Assembly: GCA_003290165.1 (NCBI GenBank)
Contig: QNQO01005873.1
Span: 124,001-188,000 of the forward strand
DNA from: Berberis thunbergii
Taxonomy: Eukaryota; Streptophyta; Magnoliopsida; Ranunculales; Berberidaceae
Direction of reading: 5' to 3'
Length of the DNA: 64,000 nucleotides
How positions within the stretch are numbered: the stretch's first letter is position 1; each line of letters opens with the position of its first letter. The translations under genes and the position numbers were made by a program. Shown piece by piece: positions 1 to 64,000 of the stretch. Under the pieces are notes generated by a model. That model had not been told where the DNA came from, made no database searches, and saw nothing but the letters and a program-made list of their open reading frames with translations.

Positions 1-48
1 ACAATCTGAAGTACTAGAGTTGATAGAAGCATAAAACTAGAATTTCAA

Positions 49-576
49 CTAGCCTTTGATGTCATCATTGAGATTCCCAAAACTGGCGGGAGAACGAAGG
101 AAACAAATGTTCTTGCTCACCAACAGACCAACCATAGAATGCAGAAATCTAATAGTTAAGGGAATGCCTGAGATAATGGCCCTCACATAAGTAAAAATCA
201 TAACCCTCCAACCATTAGGACCCATTTGAGCGAGAGGAATGCCTAAAAAATTCTGATATTCCCAAAACAACTCTAGAACTGGGAATCAAAGGCCGGACGA
301 GAACATGCACGAATAGAGTGTAATATACCCAATCCTTGGATGACAAAGACTATCATTTTGCCTAGGTAGAATGATCTTGAGGTCAGATGGCAGGCTATAA
401 TTGGAACAAATATTGTCTAATGTTGCCTGAAAAGCCATCTTGGGTGAGAAGTAAGCATCGCAAGCAGTAAGCGCCTCATCGTCTAGTATATCACCAGCAA
501 ACATCATGAAGGAACAAAGGAGCAAGGAAAATGAAGAAGTGGGAAGAGGAATAATCCCTAATTTCAAAGATAGCAT
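49..576 (-). pseudogene. Putative gypsy-type transposon ORF (PF04195-like), decayed
   Basis: Two adjoining minus-strand reading frames (576-286 and 270-49) resemble consecutive parts of the plant 'putative gypsy type transposon' protein: a RIGYITLYSCMFSSGLR segment (family pattern GFITLYE..F..GFRLPLHPF) followed by FLGIPLAQMGPNGWRVM (family pattern HLNLAPGQLAPNAWR). A stop or frameshift separates them near 270-286, so the gene is broken. Its antisense position relative to the flanking LTR matches the extra antisense ORF of Tat-lineage elements. Family assignment is from remembered motifs only; molecular function is not known. Confidence 0.45.
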
Positions 577-1084
577 AAAAGGAGAAGTAAATTAATCACG
601 TCCCTTTTATAAAGCTGAGCAATGAAGAGACTGTTCATAGGATGACGTGCGTGCACATGAAAGCAAACGGACGAGCAAGAGATCAGGATACCAACTCACT
701 AAAAGCTACCAGCAACATTGAATGTGAGGCAATGACGAGGTCAAAAATCCAACCGTCGTCTAGTTAGTGGTCACGTCAGCATACCCACTAACTAAAGGAG
801 GAGTAGCTGACGATACATCAAATAATACCGTCATCGCAACTGCACACGTGGTAGAGATCGTCTATCACGAGGACAAAGTATTCCAAGACCAAACCAATGC
901 ATAAAGCCCAAAGAGGATGAATCCAGTCAAGAATGCCCAAATAGGGCCCATTTGAGTAAATCATAATCAGAGGCCCAAATCTAGGCTCGATAAAGTTCTC
1001 TTTCATGGCGGAGGAACGTCACATAGAAAAAGAGTCGTCGAGGGAGTTACGCCTCCACGGATGTATCTTCATAAAGGAGGAGAC

Positions 1085-1298
1085 TGTTACAGAGAACGCC
1101 TCCCGTCGTTACGTCTCACATGTTTAAGTCATGGAGAGAGTTAACTACGACCATTATAAAAGGTAAAGGGAATATTCGACAAAGCTATGCAATTTTAACT
1201 TAGATATGTCCAAATTTATCGTCATCTCCAACTGAGTTACTGACTTAAGCGTCAGAGTGCCTTCAACCACCAAAAAGGTGGTCTTTGGCAATCTAACA
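1085..1298 (+). repeat. Possible short gypsy LTR
   Basis: Starts TGTTACAGAG just after the purine run AAAGGAGGAGA and ends ATCTAACA, giving TG...CA ends. It contains GACTTAAGCGTCAGAGTGCC, a sequence style common near the 3' end of Tat LTRs. The partner LTR is off the window, so the boundaries are inferred. Confidence 0.35.
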
Positions 1299-1458
1299 TT
1301 TGTTTTGTATGTTTTACTTATTGGAGATTGGATTTGGACGCATCATGTGTCTTATTTCAAATCTTGTTTTCATCTCACTATATATTTAGTCCTATAGATT
1401 CCCTTTCTCATACATTGGAAGTAGTTACGCTCAACCTTCAAGCTCTTACAGAAATGAA

Positions 1459-1767
1459 TACTACACCAAATTGGCATTTCTGTAACAACCTCCAAAATAG
1501 TATCACTTTTGAGCTATAACAATCTACCAAAATTTTTTACACATTTTCACAAACCAAATGATAAAATAATTGTATCACCATGAATAGTATGGTGCTACAA
1601 GTGATATTATTCATGCTGATCCAATTTATTGTAACATTTGTTTTATGCAACTATTTTTCATTTTTTTGAAATAATTTAGTTTCGACTTAAAATTTTTTGG
1701 TGGACTGTTACAGCTAAAAGTGTGATTATTTTGGAGGTTATTACAAAAATGTCAATTTGGTGTAGTG
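1459..1767. mobile_element. CACTA-type MITE, copy 1
   Basis: 309-bp non-coding element with terminal inverted repeats (left TACTACACCAAATTGGCATT, first base mutated; right end AATTTGGTGTAGTG). The repeats extend inward and include tgtaacaac/gttattaca and matching arms around a central AT-rich part. It is flanked on both sides by GAA, the 3-bp duplication expected of CACTA transposons. A second copy lies at 4049-4356. It encodes nothing and would depend on a transposase supplied elsewhere. Confidence 0.85.
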
Positions 1768-2179
1768 GAAAGGTATAAATTTGTCTCAATACTCTCAATG
1801 AAGATGACTTGATATGGGCAGCAAAAGGGTATAATGTAGCAAAGCAGCTGCACCAGGCCTATGGAATGAATGCAATCTACAGAGCTTACAAACTCTCGTA
1901 AAACCAGTGGAAACTTATATTTATATATTAAGGGTTTGATCTGATTTGAATCAATGAGAAATATTAAACTAAATTACAATGAGGGTATACTAAATCAATA
2001 AGTTTATCTAAAAATGTGTTAGATTTTGGGAAATCTAAAACATGCAAAGAAGTAAATAACACACACATATATATATATATACACACGTAATGGTTGCACA
2101 ATGTCACAAACTAATTTGAAAGATGAAGAACAACAACAATAACAAAAGAAGAGGATAAAGAGTTTATTCATTTCATACT
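1768..2179. other. Intergenic, AT-rich, with a short TA/CA microsatellite
   Basis: No coding match was recognised. A short microsatellite of CA and TA dinucleotides occupies about 2060-2088. The region leads into the 5' side of the LINE, whose true start could not be located; the stretch 1299-1458 before the MITE is equally featureless. Confidence 0.4.
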
Positions 2180-4885
2180 AGTTGAGGAGGCATGGAGTGT
2201 CGAGATTGAAATTTGTTGCTCAATAACCAAACCCAACTCCAGTGACTATAGAGAAGATTTCATCAAGGTAATTGAGAATTTTTTTAGAAGTTCAAAGATA
2301 CTTGGCCTGGTAAACAGTAGTTTAGTTGCTTTAATGCCTAAAATTACTAATGCATCGCTGTTTAGTGACTATAGGCATATGGCTTGTTGCAAGGTTCTTT
2401 ACAAGTGCATCACTAAGGTGCTTACAGTTAGAATGAAGGGAGCAGTACACCACATTGTAAGCAACAATCAGTCCACTTTCATTAAAGGTAGATTAATCCA
2501 GGATAACATCATGCTCGCTCACGAACTAGTACAAAACTATCATAGAGACCATGGTCCCCGAGATGCACAATTAAAATTGACCTCAAGAAAGCTTATGACA
2601 TGGTACGATGGGAGTACGTTATCCATGTGCTAGTGAAGATGAAATTCTCTACCTGATTCATTAAATGGATCAAAGAATGTGTCACCACTCCAAAGTTCTC
2701 AATAAATTTGAACAATACCTCGCAAGGTTTTATCAAAGCTTCTTGAGAAATACAAGGCTACCCAATGTTCCCATACCTGTTCATGTTGGTCATGGAAGTA
2801 CTTAGACTCTTACTCTAAAGGAAGGCAAAGGAAGGCACATACAAACTAAATTACATGTGTACTATTTGCATATAACATGTCTAAGCTTTGCGGATGATTT
2901 AGTTGTTTTCTTTCATGGTGACATAGGCTCAGCAAAGCTCTCCATGACTTCAAAGCTTGTATTGGACTAGATGTTAATTGCAACAAAAGTTGGTTGTTTT
3001 ATGCAGGTCTTCCCCTGCAAGATATTCTTCAAATAAACAACCAACTAGGATTTAGTGTTGGGAAGCCCCCGATGAATACCTTGGCCTGCCATCGATATCT
3101 TCGTACCTATCCGCACTACAATCATTGAGAAGATTAGGAAAAAATTAATTCCTAGAAGAACATATTTCTAACTTATGAATGACGAATCATACTCATCACA
3201 TCGAGACTTTGCAGCATGCAAGTGTATTGGACATCTTGTTTTGGGCCGCCTCAACAAATTATCAAGACTATCAGCACTATCCTTAGGAACATCCTTTGGT
3301 TCGGGGCAGACACACCTAGTAAGAAGGTGATGGTAAGTTGGAAGACTATCTATCATCTTTATCAAGAATGGGGTTAGGAATATGAGATATCATAGTAAGC
3401 AACCAAGCAGCTTGAACGTGACACATACGACACATAGTCTCGAACAGGGACACATTGTGGGTGAAAAGGGTGCAAAAACATCTAGTAAACAATAAGGATT
3501 TCTATCTCATGAATACACCCCAGGAAGCCTCATGGTGCTAGAGAACTCAATATTGCTGACCCAAGGCATCACATCTAACACTTTTTTCAATTGGTAACTG
3601 AGAAAATACGTTTCAATGGGCAATGATGTATGTCTATTGTGTTATGCTGCCATTGAAACTGAGGAACATTTGTTTTTTGGGTGTGTTTATTCCAAGTCTG
3701 TGTGGTCTTCTGTGTTGCACTACTTGGGTTAAAGTAGACATATGCAAGAACGGGGTGCATAATGCAATTGGTGTGTGTATAATTTTAGAGGCTATAGTCC
3801 TAGCACTGTGTTAAATAAGGTTGCACTTAATGTAATGGTTTACCACCTGTAGGCTGAGCATAACAGAAGAATGCATGGTAACAAAACAATGTTTGGATAC
3901 GATTAGTTGATTGGATCTTTGAAGAAGTTAGAGTGAAGATGGCAGGGCTTGATCATAAAGTGGAAGACAATGCAGCCAATAGAAGTACATTTAGCAAATG
4001 GCGTCTCAACATGGAATCCTTTGACAAGCAGGGAATAGACGTTAATGACACTACACCAAATTGGCATATTTGTAACAACTTAAAAAATAGTAACATTTTT
4101 AGCTATTACAATCCACCAAACAATTTCAAGTCAAAACTAAATTTATTCAACAAAATCAAAAATAGCTATACAAATAAAGTGATACAATAAATTACATCAC
4201 CAAGAATAGCATCACTTGTAAGCCCATACTATTTGTGGTGATACAATTATTGAATCACTTTGTTTGTGAAAATGTGTAAAATTGTTTTGTGGATTGTTAT
4301 AGCTCAAAAGTGTTACTATTTTTGGATTGTTACAAAAATGCTAATTTGGTGTAGTGTGAATTAACCTTGAACATGACTGGTTCAAATCAATTTCGATTGG
4401 TCCTTACAAGTTAGTAGAGGAGGCTATGGGGCGATTATTAGGAATGATGAAGGGGAAGCAATTGTTGCATGTACAGGTTCAACAATTGGCCACTCAGTAA
4501 TCAAACCTTGAAACTATGTATCTAAGATCACACGGTAAAGCCATTTTCTTGGTCAAATAAGAGAACGGTTTGTGAGTATGTGCTAACTACTAGTTTAGTG
4601 ATGCAGTTCATCTTTGCTAACTTCTACCCCGCATCAACACCTTGCGCTCAAGAGAGAATTCACCATGCTGGAAGATTACCATGTTGTGCACCAATAGATA
4701 AAGACAAACAAAGTAGCGGACAACCTAGCTAGATTATATCCAAGTGTTGATTTCATTGTAACCATTCCTACTTCATTCTCCCAGGATCTTGAGAAAATTG
4801 TGTATGAAGCTAAAATATGCAAAGTATATGTCAGGATGTAAGCACTTCATTTGATTTTTCTTTAAAAGGTCTAGGGATCCTATAC
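2180..4885 (+). pseudogene. LINE (L1-type) reverse transcriptase / RNase H, decayed
   Basis: Plus-strand remnant of a non-LTR retrotransposon. In order: a reverse transcriptase region (about 2260-3160) with YRHMACCKVLYKCITKVL, a QSTFIKGRLIQDNIMLAHEL block and the catalytic F-A-D-D at 2887-2898; a zf-RVT segment (about 3610-3720) with C..C and ETEEHLFFGC; then an RNase H-like region (about 4370-4850) whose C-terminal part parallels the LINE at 13499-14948 (SQDLEKIVYE versus AQDLKDIVHE). Many stops and frameshifts break it. A CACTA MITE (4049-4356) sits between zf-RVT and RNase H, and a copia element inserted at 4886 within the 3' UTR. The 3' UTR resumes at 18420 and ends in a short poly-A at 18444-18452; its GGATCC...TTTCC-polyA layout matches the 3' end of the second LINE. 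Confidence 0.85.
4049..4356. mobile_element. CACTA-type MITE, copy 2 (inside the LINE)
   Basis: 308-bp element beginning CACTACACCAAATTGGCAT and ending CTAATTTGGTGTAGTG, with perfect 3-bp flanking duplications TGA (4046-4048 and 4357-4359). It has the same terminal repeats and general interior as copy 1. It lies within the LINE between its zf-RVT and RNase H regions, so it inserted after the LINE did. Confidence 0.9.
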
Positions 4886-5391
4886 TGTTGAGGTCCAGCC
4901 CATTAGGGTGGATTCAACTTTGGTAATTAATTAAACATAATTTCAAGTTTGGTTGAATAAAGAAAATAGGTTTTTAATAAGAAACAAAAACAGAGTTTTT
5001 GTTTTGAATAAGGAATGAGTTGGCAGCTAGTTAATTAAATAGAAACAAAGTTCTATTTGAGGCGGTGTTGGGCGACTGCTAACAAGTATAAATAAGTGCA
5101 TAAAACATAGTTTTATTCATAGTGTTTTCAAAGAAGCTGCCGCGTGAATAAGCAACAGAGAACATAGTATTCTCTTTGGTGTTTGGTGCGGCTGTGTGCG
5201 CGTGGACGGTGACTTTGTGTTTGATTCTGTGAGAAGTTATTGTACTTCTTATTTGATTAGTGGATTCTCTCGGATTTGCCCCGTGGTTTTTCCATTAACA
5301 TTGAAGGGTTTTCCACATAAATCTTGGTGTCTCGTTTATTATTGCTTTGGATTATTTCCTTGGTATTGTTTTATCAGTATTTGTCCCAACA
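4886..5391 (+). repeat. 5' LTR of the copia element
   Basis: 506 bp, TGTTGAGG...CCCAACA. It contains a candidate TATA box (TATAAATAA, about 5088-5096). Compared with the 3' LTR it holds a block of about 165 bp (about 5030-5200, including the TATA box) that the 3' LTR lacks, and lacks a block of about 150 bp present there. Confidence 0.9.
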
Positions 5392-5408
5392 AAGTGATAT
5401 CAGAGCAA
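5392..5408 (+). other. Primer binding site (initiator tRNA-Met type)
   Basis: Immediately after the 5' LTR, TGATATCAGAGC at about 5395-5406 matches the usual plant copia primer site TGGTATCAGAGC with one change. This sequence pairs with the 3' end of initiator methionine tRNA and primes minus-strand DNA synthesis. Confidence 0.8.
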
Positions 5409-5440
5409 TTGTTGGGAGATTGTCAATTAAGAGAGTTGAC

Positions 5441-5949
5441 ATGGAGAATAACAACAATACAATAATGATTAGCCTTAATGGCTCAAACTATATTATTTGG
5501 AAAGCCAAGATGGATGACATATTATACTGTAAGGATTTGTACCCTCCAATTGAGGGAGATACAACTAAACCCAAGGATATGTCAGAAGAATAGTGGAAGA
5601 AATTAAACAGAAAGACTATTGGTCACATCAGGCAATGGTTAGATGATTCGGTATTTCATCATGTGTCTGCATCATGAAAGGAAAACCGCTGCAAACAAGG
5701 CCTTCTTGATCAGGAAGTTAGTGAACTTGAAATTCAAGGAAGGTAGTTCTATTGCTGAGCACTTGAATGGGTTGCAAAGTGTGGTGAATCAGTTGTCCAA
5801 CATGAAGATAGTGTTAGATGATGAAATGCAAGCACTATTATTTCTTAGCTCATTTCCAGATGGTTGGGAAACATTGGTGGTATCGGTTAGTAATTTGGCA
5901 CCGAATGGACAGCTTACCATAAAGTTGGTTACCGATAGTTTATTTAAGG
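5441..5949 (+). pseudogene. copia gag, N-terminal part
   Basis: Begins at an ATG (5441) about 50 bp after the LTR. The N-terminal portion ISLNGSNYIIWKAKMDDIL is a typical copia gag start. A TAG at 5591-5593 interrupts it, and the frame changes near 5640. The downstream segment (about 5643-5949) has the UBN2/gag-polypeptide pattern (LVNLKFKEGSSIAEHLNGLQ, LLFLSSFPDGWETL). The Mutator-like element cuts it at 5949/5950, and gag resumes at 10400. Structural protein of the virus-like particle in functional copies; non-functional here. Confidence 0.85.
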
Positions 5950-7260
5950 GAGTAATTCTATATGTCGAGGATTTGGGCGAGGTTTTGGGCGTGGGAAGTG
6001 CAACGCACGCGAGCGGGCTGACGTGGTGAAAAAAAAAAAAAAAGTTCGCGAGGGAAATGAAATTTGGGCGAGAAGAAGGAGGGAATGGGGAGAGCTCTCC
6101 CCATTTTCATTCTCAAGCTACCTCAGACCTCCCTCTCCCTCTCCCCATTTTCATTCTCGAGCTAAAGCTCAGACCTCCCTCTCGCTCTCCCCATTTTCCA
6201 TCTCGACACCCTCTCCCCCAACGAAGAACTCCAGAAACCCTAAGATTTAATTGCTCTAGCAGCGAAGATGGATCAATGGAAGCCAGATGAGTTTTGTCCG
6301 TCGATTCAAGCAGATCTCACCGTCGCAGATTTCCATCATCAAGCCCTCAATTTCGATCTCTTCGTGCCCTCAATTTCGATCTCTTCTCTCGTCTCTCCCA
6401 TCTCCTCTATCTCAGATCCCAGTCTCTGCGATCTCTCGTCTATGTGATCTCATATTTGTGTCTGTGATCTCCCTTCTCAAATCTCCTCCCTCATCTCTGC
6501 GATCTCCTCTATCTCAGATCTCCTCTCATTCCTCTCACTTTCTCTTATCTAAATCCTCCTCTCTTGTGTGAGCTTCAAAAGGAAAGAGCCTGTTATAATC
6601 TTTCAACCCAATTTGTAGATCAATGGATCAGAGTTTCTTCTTCAACTATCTCTTAAAACCTAACTTGGATAAGGAAGAACACAGATAATCTCTCTCGAGG
6701 TATGTTTTAGTTTACTTGATTTGTTGTTGTAATGGTTTGATTGGGTGAGATTTCAAATGGGTTTATGGGTAAAGATTGAATCTTTTGTGTGTTGCACTGT
6801 TGGTTCGTTGAAATTGAAATTGAGTGTTTTGGAGTTTTGATTGAGTGTAAAATTTTGAATTTTGTGTTTGTAGAAGTTAGGATTCATTCATGGGTAAAGA
6901 TTGAATCTTTTGTGTGTTGCACTGTTCAAGTTTCTTAGCTTTGATATATTCTTTGCTTTTGCCTTGCTTGAACCAGATGAAGGCATGCTATTTCCTTTCT
7001 CTCTTTTGCCACCAAAGCTTAGCTCTCTGGTTTCTTTTCCTTTGGGTCTGACAAGCAAGTATTAAGTGAGTAGATCAGAGCTGAGTGTTGGATGGAAAGC
7101 ATGAGCAGTTGTTTGTTTGATTCTGATGTAAAGATCTTACCAAAAAAGTAAACAAGACCCATTTTGTAGTTGGTGTGCTAACTCCATCAAACCAATCCTA
7201 CTAGCATTTGAAGTTGGTTTTGACATCTGGGGGTGTTTGGTTTTTTGAATTTGAAATTCA

Positions 7261-8324
7261 ATGGAGGCAATGAGGAATAAAGTTTTGATCATCTCTTTTG
7301 TAACTTTGTTTTGGTTTTGGAATTGTGCAAGTGGTTTGCTTTCCCCAAAAGGTGTTAACTATGAAGGTAATTTTGAACTTTTTTAATCAGTAATTGTTTA
7401 TCATGTTCTTCATCTGGGTGTTTTGTTTTTTGATGGAATGATACAATGAGGTGCAACTACTTAATTATGAATTGTTGTATTTCAGTGCAAGCTTTGATGA
7501 ATGTAAAAGGATCTCTAGTAGATCCAAGGGGTGCTCTTGAAAATTGGGATGGAGACTCTGTTGATCCATGTAGTTGGGCTATGGTCACTTGCTCTTCTGA
7601 TAGTTTAGTCGTGGGACTGTAAGTTCGAATGCAGAAAAAAGAAGAGATGGGTTCCTTTTTATTTCATTTTCTGAGCTCTTAGTTCTGAAAATTAAGCTAC
7701 TGATGGTGTTCAATTGATTTATGCAGAGCAAGTCCAAGCCAGAACTTATCTGGTACACTTTCTCCAAGTATAGGAAAATTGACAAATTTGAAGATTCTGT
7801 AAGTGTTCTAAACCAAGCTCAGATTCGGTTTCAAGAAATTGGTTTTGATTGTTGGAGCTCATTGCAGGCTCTTGCAGAACAACAATATATCAGGACCAAT
7901 ACCACAGGAGATTGGGAGGCTCACCAACATTCAAACCTTCGATCTTTCCAACAATTTCTTGAGTGGTCAAGTACCCACTTCTTTAGGCCATCTTGAAAAC
8001 CTCAAATACTTGTAAGTAGACAAATGATTTCATCTTCTTCATGAAATGTTAATGTTCTTGATTGTGATTAGAGTAATTATCAATAATAATAAAATTTCTA
8101 TTTCGAATAGGAGGCTTAACAACAATAGTCTATCTGGGGCGTTCCCTCTGTCTTTGGCCAACTTGTCTCAGCTTACCTTTCTGTAAGTTCAGTATGTTTC
8201 GAGTATATTAGTTGCCTTCTATCTAATCGAAATGCATAGTATTGAATCATTGATTATGTTCTCCTTATTGCAATTCAGAGACTTTTCTTATAATAACTTG
8301 AGTGGCCCTATACCAAGATTTCCT
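7261..8324 (+). pseudogene. NIK-type LRR receptor kinase, captured 5' exons
   Basis: Exons of an NSP-interacting-kinase-like (LRR subfamily II) gene with introns retained. Likely exons: 7261-7366 (start codon and hydrophobic signal peptide), 7486-7618 (VQALMNVKGSLVDPRGALEN...DPCSWAMVTC, the LRR N-terminal domain), 7727-7798 (SQNLSGTLSPSIGKLTNL), 7868-8011 (LLQNNNISGPIPQEIGRL), 8111-8182 (LNNNSLSGAFPLSLANLSQL), and 8279 to about 8324 (YNNLSGPIPRFP). Splice borders fit GT...AG and LRR exon lengths are 72, 144 and 72, as expected of this family. Similarity stops at 8324; the transmembrane and kinase parts are absent. The first two exons lie in the left inverted arm and recur in reverse in the right arm (about 8734-8866 and 8986-9091). 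Intact frames make the capture look recent. Functional NIK proteins act at the plasma membrane in antiviral and growth signalling; this copy cannot signal. Confidence 0.88.
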
Positions 8325-8640
8325 ATCATCTGACTCTGTGTAATTCAGTGTTATACCATGTCCTTCAGCAACAACACTCTCTTCTAAGGACTTGATTTCC
8401 TCATTTCCAACAGGACCAAGATTTTCTTCATCTGAGCTAATAGCAAGAACATGAACTTCATATGGATGGTTTGATATTTCGGGGAAGGAAGATCTGCCAC
8501 TATGATGCATTGTATTCAATCATGCTGATAATTTTCAACATCGACCTCCTTACCACTCAACTGATACTGACTGCAAGGCAAGCTCAAATTAACAGAAGAT
8601 GCTGCCGAGATACTATTTTGTCCAGCAGAGCTACTGGCAC
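8325..8640 (-). pseudogene. Unidentified gene fragment in the MULE spacer
   Basis: A minus-strand open frame (8519-8265) abuts the NIK fragment tail to tail. It reads as an acidic protein segment (HPYEVHVLAISSDEENLGPV, then EEIKSLEESVVAEGHGITL). I do not recognise the family. The abrupt change from NIK sequence at 8324 and the opposite orientation suggest a separate capture. It could be part of a chromatin or nuclear protein given its acidic composition, but that is only a guess. Confidence 0.4.
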
Positions 8641-10399
8641 TGCTTAGATTGTCTCTTGCATTCGAACCCTAAGAGCTCAGAAAATGAAATAAAAAGGAAC
8701 CCATCTCTTCTTTTTTCTGCATTCGAACTTACAGTCCCACAACTAAACTATCAGAAGAGCAAGTGACCATAGCCCAACTACATGGATCAACAGAGTCTCC
8801 ATCCCAATTTTCAAGAGCACCCCTTGGATCTACTAGAGATCCTTTTACATTCATCAAAGCTTGCACTGAAAATACAACAATTCATAATTAAGTAGTTGCA
8901 CCTCATTGTATCATTCCATCAAAAAACAAAACACCCAGATGAAGAACATGATAAACAATTACTGATTAAAAAAGTTCAAAATTACCTTCATAGTTAACAC
9001 CTTTTGGGGAAAGCAAACCACTTGCACAATTCCAAAACCAAAACAAAGTTACAAAAGAGATGATCAAAACTTTATTCCTCATTGCCTCCATTGAATTTCA
9101 AATTCAAAAAACCAAACACCCCCAGATGTCAAAACCAGCTTCAAATGCTAGTAGGATTGGTTTGATGGAGTTAGCACACCAACTACAAAATGGGTCTTGT
9201 TTACTTTTTGGTAAGATCTTTACATCAGAATCAAACAAACAACTGCTCATGCTTTCCATCCAACACTCAGCTCTGATCTACTCACTTAATACTTGCTTGT
9301 CAGACCCAAAGGAAAAGAAACCAGAGAGCTAAGCTTTGGTGGCAAAAGAGAGAAAGGAAATAGCATGCCTTCATCTGGTTCAAGCAAGGCAAAAGCAAAG
9401 AATATATCAAAGCTAAGAAACTTGAACAGTGCAACACACAAAAGATTCAATCTTTACCCATGAATGAATCCTAACTTCTACAAACACAAAATTCAAAATT
9501 TTACACTCAATCAAAACTCCAAAACACTCAATTTCAATTTCAACGAACCAACAGTGCAACACACAAAAGATTCAATCTTTACCCATAAACCCATTTGAAA
9601 TCTCACCCAATCAAACCATTACAACAACAAATCAAGTAAACTAAAACATACCTCGAGAGAGATTATCTGTGTTCTTCCTTATCCAAGTTAGGTTTTAAGA
9701 GATAGTTGAAGAAGAAACTCTGATCCATTGATCTACAAATTGGGTTGAAAGATTATAACAGGCTCTTTCCTTTTGAAGCTCACACAAGAGAGGAGGATTT
9801 AGATAAGAGAAAGTGAGAGGAATGAGAGGAGATCTGAGATAGAGGAGATCGCAGAGATGAGGGAGGAGATTTGAGAAGGGAGATCACAGACACAAATATG
9901 AGATCACATAGACGAGAGATCGCAGAGACTGGGATCTGAGATATAGGAGATGGGAGAGACGAGAGAAGAGATCGAAATTGAGGGCACGAAGAGATCGAAA
10001 TTGAGGGCTTGATGATGGAAATCTGCGACGGTGAGATCTGCTTGAATCGACGGACAAAACTCATCTGGCTTCCATTGATCCATCTTCGCTGCTAGAGCAA
10101 TTAAATCTTAGGGTTTCTGGAGTTCTTCGTTGGGGGAGAGGGTGTCGAGATGGAAAATGGGGAGAGCGAGAGGGAGGTCTGAGCTTTAGCTCGAGAATGA
10201 AAATGGGGAGAGGGAGAGGGAGGTCTGAGGTAGCTTGAGAATGAAAATGGGGAGAGCTCTCCCCATTCCCTCCTTCTTCTCGCCCAAATTTCATTTCCCT
10301 CGCGAACTTTTTTTTTTTTTTTTCACCACGTCAGCCCGCTCGCGTGCGTTGCACTTCCCTCGCCCAAATCCTCGACATATAGAATTACTCTATTTAATG

Positions 10400-10721
10400 A
10401 AGATACTAGAAGGAAGTTTGCCGGTAGTGATCATTTCCAAGCACTTGTGACTGAAAACAGGGGGAGAGAAAAATATAAGAAATAGAAGTTTTAAGTGTCA
10501 TTATTGTGGTAAGAACCATGATAAGCCAAGAGGGAGATCAAAGTCAAGAGATAGAAGTTTTAAGTGTCATTATTGTGGTAAACCAGGCCATTTCAGAAAA
10601 CAATGTTATAGTTACAAAAGAGATTTGAAAAAGGGAAAATTGAAGAATGGTGATAGTAAAGAAGCTACAATTGCTATTACTGATGAAGCCGTGGCTCTTT
10701 TGTATGACGAAGGTGAATGTT
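10400..10721 (+). pseudogene. copia gag, C-terminal part with zinc knuckle
   Basis: Continues gag after the Mutator-like insertion. It contains a CCHC zinc knuckle, CHYCGKPGHFRKQC (C-x2-C-x4-H-x4-C), at about 10567-10608. The knuckle's first half (FKCHYCGK) also occurs about 69 bp upstream, so a short tandem duplication is present. The frame ends abruptly at 10721, where a CACTA terminus begins. The aspartic protease that normally follows is absent. Confidence 0.85.
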
Positions 10722-13498
10722 CACTACACCAAAAATACCCATCCGCAATGGTTTGGGACCATGTGGTAAGCTATTGCCACGGGTTAGAGGCCTGGCCATT
10801 TGAGGCGTCGCCAAATAACCTTTGACGACTATAAACCGTGGCAACACTTATTAGAAGCGATTTTATGTTCGAGGACACTTGATTATTTTTTGCATTTAGC
10901 CACGGTTGTAAGCCGTTGAAAGAATGAAGGCCACGGTTGTAAGCCGTTGCAAGAATGAACGACCACGATTTTAAGCCGTTGCAAGCATAAAGGGCCACGG
11001 TTGTAAGCCGTTGCAAGCATAAAGGGCCACGGTTGTAAGCCGTTGCCAGTCAAAACAAAATTCAAAAAAAAAAAAATCTGGTTTGTTGCAAAGGTTTGAA
11101 ACCGTTGCAAATTAATATAATCGAAAAAAATTATAATTTTTTGCTGCTGCAGCAAAATCATAGCCCCACACCTCCAAAATCAGTCCTTACTAAGATCGAC
11201 CAGACACTTGCCATGTGGCGTGTACACGTGCCTATGACACGGCTACCGTGTCATGCCTCTGGCACGAATAGGATTCCACAAACTATATGCTAGATAAATA
11301 AAAAATCAGCCGTAACATGAAACCTTGTCAAGTTTTGATGCCAAACAAAAACATGTAAACAAATAGCACTAATGTACAATTGTCTTCTAGCTCATGCAGC
11401 AACATTGGGGAATACCAAGACAAGAAGGGTTGTGCCTATGACAATAATTAGTTTTTAAATTGCATGAACAAAGAATCTAAGTTGTCGATAACACGCAATA
11501 AGTTGCATGTCTATGATATGAAGTTGGGAAGGCAAAGATTGACATGTTTAGGATGGTGTTCATTTTGTATACCAGGGCATAAATGTGAAGGTATGCTTTG
11601 ATAACGGTTTAAAAGTTCTAATTTAACATTTCTTTGATTTTTTTAGTATTGTTACAAGCGCATGAGAGTTTAGACGTGGTTATCATTCTTGCACTGATTC
11701 AATAAAGGTATAATTGTACCAGGACAAAAACTACAAACTACAATCTACAAACAGTTAAATAAAACACAATTTTCATTCTGTTGATTTTTGAACCTCTTGA
11801 CATAGGAAAATAACATTTACAAGATAAGAGCTTTATAAGTACTTGGGAAAAAATAAATTAAAATTGAGAAAGGCTCGTGACGGACCTGCTACCGGCCCTA
11901 CTATGTTTCTCTGCAAAACTGACGCCATGTGACTTGCAGTTTGTGAATTCATCTGGTGTTCTGTTTGGCCCCAATGTCATGTTTAAATGAACCTGGGATC
12001 CTACAAAGTCTCCTTGCTGGCATCCGATACTTGAGTCAAATCTTTCAAATTTTTCATATTGTATCATAGAAGGATAACATTACAGGCAAAAAGCAAAACT
12101 GAGAAAACCCAAAAGCAAAACCAATGGACAATCCGTGGAAGAAGCTCTTCTTGAATATCTTTATTAGCTGCCATCTATATAGCTCCATTACGTTGTTGCC
12201 AGCACAAAATGCCACAACCATATATATGTTTCTAACTGCATCCTCAAGAACCAAAGATGCCTTCTTGTGCATTTCTTGGATGCCTCTTGAAAACCCAGCA
12301 AGCCACAGTTTCTACAAAATGTATACTTACTGAAATTAATGATTGAGCAGTGGATATAATCAATAGATACAATTCACTGATTGTCAGTTAAAGTAGAATC
12401 ATATTTTGTATCACCAGGATTTCGACAATAAAAGAAAGAAGGAAGAGGGCATATTAAAGGGTTGTAGAAGCAAAAACAAATCATGTATGAGAAAAGTTAT
12501 GATTCACCATTGACTCTTATTGACTCGTTGCCATGTGACAGTAAATGAGATAATCCAAAATTTATTCACACTGGAATCATGAAATGCTTCTTCAAATACG
12601 TAAAAACGAAAATTTATAAAACCAGTAATGCTGGTGTTTAAACGATGAATCAAACATTTAATTGGTATGCGAGAGGACTGACGAGTAAATAGTAAAGAAC
12701 AACTGAATAAAAACATGCAAATAGTTGATTCTTCATAGACAAGCATAAAGGCATGAGGTGAAACTTGTGCTATAGCTGAAACAATAAGAATGGGCAGGGT
12801 TCCCAAAACCACAAGTGCTAGACATCATTCCAGTATAATCCCAATAAGCACGGCAACAACAACAGCAGCAGTGTCCTGAATAAATATTGAAAGCCACGAC
12901 AAACAATACGTGTTACAAATCTAAATAGAGTATTCAGAAAACTATGCAGCTCACTGCTCTAAACAGAAGAATAGGGATATAGTCTACAATGGCCACATCC
13001 AAAGAAACAACGTATGTCAAAAAGGCAAACTGTTTAAACAAGTTTACTTCTTAGAAAAAGTAAGGTATCATTTGCAACATCTGGTTAAGCGGTTTGTTTG
13101 ACCTAGAAGATTACATCAAAATATCTCTAAAGGTAATAGCGTGCAAGGCAAAATGTTTTACATTTACCTTAACATTCTACCTCCACCATGCACAACTACA
13201 AATAACCCTTCCTGAAAGGCATCTCTTAATTTTCCAAAATCCAAAATTTAAAACTACTCAACTCGAAAAAATTCCTATAAACACGATTATTTTTATCTAC
13301 TGGCTCGCTTTATTTCCAGCACAATAATAAATAAATGCAGCTTCTCTCCCAGAGATCCCAGGTCTCTATTCATTTGGTTTTCTTGGTATAAGGCACATAC
13401 GAGAAGGGAGTGTCATTTCTCATCTAAACAAAGACATCACCAACTTCTACTGACAACCAAATGGTTTCAGATGATGACAAACATCAAATACTGAACTT
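10722..13498. mobile_element. Truncated CACTA element (one terminus only)
   Basis: Begins CACTACACCAAAAATACCC, the same terminal family as element C (35495-45676). Subterminal repeats containing CACGGTTGTAAGCCGTTGC run through about 10740-11110. No matching opposite terminus was found before the copia sequence resumes near 14949, and the preceding 3 bp (GTT) have no partner, so one end is lost. The body contains a captured ABCB transporter fragment (12060-12880). From about 12900 to 13498 I recognise nothing. About 250 bp of copia protease sequence is missing at the same place, so insertion was accompanied or followed by a deletion. Confidence 0.75.
12060..12880 (-). pseudogene. ABCB transporter fragment (ABCB6/ABCB20-like)
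   Basis: Two minus-strand exonic pieces of a P-glycoprotein-type ABC transporter. The first (about 12880-12765) carries FIQDTAAVVVAVLIGIIL, an in-frame stop, then LGTLPILIVSAIAQ; the second (about 12315-12060) continues KLWLAGFSRGIQEMHKKASL, the VLEDAVRNIYMVVAFCAGN block and GLSIGFAFGFSQF. This is the second transmembrane domain of plant ABCB6/ABCB20-type proteins, with an intron kept between the pieces. Frameshifts follow FSQF, and the nucleotide-binding domains are absent. It lies within the truncated CACTA element, consistent with capture. Confidence 0.8.
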
Positions 13499-14948
13499 TT
13501 TTTTTTTTGGAAAGTGAGCGGGGGTTATTTAGGATCCCCAAACTTGAAAAAAGATAAGTTGAAGTTACATCCGTATATAAGCTTTTCCTGATTCATCTTC
13601 ATGTACAATATCTTTCAAATCTTGCGCAAACGAACTCGGTGTAACTTCCAAGTATTCCGAGCTTGTGTGTAGGCTAGCAAGTCTATCCGTGACTCTATTT
13701 GCTTCTCTGTACTCGTGTATTATAGTAAAATCTTCCAGTTCTATAAGCATTCTCTTGATCTTATTGATAACGTGTCTAAGGTTCCACGCAGTCTGCCTAG
13801 CATTGAGCCGATAATCACGCACTGTTGTAGAGTCAGTGCTAAGTACTAGTTTTCTAATACATCTTGAGCTGGCTAGTTGTAAACCCGCCCCAACTCCTTG
13901 TAGTTCATGCTTGAGAATTGTCTGGCCTGCAATCGAACCAGCACAAACAACTACAATGTCACCTTGATCATCCCTAATTATAGCGCCATAACCCCCTGTG
14001 AGGCCTCGTAGTGATCCATCAAAATTAAGTTTAAACCAACCAGTAAGAGGTTTCTTCCAAGAGCACACAATTGGAGACCAAGTCCTGAACTGTGGTTCAA
14101 GGTGCCATGTCCCGAAGAGCTGTCTGTTGGCGGCAGTGTCATCAATGAATAGCTCATCAGCTGAAAATTTGAGTCGTATGTCACTGTAAATGCGCTGGAC
14201 TAGATCATTACTTGAGCATTGCTGTTGTTGGTATAGTCTAATGTTTCTTTCGGTCCATATGTCGTAGATAGTGGCATTAAGTGCTACCTTTTTCAACTGT
14301 GCATTGCAACTGTTTTTTAAGGCACCATGAGGCAGATATCCTGTTGAGCTTTGCCCCATTGCTTGAGTTTGCTTAGTGTCTTTAAGGCACCATGACATAG
14401 GATCCAAGTTATGAAAGAATGTCTGGGAATACACCCTTTGAACCAGACTATGTGAGCCCATTCCACCTGTCTGTTATGCTTCCTGATTGCTTCATAGGTT
14501 GATTTCAGATGGAATTGACCATCACTGCTAGGGCTCCACAGCACCTCATCTTGTTTACTAGCATCGAGTTCAACACAGTCTAGGTGGGTAGTAATATCAC
14601 TGATGAGGTTGCTTACACTCTGAGGTATGCTCTAGTTGTTGTTGCGGATAATGGCCGCGACTTTAGCATCTTTGTGAAGTGTCGAGTCATACAATAACTC
14701 CTGTGGAAATCTATCCATTAGAATGCCCGTGGGGTGCCATGGATCCTTCCAAAATAATGTTCTCTCACCGTTGCCAATGGAGTATATAGCTATCTGGGCA
14801 GCCTTAGCCCTGCATTCCAGTATCTTGCGCCAGCACCAGGAAGCTTCTTTGGGAGTGTTCATTAACCAGAAGTCGCATTGCTTGATGAGATATTTCTGCA
14901 CCCATTTGACCCATACTGAATCCCTATGCGTGATTATACTCCATATAT
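13499..14948 (-). pseudogene. 5'-truncated LINE: zf-RVT and RNase H
   Basis: Minus-strand LINE insertion with a poly-A tail (a T run on the + strand at about 13499-13511). The zf-RVT region is partly readable (about 14948-14465, with KEASWCWRKILECRAKA and GERTLFWKDPW). It is followed by an open frame of 298 residues (14461-13565) with a plant LINE RNase H domain: D in WFKLNFDGSLRG, E in LKHELQGVGAGL, D in LVLSTDSTTV and D in EANRVTDRLASL. The reverse transcriptase proper is missing, a common result of incomplete reverse transcription. The 3' UTR parallels that of the LINE at 2180-4885. The 5' end joins copia sequence at about 14949; no target duplication was seen. Confidence 0.85.
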
Positions 14949-15800
14949 GCTTCGTGATCTTCGTTTGAACTTGATTTCTGAACTTGTTTTGGATAAACAA
15001 GGGTATATTAATTATTTTGGTAATGGTGCATGGAAGCTTACCAAAGATTAACTTGTTGTTGCAAAGGTTAAGGTGTGTTACACACTATACAAGACTCATG
15101 TGAAATTGTGTAAGACTGGTTTGAATGCAACTGAAGATGGTTCTTCTACAAACTTGTGGCATAGACGACTTGCACACATGGGTGAGAAAGGTATGCAACT
15201 CTTAGAAAAGAAGAAACTAATTCCGTCCTTGAAAGGTACTCCTCTTAACCCCTGTGATTATTGTTTATTTGGTAAATTAACATCATAGAGTTGCATTTCA
15301 TAGATCATCAAAAACGAAAATATGGCTTGTTAGATTTGGGTTAAACTGATGTTTGTGGTCCCATTGAAGTAGATTCTCTTGGTGGTAGTAGATATTTCTT
15401 GAAATTCATTGATGATGCATCAAGAAAGGTGTGGATATATTTTCTCAGATCTAAGGATCAGGTTTTTCAGCTATTCCAGCCGTTTCATGCCAAGGTTGAA
15501 AGAGAAACAGGAAGAGTTTTGAAGTGTCTCCGCAGTGATAATGGTGGTGAGTACACATCAAAAGAATTTACAACTTATTATAGTAAGCTTGGTATACGAC
15601 ATGAAAAGACAGTTCGTGGCAGTCCACAACATAATGGGGTAGCAGAGAGAATGAACCGGACTATTGTAGAAAAGGTGAGATGCATGTATTGCATGGCTAA
15701 ATTGCCAAAAGAGTTCTGGTCTGAAGCTTCTAGTACAACTTGTTATCTCATCAACATGTCTCCTTCATTTCCTTTAGATGGTGACATTCCATAAATAGTG
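14949..15800 (+). pseudogene. copia integrase, decayed
   Basis: Copia sequence resumes with LRLNLISELVLDKQGY. It then has the pre-integrase zinc motif (NLWHRRLAHMGEKGMQLLEK ... CDYCLFGK; H..H and C-x2-C), a frameshift near 15282, and the integrase catalytic core: D in TDVCGPIEVDSLGG, D in RSDNGGEYTSKEF, and E in NGVAERMNRTI. A stop at about 15793 separates it from the next segment. Integrase inserts the retrotransposon cDNA into host DNA in functional copies; frameshifts and stops make this one inactive. Confidence 0.9.
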
Positions 15801-17878
15801 TGGAGAGGGAAAAATAGCTCATACTCTCATCTGAAGGTATTTGACTGTAAAGCATTTGTTCATGTACCGAATGAGAAGAGATTAAAGCTCGATGAGAAGG
15901 CATCTCCATATATTTTCAATGTTATGATGATGAGAAGTTTGGCAACAGATTATGGGATCCTGAGAATAAAAAAATTATTAGAAGCAGAGATGTGGTATTT
16001 TATGAAGATCATACCATTACAAATTTTGAGAAAATTGAAAATCCCAAGCAGATAAATAATGAGGTAGCAGATCTTACACCACTTCCTCCTCCTTTGTCGC
16101 CTGTTGAAAATGGGGGAGAGATGCCACATGATATAGTTGGTGACCATATGCCAGAAAATGAAGTTGTTAATGATGATCATTTAGAAACAAATGAGACTGC
16201 ACATGAAGAGCAACCCCTTCATCAAGAAATAGTAGAGCCTCAATTAAGAAGGTCTACCAGAGAGCGCCAAACTTCAAAAAGGTATCCCAATGATGAGTAT
16301 GTTTTCCTTATAGAAGAAGGTGAACCAGAAAATTTTCAAGAAGTTCTAGATCATAAAGATAAAGATAGCTGGATGAAAGCTATGCAAGAAGATATGAGTT
16401 CCTTGCATAAGAATGGTACTTATGATTTAGTTGAGATTCCAAACGGTAGAAAACCTTTGAAGAACAAATGGGTGTACAAATTGAAAAAGGATGGTGATGG
16501 AAAGAATGTGAAGCACAAAGCTCGATTAGTAGTAAAAGGCTTTGCGCAAAAGAAGGGGATAGATTTTGATGAGATATTCTCACCCGTGGTGAAGATGACA
16601 TCCATTGGAGTGGCATTAAGTCTTACAGCTAGCCTGGATCATGAGATTGAGCAGTTAGATGTTAAAACTGCATTTCTTCATGGGGATTCACATGAAGAAA
16701 TTTACATGGCACAACCAGAAGGTTTTGAAGTGAAAGGGAAAGAACATATGGTTTGCAGATTGGATAAAAGCCTTTATGGATTGAAACAGTCTCTGAGACA
16801 GTGGTATAAGAAGTTTGACTTCTTTATGGTAGGACATGGCTACAAGAGAACACTTCTAGACCATTGTGCTTATGTCAGATATTTTTCGCCCGATAGCTTC
16901 ATTATTCTCTTGATTTATGTTGATGATATTCTAATTGTTGGAAAAGATGTTGATATGATTGTCAGGTTGAAAAAAGATTTGTTGAGCTCTTTTGATATGA
17001 AAAACTTGGGGCCAGCTCAACACATCATAGGGATGAAGATTACACGTGATAGAAAAATTAAGAAGTTGTGGTTGTCACAAGAAAAGTATGTTGAAAAAGT
17101 ATTTGAAAGGTTCAACATGAATGATGCTAAGACCGTGAGTACTCAACTTGCTAATCACTTCAAGTTAAGTGCCAAGTTATCTCCTTGTACTGATGAAGAA
17201 AATAAGCATATGTCAGGGATTCCATACTCCTCTGCTTTAGGGTGTTTGACGTATGCTATGGTTTGTACAATACCAAGTATTGCTCAAGCAGTCGGTGTTG
17301 TGAGTAGGTATTCAGAAAATCCAGGATATAAACATTGGGTTACAGTTAAATGGATTATGAGATATTTGAAAGGTACTTTAAACCTTTGTTTAAGCTTTGG
17401 TAATTCAGGAGCTGTGTTAGAAGGGTACACAGATGCAGATTTTGCAGGTGATTTAGACAAGAATAGGTCGACTTCAGGTTATGTTTTCACTTTTGCAGGG
17501 GGAGCTATAGCTTGACAGTCTAGATTGCAAAAGTGTGTTGCTTTGTCAACTACCGAAACCGAGTTTATTGCCACTAATGAAGTAAGGAAAGAAATGTTAT
17601 GGTTGAAAAGATTGCTCAAGGAACTGCGTGCGAATTAGAATAAGTATGTGGTGCATTGTGATAGTCAGAGTGCTATTGAGTTGAGTAAGAATGCAACATA
17701 CCATGGACTTACCAAGCATATTGATACACATTACCACTGGATACGTGATGTGCTTGAGAAAAATTGTTTCCAGGCTGCAAAGAATCATATACTAGGAAAA
17801 TCCTTCCGACATGATGACAAAAGTAGTTCCAAAAAAAAAAAACATGCGTTCTGTAGAGAACTCATTGGAATGACCTAA
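15800..17878 (+). pseudogene. copia reverse transcriptase and RNase H, decayed
   Basis: The longest open frame (15992-17515, 507 codons) holds the integrase C-terminal linker (QLRRSTRERQTSKRYPNDEY) and the copia reverse transcriptase: WMKAMQEDMSSL, NKWVYKLKKDGDG, the QLDVKTAFLHGDSHEEIYM block, YGLKQSLRQWYKKFD and the catalytic YVDDILIVG at about 16916-16942. The RNase H part begins YTDADFAGDLDKNRSTSGY. A TGA at 17513-17515 replaces the tryptophan expected after GGAIA, and another stop follows near 17636, before VVHCDSQSAIELSKN. The RT itself looks little damaged, but the protein as a whole is broken. Confidence 0.92.
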
Positions 17879-17910
17879 TATGATTAGGTGGTGATTCTTC
17901 CCTAATGGTC

Positions 17911-17924
17911 CGGAGGGGGAGATT
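17911..17924 (+). other. Polypurine tract of the copia element
   Basis: CGGAGGGGGAGATT lies directly before the 3' LTR start. In retrotransposition this purine run primes plus-strand DNA synthesis. Confidence 0.8.
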
Positions 17925-18419
17925 TGTTGAGGTCCAGCCCATTAGGGTGGATCTAACTTTGGTAATTAATCAAACATAATTTCAAGTTTGGTTGAATAAG
18001 AAAAAAATGTTTTCAATAAGAAAGAAAAATAGAGTTTTTGTTTTGAATAAGGAATGAGTTGGGCACGGTGACTTTGTGTCTGATTCTTTGGGCATGATTT
18101 TGTGCGACAAAGTGTGACGCGTGGCTGCGATATTGACTTAGTTTTGTCGATTGATTTGGTATAAGAAGTTGAAGGAGTTTTTGGGTTAATTTGGTGTGAG
18201 GTAACCTGTGTTATTTACTCCTTGTATTACTCAAGCTTTGGGCAAAACAAAGCTTGAGAAGTTATTGTACTTCTTCTTATTTTATTAGTGGATTCTCTCG
18301 GACTTTCCCTGTGATTTTTCCCTTCACATTGAAGGGTTTTCCACGTAAATCTTGGTGTCTCGTTTATTATTGCTTTAGATTATTTCCTTGGTATTGTTTT
18401 ATTGGTATTTGTCCCAACA
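17925..18419 (+). repeat. 3' LTR of the copia element
   Basis: 495 bp, TGTTGAGG...CCCAACA. It lacks the TATA-bearing block of the 5' LTR and has its own block of about 150 bp (about 18080-18250). The shared first ~150 bp and last ~170 bp are closely similar between the two LTRs. Confidence 0.9.
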
Positions 18420-18452
18420 TATATACAATTGTGGCTCAATTTCCAAAAAAAA
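18420..18452 (+). mobile_element. LINE 3' UTR remnant and poly-A, beyond the copia insertion
   Basis: The sequence after the copia 3' LTR (ending ATTTCC then eight A's) lines up with the 3' end of the minus-strand LINE at 13499-13560 (ACTTTCC then poly-A). It is therefore the displaced end of the LINE at 2180-4885. Confidence 0.65.
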
Positions 18453-18769
18453 TTCCTTTGCGTAAATGGGGGTTTGGACTTACTTCAACCTTTATTGTTT
18501 ATTTTTGCAATGAGAAAGCAAGCATTGGTGCACGCTGTGTACTTCAACACTAGTTGTGTTCACTACTACATTTGCAACGTACGCAGTCAATTAAAGCTAC
18601 AAAAATGTCCTTCTAAATTTTCTTTTATTAATTGTCTTGCCTATATGGTGATTTAGAAAGCTTTCTAAATTTTGGTACCCAAAGTAAAAATATTTTGAAA
18701 ATTTAGAAAACGAGAATTGGACCCGCCACCAATTGTATTGCTTTTTTAGACCTTTTGGCAAAAAGTGCT

Positions 18770-18793
18770 CCTTCAAGGGTCATGCCCACTTAA

Positions 18794-18836
<43 letters not shown>

Positions 18837-18956
18837 CATGTAACCCTTGAAGGGTCAGGTGCAATTGATGAGATCATACAGACATCCCTTCAACACAACA
18901 TAAGTCATCGAAAGGATCGCGAACGACCCACCAAAGCACGAAAGCTATGATATTTC

Positions 18957-18991
<35 letters not shown>

Positions 18992-19140
18992 GCATGTGTG
19001 ACCCTTGAAGGGTCAGGGGCAATTGATGAAATCATACAGATATCCCTTCAACACAACATAAGTCATCGAAAGGATCGCGAACAACCCACCAAAGCACGAA
19101 AGCTATGATCTTTCATAAAATGGGTCCATATTCGAAGAGT
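18770..19140. repeat. Tandem duplication with (AAT)n tracts
   Basis: Two copies of a unit of about 158 bp start at about 18843 and 19001 (ACCCTTGAAGGGTCAGG...). Each is preceded by an (AAT)n tract (about 18793-18833 and 18957-18991). The unit contains GAAAGGATCGCGAACRACCCACCAAAGC; the downstream piece to about 19195 reads like land-plant plastid inverted-repeat sequence from memory, so a nuclear plastid insertion is possible. No ORF of interest. Confidence 0.6.
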
Positions 19141-19201
19141 GCATAGCCGCATGGATAAGCTCACGCTAATCCGTCAATTTGGGACCCAATTGGGGATTTT
19201 C

Positions 19202-20160
19202 CACTACAACAATTAAGGCATTTTTCAAGAAAAAATGTCATTGACAAAACTCAAAATTTTGTTGAAAACTACTTTTAACAAGGAAAAAATTCGTTAGTGA
19301 GTTCCTGGAGGCATCCCCGTAGCTAAAGGTATTTGCCAAGGAATTACAAATTTTGTTGGTAAAAGGGATGCTAAGTCAAAAAATATTTTGGTAGTAATAC
19401 TTACAACTACCAAGGAAGTTCGTTGGTAAAAATCAAATATCTTTACCAACAAATTATTTGTTGCAAGAACTATTTTATTTACCTATGAATTTTTCTTGAA
19501 AAATCTTGAAATCATCAAGGAAAATTGTTGTGGCAACGGTAACAACCTTTATCATAGAACATTTTCGTTGGTAAAATGCATGTATATCAATGAAAGTTGT
19601 CATCGGTATCATTACCAATTACCAAGGAAATTCGTTGGTAATAATCAAGCATTTTTACCAACGATTTATTTTGTTGCAGAAAAGGGTTCATAAATCCAAG
19701 GGTAATTTTTTTGGGAAGAGGTATTTACCTATGCCAAAAAATTGTTGATAAACACATAAACATATATGCCAAGGAAACACAATTTTGTAGCAAAACAATA
19801 TACTTTCAACAAGAAAAAATTATTCCTTGATAAATGCATAATATATTTAACCATGAAGTGTTCCTTGAAAAAGGCTTAGGATATACAACAAATAATTGAA
19901 CATTTTCCACGAAAGTTTTGTAAGAAAATTTAATGAATACCAACATAATTTTTATCAGAAATAGTTTAATACCACGACAAATTGTTGGTTTTTTACTCAG
20001 AAAATTTGTCTTTAAAAAACATGTAAAAATACTTTAATCAAGGAATGATTTGGTTATAAAATTTCCTTCAATTTTTTGTCGCCAAATTGTTCGACTACTC
20101 TTCAACCAACATTGGATATTTTATCAACAATCTTATGCAAAAATTAACCGAATCTGTCAT
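19202..20160. repeat. Terminus and subterminal repeats of CACTA element A
   Basis: The terminal CACTACAACAATTAAGGCA is followed by degenerate direct and inverted copies of CCAAGGAAATTCGTTGGTAA. Arrays of this kind bind the TNPA-type protein in En/Spm elements; that role here is inferred from family knowledge. Confidence 0.75.
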
Positions 20161-21858
20161 AGAATAAAACTTAAAAAGTAAGTCTAACAATATAATCATC
20201 AAAATAATCTTTAAGCTCCACTAACAATCCTACAAACTTCGTATCAATTAAAATTCAATAAATAATTTCTAAAAATCAAGTAAATATTAATTCCATCATA
20301 GTGGAATTCAAAATGTCTTCGGCATATGCATGCTAAACAACTTCCACATGAGTAGCCAGGAGACTTGGAAGTGTACCTTCTTCAAACAATAATATATTTT
20401 TTTAGCGGTTCTCATCGTTGTCGCTCTCCTCGACTCCATTAATATTGCTCCCATCTCTGAAAATAAAACAATCTTTCAATCAGCCAAAAGACTTTAACAT
20501 TAAAATCTACAAAGAGTCAATAGCTTATTAAACAAATAATGAACTGGTAATCATATGGTAATCATGTTGGACAAATAATAAACAAAATAGTACACCATTA
20601 GAAGCATGTTGGATTCTAACAGACTTGGGGTAACTCATCAAAATTGAGATTCAAGGTAATTTCATATGGTAAGCATGTTGAATTCTAACAGACTCAAGGT
20701 AATCATCAAAATTGAGTGTGTGGACTGTGAAACTTCTGCAATGCAATGTACTGTTGGTGGTGGTGTTGCATCAATATATGGACGGGCTTGGCTATTGGGT
20801 TCTAGCTATGCTCTGCTCTGCCTTTCTTTTTGTTGACTAGTCAAAAGAAAGAGTAACAGTAGAGTGACCAATCAGTGAGTTTGTTCACAAATTGCATGAA
20901 TTGCATCAACCTAGCATTGGGTATTCTTTGTCTTCCCTATGCTCATGTGATCTGTGTCAATGTAAGTAGCAGCACTACTTCAATCAATTCATGGACCTAC
21001 CCACCCGCCCAATAAAAACAAAAAAAAATCAACAAAATTGAGACTCAGGGTAATTTCATGGTAATCAGATGGTAAGCATGTTGGATTCTAATAAACTCTG
21101 GGTAATCATATGGTAAGCATGTTGGATTCTAACAGACTCAGGGTAATTTCATTGAAAAAAAATGAACTCGTATTCCGATTAGTATTCATCAAGGATAATT
21201 TCTGACAGTGTGGGGCGCATTCGCAGGTAGTGGCTACGAGTGTAATAAGGATCAGAGATGCTTACACATTACATCCATGAATAATTGATCCATAGAAGCA
21301 ACATTAGACTCAAACACCTTTGTATTCATTTCTTGCCACATAACTCACATGACTACATAATGAATGAGAGACCAAACTGATCAAACCACCTTGCTTGTAC
21401 CCTTACAATAAGCTTTGCCCTTCCACTCGTCAAACACATCCAAAATGGACTGCCATGTCATCCGATAAATCTCACTCAAAATATTACCACACAGGAGAGC
21501 AAACGTGGCTTCACAGTTAAACTACTCAGGTACTCATAGATACTACTAACAGATACCTACCGAAAATGCTTCACAATTGAACTATTCAAATGCTTCACAA
21601 TTAAACTACTCAAATGCTTTTTTTCTTAGAGTACAGGAAAATCAACTTCAAACATAAAAGCCAAGCCAAACATTAATCAAAGTATTAATTGGAAAACGAG
21701 TTACATGAAAAAAATGAAGAACGCCTATTTTAGTAGTTCCTTGTTTTTCTGTTTTAATATTTTTGCTTTCCCCCGTCTTCAAAATGGTTCCACAAAGCCT
21801 TACAATCCCTTTTTGATGGAAGAGTACAATGTTTTACATTCTTTTGACGTGAAGCAAC
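20160..21858. other. Non-coding interior of element A with short repeats
   Basis: No gene was recognised. Local repeats of GGTAAGCATGTTGGATTCTAAC occur about 20565-21145. A minus-strand stretch near 21360-21520 has a short open frame (TWQSILDVFDEWKGKAYCKG) that I do not recognise. Confidence 0.4.
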
Positions 21859-22312
<454 letters not shown>

Positions 22313-22569
22313 TCACACAAGGTCATAAATTTCACGTTGCAAGAAATCAGGTTTTCGAACACAAGGGTTGAATGAAATTGGTTTCAAAATGGAAATGGAA
22401 ATTAGGAACGAAAGAAAGACGAGAGATTCAGATCTAAAGGATCAGACGGTGGTTGTGGCGACAAAAAGGACGAACGTCTTCGTCGATTAGCCAATCCAAC
22501 CCCACTTGAATCCAATCCACCAAATTGATCGATCTCTTTTTTTTTTCTTTCTTTCTTCTAAATTTCCAA

Positions 22570-22985
22570 ACCTCAAATGTTTCACAATACTACTCAGATA
22601 CTACTAACAGATACTACTACTAACACTAACAGATACTACTCAGATACTACTAACAGATACTACTCAAATGCTTCACAATTAACAGATACTACTCAGATAC
22701 TACTACTAACAAGTACTACTCAAATGATTCACAATTAACAGATACTACTAACAGATACTAACAAATGTTTCACAGATACTACTAACAGATGCTTCAGAAT
22801 TAATAGATACTAACATATACTACTACTCAAATGTTTCACAATTAACAAATACTACTCAGATACTACTACTAACAGATACTACTCAAATGCTTCGCAATTA
22901 AATGACTAACAGATACTACTCAGATGCTTCACAATTAAACTACTCAAATGCTTCGCAGTAAACTACTCAGATACTATTTGTTTGC
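22570..22985. repeat. Degenerate minisatellite (ACAGATACTACTCAGATACTACTA units)
   Basis: Irregular short-period direct repeats built from CAGATACTACTAACAGATAC and ACTCAAATGCTTCACAATTA. Isolated related units also occur at 21530-21620, so the array probably expanded from sequence already present there. Confidence 0.75.
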
Positions 22986-23074
22986 CATGTTCTTGACAAA
23001 CAAATAGTAAGAAGCAAAACATAATGAAAAAAAGTACTGGACTTGGAAAAAATAAACGTTACCGTGAATGACAC

Positions 23075-24741
23075 GAGGCTCCAGACAACTGCGTATGTCC
23101 TGACATGAAATTCTGAAACAGATTTTGTATTTGATTCTGTGGGTCCTTTTGCATTTGGTCCACCCGTTTTGATAACTCCGTCTCCATTGTAGTTTGTTTC
23201 ATCCTTATTTCATTTGTCAACTCATCTACGCGTTAGTGTAATTGTTGATTCTCTTTTTCTGCATTCTCAGCTCTACGACAAGCACTCGCCTCTATTAAAC
23301 TACGTTTGGAGCTTGATTTAGTAGGTACCATGAGCTTGGCTCCATGCCCTAGCCCACGTACATATCTTGATTTGGTCCCAATGACCTCAATCATGATCTC
23401 CAATTCACTCCTTTTAGTACCATCTGGTGTTGGTTCATTGCGCATTAGCTCCATATTTTGCTGTGATAACACAATTAAAAGCTGATAAGATACAACTTAA
23501 GCACCTATATAATTTAATTTCTAGTCAATTTCTTACCCAATTAGCCTCCACCGACACGTGAACCCATTCTCCCATTATTCGACAATGTACGTTCTTGTAA
23601 TGATCTATCTCACTAGGCACTTGGTCAGTCTCTGAATTTCGCTGCGCAGTTATAACACATTGTAATGAATGATATGTGATATAAGATATGATAAAAAAAA
23701 TTAACGCAATTAAGAATCCTTACCTTATCATATAGATTTCAAACAAATGACTTGGAACCTGAGGTATGAGGCAATTCACCATTCTTATTCTGCGAATTTA
23801 TTTTGCTTCTTTTCTGTGTACAACATTAAACAATATAATGGAATTATATGTGAGGATTTGTAGCCTATAAGAATATGCCTATTCAGCTTTATCATTTAAA
23901 ATTGATAATTTATACACAGATATGTAGATTACCTAAAATTTCTCTGAACTAAATCATTCACATAGGACTTTCCATTCATCAATCGTAACTTCTAATGGTG
24001 CATTCTGAAGTGCTTCCTCATGTGTATCAAACTTCTTATAATGTTTGTATAAGTCTGACCGATAATCAGATAGGCAATGTTGAATCATGTCATCAATAGT
24101 GAGAATAACATGAGGATCACTTGTATCAATTTCAAACTTATCCTGTAAAGTAATAAACAACAAATTGAATACTAATATATGTTTTCAACAACAAATGAAC
24201 AAAATACAATAAAAATAATTATAATAACTTAGAACTTGCCTTCAAACATTGATAAATGTGTTTTTTATCAACCACTTTGACATCTCACCACATACTTGAT
24301 GCCAGGATCAAGGTTCGAGCTAAAATGCCATCCTCTGCAGTAAACTCTAAAGCATAAATACCAACAGGTCTAATGTAATCGTCCGGGATATCAACGTGCA
24401 CCTTATTACCATCGCGCGTTAACTTTTGTAGCGATAATCCCCGACACCTACCACGTCCTTTTTTATTCATTGATGATGCTATGAAAAAAATTACATATAT
24501 TAACTACTTGAACCATAACATGATTGACAAAACCACGAAAAAAAAGAGGAAGTTTGTGCTTACATAAAGTGATACGTCTGATAGATCTATTCGAATTGAT
24601 AGAAACCCTGGTCAGATTGACAGAAGATTCAGAAAGAAGTGAAGGGTTCAACTTAGGTTGTGGAGATTGATCCAACTCCGGCTATGATCGGTATGGCAAA
24701 GAAATGGATCCAACATTAGAACTTGATCTTCCTGGTGCCAT
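23075..24741 (-). pseudogene. TNPA-like protein (Ptta/En/Spm, Transposase_24 family)
   Basis: Minus-strand multi-exon gene of element A starting MAPGRSSSNVG (ATG at 24741-24739). Recognisable pieces: a segment at 24470-24285 (VHVDIPDDYIRPVGIYALEF); at 24163-23954 the family motif LYKHYKKFDTHEEALQNAP with WKVLCE; and at 23472-23233 ELEIMIEVIGTKSRYVRGLG (family pattern IFLAVLGTKSGYVRGLG), then a Lys/Glu-rich C-terminal part. Pieces are separated by intron-like AT-rich DNA, and stops occur (one near codon 20). TNPA-type proteins bind subterminal repeats and bring transposon ends together with TNP2/TNPD. It follows TNP2 in the same orientation, as in En/Spm. Confidence 0.8.
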
Positions 24742-24949
24742 AGTATCCTGTGACATTGATAAACAATAAATCAAAGATTTCAATAGACATTTCATAATAA
24801 TTATAAACACTAAGAAAATAAAATAATATTAAATATATCTATATGAAAGAAATTATTATCATAACATTTGAATTTGCACTTTTTAACACCATTTGAAAAT
24901 AAAATAAATCTTTAAATCACCTTATTACACAGAACACTACCACACATAA

Positions 24950-24993
24950 ATCAATATTCCTCTTCTGTGTCGCTATCACTTGGAAATGGTAGT
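24950..24993 (-). pseudogene. TNP2 of element A, last codons
   Basis: Minus-strand continuation of TNP2 beyond element B. When the sequence at 49757 and upstream is followed by 24993 and downstream, keeping one copy of the AGT duplication, the TNP2 frame stays open through a short Ser/Asp/Glu-rich tail before a stop. This shows that element B interrupted the end of the gene. Confidence 0.75.
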
Positions 24994-25320
24994 CACTACA
25001 AGAAAAATGTTTATTAATAGCGTTTCAAAAACGCTATGGTAGGATACCATAGCGTTTTAGCAAACGCTATGTCTGCCGGAGTTGTAATAGATATAGGGTC
25101 TATTGTAGCATTTTTAAAACGCTATTGTAAGAAGACCATTTATAGCGTTTCAGAAACGCTATGGTATACTATACAATAGCGTTTTGAAAACTCTATGGTA
25201 TAGTTTACAATAGCGTTTCTGGAACGCTATTGTCTTCTCTCACATAACATATTTTTTTCAACAAATGCTATTGTATTAGTTTTATAGCGTTTCTCAATGC
25301 CCTTTTTTCCTATAGCACTC
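24994..25320. repeat. Left subterminal repeats of element B
   Basis: Multiple copies of ATAGCGTTTCAAAAACGCTAT-like palindromes (half-site AGCGTTT / AAACGCT) follow the terminus. The half-sites face both ways, as expected for transposase-binding arrays. Confidence 0.8.
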
Positions 25321-27157
25321 ATCAAGTGCTATCAAATGAATTTTTATAACATCTTAAAAGTTTTATTTCTAGAAAATAAAAATCTAAATGTGCCAAACTT
25401 AAACATTTCCATGAACGGAGGCAAAGTAATGTAATTAATAAGTTAATGTATTACATCGAGTCACAAAATATATCAAATAATAAAGATCAGACTACATTTA
25501 TTTCAGTTGAAGCATGGAAAACAATCAAACATCGACCCAAAAGCCTGTACAAACTCTGCCCAAAACTCCATACCAATCAGCGCTCATCGACAACTTCAGT
25601 ACCACGCCTCAGTGCAGCAGCCAACGCGGCCACCAAACAGTCCATAGCGATAAAATGTCACCATTATTGCAAGCGAATGATGTCTAAACCCTGATAGAAT
25701 GTCACCATTTACCGAAGTTGGTGATCTATTGGTTTTAACTCTGAAGACTGAGAATCCATTTATGTTTCAACTTCCATTTCCACCCCATGAAGGAGTTACT
25801 CCCCATTGGTTTTGGACCCATTGCAGCTGTTGCACCTCCTGTCTCTCAATGGAATTGGAAATTCAATCCGGGGTTTCTTTCTATCCTGCAAAAAAACAAA
25901 AATGCAAGAATACCCTTTAATAAACACTAAAATTAATTTCACAGCACCTAGGGAGAAATTAAAGCACTTAAAGAGAAAAAAGAAAGAAACTTCATACAAA
26001 TGCATCACTTGATGGGAACCCCATAGAAGAGGTAATGGTCATTGGCTAAGATTAGAAACAAGAAAGAGATAGCAGGGGGGGGGGGGGGGAGATAGAATTC
26101 AATCAGTTTCAGATAATGATAGATAGACAAGGGTGGGTTTGTGGAGAAAGAAAGCAGGGGGGAGTCAAAGACCTTTTGTTGTATAACAAACAAATGGTAT
26201 TTAGTACAAGCACAATACACAAGAATAAAAATGGATAACAAACAAATGGATCAATTTATCAAGTTCATGAGAATCAGGCTGTCAGACGAATCTGCTCAAT
26301 TGAGCAATCATTCACTTCTTCATCTGTATACAAATATTACAACTTCGGTTAAAATGACATTTACAACAAATAGTTGAAGCAAGTTTGGCAAGTCAAGTAA
26401 ACTGACCTGAAATTTCAGCTTTCGGAGTCACTGTATCCAGCTTCTCTGCACCATTCATCCTTCAAATTTTTTGGACTCAATGAAGCTATTTTGATGAGTC
26501 TGCAATCATGTCTGATAATAATGTTATCAAACCTGCAAAAAAACACAAGTTCACTTAAGTTCATCTCACTAGAGCATATAGAAGTTCTGTTGTGACATAA
26601 AAACACAACTTCTGTTGTGACATTTACATAAAAACACAACTTCACTATCACTTAAGTTCACCTGCATAAAAACACAGAAGTTCACTTCACTTCACTTCCA
26701 TAAAAACACCTGCATAAAAAACACACTAGAGCATACAGAAGTTCACTTAAGTTCACCTGCATAAAAACACAACTTCTGTTGTGACATTTACTTCACTAGA
26801 GCATACAAAAGTTCCAAACAAAGTAAAAATGATAGCAAGTAGATAACTAGCAATATAGATGTAGTAAACAGAGTTTACAATCATGGTAGGTTGCGGACCT
26901 TGGCTGAGCACAACATATGAAACAATCTCTTTATATCAGAACATGTGAAAGATGAATCACACAAATCCACTTCCATTGTAACAAATACATCCCATACAGA
27001 AGTTCCAAGCAAAGTAGTACCGGCGGCAAGTATAGTAATAGAGATGTACTAATTGAGCTAATGGTCATGGTAGATTGCTGACCTTGACTGAGCACATCAT
27101 AAGAAAAACTGAATTAACACTGACATAAAAGGTGACCACTCATAATCAACAAAATGT
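25321..27157. other. Interior of element B, no recognised gene
   Basis: Contains short unrecognised minus-strand segments (26008-25796 with RIEFPIPLRDRRCNSC; 26651-26415 with RLIKIASLSPKNLKDEW), a G homopolymer of about 15 bases near 26075-26090, and a cluster of AAAACACAACTTCTGTTGTGAC-like direct repeats at about 26580-26790. The two segments could be captured exons, but I cannot name them. Confidence 0.35.
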
Positions 27158-27600
27158 TCAAACCCCTCATAGAAGCTGAGCTCCAGCTCCTCCAATCTGC
27201 GCTCATCATCCAAGGCTCCATCAGAGCTTTCTTCATAATAATCAGCTGCTTGACTTGCTATGAAGTCCAAGCCAAGTAACCTAAAGAATCTGAATCATCA
27301 GAGAAATCATCCTCCCAGTTATTCCTTTCATCACCTACAACCCAGAGTGTTTTTCCTGCAGGAACTTATCGTCGAGTTTCACATCCCAACATCCCCTCAT
27401 GTCCAAGTATTCAAGCTCTCGGCAACTCGAAATGATCTCAAGCACACTCTGTGTGGTAAGGGGCATGTAGGACACTTCAAGGTGCTTGAGTTTGGGCATT
27501 GTGGTAGCAATCACATATAACATCAAGGACAATGTCATAATGATTAACCATAACGTGTGCTTCAGAATAAACAAGATCACTAAAATCCAGTCAATTGAAA
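27158..27600 (-). pseudogene. F-box/LRR protein fragment (FBW2-like)
   Basis: The minus-strand segment MPKLKHLEVSYMPLTTQSVL, then LEIISSCRELEYLDMRGCWD and VKLDDKFLQEKHSGLKVVGD, resembles the C-terminal leucine-rich part of plant FBW2-type F-box proteins. It continues into ERNNWEDDFSDDSDSLGYLA and, after a frameshift near 27270, an acidic tail (DYYEESSDGALDDERRLEEL). The F-box itself is not seen. In functional proteins the LRR recruits substrates to an SCF ubiquitin ligase. It lies in element B and is probably a capture. Confidence 0.72.
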
Positions 27601-28857
27601 AATCATGTTCAGCTTATTTGCATCATCTCTTTCCTTTGTGAACTTTCCAGTGGTATGTTTTAAATCATCTTGAACCTCATCTTCGAGTTCAAGCTGGCTC
27701 ATACCTTGAAAAATTAGATGGACTCGATAATTAATATACAAATATGGCAATGTCATAAACACTAAATTTGCAAAGCATCCAATTAACAACCTACAGCTGC
27801 AAGAAAGTACAATAGATTTCACTACATGAGTCATCTATGCAACACTCAACATCATTTATATTCAAAGTATGAGTTATGAAGAACCCAAAGAGTTCTAATG
27901 TCCTACTAATTCTCTTAATAAACTACATGCGACTCTCCTTGCTATGTAGCCTCTGAGGTATGCCGGTTCCTTGACACTTTTTTTAGCTATAACAAGAATG
28001 GAATGAAACAGTGCATTATTTGTATGATTATTCACATTTTAGATTGATACTAAACAGTAATGTAGATAAATAGCAAGTGGGTTTATTCAAGTTGGAACCA
28101 TGGTCCAAAACTCCTCCTACTCAACCTGTGACCATTTCCGCGTCCTGTCCATCTCATTGACAAGTAGACCACATCTAAAATATTCCTAAAACTAGCTAAT
28201 CAATCAATTCTTACCAATGATAGACTAACAATGAAGATGCTCTAAATAGTAGCTCCAAGAAACAATATAAAAGCTGCTCCAAGTATCAAGATTACCATGC
28301 CAAATAGCTGCATGAACCAAACATCAGTCCATGTTACAGCAGGCACAAAAACAGAGCATAAACAATATTATGTTCCTCTACTATAATTTGCAAACAACCT
28401 CACTGCAGCAACATGCAACACGTAATGGCAGAGTCATCAGCTCTCCTCTCACAGAAAACCTCACATTGCTACATCAATCGCTTGTAATACCCCCAAGAAC
28501 TGTATGTAGAACCCCTATAACCACAGGACTTGAAAGTTGTTCCAGGCACAAACTGCAGAATGCAAACATGTTCACTACACCATCTCCACACCACTGAGTA
28601 GGGTGAGCCCTACCCTGCACACGCTGCCACTTGCCAGAAAAAAGTAGAGTAAACATCCAATGAAAGAAGAAAAAAAACCCAAATTAACAATGAATTCAAA
28701 CTTTGCAAACTAAATAAACAATAAACTTATTCATCAAGTCACAACCCCACATGAAAAATTACAGGCTTGATGATAAAAAAAAAAAAACATAAGAAACCCC
28801 TGATTGATCAACAAATGCAGATTAACCCAACAAAATCAACAAACAAACTGAAACTAT
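27601..28857. other. Element B interior, no recognised gene
   Basis: Short frames only; nothing recognised on either strand. It is AT-rich with scattered splice-like sites. Confidence 0.35.
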
Positions 28858-29990
28858 TCATGATTCTATGTCATTTCCAGGTTGCTTTAGACCCGGAATC
28901 AGTAGCGTTAACATGATATTCTCTTTCTTCATGCACAACGCAGGAGGCAAATTGTAGTTAACTAGCATCACTTGCCAACAACTATATTTAGAGCTTAACA
29001 TGGAAAAAGGATTAAAACCATCAGTAGAAAGACCAAGTCTGAGATTGCGTGGATTAGTTGCAAACAATTCTCATTTATTATTAACCAATTCCCATGTTAC
29101 GGAATCAACAGGGTGCCGCATTTTTCCATCCGTGTTTTTATTATTGAAATGCCACCTTAAATTTGTAGCCTTTTTTCAGACCTAAACATCCTTTTGAATC
29201 TTGAAATTATAGGAAAGTACCTCAAAACTTTAAATAGAATACCTTTTCTAATCTCTTTGGTCCTCTTAGTTTTCTTCCATCTTGAAGCACCACATTTAGG
29301 ACAATTGTCCAAGTCTTTGTACTCTTTTCTAAATAGACTGCAATCATTCTCACAAGCATGAATCTTTTCATAACCAATCTCAAATGACTTGAGAAACTTT
29401 TTAACCAAGTAAAACGACTTCAAAAGTACATTTTCCTATGGAAGCATGCCTGCCAATGTCTCAAGAAGCTTACTAAAACTTTTATCAGACCATCCACTTT
29501 GAGTTTTAAGTCGATATAAAGCTACAATGGCTGATAGCTTGTTATAATTTGAACAGTTTGGGTACAAAGGGGTTTCTGCATCTTTTAGTTTTGCTATAAA
29601 ATCATCAGTGTGTATGTATTTAGTAGGCTCTATGTAGTCTTCATTAACCAACTGAGTAGGCTTCATATCTTCTTCATCAAAAAAGTGGGCAACTCTATAT
29701 AAGTTATATGTCTCGTCATTCCACATTTTTTCAGGAAAATTGTCATTAATAATTATCTGCTCCCCATGCTCATACCAATCTTTACTTTGTTTGTACTTCG
29801 CATCCATTCCCCTTGTAACCAAATGTTCAACAACAGTACTGCCACATTGATGCTCTACATTGCGACAATCTATGCAAGGGCATAAGATCATTTTAGGATT
29901 TTCCAAGTTGTTTGTAACCATTTTTTCAAAATTCCATGCTCTTTTCTCGTACTCAAGATCAGCTCTATGACAAGAAAGACAAGAAAAATC
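28858..29990 (-). pseudogene. CACTA TNP2 transposase of element B, truncated
   Basis: Minus strand. The N-terminal transposase-associated domain includes LEYEKRAWNFEKMV, KMILCPCIDCRNVEHQCGST and GMDAKYKQSKDWYEHGE (29990-29436). It is followed by YEKIHACENDCSLFRKEYKD and LDNCPKCGASRWKKTKR with its zinc-like cysteines (29423-29157). Then comes the start of the Transposase_21 domain, RNLRLGLSTDGFNPF and LPPALCMKKENIMLTLLIPG (29067-28858), which ends in a stop after GNDIES. Frames are interrupted between pieces, and the catalytic DDE/D region and DUF4218 are absent. TNP2/TNPD catalyses CACTA transposition; this copy cannot. Confidence 0.9.
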
Positions 29991-30329
29991 TATTGCTCTA
30001 AGACCTTTGACATTTCTAATTCTATAATAAATATCTAACTACGCACAACTACGTTTGTACCTATGAAAACCCACCCAACCTTTATCCAACATCATATATT
30101 CTTGTAGTACTCAGCCCAACAAATTCTAAAATTCAAACAAATAACTACTTAAATCTTCATGGGGCAATTGAAAGTTTCATATATATAAGCAGTACTTGAA
30201 GGGAAGTTCAATTTCATACTAATAGATATTCATATCCATTCTGAAAGCATTACAAACTAGCAGCATAAAAGTTAAACGTAAAGACAAAAATTAAATTCAG
30301 ACAACGCTACAGCATAAATGTGATGAAGG

Positions 30330-30423
30330 GGTACAAATTGGACAAATTTTTGCCTTTTCATAGCACTAAGTGAAAAAATGTTATTGTCATATGCTAGTAA
30401 TGAGCAATTGTTGTGTAGTAGTG
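30330..30423. repeat. Extra 3'-terminus-like sequence inside element B
   Basis: The last ~90 bp match the right end of element B (CATAGCACT..GTGAAAAAATG, CATATGCTAGTAATGA, then TTGTTGTGTAGTAGTG). The following 3 bp are AAT, which do not match the AGT before 24994. It may be the old end of a related element or a duplicated subterminal region. Confidence 0.65.
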
Positions 30424-31400
30424 AATGCCATATTTTCAAAGAAATCGTAATTATAATGCGTTCATAATATATGTTAGAAACTTTTGAATGATACCCGCTA
30501 CGACATCATTTCCTTGCATACATGACAGTTACCTAAATACTATAACTAGATCAACCAAGAAAATATATCAAAACACCATCTTTCAAAGAATAAAAAAATT
30601 GTATTACTCAAATAACATTCCCTTTGCAATATCATTTCCATGCATATATAATTGACCTATAAAAATTTACACCTATCTCCTAGTGATCACTTGCTAACTG
30701 TGTGTGTGTGCATTTTTTTTTCTTAAATGATCACTTCCAGAGTGTTAATATGGCTATTTTCATGTTTTGTTGTTTGTTTTGGATTCTGTAATACCCCCTA
30801 ATTAAATAAATATAAATTTCTTTTGTAAACCCTAATGTTGATGGGTTGCTACTAAAATTGTATTTGGGCTTGGTTGTGGGCTTTTATTAAACTAATAAGT
30901 AGGGTTTTTATTTTGTGAAAGAGGATGGGTGCACTCGAAAGTTCGGTGGGGGCGAATAGCCTCCCACCATATAAAAGAAACAAAACCCTTTTTCTTTCTT
31001 TTCTCCTTCCTTCTTTCTTTTTTTCCTTTCTTCTCTTCTCTCCTTCGATGGCGGCTGATAATGAGACAATGGGGTAGATTCAAAGATGGCGGCGGGGTGG
31101 GTGCAAAGTTAGTTCAAGAGGGTGGGGAGGAGGATATGGAAGAGAATTTAGAGTTTAAACAACAATGTCCATGACATCTCGTACAAGCTTGGTAGAGGAG
31201 ACCCAATAATTTCAGGAATGACAGATGGTATGAGGGAATCAGGTCAAGAGACTCCTTCACGAATATGTTTCAGATCTGCAATAGCAAGCAAGGCGACATA
31301 GTGGAATTCTGGGATACCACTATTCCACTGATGAGCATCATGGATGGAACTTCAGTTTTTCATCTTCACTGAATGGGAGATGAATGAGCTGGGCAACCTT

Positions 31401-32026
31401 CTATATATGGTTCATGGCAAGAACCTTTGTGATAGGGAAGAAATTCTTTAGGAAGGCGGGACCGATGTGTTTTCTCTTAACAGAATGTTTGAGATTCTTG
31501 ATGAGGGCTTGACTGCCTCTCTCCCAATTTTTTTGCTCGCTGCTGAAGGCTTGACTGCCTTGGTCATTGCAGCCTAAAAGGCAGGATTCTTGTAGATTGT
31601 TCTTCTTCTCCATATCAATTGATCTTCTCAACCGCAATCGACATTTGTTTCCTATCCACAACTCTCTCTGTGTGTTTTGAGTTTTTGTCTGAAAGAGAAA
31701 AGTGAGAAAGAGGGGCGATCGAAGGAAGTAGAGCGAGAGGATGAGAAGAGTTTTGAACGGTGTAGGATGGTTCCTGAAACCCCATCTCTTCTTATGGCAC
31801 TAGCACTTGAAGAAGTATTTACAATCTCTTGAACGTTTTCCTGCAAGGTGTCGAAGTGGAGTTTTGTCATGATGTGCAGATTGGTGAGGAAAGCCCCAAA
31901 TTTGGGTTCCCTCGTTCTGTGCTTAGCTCTTTCAAGAATGGGTTGGTAGGCATAGGATAATCCTATCTCAAGTCCACCTATGGAGAGTGAGTATTTAGAT
32001 GGGGATAAAGCCAGTAAATGTAGCAA
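31401..32026 (-). pseudogene. Unrecognised frames inside the solo LTR
   Basis: Minus-strand frames (32026-31652 with PILERAKHRTREPKFGAFLT; 31661-31401) occupy the middle of the solo LTR, where the related element carries other sequence. I do not recognise the family. They may be captured host sequence, as with the VEFS exon in the other LTRs. Confidence 0.3.
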
Positions 32027-33520
32027 GAGATACTAGTGCTTGTTGATAAGTAAAGATTTGCTTTATATGTACCATCTCATAGTTTGTGATTGTGTGATTC
32101 TATGGTTGATTTGTCAGTATGACTTGTACCTCATTGGCGGGAGGAGGTATCTGTGATGGTTCAAGTTTGGGAAGTATTTGAGTAGAATCAAAGGTCATGG
32201 TGTGCTTGTGGTACTGTAGGTGGAATTAAGGTGAATGGTTTTGTAGGAGGGGTAGTTGGACGTGTTGGTTGAATGGTTGAGGAAAGGAAGTGACTTTCAT
32301 CAAATGTTACATATTGACTGGACGATTGTGTACTTTGATAGGCCTTATGGAATTGTATGCCCGCAACTCAAAGAAGCAACTTTGGAGAAAGTTTGCATAC
32401 TGTAGTCTTCCAAATGTGTGATTGTTGAAAATAATGGTTCTTTGTCTGTTGTTATTGTTGATGCTTTGAGATGCAATTGGAGTTTGTGCTCAAGTCCAGG
32501 TCTTTATTTGGTGAATAGTAGTGACCTTTACATGTCTGGTTAAAGAAATGGAAAGCCGTGGTGCAGTTGCAATTGAGGAGGAGAAAGTAGAAGAAGAAAT
32601 GGAAGCCGAGATGGTTAGTCCGTGTTGATTGAGTTCGATTCTTGGATCAAAGGTGAGTTTTCTTATTCCCTGTATCTTGAAATCCTTGTTTCTTGACTGA
32701 ATTGGGTATTTTTAGGATTTGATGATGGGGTTTTTATTTTCATGGATGTGAGTTTACTTTTACCCCTTTTAGCTTGTTTATGTGTTGGTTTTGATAGTTA
32801 TGTGTTGTGTGTTTAATATCGAAATTTATCATATGTGTCCATACGATTTATTAAAGTTGTTTGTCAAATCGTTGTGCCACTATTAGAAATATTTTTTTTT
32901 GTTGATTGTCAAAGGTTATAGATACAATGCTCATTTGTTAGAATAAATTCCTTAATGAAATAGAAAATGGATTTGGGAAAGTTTTACAAGAATGAAATGA
33001 GTCATTTTTGCTTAGTTCCTAATGTATCTCATTGTCATATGCTCTTTTGATTATGACCTGGAAGATATTATCTTGGGAGTATTTCTTTGGACCTATTTAC
33101 ATAGCTGGCGAGATTGATCCAAATTGCATAACATAAAATAGAATAAAATTTCCTAATAATAGATATTGGCTGGTATATAATTGAGCACTTGTTTTAGTTT
33201 GAGTATTTGTACTGTTATGCAAAAATTGGTGTGCATATTGTTTTTTTTTTATGCAAAGAGATGAGATGTGTGAATTGACAATGTGTCAAATATTTCTTGT
33301 TCCCCAAAAGAATGGTGGATACTGTGGTTGATTTACTTATGGTTGATAAAGGGTCACCATAAAAGAGTTTTGAGTTTTAGTTGATTTTTTTTTTATGATC
33401 TTTTCCACAACTCCGAAAAAAAAAATGTGAAAGAAAAGAAATTTTGTATATAGACTTGCTTGTATACTTGTGATATTATTGGGTATGCAGACTTGCTTGC
33501 ATATCAGTGTACTTGCCAGT

Positions 33521-33815
33521 GATCGACCTTCGAGTGAGATGACATGTTCCTCGAGGTGGCACCCCACTTGGAACATGTACGCTCCGAATGGTTTCGATGG
33601 CAATGGCGGCACACTTGGGTGAGGTGTGTTCGGTGCACCGTTCCATGTGTGTTCGGTTGTACATGTAGATTTAGGAAGAATGCTTGCCATGGATCGAACT
33701 TCGGGTGAAATGACATGTTCCTCGAGGTGGCACCCCACTTGGAACATGTACGCTTCGAGTGGTTTCGAAGGCAAGGGATGCACACTTGGGTGAGGTGTGT
33801 TCGGCACAGGAGGAG
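33521..33815. repeat. Tandem repeat of about 171 bp inside the solo LTR
   Basis: Two copies, beginning at about 33521 and 33692 (GATCGAMCTTCGRGTGARATGACATG...), run to GGTGAGGTGTGTTCGG. They generate several overlapping, similar minus-strand frames that look like proteins with internal repeats but are artefacts of the duplication. Confidence 0.8.
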
Positions 33816-34579
33816 AGTGCGATTGTGGAAAAGTAGCGAGATTTCTTTTTGTGTATGTGCGTGATTACCTTAAAGGAAGAAACTAAATGCTCATTCAACC
33901 ATTGAATGAGAACTACACGTCTTCCTAAAGGTAGAAAAATGTGTTTGTTTAATATTTCAATAATAGTCTAATATGATTATGAATTGTATTGTTGTTGCAT
34001 TTATGAGGAATGATAAGTCATAAATTTTATTTATCAGTAATAAAGAATGCATATTTATTTATTAAGATGATAACACCATTGCCTCATTGAGGAACTACCT
34101 GATGGTGTGGTTATTAATTGTTTAGTTTATTTTAATGTTATCATGTGCGAATTTATTGATGTTTGGGATGAAGATTTCTCACACCGGCTTTATTGCTGAC
34201 CCGAGTGAGCTTTTGCTTCTTGGGTACATTCCTTTTGGAATGTAGCCGAGTAGTCTTTCAGGTTTAGAGATTTTGAGCTGCATTACTGGAGTTCCGCTAG
34301 TGAACTAGCCATGCCAGTCTTCTCCGGGTTAGATTTTTATTTGTTTCAGATGTTTAGTTCATGCTGCTATTTGTTTATGTTATTATTGAATTCTCACGTC
34401 CCGAGTTTTGGGGGAAACGGATAATCCTACGTGGCTTTTTGGGATTTTTCGTTTCCTTCGAAAATCGGGGCGTGACAGATTCAGAGTGTTAATATGGTAT
34501 GTATGTTTGCATAAATAAATTAATGAGGTACAAAAATTGGCTCCAAATTAAGCTTAAATAAATAAGTATCGCTCTCCCG

Positions 34580-34694
34580 CTCACTGTTTTCCTTAGCGTT
34601 TTAAAAGGGTAACGAAATTAAACTTGGTTTTTGATAGCACAAGTCTAAAAAACACTATGTGCATGTGCTATTAATAAACACTTGTGTTGTAGAG
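34580..34694. repeat. Second extra 3'-terminus-like sequence inside element B
   Basis: Reads GCTATTAATAAACACTTGTG then TTGTAGAG, close to the end of element B (TTGTGTTGTAGTG) but with the final GTG altered. An upstream AGCGTTTT motif matches the subterminal repeats of element B. No matching target duplication was seen. Confidence 0.55.
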
Positions 34695-35494
34695 TTGATT
34701 GGGTAAAATATGTTGGTTTCTCAATATCTACATTTAGAACCAACCAATACTCCATCAAAAGCTCGCAATGCCATGCAGCTGAAAGTTAATCATAGTAACT
34801 AGGAAAAAATTCAGTGACACTTTTCAACCATATTCAACAACTAACTACTATTCCCCTACCATACTACCTAACTATTTTATTCCAACCTCTAGAACACCCA
34901 TCCGACTGTAGAACCTTCGATGGAGTGCTTGGCCGTATTTGATAACAAATGTTAAAAAGTAGCCACTACTCCTCAGTAGCTTGATCACAAAGTAGAAAAC
35001 TATTTTATTGCAGCACATGCCAGATAATAAGGCATTTCAAGGGTGTGTGATAGTAAGGCGTACTCACTAAAGTATATCATCTCATCACAAAAAAATCGGT
35101 GATATGCCAAGGGTGATATTGTCGTGGTGGTGGTAATAGCATTGTTGTAGTTGTCGGAATGATGAGATTTTGAGTTGTGAGATTAAATACTAAAATGTCG
35201 CAACAATGAGCTTTAAGTTGTAAGATTAAATAAAAAAAATATGGAAAATCATGAAATATGTTGATTATCCATCCATTTATGTTTTCAGAATGCAAATTTC
35301 CAATAAATTTATAATTTTTCTTTGAAACAAGCACTAGATTTTTCACATGGTATGAAGAAAGGGACTCTAAAATTTTATTGACCTAAAATGCAATTTCTTA
35401 TGTTGGAAAATATAATCCAGAAGAAATGCACAAATTTAAACTCATTTTGATAGTCATGCAACGGAAGTTTCACCAATTTGTTGATTTTTTTGTC
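34695..35494. other. Element B interior before element C, no recognised gene
   Basis: AT-rich, short frames only. Ends with GTC, the target site duplicated around element C. Confidence 0.4.
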
Positions 35495-35509
35495 CACTAC
35501 ACCAAAAAT

Positions 35510-35785
35510 GGCCATTAGCAACAGTTTTAAACCGTGGGGGTAATCCTTTGGCACGGCTTAGAACCGTGGGCTGTAGGGGCGTCGCTAAATCCTCAGTAAC
35601 GGCTAAAAATCGTGGCAAAATATATGTTAGCCACGGCTTAAAACCATGGCAAGTCCTAGCCACGGTTATAAGCCGTTGCAAAGGTTTTAGCCACGGTTAT
35701 AAGCCGTGACAACTCATAGCCACGGCTCTGAGCCGTTGCAACAGTTAGCCATAGTTTTAAGCCGTGGCAAATTTTTTTTTTTTTT
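35510..35785. repeat. Left subterminal repeats of element C
   Basis: Repeated GCCACGGTTATAAGCCGTTGC and its inverse, about 10 half-sites facing both ways. The same array type is at the right end and in the truncated CACTA at 10722. Confidence 0.88.
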
Positions 35786-36086
35786 TGCTATCAAATGATT
35801 AAAAGCATAAGCATCAAAATTTTAGTAAAACCAATACCTAATCAAATAGACAATGGGATTATTGAATTGTGACTCTTCTCAAATGGGTTTTAATTCCTCA
35901 ATAACTAAGAAAGAACATTGTTATATATACAACCTAAAAAATGAGTCTATACAAGAATGCCAATCCAAATTTCTGTAAACCAACTCCTAAGCAAACAAAG
36001 AATAAAATTCTTGAAACCCGACACTTCTAATAGACTTTAAATTCTACAACAACTAAGAACAAACATCATTCCATGTGGTTAAACAT

Positions 36087-36250
36087 CAGATCCAGGAACA
36101 ACAACAATTCCTGTGGCCTCAAGTAGTCGACGAGCGTAGAATGCATCTGGGGCAGTTTTTGCGGCTTATGCATCTTCAATTGCCTTTTTGGCGCCCTCCG
36201 CTCTGTTGCATGTGACACCTTCTAAGCTGTTGAATGCATCTTCTAGAGTC
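36087..36250 (-). pseudogene. Alanine aminotransferase exon fragment
   Basis: One minus-strand exon reading TLEDAFNSLEGVTCNRAEGA, then KKAIEDA, a stop (TAA at 36168-36166), and AAKTAPDAFYARRLLEATGI followed by VVVPGS. This is the C-terminal region of plant alanine aminotransferase (class I/II PLP aminotransferase). About ten residues expected after EGA are deleted. An acceptor AG precedes the exon. The enzyme interconverts alanine and 2-oxoglutarate with pyruvate and glutamate; only a fragment is present here. It is the most downstream cargo of element C in the direction of transcription. Confidence 0.88.
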
Positions 36251-36599
36251 TGTACAAGGATAAACAAAAGATAGAAAACAATGGATTATTACCAGTTTCT
36301 GAAAGCTACAAAACTGACTGTTTCCTGACAACCATATACATCATGATGAGAGATAATTGATGAGCGTTTAATCAAGTGTCTGAAGAGGTACAACAATTTG
36401 TTTTTTAAAAAGTCTGAAACTGGTTATTAATTTAACGGAAATGTTAAAAGCATTTCCCATTTGCAGATTAATTCAAATGATCCATGTCTAGGATATGCAT
36501 CACTTGGTCCTCTAGTTTGGGGCATCAAAGGATCCAAAATCGGATTCTTATAAGCTGATCCTTCTACAGGTGTGATATCATTTTACTAATGGTTTTACA

Positions 36600-36980
36600 A
36601 ATTTAAATTTATAAGAAATACTCTATGTTACAATATAAGAAATACTCACTGTTGGAACTCTATGTTATTCGGCGAAAATTGACTGACATCATTGCCATAG
36701 CACGCCGTAGCTGAATCATTCAAAACAAATCATTCAACAAACAAATTATCAACCGACCTTATATTGCCTAATCTATTAAAAGATAAGTACTAGTAGTGTT
36801 CATGATAAGTGATACATACGTAAATATGGAGGACTGTATCTAGCTGCAGTGCCAACATCACCATGACAGAGGCGGAAGAGCTCTGTCAAGAAGATCAAGA
36901 AGAGACATTGAAGATGAAGCTTAGACATGAGAGGAAGTAAATGCACAATTGCCTTGAAAGGCTTAGGCTTAACCACTTAA
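36600..36980 (-). other. Unassigned sequence between cargo fragments of element C
   Basis: Short minus-strand pieces (for example ELFRLCHGDVGTAARYSPPY at about 36885-36820) look exon-like and lie between the aminotransferase and GCN1 fragments. I do not recognise them; a further captured gene is possible. Confidence 0.3.
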
Positions 36981-37274
36981 ACAAGAATTTATAGTTATCT
37001 TGTCTTAATACATCTTTCAACCATTTCTTAAATTTAAATTTATAGTATTTTCAGAAGAAAAAAAATAATAACAGCAATATATAAAACAAATAAAACATCA
37101 TTATTAGAAGAGGAGCAATATAAATATAAAGAGTGCTAAATGCCTGGCCAGCCGACTCACGAACCTCATGTGTGCTTTAACATAAGCATAAATTTATACA
37201 GTGAGTTCTAGAAGAGGAGCAATATAAATAGACAAGTATCCATGCAGTAAACTGCGAAAGAAGAAACATACTTA

Positions 37275-39054
37275 TCACAAAGGGTTGTTCGAATTGTCGG
37301 GATGAGGTCGTCCATGAAACTTAGCAACTGGTTCTTCCCAACACTAGCCATCACTTCACTAAGACCAAGGCATACCCCCTTCCAGCCAATGATGAATATT
37401 AAAAAATGGATAAATAAATCCTTATGGCATATAGATGGCATGATGTGCATTTGACAATTTATTTTGAAAACTCCAAGGAGAATGAGTTACACTACATCTG
37501 GAAATAAGTGATGAATAAGGTATGAGTCCTTGTGCCCCAGAACAGACCCACCAAATAGGAAAAACAATGAGATGCAACTAATTGGAATACAAAATGTAAC
37601 ATATTACACAAAAATGCTGAACATGTGCTATGGTGATGAAACTAAGATGAGTAAGGCCTCTAGAGGTTGCTTCATTGTAACTTGGATGATCCAGTTTGGT
37701 AAGGAAAATTACAGGTCTTTCCATATGAACAATTACTAAAATGATAAACCTACGAAATTAGTTTTAAAGAAAGTAAAATGCATATATTACACAACAGTTG
37801 AACCCATTCCTGCCATGTTCCATAGCCCCCCGCATCTGACAGTTGAATCCAAAAAAAATCAAACTCTTGACTTTTTTTCCTTGCACATAATTCCAACCAG
37901 ATTTTGCTACAAAAATCCAAACAATAAAGGGAATAGGAAATTCTGAAAGAATACAGACTAGACATGTACTAACATTATATTCGACTAACAAAATTTTCTT
38001 CATATCATCTTCCATCATCAATGTTAGTTTAGAGCTGTTCAAGTAAATACAATGACAGAAATGCAGTTCACTGATATATTGTATAAATAAGACATGACAT
38101 AGAATTCAACATTGAAATGGCCAATACATGAGAGAAGAAAAATTAGAATTAGAAAAGAACTAGAAGTTTAGAACTAATACAATAAAGCAGAATTGTAGAG
38201 ATAAAGCATTATGAATTTAATCAATATTTTTTAGATTTCCTTAAGGATCATTCTTTTACAGGAGTGTTGTATGACTCTTTGTATTCAAATTCTGGAATAA
38301 TAATAAATAAATAAATAAGATGGAAGGGAGATCCCTTGAGAAATACAATTGCAAAGCCCACCTTGAATAAAAGATCCCCCAAAAGTTCAATAGAACTCTA
38401 TCGGATACGCCAGTTGTCGTTGAAAATGCCATCCTCAACAGCTGGAAGGAGTAGAGGTAGAGACCTGATTATGAAAAAGAAACGTGTATTTGTCAGCACT
38501 TCATTACATAGAAAAAAAAGCTCATCAAAGTTCAAAGTAGCAGCATGAATAGTTGAATATCAGATGAACAGACGTTGTGGCATAATGCTCCACCAAGACA
38601 TGTCCTGCACTAAGTGCTGCATCACGTACAAATTCATTCTCATCCGAAAGTCCTGCAAACACAAATTATCAGAATCTAATGCAAGTGATGGAATTTGTGC
38701 AGTCACAATGTAAGAAACACACGCACCATCTAAAACAGCAGGAAGCACTTGTGACAAATAATTCTGGAAGCCAACGCCCAACGACCTAGGAAAATACTGT
38801 ACACAAAATCCAATTAGACCATATTATGCTCTTGGGTTAGAAGATATTCAAATCACTGATGTTACCATCATTTCGGTATGTTCACTACCTTAAAAAGTGT
38901 CAAGTACCCATCACGTACAGACGCCCTTTGATGAGAGCAGTTACGAATAATATCTGGCAATATGTTCTCAAAATACTCCTTACCAAGGGCAGCTAAAACC
39001 TGGACAGTTTTGGAAACAATCTCAGCAGTAATAGTAAATTCCCTGACATAAGAT
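37275..39054 (-). pseudogene. GCN1 / ILITYHIA HEAT-repeat protein fragment
   Basis: Minus-strand exons in the order of plant GCN1. About 39054-38890: ILPDIIRNCSHQRASVRDGY, LTLFK. About 38815-38725: FPRSLGVGFQNYLSQVLPAV. About 38655-38565: LSDENEFVRDAALSAGHVLV. About 38465-38345: LPLLLPAVEDGIFNDNWRIR, then a stop (TAG at 38400-38398) where Gln is expected, then SSIELLGDLLFK. About 37390-37275: GVCLGLSEVMASVGKNQLLS and FMDDLIPTIRTTLCD. One or more exons between the last two are missing. GCN1 binds ribosomes and activates the kinase GCN2 under stress. The fragment covers a central HEAT-repeat region of a protein of more than 2,500 residues, so it is not functional. Confidence 0.93.
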
Positions 39055-39059
39055 CAGAC

Positions 39060-40200
39060 TACTAATATCTAAGCTAACAATTATATAAAATGCAAATTGT
39101 AATCCTATAATTGAATGAACACAAAAAAAATATTAGTCGTTCTTACTCTTATGTTGATCATGCCGACATAAAGAAATCAATCTCATGTACAAGATACCAG
39201 TGACGATAGTAGAAAAAGGTAAAAAGAAATTCAAAATGAGAAGAGGCAACTGAGTAAGGAACAAGAAGCTGTTGAACACTTAGCATTAGTAACTAAGTTC
39301 CATATACATGAAAAAATAAATGCCTTTTTAAAGTAGATTTTTATATTTTAAACGAAACTAAGTAAGAAACAAAATCACAAAAATATAAAACGAACATAAA
39401 CCCATTACTAACAATTGTTATCATATAATGATCCAATAAGCAACAACTGTTATCATATAAGGAGCGACAAGCATGTTAGACTGGTAAATGATCCTAGTTT
39501 GCACCAAATATCATTTTGTGATATGGTTCGTCATAGGATTTGCTACTTTTATGGGTAAATAGGAACCATATGTGGGTCAAAATGATTGTCTTGACAAATG
39601 AATAGATTGCCAATAACATTCTGACGTTATCTCAATGAAGCAGAGGACATAGTGGATTCAAGGAAATAAAGATAAATACTGAAATTAAAGAAATTGAAAT
39701 TAAATAAAAGAAGAATATCTTTTGGAATCCTTCATTCAATCAAAGTCAATTTATGATTGATGGCCTTATGTCTGATCCTTCAATGCTTGCTAATCAAGAA
39801 GTTGGGCCTTTATCTCAAACAAAGCTCTAACCCTTATCCTAATACTAGTGAGCTTATAGGCCCAACCCAGCAATAATTAAGTAAATGAAATAAATCTTAA
39901 TTACAACAATCCCATCAGCACGACTGTCTTAATTTTTCATGAGAACTTCATTTTCCTGGGGGCAAAGGTGGATGAAAAATTTAGGTACCTAGTGGGGAAC
40001 TTTCTTTGAATTTTTATGTCATAGGTCAAAGAGTAATGCACGACATATCATATCTATGACTTGTACCTTTAAAAATTGTTAAGCAGAACTCATGGCAGTT
40101 AGGTCATCGGGGTTGGTTTTTTCAGAAGTGATTCATCTGAGAGAGGTTGCAGTATTGAAATTCTCGTAAAAGTTACACAATGTAAGAATTGACTACATGA
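39060..40200. other. Element C, AT-rich stretch without recognised gene
   Basis: Lies between the GCN1 and phosphopantetheinyl transferase fragments; likely captured intron or filler. Nothing recognised on either strand. Confidence 0.4.
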
Positions 40201-40202
40201 AA

Positions 40203-40765
40203 ATACCTATACCTTAAGTGTCCATAATTTAAGGAACTCCTGTCTTTGCACATCTGGATCTGAAATACCACACAAGTATTATGTTTCATTGGGTGAGAAG
40301 TAACGCCGAGCAAAAGGCAAAAGGTCGTTCTTTAGCTTCCTTTCCTTATCTTCTATATCAATACCTATCTGCAGTTATTTAAAGGGAATGGCTTCAAATA
40401 ACTTCCTAGTAAGGCAATACATGTGCAGGCAGGAAAGGTAACTAGAACTTGGCACAAATGAGAAAGAAATAATAGTACCGGAGAATCTATAGTCACTCCA
40501 CAGGCAATCAAGGATGTAGTATGTGAAAGGTTAAACTGCAAGGAAGGTGCATCCCACTTTTTATCATGTTGTCACTCTACCTATTCATGTCAAATAGACA
40601 TAAAAGTCGAGAGAGTTCAAAATAATCAACACAAGTAGAATAAGAAGATGAAATGAAAGAATGCTGTGTAACATAATGGAAGTAAATAAACTGACCTCTG
40701 GCTTCCCAAAAGTGTTCTTTTTGAACAACAATGATCTTGGACTTACTTGACCGCTAGTATCTAAA
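40203..40765 (-). pseudogene. 4'-phosphopantetheinyl transferase fragment (AASDHPPT/HetI type)
   Basis: Three minus-strand exons. About 40765-40697: LLFKKNTFGKPEV. About 40585-40489: VE, stop (TGA at 40574-40572, for Trp), QHDKKWDAPSLQFNLSHTTS and LIACGVTIDSP. About 40372-40203: IGIDIEDKERKLKNDLLPFA, RRYFSPNET, stop (TAA at 40281-40279), and DPDVQRQEFLKLWTLK. NLSHT, GIDIED and WTLK correspond to conserved motifs of the Sfp/HetI-type family, which moves phosphopantetheine from CoA to carrier-protein serines; the Glu after WTLK would be in the next, missing exon. Two stops make it non-functional. Confidence 0.9.
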
Positions 40766-40845
40766 CAAAAACCAAATAAGACAGCTATCAGAAAAACATG
40801 TATACACTATACCTTTTTTTAATATCATGCTATTTATCCATTGTA

Positions 40846-41189
40846 TCACCTCAAATGACCGGTGACATTTTTCACAAGTTTTTGGTATATTGGTGCTAAA
40901 GGCTTCCATAGCATCACAGTGATAACTAGCCTAGTCTTGGGATCATAGTTTGGCCATGATAAATAAGAAGAATATTTATGTTCCGATAAATGATTTTTCC
41001 ATTGGTTTTGTCCTCCATAGAAAGCACTAGACATAATTGTGAAAGGATTCGATTAAGTCCAACCTGAATTAAATAAAAAAACTTACAGTGTCTAACCTCA
41101 AGGTGGAAACAACCATTGTCCGTGTCAAGTGATGGCACTCCCAAGCTTTTGATCCTCACTCTCTTCCAATGATTATGGATGTCTTCCAA
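40846..41189 (-). pseudogene. CRM-domain splicing factor fragment (CRS2-associated-factor type)
   Basis: The minus-strand exon MEDIHNHWKRVRIKSLGVPS, LDTDNGCFHLEVR is followed after a short gap by KTNGKIIYRNINILLIYHGQ. After a frameshift near 40935 comes NYDPKTRLVITVMLWKPLAP, IYQKLVKNVTGHL. The HNHWK.....KCLGVPT..M, GG.IIYR and LWKP.AP.YP.L patterns belong to CAF1/CAF2-like proteins (mitochondrial or plastid group II intron splicing with CRS2). Only part of one CRM domain is present. It lies between the PPTase and IDM1-like fragments in element C. Confidence 0.9.
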
Positions 41190-42309
41190 GAGATTGTGAG
41201 TTACTCTCCCCTTCCCTAAGATAAAATTAAGTAAGGAGTAATCACTGGATCTCTATTCAATCGAGAAAATGATGCTTATGACAATGATAGGTAATTAGTA
41301 AAGTATCAAAGAAGATATGGATGAAGTGTGTGTGTGGGGGGGATTTGTTTAGGTTTAGGGTTTGAAGAGTTTTTTCTTAGCTCATATTTTCTTTGAATTT
41401 ATTTAGCCAATTCCCAAGCCATTACTATAGTAGGGATGTTCTTAGTGTCTCCGACCCTCTGAAGTTTTATTCTTGCTATTTGTACATGCTACTTTGATTA
41501 GAACCCACCTTGTTTAGATTACATCATCAAGTGACATCTTGTTTCTTAGTGTGGAAACAAAATAGATATTGGCATTCTCAATAGCCACCCTTGGTTAAAA
41601 CTGTAAATAAAGTACAACAGAAGAAGTCGAACCTGACATCTGCATCATTTTCTGCTCCTTCATCTGGCTCAGGTTCCTAATATCATAGTGAAAGACAGAA
41701 GATAAGCAATAGAATACAAAAAATCACTACCCGGTTATCATGAATGAATACCATGTTATTGCCATTCTCCTATTTATATGAACTTCATTGTGATGTAACA
41801 AAAAATCACTACAAGTGAACACTATCAGAGCAGACACATGCATCAATCACTTGCAGAGAGCAATCGTCTCTGACAATTTAGATTGTCCCTTTGCAAACAG
41901 ACACTAGCTTTCAAGTTAGAAACAATTTTTTTTTTGGTGTTTTACCTTGTGTGGCTCTTCTTCCATTTGTCGATGTCCAAAGCATCCATACCAACATGAC
42001 TTTGTTTTTCTTTTGGGTTCTCTCGACTGGGAGCATAACAACCCACTTAATTGGAGTTGGTTTCCCTGACATATCATTGGTTTTATCTGATATTTCCCCA
42101 AAAAACTTGCCATTTCTAAATTCTAACCAATTGGTTCAATGATTTCATACTCCACTGGTATGTCCAACAGTAATCGTTCCATGACTGCATTCTGCTCCTT
42201 ATCCTATAGAATTACTTCAGGAAGTGTGCTGTCTGTGCCCAAATCAATGCTCTCGTTACTTTGATTCAGCTCGTGCTCAAGTCTTCATTGGTTTCCTGCA
42301 GATAGTAAT

Positions 42310-44371
42310 CCACATACCATAAGGAATACTCCACCAGCACCAAACAGAAGACATTTGTCATTATAAAGTAAAGGAGTGGCGACACGCACCTCTTTGCCTT
42401 GCAATTTTCATTCTGGGTGTCGTCAACATTTTCTGACACATTGTAGTGTCCTGGAAATCTAGGAAAATGTAGTCTAGAAACTCCATCCTCTCAGACTATG
42501 GCATCTTCGAAAACCCAAATGAAGTGGTCCATGCATGTAAAACTTGAGGAATGCCACCTTTTCACCATAAACTCTAATAACAAACATGAGAATCGCATTT
42601 CAATTATAACAAATCTAAGTGGATCTAAAAAAAAGGCATTACACAGCAAAGGGAAAAATAAATAAATAAAGAACTAAAGCATATCACTCTACATTTGTTT
42701 TCCTTATAAAAAGGTTAAAGAAAAATTACACTCATTACAGGAAGAGAACACTTACCTTACTGTAGCCACTGAAATTAACTCATCCTCCTATTCAAGAAGA
42801 ACAGTGTAGAATCCTTTAAAGTCAAGTTTTCTAAGCAATGACCTGCAATAGTTGCAAAAACCAGTATTGAACACGTGGCACAGTGAAGGTAGATATAAAG
42901 TTAACCTACTAATTAATGATTTTGACACAGTACAACTCTAAGGAATCCATAACAAGGAAGTAATTTAAGAATAAACAAAGATGGAATCAGGATAGAATAT
43001 GTCCACAGAAAAATCTACATAATTCTGAAGAAGCAGGGGTAAGCACGCTCCTTAACCAAGTAAAACTTAATCAAATACATTTGAACAAAGCAAAAATGAA
43101 GAAACCTAGTATCTTCTTAATACAGCGTAAGAGACTAATAAATAGCAAGATATTTTTGTATTGCAGACTCACCAATCAAAAATCCTTAAAAAAAGTTGTT
43201 CAGCCATCTTTGAGACCATATTACACATTAGTGGATCAGATGTGACCATCTTATTTTTTTAGCTCCACACATCAGATGGGCTTGCTTGCTCTCACACATT
43301 TTCTGTGAATGAAAATCCAATCCTAGAATACCCTGCATGAGTGGTTTTCTACACAAGCTAATGCATGGTTTAACATCACAAGTTTCAAGATGTGACTGTT
43401 GTGGTTTTTGCTTACAAAGCAAAAGATAGATTGTGCATAAACAACACACATGCACACAAGCAAAACAAAGAAAAAACCAATGTCCATATGTATTGGGCAC
43501 TCAGACCATGGACACTCGTATGGGAACTCCATTGGACATACCATGATTAGATTATAAGCATTCTCACACATCCTTTAAAAATTTTCTCTATGCATGAGCA
43601 ATAACTTATGGCTCGAACCGAGGCAAGGCCTGGTTGCAACACATCAAAGGTTTAGACCAAGCTCTAATTACACCATATACTTTCACCTCATTATTGGAAG
43701 CTAGCGCCCCATCCTTCATGATTATTGTCTTCAACCTTTGTGCCTTTTCTACACTTCAATGCTGAGGTGTGCAACTTTGTTGTGTGACATTTTACATTAT
43801 CTCAAGATAATATCGTCAAGAACTGAAATAAATAAATTTTAAAAAATATATACCTAAATCAATACTTATATAGCAGACCTAAATTTAAAAAGCTGAAAGA
43901 ACCCTGAGAAATTGAAGGTTACGATTGGTGTCTTCTTCTCTGAATCAATTTTACGTGTAATCTTTTCTACTAAATGACTCACGTCATACCATACCTAAAT
44001 GTTTAAAAGCAATTGATTCAAAATTTCTAAATTAGATAGTGTATTGACATGTGAATGTAGTTAGATTTGGAGTTTAGAATGCGAAACTATGAGCTATACG
44101 AAATCATCTACTAAAGAAGGTCGTGTTTCTGAATGATATAATCTCACCTTTTATTGAAAAGAACATCTCTTACAAGATCCTTGGTTTTTTGTTCTTTTAT
44201 AGGCTCAAAACACTTGTGCAGCACTCCCAACGCAACACTAAGCTTACTTTGATGCTCTGTCAAGGTATCAATATCATAAGCAGCCTTATGATGGTCATCT
44301 CTCAATATAGTCCATGATAAATTGTCAACACCAGCTAACATAGATTTCCCCAAGAGTTTATGAAGACCCAA
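42310..44371 (-). pseudogene. IDM1-like PHD-finger / GNAT acetyltransferase fragment
   Basis: Minus-strand pieces of the C-terminal acetyltransferase region of a plant PHD-finger protein. 44371-44144: GLHKLLGKSMLAGVDNLSWT, ILRDD, HKCFEPIKEQKTKDLVRDVL. About 42845-42757: LDFKGFYTVLLE, stop (TAG at 42790-42788), EDELISVATVR. About 42545-42418: WTTSFGFSKMP, stop (TAG at 42498-42496), SERMEFLDYIFLDFQDTTMC. The strand DELISVATVR belongs to the GNAT fold; the acetyl-CoA-binding loop exon (R/Q-x-x-G-x-G/A) is missing. Full-length relatives such as IDM1 acetylate histone H3 and counter DNA methylation. The region 43230-43570 between exons has no clear match. Non-functional. Confidence 0.88.
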
Positions 44372-45424
44372 GAATATCTGTAGGAAAAAAAAAATGAAAT
44401 ATCAAAATATAAAGAACTATTAAGCAGCTTTCCCAATTGTAAACTAACATTTTTCTACAATTTTCCAATAGCCAATGATCTAAAACATAAAGAACACAGT
44501 ACCCAATTGAGATTTTAGTTCTAACATATCTTATATGGAGCAGTTGTCAGTATCTATCATAATGTTGCTATGCATCACTTACTGCAATATGACTGTTTGT
44601 GGCACTAACCGTACTATGCACATAGAAGACTTGACTGCCAAACAAAGCCAGTCAGGAAACATTTTGTTATTTTGGTACAACAATATAAAGTTCAACAAAT
44701 ATACAACAGTCAAAACCCAGCCCTCGCCCTACCGATGAATTTTGATACTTCACATTCATAACTCATGCTAATCACCAGCAATTATTTGATTCTTTCAAAA
44801 TGAAATTTCAGATCGACAGTCTGAAGATCGTGTTAAACATCTCCAGTGAAACACAATGAAATTTGTATCTAAAATGCTTGCGGGAACAATACTTGAAACA
44901 TCTAATGGTTCCAAAATTTTCTGAAATTCAAGGTACCACCTATTTTACGGGGAGTGAAGTCTTATTCAATAACATAAGAAAACAACATTGTGAAATTCAA
45001 GGTACCACCTGTTGCTGTTACTGAATGATGAGAGGGGAAGGAATGGCACCGTGCCGTTGCCGTGCGAGAAGGTGGAGGCTGAGTCCAGAGGGAGATTATG
45101 GTTGAAAGACCTTCCAAATGCAATCAAATCAAACCAAACCATGGAGAGGAGAGGAGACGACTGACGAAATTTCTCTGATTTCTGATTTCACCGCAATCAA
45201 CAAAAAAAACAAATCTGCGATTTCGATTCTCCCCTCGAGCTTTTTCAGCCAAAATGATTTTCTTACAAAACCCTAAACCTCTTAGATGAAAATGGAAATC
45301 AGCGAAAATGGAGGCGGGAGAGCCAAAATGGAGGCGAGAGAGCCAAATGTTTTCGCCAGACCGCGAATTTCGTTCGCCCGCTTGAAATTCACTCGAGTTC
45401 TTCAACTTTTTTTGATGTTTTTTA

Positions 45425-45650
45425 GCAACGGTTTTAGAACGTTGGCAAATATAGCTACGGTCAAAAACCGTGGCTATATTGGCCAACGGTCTAAAACCGT
45501 GGCTACAATGGCCAACGGTCTGAAACCGTGGGCCTTTTCCACCCACGGTTTTTATTTTTTAGCCACGGTTTTAGACCGTTGGCCATTGTAGCCACGGTTT
45601 TTAGCCGTGGAAAATAAACCAATGGCTTAGAGCCGTGGCCACCTCCCCGT
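45425..45650. repeat. Right subterminal repeats of element C
   Basis: Alternating GCCACGGTTTTTAGCCGTGG-type palindromes and ACGGTCTAAAACCGTGGC units, about 10 half-sites, leading into the terminus GCCTTTTGGTGTAGTG. Confidence 0.88.
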
Positions 45651-45793
45651 AGCTAAACATGCCTTTTGGTGTAGTGGTCATATAGGTCCCCATATTCTTG
45701 ATGCATATGTCAGTTTTCGTCTCAGGAATTGCACTCTCAATATACTTTTCATGGAGACTAGCCTTAGCGGCCCTTCCTTTACTGATTCTACTC

Positions 45794-46165
45794 ATTATCC
45801 CCGGAATGAGCTATGAAAATATCTTGTCTTCCTCTCAAAGAAGTCCTACAAAGAATATAGCAAAGAAAACAATATAGTAGAACAAGCTTTGAGCTCCATC
45901 AAGATCAACAATTACTCATTCACTGCAGAGAAGAGGATTGTTGGTAGATATTCTACCATATTGGACACAATAGTGAAGTTGGGGATCAAGCAAGGTATTG
46001 CAAAAGGTCAGGCAGTTGGAAGCACTGGCCTTTCATTTGCAAAATGGGCTTTTCTTGCATGCTATGGAAGTAGACTGGTTATGTACCAAGGAGAGAGTAG
46101 TGGAAGGATTTATGCATCAGGGATCACCTTTGTCTTGAGTGGACTGTATGTGGCTTCCTTCCTTT
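45794..46165 (+). pseudogene. ABCB transporter fragment (ABCB15-like)
   Basis: Plus-strand remnant of a P-glycoprotein-type transporter. IPGMSY opens it, followed by a frameshift, YKEYSKENNIVEQALSSIK, then an open frame with YSFTAEKRIVGRYSTILDTI, VKLGIKQGIAKGQAVGSTGL, SFAKWAFLACYGSRLVMYQG and ESSGRIYASGITFVLSGL. This matches the intracellular loop and transmembrane helices 4-5 of the ABCB15-type first half. The sequence then runs into a donor-like site and non-coding DNA. It differs in subtype from the ABCB fragment at 12060-12880. It lies about 120 bp to the right of element C, within element B. Confidence 0.88.
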
Positions 46166-46239
46166 CCTCAACTTTTATTTTTTTTAGACAATTTTTATAC
46201 TACATTTTTTTAATAAAACCAATACACGTCTGTTAAAAC

Positions 46240-49200
46240 TTATTTTGTTAATCAAAATATAGTTAGTATTTTTTTTTGTTGTTTCTTAATGTGTTTGAAT
46301 TTAAACTTTACCAGATAAGCATATTAAGGCTTATAGATCCAACAATAAATTTTCCCGACTTTGATATTTAATACCAAAGTACTTCAAGTTTAAGTTCTTT
46401 TAAGGAACATACTCCAAGTCAGATTTACAATGGATGATTTTGTAAGAGAAAATTAATAATTAATAATACTGATATTGGGGATAAAATTTTGCTAAGTTTT
46501 AAGTTGGGTGGAACCTGGATATGTGGAAAACATACTGATTATCAATACATGTGAGGGAATGCATGTATTGCAACTCTTCTTGTTTTTTGTCATGTACGTG
46601 ATTGCAGGGCTACGTATGCAGATACTTTTGGTTCTGCAATATGCAGGGGATGGTATACAGGTTGTTCCAGCTCTGTTTCATCTGACATTGTAGAATTCAG
46701 CCGCAAGGGATGGGGACGTTGCATGCTCAACTGCAGTTTGTGCACCTTGTTGCTGTCTCGTGTTGGGAGCTGGATGGGATTTCGAGTAGGTTCTATTTCT
46801 GCTGGATGTGGCACAGGTAACTCAAGCATGTTGCAGGTTCTATTTCAGTCTTGTTATATGTTATTTTTGACAATGTTTGATGCTTGGAAGAGTTTTGCAA
46901 GACTTGGGCAGAGTATGTTTTGGGAATGTATTCAATTGGTGAACAAGGTCTAGCTTTGGTGAAGTAGGTTTTTGCTAAGTAGCATGTAGTCTATCTGAGT
47001 AGTTTCTTGATGCCTAAGGCCTTTGGTGAATTAGGCCTAATGTCTTTGGTGAATTAGGCCTAAGGTCTTGGTTTTTTTACTTAAGGTTCTTGAAGGATTT
47101 CTTTGAATTTCTTTGTTAGTTTTTTGGTGATTTAGGCCTAGATACTAGGTTTTTGTCTTTCTTTCGGGTAAATTCGTAACATAACCATATTAGAGTGTTG
47201 CATTCATTCTTGGGTCGAATAAGAGCAATTCAAGAAAGACATTCAAGATGAAAAGATAATTACTTATTAAGTAACAATAGGTGAGTAACTAACATGACTA
47301 ATTCAAACAAGTTGCAGCTGAAAACGTCTAAATGAGTGCATCGTACTCAAACATAAAAACTTGATTATGTCATCACGAAGACATATAATTGGGTCCCCCA
47401 TGGGTTGCCTCACCCACCCATGTAAAGTCCACGTCCGACTTGGCCTACCTATGTTCCAACAGTTGGTGGTCCTATCCAACGTACCCATATTAGGTATGAT
47501 TGATGGTGTGTAACATTTAACCTTTTCTTAAGATTTGGAATCGATGAGCTTAAGCAGTCGTCGTGGTGATTATATCGAATGGATACAAAGCACCGACGAA
47601 ATACCATACAGACAATATGTCCAAGTCGGGACCAGGTATTCCTGAAATTATTTTGGTGATGTTGCCTTCAAATAAAGGGGATGAAACAAGTATGACTCAA
47701 CAGTGAATACTGGTACACTTCGGTGATTTAGCAAATTTTCAAGTCATACACCATAAGTTCAAATTCAAAATTTTAGTTTTAAACATTACATTCAAAAGGG
47801 AAACGAGGTTGAAGTTGATCCAAACCTTAAGAAGTGTTTGCAGAACTAACTTTTTGCCTCTCTACGGCAAAACTAAGTCCAAAGCTTTATCCTTCAAAAC
47901 CCACAGCTTCTGTATTTTCAATGACAATATGTTACAAAGACATACAAAGAAATTATCTCTTAATAATTGCGCTAAAGGGCAAATATTCAAAAGATAATGA
48001 GAGCTTAAAGAGGAGCAAAAACTCCAAAAGTAAATACAAACCTGAAACTTGTAAAAATGGAGAATTTCACACCAAACAAGACTCTTCCTTTAACACCTGC
48101 AAAACAACAAAAACACCCAGAAATCAGAATGAGAAGAAAACATAGAACCCTAAGAAATTTCAAGAAAAATGCAGGAATTTTACTCAAACAAACCCAAGGA
48201 AAAAAAAAATCAACGGTTTTCCCCAACTTTCACAAAAGCCTCTGTTCAAAGCCAAAATGAGGAGGAAAAAAAGTTTTTTAAATAAGGCAAATGGTTTAAA
48301 AACCCTCAAAATTTCATCAAAATGTGCTCATAATGAACAAAAACTCCCAAAATTTAGTAGGATTGAGACAAAAATGGTCTTCCTTTTTTTTCAAGATAAA
48401 GCATGCAAATCACCCCCAAATTTCAAGAAAATCGAAGAGAATGTGGTCAAAACACAATAATATCTCTCAAAATCAAGTAATAATGAAAAAGGGAACGACT
48501 TTTTCAAGAGAAATTACTGCATGTTTTTCTGTGTGATATATCTATTTGCTGCTCATTTTTGGTTTTAGACTATACCTCTTAAAAGGGGATGTTGGTGCAT
48601 ACAATTTTTTGGACATTTTGTGTCAGATGGCACTTAAAGTACCACTTCTTTTAATATACCCGCGACATCATGGGGTCTGTCCAAAGATCTAAACAAATGT
48701 ATAAGATGCTAACAACAGTTTAAGTGTTGCCCAACACCTTTAATAGGCTTCAAAAACAATGTATAGACGAATAGAGGGATGCACAAGTTCAAAATTTTGA
48801 ATGGATATTCTGTCCAAAATGTATAAAAAACACCAACTGTGGTAGAGTGTGTTGGACTATGTTTTTCAAGATGTACAGTCCCAACTGTGGTACAAAATTC
48901 TCCCAAATAATTATAAAATCAAATTAATTTTTAAACCAAGTAGAACCTAGTATTGATGGAGTTTTTTATGCCAACTTGCACCATGCCATCTTCAGTAGTA
49001 GGAACAACATGATTTGAGGTCAATAAGGTCTGTAAAATAATGACCCAGTTAAAATTGAAGAACAATGTTATGAATCTGATGAATACAAAAGTCCTAAATT
49101 TAAGAACAACAAAACTCAACCAAATTAATACTCTAATAAGGAAATCAAAGAGGAAAAAGAAAAAATTACAATTCCACAATTACCTATCTGAAAAATTGAT

Positions 49201-49600
49201 CCTTCAAAGACTTCAATCAACCAAAACTGATCCTTCAAAGCCTTCCACAATTACTTCAAAAACTGATACAAAATAAAAATCGTTAGGGTTTGCGGTGAAA
49301 GCAAAGCAGGAAAGAGTGAGTGTGTTGAGAATTAGATACCGACCTGAAATGGAGAGTGACAACACGTACGGCGAGAAGTAGAGCACGTTGGAGCGGGAGA
49401 GCACGGCGAAACAGATAGTCGGAGAGGTGGTTGACAACTACAGGGAGAGAGATCGGAGAGGGAGAGTAGAACGGAGAGGGAGAGGGAGATGAGAGTAGTC
49501 AGAAAGGGAGACAGAGAAGGAGAGGAACTTCCTTCTTCTTTGTTTTGCTTTTTTTTTTTATTCAAGCAGGCTTCTTAGCGCCCTGCGAATTGCAACTCCA
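46240..49600. other. Element B right interior, no recognised gene
   Basis: Short frames on both strands, none recognised. A plus-strand segment at 46590-46960 has splice-like borders (TTGCAG before 46609) and could be an exon. Direct repeats of GTGAATTAGGCCTAAGGTCT occur about 47005-47130. A GA-rich stretch at 49430-49530 resembles 5' UTR sequence. Confidence 0.35.
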
Positions 49601-49756
49601 GCCTGCGTACCCTTTCATAGCATTTTACAAATGCACAAAATTTGGCCTTTGATAGCATTTTACAAATCATTGAACAAATTAAGTTTTAACTTTTCATAGC
49701 ACTTTATGAAAAAATGCTATGGTCATATGCTATTAATGACCATTTGTGTTGTAGTG
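49600..49756. repeat. Right subterminal repeats and terminus of element B
   Basis: Copies of CATAGCATTTTACAAA and TAGCACTTTATGAAAAAATG precede TTGTGTTGTAGTG at the end, followed by the AGT duplication. Related ends occur at 30423 and 34694. Confidence 0.8.
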
Positions 49757-51146
49757 AGTCCTTCATTACTATCATTACTATCGATTATGTCCTCCAACTC
49801 ATCAATTTCATCATCATCAACTAAAGCCACATTTTGCTTATCATGTATGATTGAGGCTTCAACATGGCCTGCTTGTATATCATTTCTATGCAACGGTACC
49901 ACATCAACATCATCATGCAATATATTCACATTACCCTCTGTGGACAAGTCTTCTTGATATGCATGACCAACAATGTTTCATTCGCATGTTCTTCAATATC
50001 CTCCTTCTCTTGCTCAGAAACATCATATACATTTCTAGGCTTTATTTTTTGTACTACATTCCAAGAAGTCCCTACTTTAGTGGTATCCTCAAGGTAAAAT
50101 ACTTGTTGCACTTTTATGAGATAAATTGATGCTTGTAAAGTGGCCATCTGTTTGAATTCCATGTTTTTTTTGTTTTCGATGTCCCACCAATTACACTTGA
50201 ATAAGTAAACTCGATTACCCATGCAATAATTTAACTCAAAAACATGTATCAAAGCACCATAAAAATCAACTTCTTTGCCTTTATGCGTGCCTGGAACAAC
50301 ACTGTAGTTTTGTGTAGTACGATTGCTATCATGGTTTTGCGTGTGGAATCTAATCGCGTTTACAATGTAACCTGAATATCTCGAAACTCTTCGATCAAAA
50401 CCACACGCTAATGAGTAAAGTTGATTAGTTGCTTCTACAGAATTGCGACAGCGCAATGACTTCGTCTATTATATAATATTTCAAATAGGATCGTAAGTTT
50501 ACAAATAAGATAGTATTACAACCAAATTTGAAGATTACATGAAACTAATGCTTATTCGATGTTCAAACCACTTGGGAAATTGGCCTTGATGCATTTGCTC
50601 ATAATTGGTAGGGTAACGCATCTTCATCTCTTCGATATGTTCACTATGTACGAGATAAATATAAGTATAAAACATAATATACCAAAATGTGACTTCTATG
50701 AATTAGAGAGATATCTTACTTTAAAATATGGTTCAATTTCCTCACAATTGTTCAACACATACCACCGTGCTTTTGTTGACTCTTCTAAATTAAAAACTTT
50801 CATATTTTGGGGATCCTAAAACGCGTGCAGTATCTCCAAATACAGAGATTAATTCAGGCCCATCTCGCTCCCCTGCATCAGCATTACGTTCTTCTGTGTT
50901 AAATCTAGTTTCAATCCCACAAAGATACATGGAACAAAATGTGAGGCACTCAGCATCAATGTACGCCTCAGCAATTGAGCCTTCTGGACTCGCTTTAATT
51001 CCTTTCATTTTGTTTAAGAGTGTGAAGGAATCTGTTCACACGAATCCATTAAATACAATGGATATAAAAAATGCACTAGGTGATAATATGGAATACACAT
51101 CACCTTTCAATTGGATACATCCATCGATATTGAACGGGTCCACTAA
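49757..51146 (-). pseudogene. TNP2 of element A, C-terminal part (DUF4218 end and DUF4216)
   Basis: Minus-strand continuation after the LTR retrotransposon. It starts SGPVQYRWMYPIER. A likely small intron (GT...AG, about 51098-51023) follows, then FLHTLKQ and PEGSIAEAYIDAECLTFCS with YLCGIETRFNTEERNADAG, which ends DUF4218. DUF4216 is at 50456-49926: RYSGYIVNAIRFHTQNHDSN, EVDFYGALIHVFELNY, RVYLFKCNWWDIEN, and TSWNVVQKIKPRNVYDVSE. A frameshift near 49930 leads into the acidic tail. The gene is then cut by element B at 49756/49757. Confidence 0.88.
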
Positions 51147-54100
51147 TGTAACACCCCTACTTTTCCAATAACAATAAATAATTTATGTTTCTAAAATTCA
51201 ATTGAAAGTGTGTTTCAAAATCTTCTTTTGTTTGACAACTAGTATTTTTCGAAATTCAGTTAACTTTCTTACCTTCCGAATCTCGGGACAAGATTCCATT
51301 TAACGTGTGTATAATGTAACACCCCTAAATTTCATAAAACTATTTTATTTTATGTTGAATTAAATAAAATAGGGGTACATTTAATTGAATGTGAATTTCG
51401 AAATTTTAGGGTTTATTTGGTGAGTTGAGAAGATGGGTGTTTTCAGAAGTCCAGTGGGGGCGAATAGCCACCCACCATATAAAGAGAAAAACCCTATTTT
51501 TTTTCTTTTCTTTCTCCTCTTCTTTTTCCCCCTTTACGTTTTCTTCTTCAATGGCCGCCGATTGTGACGACGAAGCTTCAGGAAATGGTACTCTAAACAA
51601 AATGTACGCGGTGGTACAGTCTGAAGATTTCTCTCCTCGCTGCCTCTTCTTCTTCACGTTTCTACAGCTGCAACAGAGCTCATGCATAGTAGCTCTTAAT
51701 GCAGCAACGCACCTAGTTGGTTCTTAATCCTGCTTCTTCTTTGCTTCATGACTTTAATTCACACACAAACATAGCTCGACCACGAATCAGCAGCAGAATT
51801 CCACCACGAATCAGCAATTTCTTCACGACTTCTCTGCTTCAATCTCGAATAGATTCGCCCCTAATTAGTAGCAGATTCAATTTCAGATTCGTCCCTAATT
51901 TTCTCATCTATGTTTTTGATTCAGCAATAGAATTCGCAGCCAAAGAGAGAGAGAGAGAGACTTTAGCGAGGTGTCAATCACCATTGGTCTAAGACCTGTT
52001 CACTGCTACAGGCAGATCAAGAACAAACCATATCCAAAGTCGAGGAGCTGATAGGCTCCAAACAGGCATGCATGGTGCCTTTGGCAAACCACAGTGTACC
52101 TGTGCTTGAGTCAGCATGGAGCAAGTGTTGTCCGATAGGGACAGTGAGGATGAAGTTGATGATGACATTGCAGATTTCGAAGACCGAAGGATGCTTGATG
52201 ATTTTTTCAATGTTACCAAAGATGAAAAGCTGATTATGCATCTTTGGAACTTTTTTGTGAGGAAACAAAGGTGATCATTATTCAACCCCTTCATATTTCA
52301 CTATCATTTTTTTGACATGCCATACGTGTCCTATGCTTGTTTAATGGACAGTGGAGGTTAGTTTAATATGTCACCCAGTATTTTGATTGTAGCTCAGACT
52401 CTGTGCTAAATGATATTATTATCTTCTCAAATATTGTATGCATTGGTGGGCTCATTTGCAATTTAAGATTTGGTATTTTCTTCAATAGGTTTTAAATTGT
52501 AAGATGTTATATATTTCATTCTTTGCTTAAAGGAGTAGTTAGTTCTTAATAGATATACATAAGGAAAAATAGGATTTCTGTGCTTTATGAACCATAACAC
52601 CACAAGTATATTGTCTTTGGCTTACTGAAATGTATGTAAAGTTTATTCTCAATTCAGTTTGTCTATATGGAGTATTTTGGGTGTTTTCTTTGACCTTACT
52701 TAGCTTACATCATCTTTACCAGAAGGATTGTTGTATACGTACAATGCCATCTTTGGTTATAGATATGTGTATTTCACCAATTATATATTTCATGTTGACC
52801 GATACAACAATACAAATACTATAACATGAGAAATACGAGTCTCTCGAATATCTTAGAAGGAAATTGAATCAAAAAATTAGGTATATACCTGTCATTTATA
52901 GAGCCTTCACTCCCTGTGATTATTCAAAACTCTGTCAACGGAATCTCCATGACAAAATCTGCAATATTTACTGCCTCATGTGCATATTAATCCAATCTGG
53001 TGTTTTTTTTTGCTATGCAAGAAATATAGTCTACTTTGATACCATTATTTGATTGGCTTTTGTGTGTGTGCATTTGGTGTTTTTGTTTTGAAACCTCCAT
53101 GAGTGTGTAACCAGGACAAAGGCCTGGTCAGTGTCAGTAAGGTGACTTATCATGGTTATTCCCTTTGAGCATTTAGGGTTTGGATTTTATTGGAATCAAT
53201 GGAGGAAGTCTATGGGGGTGAATGATTCTAGGAAAGATCGCCTGGGGAGTAGTTGTGGAAGCAGCAGTAGCGGTTGCTATTCGGGAAATTTCGGTGAGTT
53301 TTCTTCATTCTTTCCCTTTTTCTGTGAGTTTTCTTCATTCTTTCACTTTTTCTGTGAGTTTTCTTCATTCTTTCTCTTTTACTGTGAGTTTCTTCATTTC
53401 TTTCTCTTCTACTTTGAGTCCTTCTTTTCTATCAGTTTGCCTATGCTGTGTTACTTATTTCTTGTTCCACTTGTTGTCTTTTGATGAGTAGAATATATAT
53501 TAAATAGTACCCTTTTTAGATAATCTGTTGGATTGTTTGATTTGTTGATTGGGTGGCTGGTTCATGTTGTTCTTGAAAATAGAATATTCTCAATTTCCAA
53601 AATAGAATGGGTTTTGTCTGTGAGAATGGGTTTGCTTTCTTTGTTCATTTTGTTCATGTTTGGGTCACCCATGTTTACCATTTTATTGATTGGGTGTGAC
53701 TTTGTTTGGTTGGTGTTTGAATGGTTGATGAATATTAATGTATTGTGATAAATTTGGAGATTTGTATGCATATTGACTTGTTTATGCATTATGAACAATT
53801 TGGGTATTCGAATCAAGGAGTGGCTTGATTGCCATGTTGTTATAAAGCATGATTGATGTATATGCTATGTTTTTCCCTAAAAATGTGGGTGAATAGATTG
53901 TGAATCAATTTATGTATGACAAAATGTCATTGCGTAAGAATTCTGAATTATGAAAATAAATGATATTGGTAAGCCTTGATTTCTGAAAATATAAACCACT
54001 TGGGCTTGTATCACTTAGAACTACCACATCTCTTTTGTTTATGATTTCCCCTCTCTTACTAGAGAAACTAAATGACCAGTGGGTCGTCTTGCGGAGTTGG

Positions 54101-55062
54101 GGCACCCATTTCTTATTAGAGAAACTAAAATAACCTTCGGGTTAGTTTTGCGGAAATGTGGTGAGTTTGTATGCCTAAAAATAGGCTTTGATATTTATCC
54201 GTCAAAAATGTGACGTGAGTTTATGCGCATTGATAGCCCAAGGGTGGCTTTTGGTACTAATATAGTTAGGGGTATCCGCGATGCATGCCTGTATGTGATG
54301 TCCCCACTTAGGCATGGATGACAGAGTAGTCTCCTTTATATGAGAGAGGCAATACGGGCATGTATGTTCGGCATGGAGGTGGTGCGAATGTGGTATCGTC
54401 TAAGTGATCAATCCGTTCAAAAGATAAACCTAATTCAAATAAAAAGAATAAATGACGTTGCATTGTTTCTAATTCTTTTTATGCAGGATGGCAAGTCCAC
54501 TAATATTTTTGCAGGTCCGACTTGCCATAGTCAACTCTTATAGGGTAAGTACAGGTAAATGCATGTTTACATATTAGGATGATGATATGATTGTCTCGTT
54601 GAGGAACTAAATTCTTTGGACTGTGTTTTCTTGCATCACACCTTTGCCTCGTTGAGGAACTACCTATTGGTGTGATGGTTTGTTGTTTGTGTTTCGCTTG
54701 ATGTTTATCATGTGCGATTTATTGAGTTTTGGGATGAAGATTTCTCACACCAGCTTTATTGCTGACCCAAGTGAGCTTTTGCTTCTTGGGTACATTCCTT
54801 TGGGAATATAGCCGATTAGCTTTTCAGGTTTAGAGACTTTTGAGCAGCGTTACAGGGAGTTTCGCTAGTGGGGCTACCGACGTCGGAATTTCATGGTTAG
54901 AGCTTTATTATAAATTTTAGTTTGTTCTTTTTTTTAAACTTTATTTTTCTTTGCTGCTAAATGTTTCTGTTGTTATTGAATTTCACGTCCTGAGTTTTGG
55001 GGAAACGGATAACCCTACGTGGATTTTAGGATTTCATTTTTCTCGAAAATTGGGGCGTGACA
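51147..55062 (+). repeat. Left LTR of the giant-LTR element
   Basis: 3916 bp. A 168-bp segment (51147-51314) precedes a second LTR-like start (TGTAACACCCCTAAATTTC at 51315). A promoter-like CATATAAAGAG box lies at about 51476, followed by the frame starting MAADCDDEASGNGTLNK (about 51551). It contains a VEFS exon (52116-52271) and short TTTCTTCATTC repeats (53295-53415). Confidence 0.93.
52116..52274 (+). pseudogene. VEFS-box exon (EMF2/VRN2/SUZ12 type) captured in the left LTR
   Basis: A clean 52-codon frame reading MEQVLSDRDSEDEVDDDIAD, FEDRRMLDDFFNVTKDEKLI, MHLWNFFVRKQR. This is the start of the VEFS box of plant Su(z)12-type Polycomb proteins (EMF2, VRN2). The stop immediately after KQR lies in what looks like a retained splice donor (AG|GTGATC), where the exon of the source gene is expected to end, so genomic DNA rather than mRNA was captured. 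In PRC2 the VEFS box contacts the E(z) methyltransferase. Whether this fragment is translated is unknown. Confidence 0.9.
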
Positions 55063-55385
55063 GTTTGGTATCAGAGCATTTGGTTAGCCTAGGCTGGGGT
55101 AGAGTCTAGGTGATCCTCGGAATGTGGATATGGGTGTGTAGGAGTGTAGGAGTCTTAAGATGAAGTTACGAGGGTGAACCTTGGAAACTTTAGTTTTGTT
55201 TTATTTTCTTCGTGAATCTCATGACGAGGTTACATTGACATGTGTGAGCACGAGTAATCTTATTTATAATGTCAATATTTGCGTGAAATTATTTCGTATT
55301 ATTTTTTTTGGGTTTTGATTTCCGTAGTGTTCACTTACCACTTTTCGTGAATCTCGGGACGAGATTCCTTTTTAGTTGTATATAA
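55063..55385 (+). other. Internal region with primer binding site
   Basis: 323 bp. TGGTATCAGAGC at 55066-55077 is the initiator-tRNA-Met primer site, directly after the left LTR. The 3' part has CGTGAATCTCGGGACGAGATTC, like the end of gypsy pol plus flank. No purine-rich tract is clear before the right LTR. No coding capacity. Confidence 0.88.
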
Positions 55386-58300
55386 TGTAACACCCCTACT
55401 TTTCCAATAACAATAAATAATTTATGTTTCTAAAATTCAATTGAAAGTGTGTTTCAAAATCTTCTTTTGTTTGACAACTAGTATTTTTCGAAATTCAGTT
55501 AACTTTCTTACCTTCCGAATCTCGGGACGAGATTCCATTTAACGTGTGTATAATGTAACACCCCTAAATTCCATAAAACTACTTTATTTTATGTTGAATT
55601 AAATAAAATAGGGGTACATTTAATTGAATGTGAATTTCGAAATTTTAGGGTTTATTTGGTGAGTTGAGAAGATGGGTGTTTTCAGAAGTCCAGTGGGGGC
55701 GAATAGCCACCCACCATATAAAGAGAAAACCCTATTTTTTCTTTTCTTTATCCTCTTATTTTTCCCCCTTTACGTTTTCTTCTTCAATGGCCGCCGATTG
55801 TGACGACGAAGCTTCAGGAAATGGTACTCTAAACAAAATGTACGCGGTGGTACAGTCTGAAGATTTCTCTCCTCGTTGCCTCTTATTCTTCACGTTTCTA
55901 CAGCTGCAACAGAGCTCATGCACAGTAGCGCTTAATGCAGCAACGCACCTAGTTGGTTCTTAATCCTGCTTCTTCTTTGCTTCATGACTTTAATTCACTC
56001 ACAAACATAGCTCGACCACGAATCAGCAGCAGAATTCCACCACTAATCAGCAATTTCTTCACGACTTCTCCGCTTCAATCTCGAATAGATTCGCCCCCAA
56101 TTAGTAGCAGATTCAGTTTCAGATTCGTCCCCAATTTCTCTCATCTATGTCTCTGATTCAGCAATAGAATTCGCAGCCAAAGAGAGAGAGAGAGAGACTT
56201 TAGCGAGGTGTCAATCACCATTGGTCTAAGACCTGTTCACTGGCTACAGGCAGATCAAGAACAAACCATATCCAAAGTCGAGGAGCTGATAGGCTCAAAC
56301 AGGCATGCATGGTGCCTTTGGCAAACCACAGGTGTACCTGTGCTTGAGTCAGCATGGAGCAAGTGTTGTCCGATAGGGACAGTGAGGATGAAGTTGATGA
56401 TGACATTGCAGATTTCGAAGACCCGAAGGATGCTTGATGATTTTTTCAATGTTACCAAAGATGAAAAGCTGATTATGCATCTTTGGAACTTTTTTTGTGA
56501 GGAAACAAAGGTGATCATTATTCAACCCTTCATATTTCACTATCATTTTTTTGACATGCCATACGTGTCCTATGCTTGTTTAATGGACAGTGGAGGTTAG
56601 TTTAATATGTCACCCAGTATTTTGATTGTAGCTCAGACTCTGTGCTAAATGATATTATTATCTTCTCAAATATTGTATGCATTGGTGGGCTTCATTTGCA
56701 ATTTAAGATTTGGTATTTTCTTCAATAGGTTTTAATTGTAAGATGTTATATATTTCATTCTTTGCTTAAAGGATTAATTAGTTCTTAATAGATATACATA
56801 AGGAAAAGTAGGATTTCTGTGCTTTATGAACCATAACACCACAAGTATATTGTCTTTGGCTTACTGAAATGTATGTAAAGTTTATTCTCAATTCCTGTTT
56901 GTCTATATGGAGCATTTTGGGTGTTTTCTTTGACCTTACTTAGCTTACATCATCTTTACCAAAAGGATTGTTGTATACGTACAATGCCATGTTTGGGTTA
57001 TAGATATGTGTATTTCACCAATTATATATTTCATGTTGACCGATACAACAATACAAATACTATAACATGAGAAATACGAGTCTCTCGAATACCTTAGAAG
57101 GACATAGAATCCAAAATTAGGTATATACCTGTCATTTATAGAGCCTTCACTCGATTATTCAAACTCTGTCAACGGAATCTCCATGACAAATCTGCAATAT
57201 TTACTACCTCATGTGCATATTAATCCAATCTGGTGTTGTTTTTTGCTATGCAAGAAATATAGTCTACTTTGATACCATTATTTGATTGGCTTTTGTGTGT
57301 GTGCATTTGTGTTTTTGTTTTGAAAACCTCCATGACTGTGTAACCAGGACACAGGCCTGGTCAGTGTCAGTAAGGTGCCTTATCATGGTTATTCCCTTTG
57401 AGCATTTAGGGTTTGGATTTTATTGGAATCAATGGAGGAAGTCTATGGGGGTGAATGATTCTAGGAAAGATCGCCCGGGGAGTAGTTGTGGAAGCAGCAG
57501 TAGCGGTTGCTATTCGGGAAATTTCGGTGAGTTTTCTTCATTCTTTCCCTTTTTCTGTGAGTTTTCTTCATTCTTTCTCTTTTACTGTGAGTTCTTCATT
57601 TCTTTCTCTTCTACTTTGAGTCCTTCTTTTCTATCAGTTTGCCTATGCTGTGTTACTTGTTTCTTGTTCCACTTGTTGTCTTTTGATGAGTAGAGTATAT
57701 ATTAAATAGTACCCTTTTTAGATAATCTGTTGGATTGTTTGATTTGTTGATTGGGTGGCTGGTTCATGTTGTTCTTGTAAATAGAAATATCTCAATTTCC
57801 AAAATAGAATGGGTTTTGTCTGTGAGAATGGGTTTGCTTTCTTTGTTCATTTTGTTCATGTTTGGGTCACCCATGTTTACCATTTTATTGATTGGGTGTG
57901 ACTTTGTTTGGTTGGTGTTTGAATGGTTGATGAATATTAATGCATTGTGATAAATTTGGAGATCGGTATGCATATTGACTTGTTTATGCATTATGAACAA
58001 TTTGGGTATTCGAATCAAGGAGTGGCTTGATTGCCATGTTGTTATAAAGAATGATTGATGTATATGCTATGTTTTTCCCCCAAAAATGTGGTGAATAGAT
58101 TGTGAATCAATTTATGTATGACAAAATGTCATTACGGAAGAATTCTGAATTATGAAAATAAATGATATTGGTAAGCCTTGATTTCTGAAAATATAAACCA
58201 CTTGGGCTTGTATCACTTAGAACTACACATCTCTTTTGTTTATGATTTTCCCTCTCTTACTAGAGAAACTAAATGACCAGTGGGTCGTCTTGCGAAGTTG

Positions 58301-59259
58301 GGGCACCCATTCTTACTAGAGAAACTAAAATAACCTTCGGGTTAGTCTTGCGGAAATGTGGTGAGTTTGTATGCCTAAAATAGGCTTTGATATTTATCCG
58401 TCAAAAATGTGACGTGAGTTTATGCGCATTGATAGCCCAAGGGTGGCTTTGGTACCATATAGTTAGGGGTATCCGCGATGCATGCCTGTATGTGATGTCC
58501 CCACTTAGGCATGGATGACGGAGTAGTCCTCCTTTATATGAGAGAGGCATACGGGCATGTATGTTCGGCACGGAGGTGGTGCGAATGTGGTATCGTCTAA
58601 GTGATCAATCCGTTAAAAGATAAACCTAATTCAAATAAAAGAATAAATGACGTTGCATTGTTTCTAATTCTTTTTATGCAGGATGGCAAGTCCACTAATA
58701 TTTCTGCAGGTCCGACTTGCCATAGTCAACTCTTATAGGGTAAGTACAGGTAAATGCATGTTTACATATTAGGATGATGATATGATTGTCTCGTTGAGGA
58801 ACTAAATTCTTTGGACTGTGTTTTCTTGCATCACACCTTTGCCTCGTTGAGGAACTACCTATTGGTGTGATGGTTTGTTGTTTGTGTTTCGCTTGATGTT
58901 TATCATGTGCGATTTATTGATTTTTGGGATGAAGATTTCTCACACCAGCTTTATTGCTTACCCAAGTGAGCTTTTGCTTCTTGGGTACATTCCTTTGGGA
59001 ATGTAGCCGATTAGCTTTTCAGGTTTAGAGACTTTTGAGCAGCGTTACGGGAGTTTCGCTAGTGGAGCTAGCGACGTCGGAATTTCATGGTTAGAGCTTT
59101 ATTATAAATTTTAGTTTGTTGTTTTTTTTTCTAGACTTTATTTGTCTTTGCTGCTAAATGTTTCTGTTGTTATTGAATTTCACGTCCTGAGTTTTGGAGA
59201 AACGGATAACCCTACGTGGATTTTAGGATTTCGTTTTTCTCAAAAATCGGGGCGTGACA
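55386..59259 (+). repeat. Right LTR of the giant-LTR element
   Basis: 3874 bp, collinear with the left LTR, with the same 168-bp leading segment (55386-55553) and second start at 55554. The differences are small indels and substitutions, for example one fewer TTTCTTCATTC unit near 57550. Confidence 0.93.
56354..56513 (+). pseudogene. VEFS-box exon, right LTR copy (frameshifted)
   Basis: Same exon as at 52116-52274, starting MEQVLSDRDSEDEVDDDIAD. An extra C near 56424 breaks the frame before the LDDFFNVTKDEK part. The single-base difference between LTRs arose after insertion, since LTRs are identical when the element integrates. Confidence 0.88.
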
Positions 59260-61498
59260 ACTAAGCTTTGCTTCCTGAGGTAAGTGAATGGCTAAGTGGA
59301 CCATTACATCAAAAAATGATGAAGGAAATATTCTTTCAAGTTTACAAAGGATTACAACAATGTCTTTCTCCATTTGGCATAAATCTTCTAGGCATAATGT
59401 TTTGGAACACAATTCCTTGAAAAATAACCCCAACTCAGTTACTGCATCACTAACTTCCTTGCGTAAGTAGCCACGAATTTTAACTGGAAGTAGCCGTTGT
59501 AGGAAGACGTGACAATCATGGCTCTTCTTGCCTGATAAACTACAAGTCTCGACATTTACACATCGTGAACTATTGGAAGCATAGCCATCAGGAAATTTTA
59601 TCGATTTTAACCAGTCACACAAACTCCTTTTCTCAACTTTAGATAATGTGTAACATGCAGGTGGCATAACATAAGAATCACCACATGGTTGCAAGTGCAA
59701 CTCTTTCCTTAAACCCATTGCTTCTGGATCCATGCGAGACTTAACATTATTCTTCATTTTTTTTCAATGTTCCTAAACATTTTCGCATATATTCTTTTCA
59801 ATGGCGTGACATCCAAATTGTGTTCAATTTGAGAGTGTGCCAGTACGATAACTCAAAGAAAATGTTCTTCTTTGAACAATTAAGCTCCATTTCAGTGCGT
59901 TTACTCTTGTTCAAACGTGACACCCTCCCAAATTTAACCTCTCTAATGTTACTCAGCTGCTCTAATACATCTTCCCCAGATAACCTTTTTTGTGGTAACC
60001 TACGTTCTTGTTTACTGTCAAATGTCATGGGTTTTTTTCGCCAACTATGATTAGTTGGAAAAAAAACGACGATGACCCATGTAACAAATTTTTCTTCCGT
60101 GCTTCAATGTTAGTGAACATGTCTTACTATTGCATGTAGGACATGCCAACTTCCCTTTTGTGCTCCACCTAGACAAATTTGCATCCGCAGAAAAGTCATT
60201 TATTGTCCATAAAACCACTGCATGCAAATGAAAATGTTGATTTATTGATGCATCATATGCTCGTATACCATATTCCCACAATTCTTTCAACTCATCGATT
60301 AATGGTTGTAAATACACATCAATACTATTTTCGGGTGCTTTGGCTCCTGGAATAAGCAAACTCATCATGAAAAATGATTCTTTCATACAAATCCAAGGTG
60401 GTAAATTGTATGGGGTACGTATTACTGGCCACATACTGTAAGAGGTACTCATGTTACCAAATGGATTAAAACCATTTGTTGCCAACCCAAGATGGACATT
60501 TCTAGAATCCTGTACAAACCAATCATGCTTATTGTCAAATGTTTCCAAGCTTCAGCGTCGGCTGGATGCCTCAAAGTATTTTCATCATAAACATGTTTTT
60601 CCTTATGCCATTTCATATCTTTAGCTATATTGCATGACATGAATAACCTTTGCAGTTTTGATTTAAAGGGAAAGTGTCGCAACACCTTCTGTGGAATTTC
60701 TTACCCCTAGCTAGGTTAGACTTCCACCTAGATTCACCACAATTAGGGCACTTTTCTGCATCATCATGCTCCTTCCAAAATAATACACAATCATTTTACA
60801 TGCATGTATACAATTATAGCCAATTCCCAAATCTCGCAATAAATTTTTCGCCTCATAATGTGATTCAGGTAATGTTTCTCCAGAATGAAATGTTTTCTTC
60901 AATAAGTCAAGCAACATATCCATTGATTTATTACTCCACCGATTTATTGTCTTCAAACGATATTTCACAATGAAATTCAACTTAGAGAACTTTTCACAAC
61001 CGAGATAAAGTGGACATTGCGCATCACCCAACAACTTATTAAACTTGTTTGACATCATGTCGCCTAATTGAATATCATCACCAGTAGATGCTTCTCCAAA
61101 ATCAGTGTTCCCCTATAAACATCCCCTAAAATTTCTTGCATCTCCTCAACATCTTCATCCAAATATTCATCATCATCATTTTCATCTACTGACATAACAT
61201 GATCATTATTGACATGAGTGGCCTCATTGACTGGTAGTGATACACACTCTTCAACATGATATACCCATCGAGTGTAACTACAATCAAAACCAGTTATGAA
61301 CAAATCATTTTTCACCATATTTGTCGTCTTCAAATATATGTTTTTGCAATCACGACAAGGACATCGAATCCTATCACCTTCATCTGCTACGGAACATGCA
61401 AACTCTATAAACTTGTCAACACCTTCTGTATACTTTTCAGAAAACCTATTTTTCTCTTTCATCCAACTTTTGTCCATCTCTAAAAAAAATATATACAT
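59260..61498 (-). pseudogene. TNP2 transposase of element A, N-terminal and central part
   Basis: Minus strand. Start near MDKSWMKEKNRFSEKYTEGV (ATG about 61477), with the transposase-associated domain including DRIRCPCRDCKNIYLKTTNM (61477-61064). Then come NRWSNKSMDMLLDLLKKTF and GIGYNCIHAC (61058-60711, frameshifted), and the Transposase_21 domain (60685-60051) with DSRNVHLGLATNGFNPFGNM, LPPWICMKESFFMMSLLIPG and WTINDFSADANLSRWSTKGK. DUF4218 starts at about 59640 with KFPDGYASNSSRCVN, SHDCHVFLQRLLPV and VMVHLAIHLPQEAKLS. Frameshifts at several points inactivate it. The LTR element interrupts it at 59259/59260, and the frame is open across the rejoined ACTAA site. Confidence 0.9.
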
Positions 61499-62433
61499 GA
61501 ATTTATTAATGGGGGGATAAAAAATAGCTAATCCTTATCATGGTTTTTATGAACTTTATCTTTGCAACCAAACAATGCCTTTGGTTTCCAGAGATTAATA
61601 AAGAAAAATTCACACAGTTTTGAAAATTTAGTTAAGGATCATAAGAATTTTTTGATGTGGCAATGGAAGGCCACAACATATGGCAACAACCCACATATAT
61701 GTGGCAAACAAGATCGAAGTCCTGCCCCACACATGAGAAAGAGACAAGGCATAGGTTCTTCAGTTTTGACACAGATGAGGTGCATATTCAAAAGGAGAAA
61801 ACTTTAAACCAAGACTGCCTTCTTTTTCATTCATTTATTTATTCTTCACAAAGGCATCCAAACTTCCATAAGACATGAAATATATTCCTTTTGCTTTTGC
61901 ATTTTTTATGAATGTTTGGATTCTAATTTTCACTTCCTGTCTATTTTCACGTGTAACACATCTAAAGTTGTAATCAATTTCACTCTCATGCGTCTGGTGA
62001 TATTGACAGTGTACAAAAGGCACATACTATCGTACAGGGATCATTGATGTTTTCCCAGGCCGTACAAAGTATCCATTCATTTGTTTGAGCTTGTCCTCCA
62101 ATAGACTGAATGTGGCCAAGGTGTTTTTTTTTTAATTTCAATTATGTCAGTTGAAAAAATACACATTGTGTATGCCTACATAGTGAAAATAAGTAGTGCA
62201 AGAAAAAAATAAAAAATAAAAAATAAAAAATAAAAAATAAAAAATAAAAAAATAAAAAAATAAAAAGAATATGAGGATCATATCCTTTCTGCAAATGTTG
62301 TACGATAAAAACTAGCAAGGCTACAGACTTTATATGGATATCTATTTTCATGTTTGCTCACTTTCTTCATTTAGTTTAATAGCAACAACCACAATAATTA
62401 TAATCTTTTTTTTAATATTATCTTCTATGGCAG
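61499..62433. other. Upstream of TNP2; short frames, A-rich repeat
   Basis: A minus-strand frame at 62023-61835 (YNFRCVTRENRQEVKIRIQT, FIKNAKAKGIYFMSYGSLDA) looks protein-like but is unrecognised. An (AAAAAAT)n tract occupies about 62203-62265. The left arm of an inverted repeat lies at 61963-62005. Confidence 0.4.
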
Positions 62434-62838
62434 TTATCAAACCTCTGATTTGGTGAAACTTGATATACTCCTGAATGAACAACCATTAGATGCAATGGCA
62501 ACCATTGTTAACAATCACAAGGATCAGAAGACGGATCGTAAACTGGTGGATAAGCTTAAGAAATTTATTGAGAGGTATTAATATTAGCCATATCAGGTTC
62601 CATTTTTCAAGTTTCAGTTGATTATCTTATCCATATTATTCTTTTACTAAAAGTCTTAAATTTTTTTGTGTACTGTGCAATCAAATGTTTGAAATAACAA
62701 TACAATCTTTCATCAGATCAAAGATTGTTGTTTGGGAAACGTGAGTTGTTCAACAAAATTCTTCCGTAATCCAACTAGAAAGCAAAAACATCTTTCAATA
62801 TCACCAGACGCATGAGAGTGAAATTGATTACAACTTTA
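61963..62838. repeat. 43-bp inverted repeat around the LepA fragment
   Basis: 61963-62005 and 62796-62838 are reverse complements over 43 bases with no mismatch seen (core TCACTCTCATGCGTCTGGTG and its complement). The left copy lies within the unrecognised frame at 62023-61835, so the right copy is an inverted partial duplicate of it. Confidence 0.8.
62434..62745 (+). pseudogene. LepA / EF4 (GUF1) translation factor fragment
   Basis: One clean plus-strand exon (62434-62574, 141 bp, AG before and GT after) reads SDLVKLDILLNEQPLDAMAT, then IVNNHKDQKTDRKLVDKLKK and FIER. This is the C-terminal domain of organellar LepA/EF4 GTPases (family pattern LVKLDILLNG..VDAMATIVH, ELVEKLKKFIDRQ). A short second piece at about 62718-62743 (SKIVVWET) may be the start of the next exon (family SKI.ARET). 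LepA back-translocates or assists stalled organellar ribosomes. Only these fragments remain, and the GTPase domain is absent. It is flanked by an inverted repeat. Confidence 0.82.
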
Positions 62839-62845
62839 CATGTGC

Positions 62846-64000
62846 CTTTTGGACGCTGTTAATAAAATTTCTTCCAGCCTTTTAAATCTCTTCATGAAAA
62901 CTCCCATTATCTTGCCAAATCCAGGCTAATGTGATTAAAATAACCATATAAGCACTCCAAGAATCACTCCTTACAAATTTATAAAAACATTTTTAAATTG
63001 TCTAAAATAAAATCCATCATCAGTCACTTAATCCAGGTAGCTTCCAGTACTGGATTGTTATTATCTGGATCGACCCAGTAAATACCTTCAGTATTAGCAA
63101 ACCAATGGCACTAAAAAAAAACTACAGGCACATACAACAAATCCCAACTAGACATTTCTTCAAACCGCTAAGTTACATTAATAAATGGAACACAATCTCA
63201 CAAAACCATTTACCACCAATCCAATTAATCAAATCCCAGCAAGAAGAACATGAACAACACCATAAAATGATCATGAACACCAACAGTTCAAATTGGTATC
63301 GTTAAGCAAAAAAAAAAAGCAGCAATAGTTTTACAACAATATTATCAAGAGTTCTGCAAACAAGAGTCATCAAATTGATTAAGAGGAAATAATAGATACC
63401 TAGTTGTATCGTTCTCCAACAAGTGCAGCAGCCGCACGTCTCTTCTTCTCCAAGATCTTCCTTCAATTGAGCAAAAGACAAGGAAGGAAAGAGGTAGACA
63501 GTTAGGGTTATATCTATTGAGACACCCCATTATTTTAAGAAGTGTATCAAGGGTTGATTCATGAGAAAGAGGAAGGAAAATCGAGTGGGAATGAGCGGAT
63601 CGTGCAAGAAGGCATTCACGATTTGCCAATTTTCACCATTTGGGGAATTTTCACGATGTGGGAGTCTTCACAATTTTGAGAAATATTTTGATTTGGGGAG
63701 TCTTCACAATTTTGAGAAGTTTGTTTGAGAAGTGTTTGAGAAAATTGGGAATGAGAGAAGTTTATTTTCCCCAATAAATTTTGAGAGAATATTTTCTTTA
63801 TATATTTATTTAGTTTTATTATTATTTATCAATAAAATTATGTCTATTATTTACTCATGGCATGATATCATTTAGATTTTGGCACTCTTAATAACCTATT
63901 TTCTTATCATATTATTATTTAAATTAAATTTAAAAACTTTTTTATGGTTTTTTTAACTGCATAGTAGTTAAAAAAATACAACTATTATGTATTTTAATTA
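62846..64000. other. Right edge, no recognised gene
   Basis: AT-rich. A minus-strand frame at 63629-63345 and an Arg/Ala-rich stretch near 63465-63405 were not recognised. The expected second terminus of element A (reverse complement of CACTACAACAATTAAGGC) was not found to 64000. Direct repeats of GGGGAGTCTTCACAATTTTG occur at about 63640-63720. Confidence 0.35.

Follow-up and report, generated by a model that had tools for sequence, protein, structure and literature searches.

How does a single transposon come to carry, in one shared orientation, pieces of five unrelated host genes? The question is raised by a locus within a 64-kb stretch of the Berberis thunbergii genome (hereafter the window), where a first-pass annotation had proposed one CACTA element at 35495-45676. 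That proposal is upheld by exact 13-bp ends, a GTC duplication, and subterminal arrays. The features of the locus are as follows, with contigs of the genome designated by C and a number.

35492-35494, no strand: left target-site duplication GTC, read from the sequence and also found at the C96 copy of the insertion
35495-35507, plus: left terminal inverted repeat CACTACACCAAAA, one of an exact 13-bp pair
~35515-35771, no strand: left subterminal repeat array, from repeat scans including a 21-nt unit
36087-36612, minus: alanine aminotransferase (ALT) fragment, an exon (about residues 437-501) and intron
37127-39369, minus: GCN1 (ILITYHIA) fragment, with six exons remaining of nine captured
38186-38191, no strand: GCN1 deletion join, about 0.8 kb gone
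39370-40194, no strand: stretch between GCN1 and PPT, common to C71-type elements from 39431 on
40195-40851, minus: phosphopantetheinyl transferase (PPT) fragment, three exons, Pfam ACPS; boundary 40195 taken from copies on C199 and C253
40849-40851, no strand: hybrid join on a shared CCT, left half C71-type and right half C9263/C709-type
40849-42144, minus: CRM-domain fragment, presumably of CRS2-associated-factor (CAF) type, Pfam CRM on spliced exons
42145-44995, minus: IDM1-like fragment, Pfam IDM1_C, source candidate C491
43127-43128, no strand: IDM1-like deletion join, 76-79 bp lost
~45422-45640, no strand: right subterminal repeat array, from repeat scans
45664-45676, minus: right terminal inverted repeat, exact inverse of CACTACACCAAAA
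45677-45679, no strand: right target-site duplication GTC, read from the sequence

The element is 10.2 kb long and complete at both ends, and it has the traits of the CACTA superfamily: inverted ends starting with CACTA, a 3-bp target-site duplication, and subterminal direct and inverted repeats. A 21-nt subterminal unit, sought across the whole 64-kb window with up to three mismatches allowed, occurs 11 times versus 0.00 in shuffles; six copies lie within the element and five at another element end (10899-11046). A six-frame Pfam scan of 35798-45400 matched no transposase family (E<=1), which sets the element apart from autonomous CACTA elements carrying a transposase gene. It is a CACTA transposon with no transposase detected, loaded with fragments of five host genes. 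As in Pack-CACTA elements, the fragments that could be traced come from separate loci, with three sources on three contigs.

All five fragments (ALT, GCN1, PPT, CAF-type CRM, and IDM1-like) lie on the minus strand and retain introns. Pfam and protein matches confirm this part of the first-pass annotation, with the CAF sub-name being our assumption. The ALT fragment matches a solved alanine aminotransferase structure (E=3.6e-13) and has a top protein match of 2.8e-32, its window copy having lost 10 residues and gained one stop. For GCN1, the top protein match is 1.7e-28, with 92% identity across about one-fifth of the query, in many plants. The deletion within this fragment took out three exons that relatives retain, and a 22-bp repeat at its left junction (37105-37126 and 37209-37230) looks like templated filler, which would indicate copying repair at the capture step. 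The PPT fragment narrowly misses the curated Pfam cut-off (ACPS 3.1e-5, 24.4 bits against 25), and the spliced 54-residue piece is weaker (ACPS 0.0047; Sfp in PDB 0.021); its exons match the plant gene relative on C592 at 62-78%. For the CAF-type fragment, Pfam CRM improves from 0.2 on the raw frame to 1.1e-6 after splicing two exons. A protein search with this raw frame gave no scoring match. The IDM1-like fragment has two IDM1_C matches (1.9e-6 and 1.5e-6) below the curated 33 bits, and the same family reaches 6.4e-13 and 49 bits in the relative on C709. The 76-79 bp missing from the window copy are retained by the source candidate and by all four relatives compared.

Sources and relatives were sought in the element's own genome (2.24 Gb), where copies with the same ends include three further complete elements with their own target duplications: C9263 (9455 bp, ATA), C71 (10267 bp, CCT), and C709 (10499 bp, ATG). 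Their cargo combinations differ. The window element reads ALT-GCN1-PPT-CAF-IDM1, C9263 reads ALT-GCN1-CAF-IDM1, and C709 reads ALT-MCD-SpoIIIAA type-GCN1'-CAF-IDM1, the prime marking a partial GCN1. C71 reads ALT-GCN1-PPT-SpoIIIAA type, and its right end is related in the final 140 bp only (88%). These elements have moved as units, with 18 left ends representing 12 insertion sites, and four complete elements showing four target duplications. The copy on C96 was rejected as independent (element 99.8%, flanks 99.7-99.9%, same GTC); it is one insertion, likely on a contig of the other haplotype. Among matches to the ALT fragment in the genome, 73 of 82 are a lone exon.

Comparison of these relatives suggests how the five fragments came together. 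As far as element base 5357 the window element runs like C71, and from base 5355 on it runs like C9263/C709, the overlap being the shared CCT, so that ALT-GCN1-PPT is of one element kind and CAF-IDM1 of another, with 3 bp of microhomology where they meet. C709 contains a join of like kind, from the SpoIIIAA-type block to the partial GCN1 with a 4-bp overlap, and its module order is the one that head-to-tail fusion predicts. The window element was probably made by the fusion of two cargo-carrying elements of the same direction that lost their facing ends and then moved as one. In this scenario, two loaded parents would have lain side by side, their facing ends would have been lost, and end-joining repair would have made the join, either directly or through a later deletion within a longer, C709-like fused element. 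The fused pair would then have been mobilized as a single element, with the transposase of an unseen CACTA element acting on its ends. Since cargo travels as blocks assembled beforehand, an element can come to hold five genes with fewer than five captures in its lineage.

The left part of one relative joined to the right part of another is the pattern of neighbor fusion proposed for Pack-TYPE elements, with the affinities of the left end as a reservation. Both kinds share element bases 1-3969, which leaves the PPT block and the join as the grounds for tracing the left half to C71. In the left end and ALT, the window element shows 3.5% mismatches with C709, 4.0% with C9263, and 5.9% with C71, whereas the spacer and GCN1 place it closer to C71 (2.7% and 2.5%) than to C9263 (3.3% and 3.0%). 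The shared bases and mixed affinities slightly lower our confidence in fusion, and no tandem parent pair was caught among the elements compared. Suggestive of such a pair are two IDM1 exon matches on C209, 8.8 kb apart and in the same direction.

Three of the fragments could be traced to sources. The ALT source is C1242:271290-271845, which the window copy matches at 90.1% in a 557-column alignment (525 columns ungapped, 23 of them mismatched) and the copies of C71, C9263, and C709 at 95.5-96.4%. The GCN1 source is C675:572974-576877, with two long pieces at 95.8% and 97.3%. The IDM1-like source candidate is C491:489033-493565 (2.5% mismatches), which continues beyond both capture edges, collinear with its paralog C9177. 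The three are on separate contigs and diverge from the elements by 2.1-4.4%, introns included. Other candidates were rejected: C9177 for IDM1-like (about 11% mismatches versus 2.1-2.5% for C491), C207 for ALT (77-91% only), C1507 for GCN1 (80-91% only), and C53 for PPT, which is a different transferase type without a DNA match. C199 and C253, considered for PPT, are 97.7% alike and their similarity extends together past the boundary, as in dispersed copies or a repeat. For PPT and CAF, no single source locus was picked out in the element's own genome, and the claim of non-adjacent donors consequently stands for ALT, GCN1, and IDM1-like.

As an alternative to fusion, the fragments might have accumulated by stepwise capture in one lineage, as the first-pass annotation supposed, with gaps left after excision being filled from unrelated loci through template switches. 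The filler-like repeat at the left GCN1 junction would suit such a process, as would internal deletions with overlaps of a few bases, common to the three elements compared, and a left end that is not closest to C71. The microhomology join itself fits template-switching gap repair as much as deletion between neighbors. ALT has also diverged further from its source than GCN1 and IDM1-like have (3.6-4.4% versus 2.1-2.5%; Fisher p 0.004, 0.04, and 0.02, uncorrected), as if captured earlier. Neighbor fusion would place younger cargo further inside; ALT, beside the left end, seems older than GCN1, but IDM1-like, beside the right end, does not. However, stepwise capture leaves unexplained the switch from C71-like to C9263/C709-like sequence across one join, as well as the CAF matches that end at the CAF/IDM1 boundary (19 of 42); the CAF block occurs elsewhere both with and without IDM1. 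Because the halves, meeting at 40849-40851, match two other element kinds, the five fragments were likely not captured stepwise in this element, and we regard this alternative as unlikely, if the strongest of those considered.

Another explanation addresses the shared orientation. Fragments in one direction might have been retained because the element, or its host, benefited from a chimeric spliced transcript read from the right end. Agreement among five of five fragments has a chance probability of 1/16. Two more captured genes in the relatives (MCD and SpoIIIAA type) lie on the same strand, making seven of seven identified host genes of the family (1/64), with the independent test being two of two only (p=1/4). 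Plus-strand Pfam scans of three elements, namely the window element (E<=1, 35800-45400) and C71 and C709 minus their last 0.7-1 kb, gave no match, but fragments without domains escape Pfam. The splice dinucleotides of the window GCN1 are intact at 11 of 11 testable positions; at about 2.4% divergence, only about 0.5 splice base is expected to be lost, and intact sites are hence uninformative. Across 16 copies compared with the GCN1 source, exons diverge as introns do (1.4-3.5% and 1.8-3.2%), and 11 of the 16 contain stops. The sole module tested, the GCN1 fragment, shows neutral evolution of its protein-coding content, and any host effect would likely go through RNA. Directional selection is therefore improbable. 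The earlier suggestion of selection or a mechanism favoring one direction keeps its second half, a directional bias in cargo being possible, and loses coding selection for GCN1. Finally, a segmental duplication of adjoining host genes, with CACTA ends there by accident, found nothing in its favor and can be dismissed, given the perfect ends and GTC duplication, the four target duplications of the four elements, and the divergent sources on C1242, C675, and C491, which refute it for ALT, GCN1, and IDM1-like.

Multi-gene loading by plant transposons is currently debated from few cases. Pack-CACTA elements of Arabidopsis were reportedly treated by Catoni in 2019. Element fusion between same-direction neighbors has been proposed for Pack-TYPE growth (PMC8903248 section 9), and in the passages concerned the Arabidopsis elements resemble ours in their CACTA-type ends, host fragments, and proposed fusion (PMC8903248, PMC13317346). 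Unlike in those passages, the join in the window links multi-gene blocks, and the genome still contains complete copies of both parent kinds. The soybean CACTA element Tgm-Express1, in the wp allele, likewise carries pieces of five unrelated host genes, exons as well as introns, but it is 5.7 kb rather than 10.2 kb and has known chimeric spliced transcripts, and the passages on it describe neither relatives with other combinations nor a hybrid join (PMC1947982). Further published elements are similar in containing two smaller relatives or in having acquired gene pieces internally, but these are units of about 0.3-0.5 kb with one or two gene pieces. Here, the hybrid, relatives of each of its halves, and three source loci are found in a single genome and differ by about 2-4%, which makes the succession of capture, fusion, and deletion legible at single-base resolution. 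Neighbor fusion as a builder of multi-gene cargo thereby becomes directly testable in Berberis thunbergii.

More speculatively, and with considerable doubt, the seven genes (ALT, GCN1, PPT, CAF, IDM1-like, MCD, and SpoIIIAA type) may form a shared, one-directional pool of exon blocks traded by head-to-tail fusion of CACTA elements, with capture or fusion favoring one direction. If so, cargo would multiply by combination, with its orientation never changing.

The Pack-CACTA element at 35495-45676 (10182 bp) has exact inverted CACTACACCAAAA at both ends, subterminal arrays at the left and right, and a flanking GTC target duplication. A Pfam scan of both strands (35798-45400) detected no transposase, and every host-gene domain it picked up lay on the minus strand. 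The names given from sequence alone in the first-pass annotation largely hold: alanine aminotransferase (ALT) and GCN1/ILITYHIA were borne out, as were, by Pfam, an IDM1-like protein and phosphopantetheinyl transferase (PPT; further scores marginal). The fifth fragment shows a CRM domain, with Pfam values of 0.2 for the raw frame and 1.1e-6 once exons are spliced, and is putatively of CRS2-associated-factor type (CAF).

Three relatives of this element were read end to end.

Complete relatives of the window element
C9263: 9455 bp, target duplication ATA; order ALT-GCN1-CAF-IDM1
C71: 10267 bp, target duplication CCT; ALT-GCN1-PPT, then a Spore_III_AA-type block and the right end
C709: 10499 bp, target duplication ATG; ALT, malonyl-CoA decarboxylase, Spore_III_AA-type block, partial GCN1, CAF, IDM1

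The CAF piece of C9263 has an extra CRM exon pair (2.2e-6) absent from the window copy, and the malonyl-CoA decarboxylase piece of C709 scores 5.7e-8 in Pfam. In C71, the block after PPT holds a Spore_III_AA-type domain (Pfam 2.1e-6), and the right end is related to that of the window element in the last 140 bp only (88%). The window element follows C71 to element base 5357 (40851) and C9263 and C709 from base 5355 (40849), the CCT at the join being common to both sides. A join of this sort, overlapping by 4 bp, is also present in C709. Both kinds share element bases 1-3969.

Mismatches between the window element and its relatives, by block
Left end + ALT: C71 5.9%, C9263 4.0%, C709 3.5%
Spacer: C71 2.7%, C9263 3.3%
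GCN1: C71 2.5%, C9263 3.0%, C709 2.9%
Spacer + PPT: C71 2.3%; not in C9263 or C709
CAF: C9263 1.4%, C709 1.6%
IDM1: C9263 2.8%, C709 2.4%
Right end: C9263 5.1%, C709 3.7%

The PPT block and the join point to C71 for the left half; the left end itself does not, because its mismatches are highest against C71 (5.9% versus 4.0% and 3.5%). The join may have been made in one event, or by later deletion within a longer fused element. Seven more places share both edges of the spacer and PPT segment (39431-40851, element bases 3937-5357) at 97-98%, and may belong to a further kind of element or to a repeat that has inserted.

Source loci were sought in the species' own genome assembly. The GCN1 source is C675:572974-576877, to which the long pieces in the window, C71 and C9263 are 95.8-97.7% identical, introns included; C1507, a second GCN1 locus, reaches 80-91% only. 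The captured part encodes residues ~1681-1990 in nine exons, three of which are gone from the window copy by a ~0.8-kb deletion that the relatives do not have. The ALT source, C1242:271290-271845, matches the three relatives at 95.5-96.4% and the window copy, which has deletions, at 90.1%; the locus is a gene, since flanking ALT exons are present there. For the IDM1-like fragment, the candidate C491:489033-493565 shows 2.1-2.5% mismatches to five copies over 2469-2920 aligned bases, versus ~11% for the rejected paralog C9177. C491 looks like a gene locus rather than an element copy because its collinearity with C9177 continues beyond both capture edges (188 bases past the left, 218 past the right). 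The captures had been read as separate, rather than as a segmental duplication of adjoining donor genes, and for ALT, GCN1 and IDM1-like the sources do lie apart, on three contigs. No single source was picked out for PPT or CAF by searches of the assembly.

In the fusion model, as set out in PMC8903248, two same-direction neighbours lose their inner ends and then move as one; local pairs there were mostly co-directional (12/15 and 12/13 in two maize superfamilies). The hybrid join in the window element is what one expects from this model, under which two neighbouring same-direction elements would have lost their inner ends and the hybrid would have been mobilised as one unit. The chief competing explanation is gap repair with template switching, which may well account for the initial uptake of single genes; in its favor, a 22-bp piece of GCN1 intron occurs again at the left GCN1 junction. 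Fusion also leads one to expect younger cargo further inside, which holds only by half: divergence from the source is greater for ALT, which adjoins the left end, than for GCN1 (C71, p 0.004; C9263, p 0.04; both uncorrected), but IDM1-like, adjoining the right end, is by source divergence as young as GCN1.

Fusion of Pack elements is already published (PMC8903248), and Tgm-Express1 (PMC1947982) is likewise a CACTA element that carries fragments of five host genes. Among titles and abstract openings on Pack-CACTA, CACTA gene-fragment capture, same-orientation capture and Pack-TYPE fusion, a search that left most subscription papers outside, we found no report of a hybrid that carries several genes and whose two parent kinds are both present.

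Contig C5857 of the 2.24-Gb assembly contains the window. The two haplotypes seem to be represented by separate contigs: the left ends with flanks number 18 and mark 12 insertion sites, six of which were seen twice with flank identities of 97.3-99.9%. The window insertion is one such pair (C5857 and C96, both flanked by GTC). Copy counts here are of matches, not insertion sites, and are lower bounds wherever only part of the candidates was scored or some were missed. The element's first kilobase gave ~590-1000-base matches at 40 of 40 scored places, window included (40 of 4803 first-look candidates scored), and a lone ALT exon made up 73 of 82 ALT protein matches (80 of 444 candidates scored). 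One PPT exon accounted for 36 of 38 matches in the ACPS search (49/49 candidates scored), which include gene relatives such as C592 that are not element copies; this search misses copies, since those of the window and C71 are absent among the 38.

Cargo blocks evidently travel apart. Among 42 CAF matches, 19, one of which could be the CAF gene itself, end at the CAF/IDM1 boundary (10 of them start at base 1 and 9 at base 714, with 40 of 591 candidates scored), and 8 of 81 IDM1 matches end at the IDM1/right-end boundary (40 of 3615 scored). All six inspected of these eight continue as IDM1-like gene sequence; one is the source candidate and five have further sequence in common. Contigs C209 and C6725 each carry two co-directional IDM1 exon matches ~9 kb apart and one right-end match, possibly a head-to-tail element pair.

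Sixteen GCN1 copies had enough sequence to be compared with the source, representing 12 sites (window plus C96, three other haplotype pairs and eight single copies). Divergence was 1.4-3.5% in exons and 1.8-3.2% in introns, changes at codon positions 1/2/3 numbered 98/81/76 (summed over copies that share history), and 11 of the 16 had at least one stop on the source's codons, a pattern such as neutral decay would give. All seven host genes found across the element family share the same strand. Scanning the plus strand of three elements, with C71 and C709 covered up to their last 0.7-1 kb, yielded nothing. The chance of one-strand cargo is 1/16 for five genes and 1/64 for seven; because the first five suggested the direction hypothesis, only the two new genes test it (1/4).

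Other features lie elsewhere in the window.

1459-1767: 309 bp bounded by TACTACACCAAAT and, opposite it, the inverse of CACTACACCAAAT, with GAA flanking both sides; likely a second small CACTA-derived element
4049-4356: 308 bp between CACTACACCAAAT and its inverse, TGA flanking both sides; likely a small CACTA-derived element
10722-11046: exact CACTACACCAAAA end and a subterminal array like the window element's, the left end of a related CACTA element, with no exact inverse partner end within the 64-kb window
5978-7682 and 8669-10374: large inverted repeat, 1.7-kb arms 99.5% identical, ~1 kb spacer; would form a long hairpin if transcribed
51144-55062 and 55383-59259: side-by-side direct duplication, 3.9 kb, 96.5% identity
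15896-17512 and 13568-14473: reverse-transcriptase-type frames (Pfam RVT_2 2.7e-74; RVT_3 1.5e-18)
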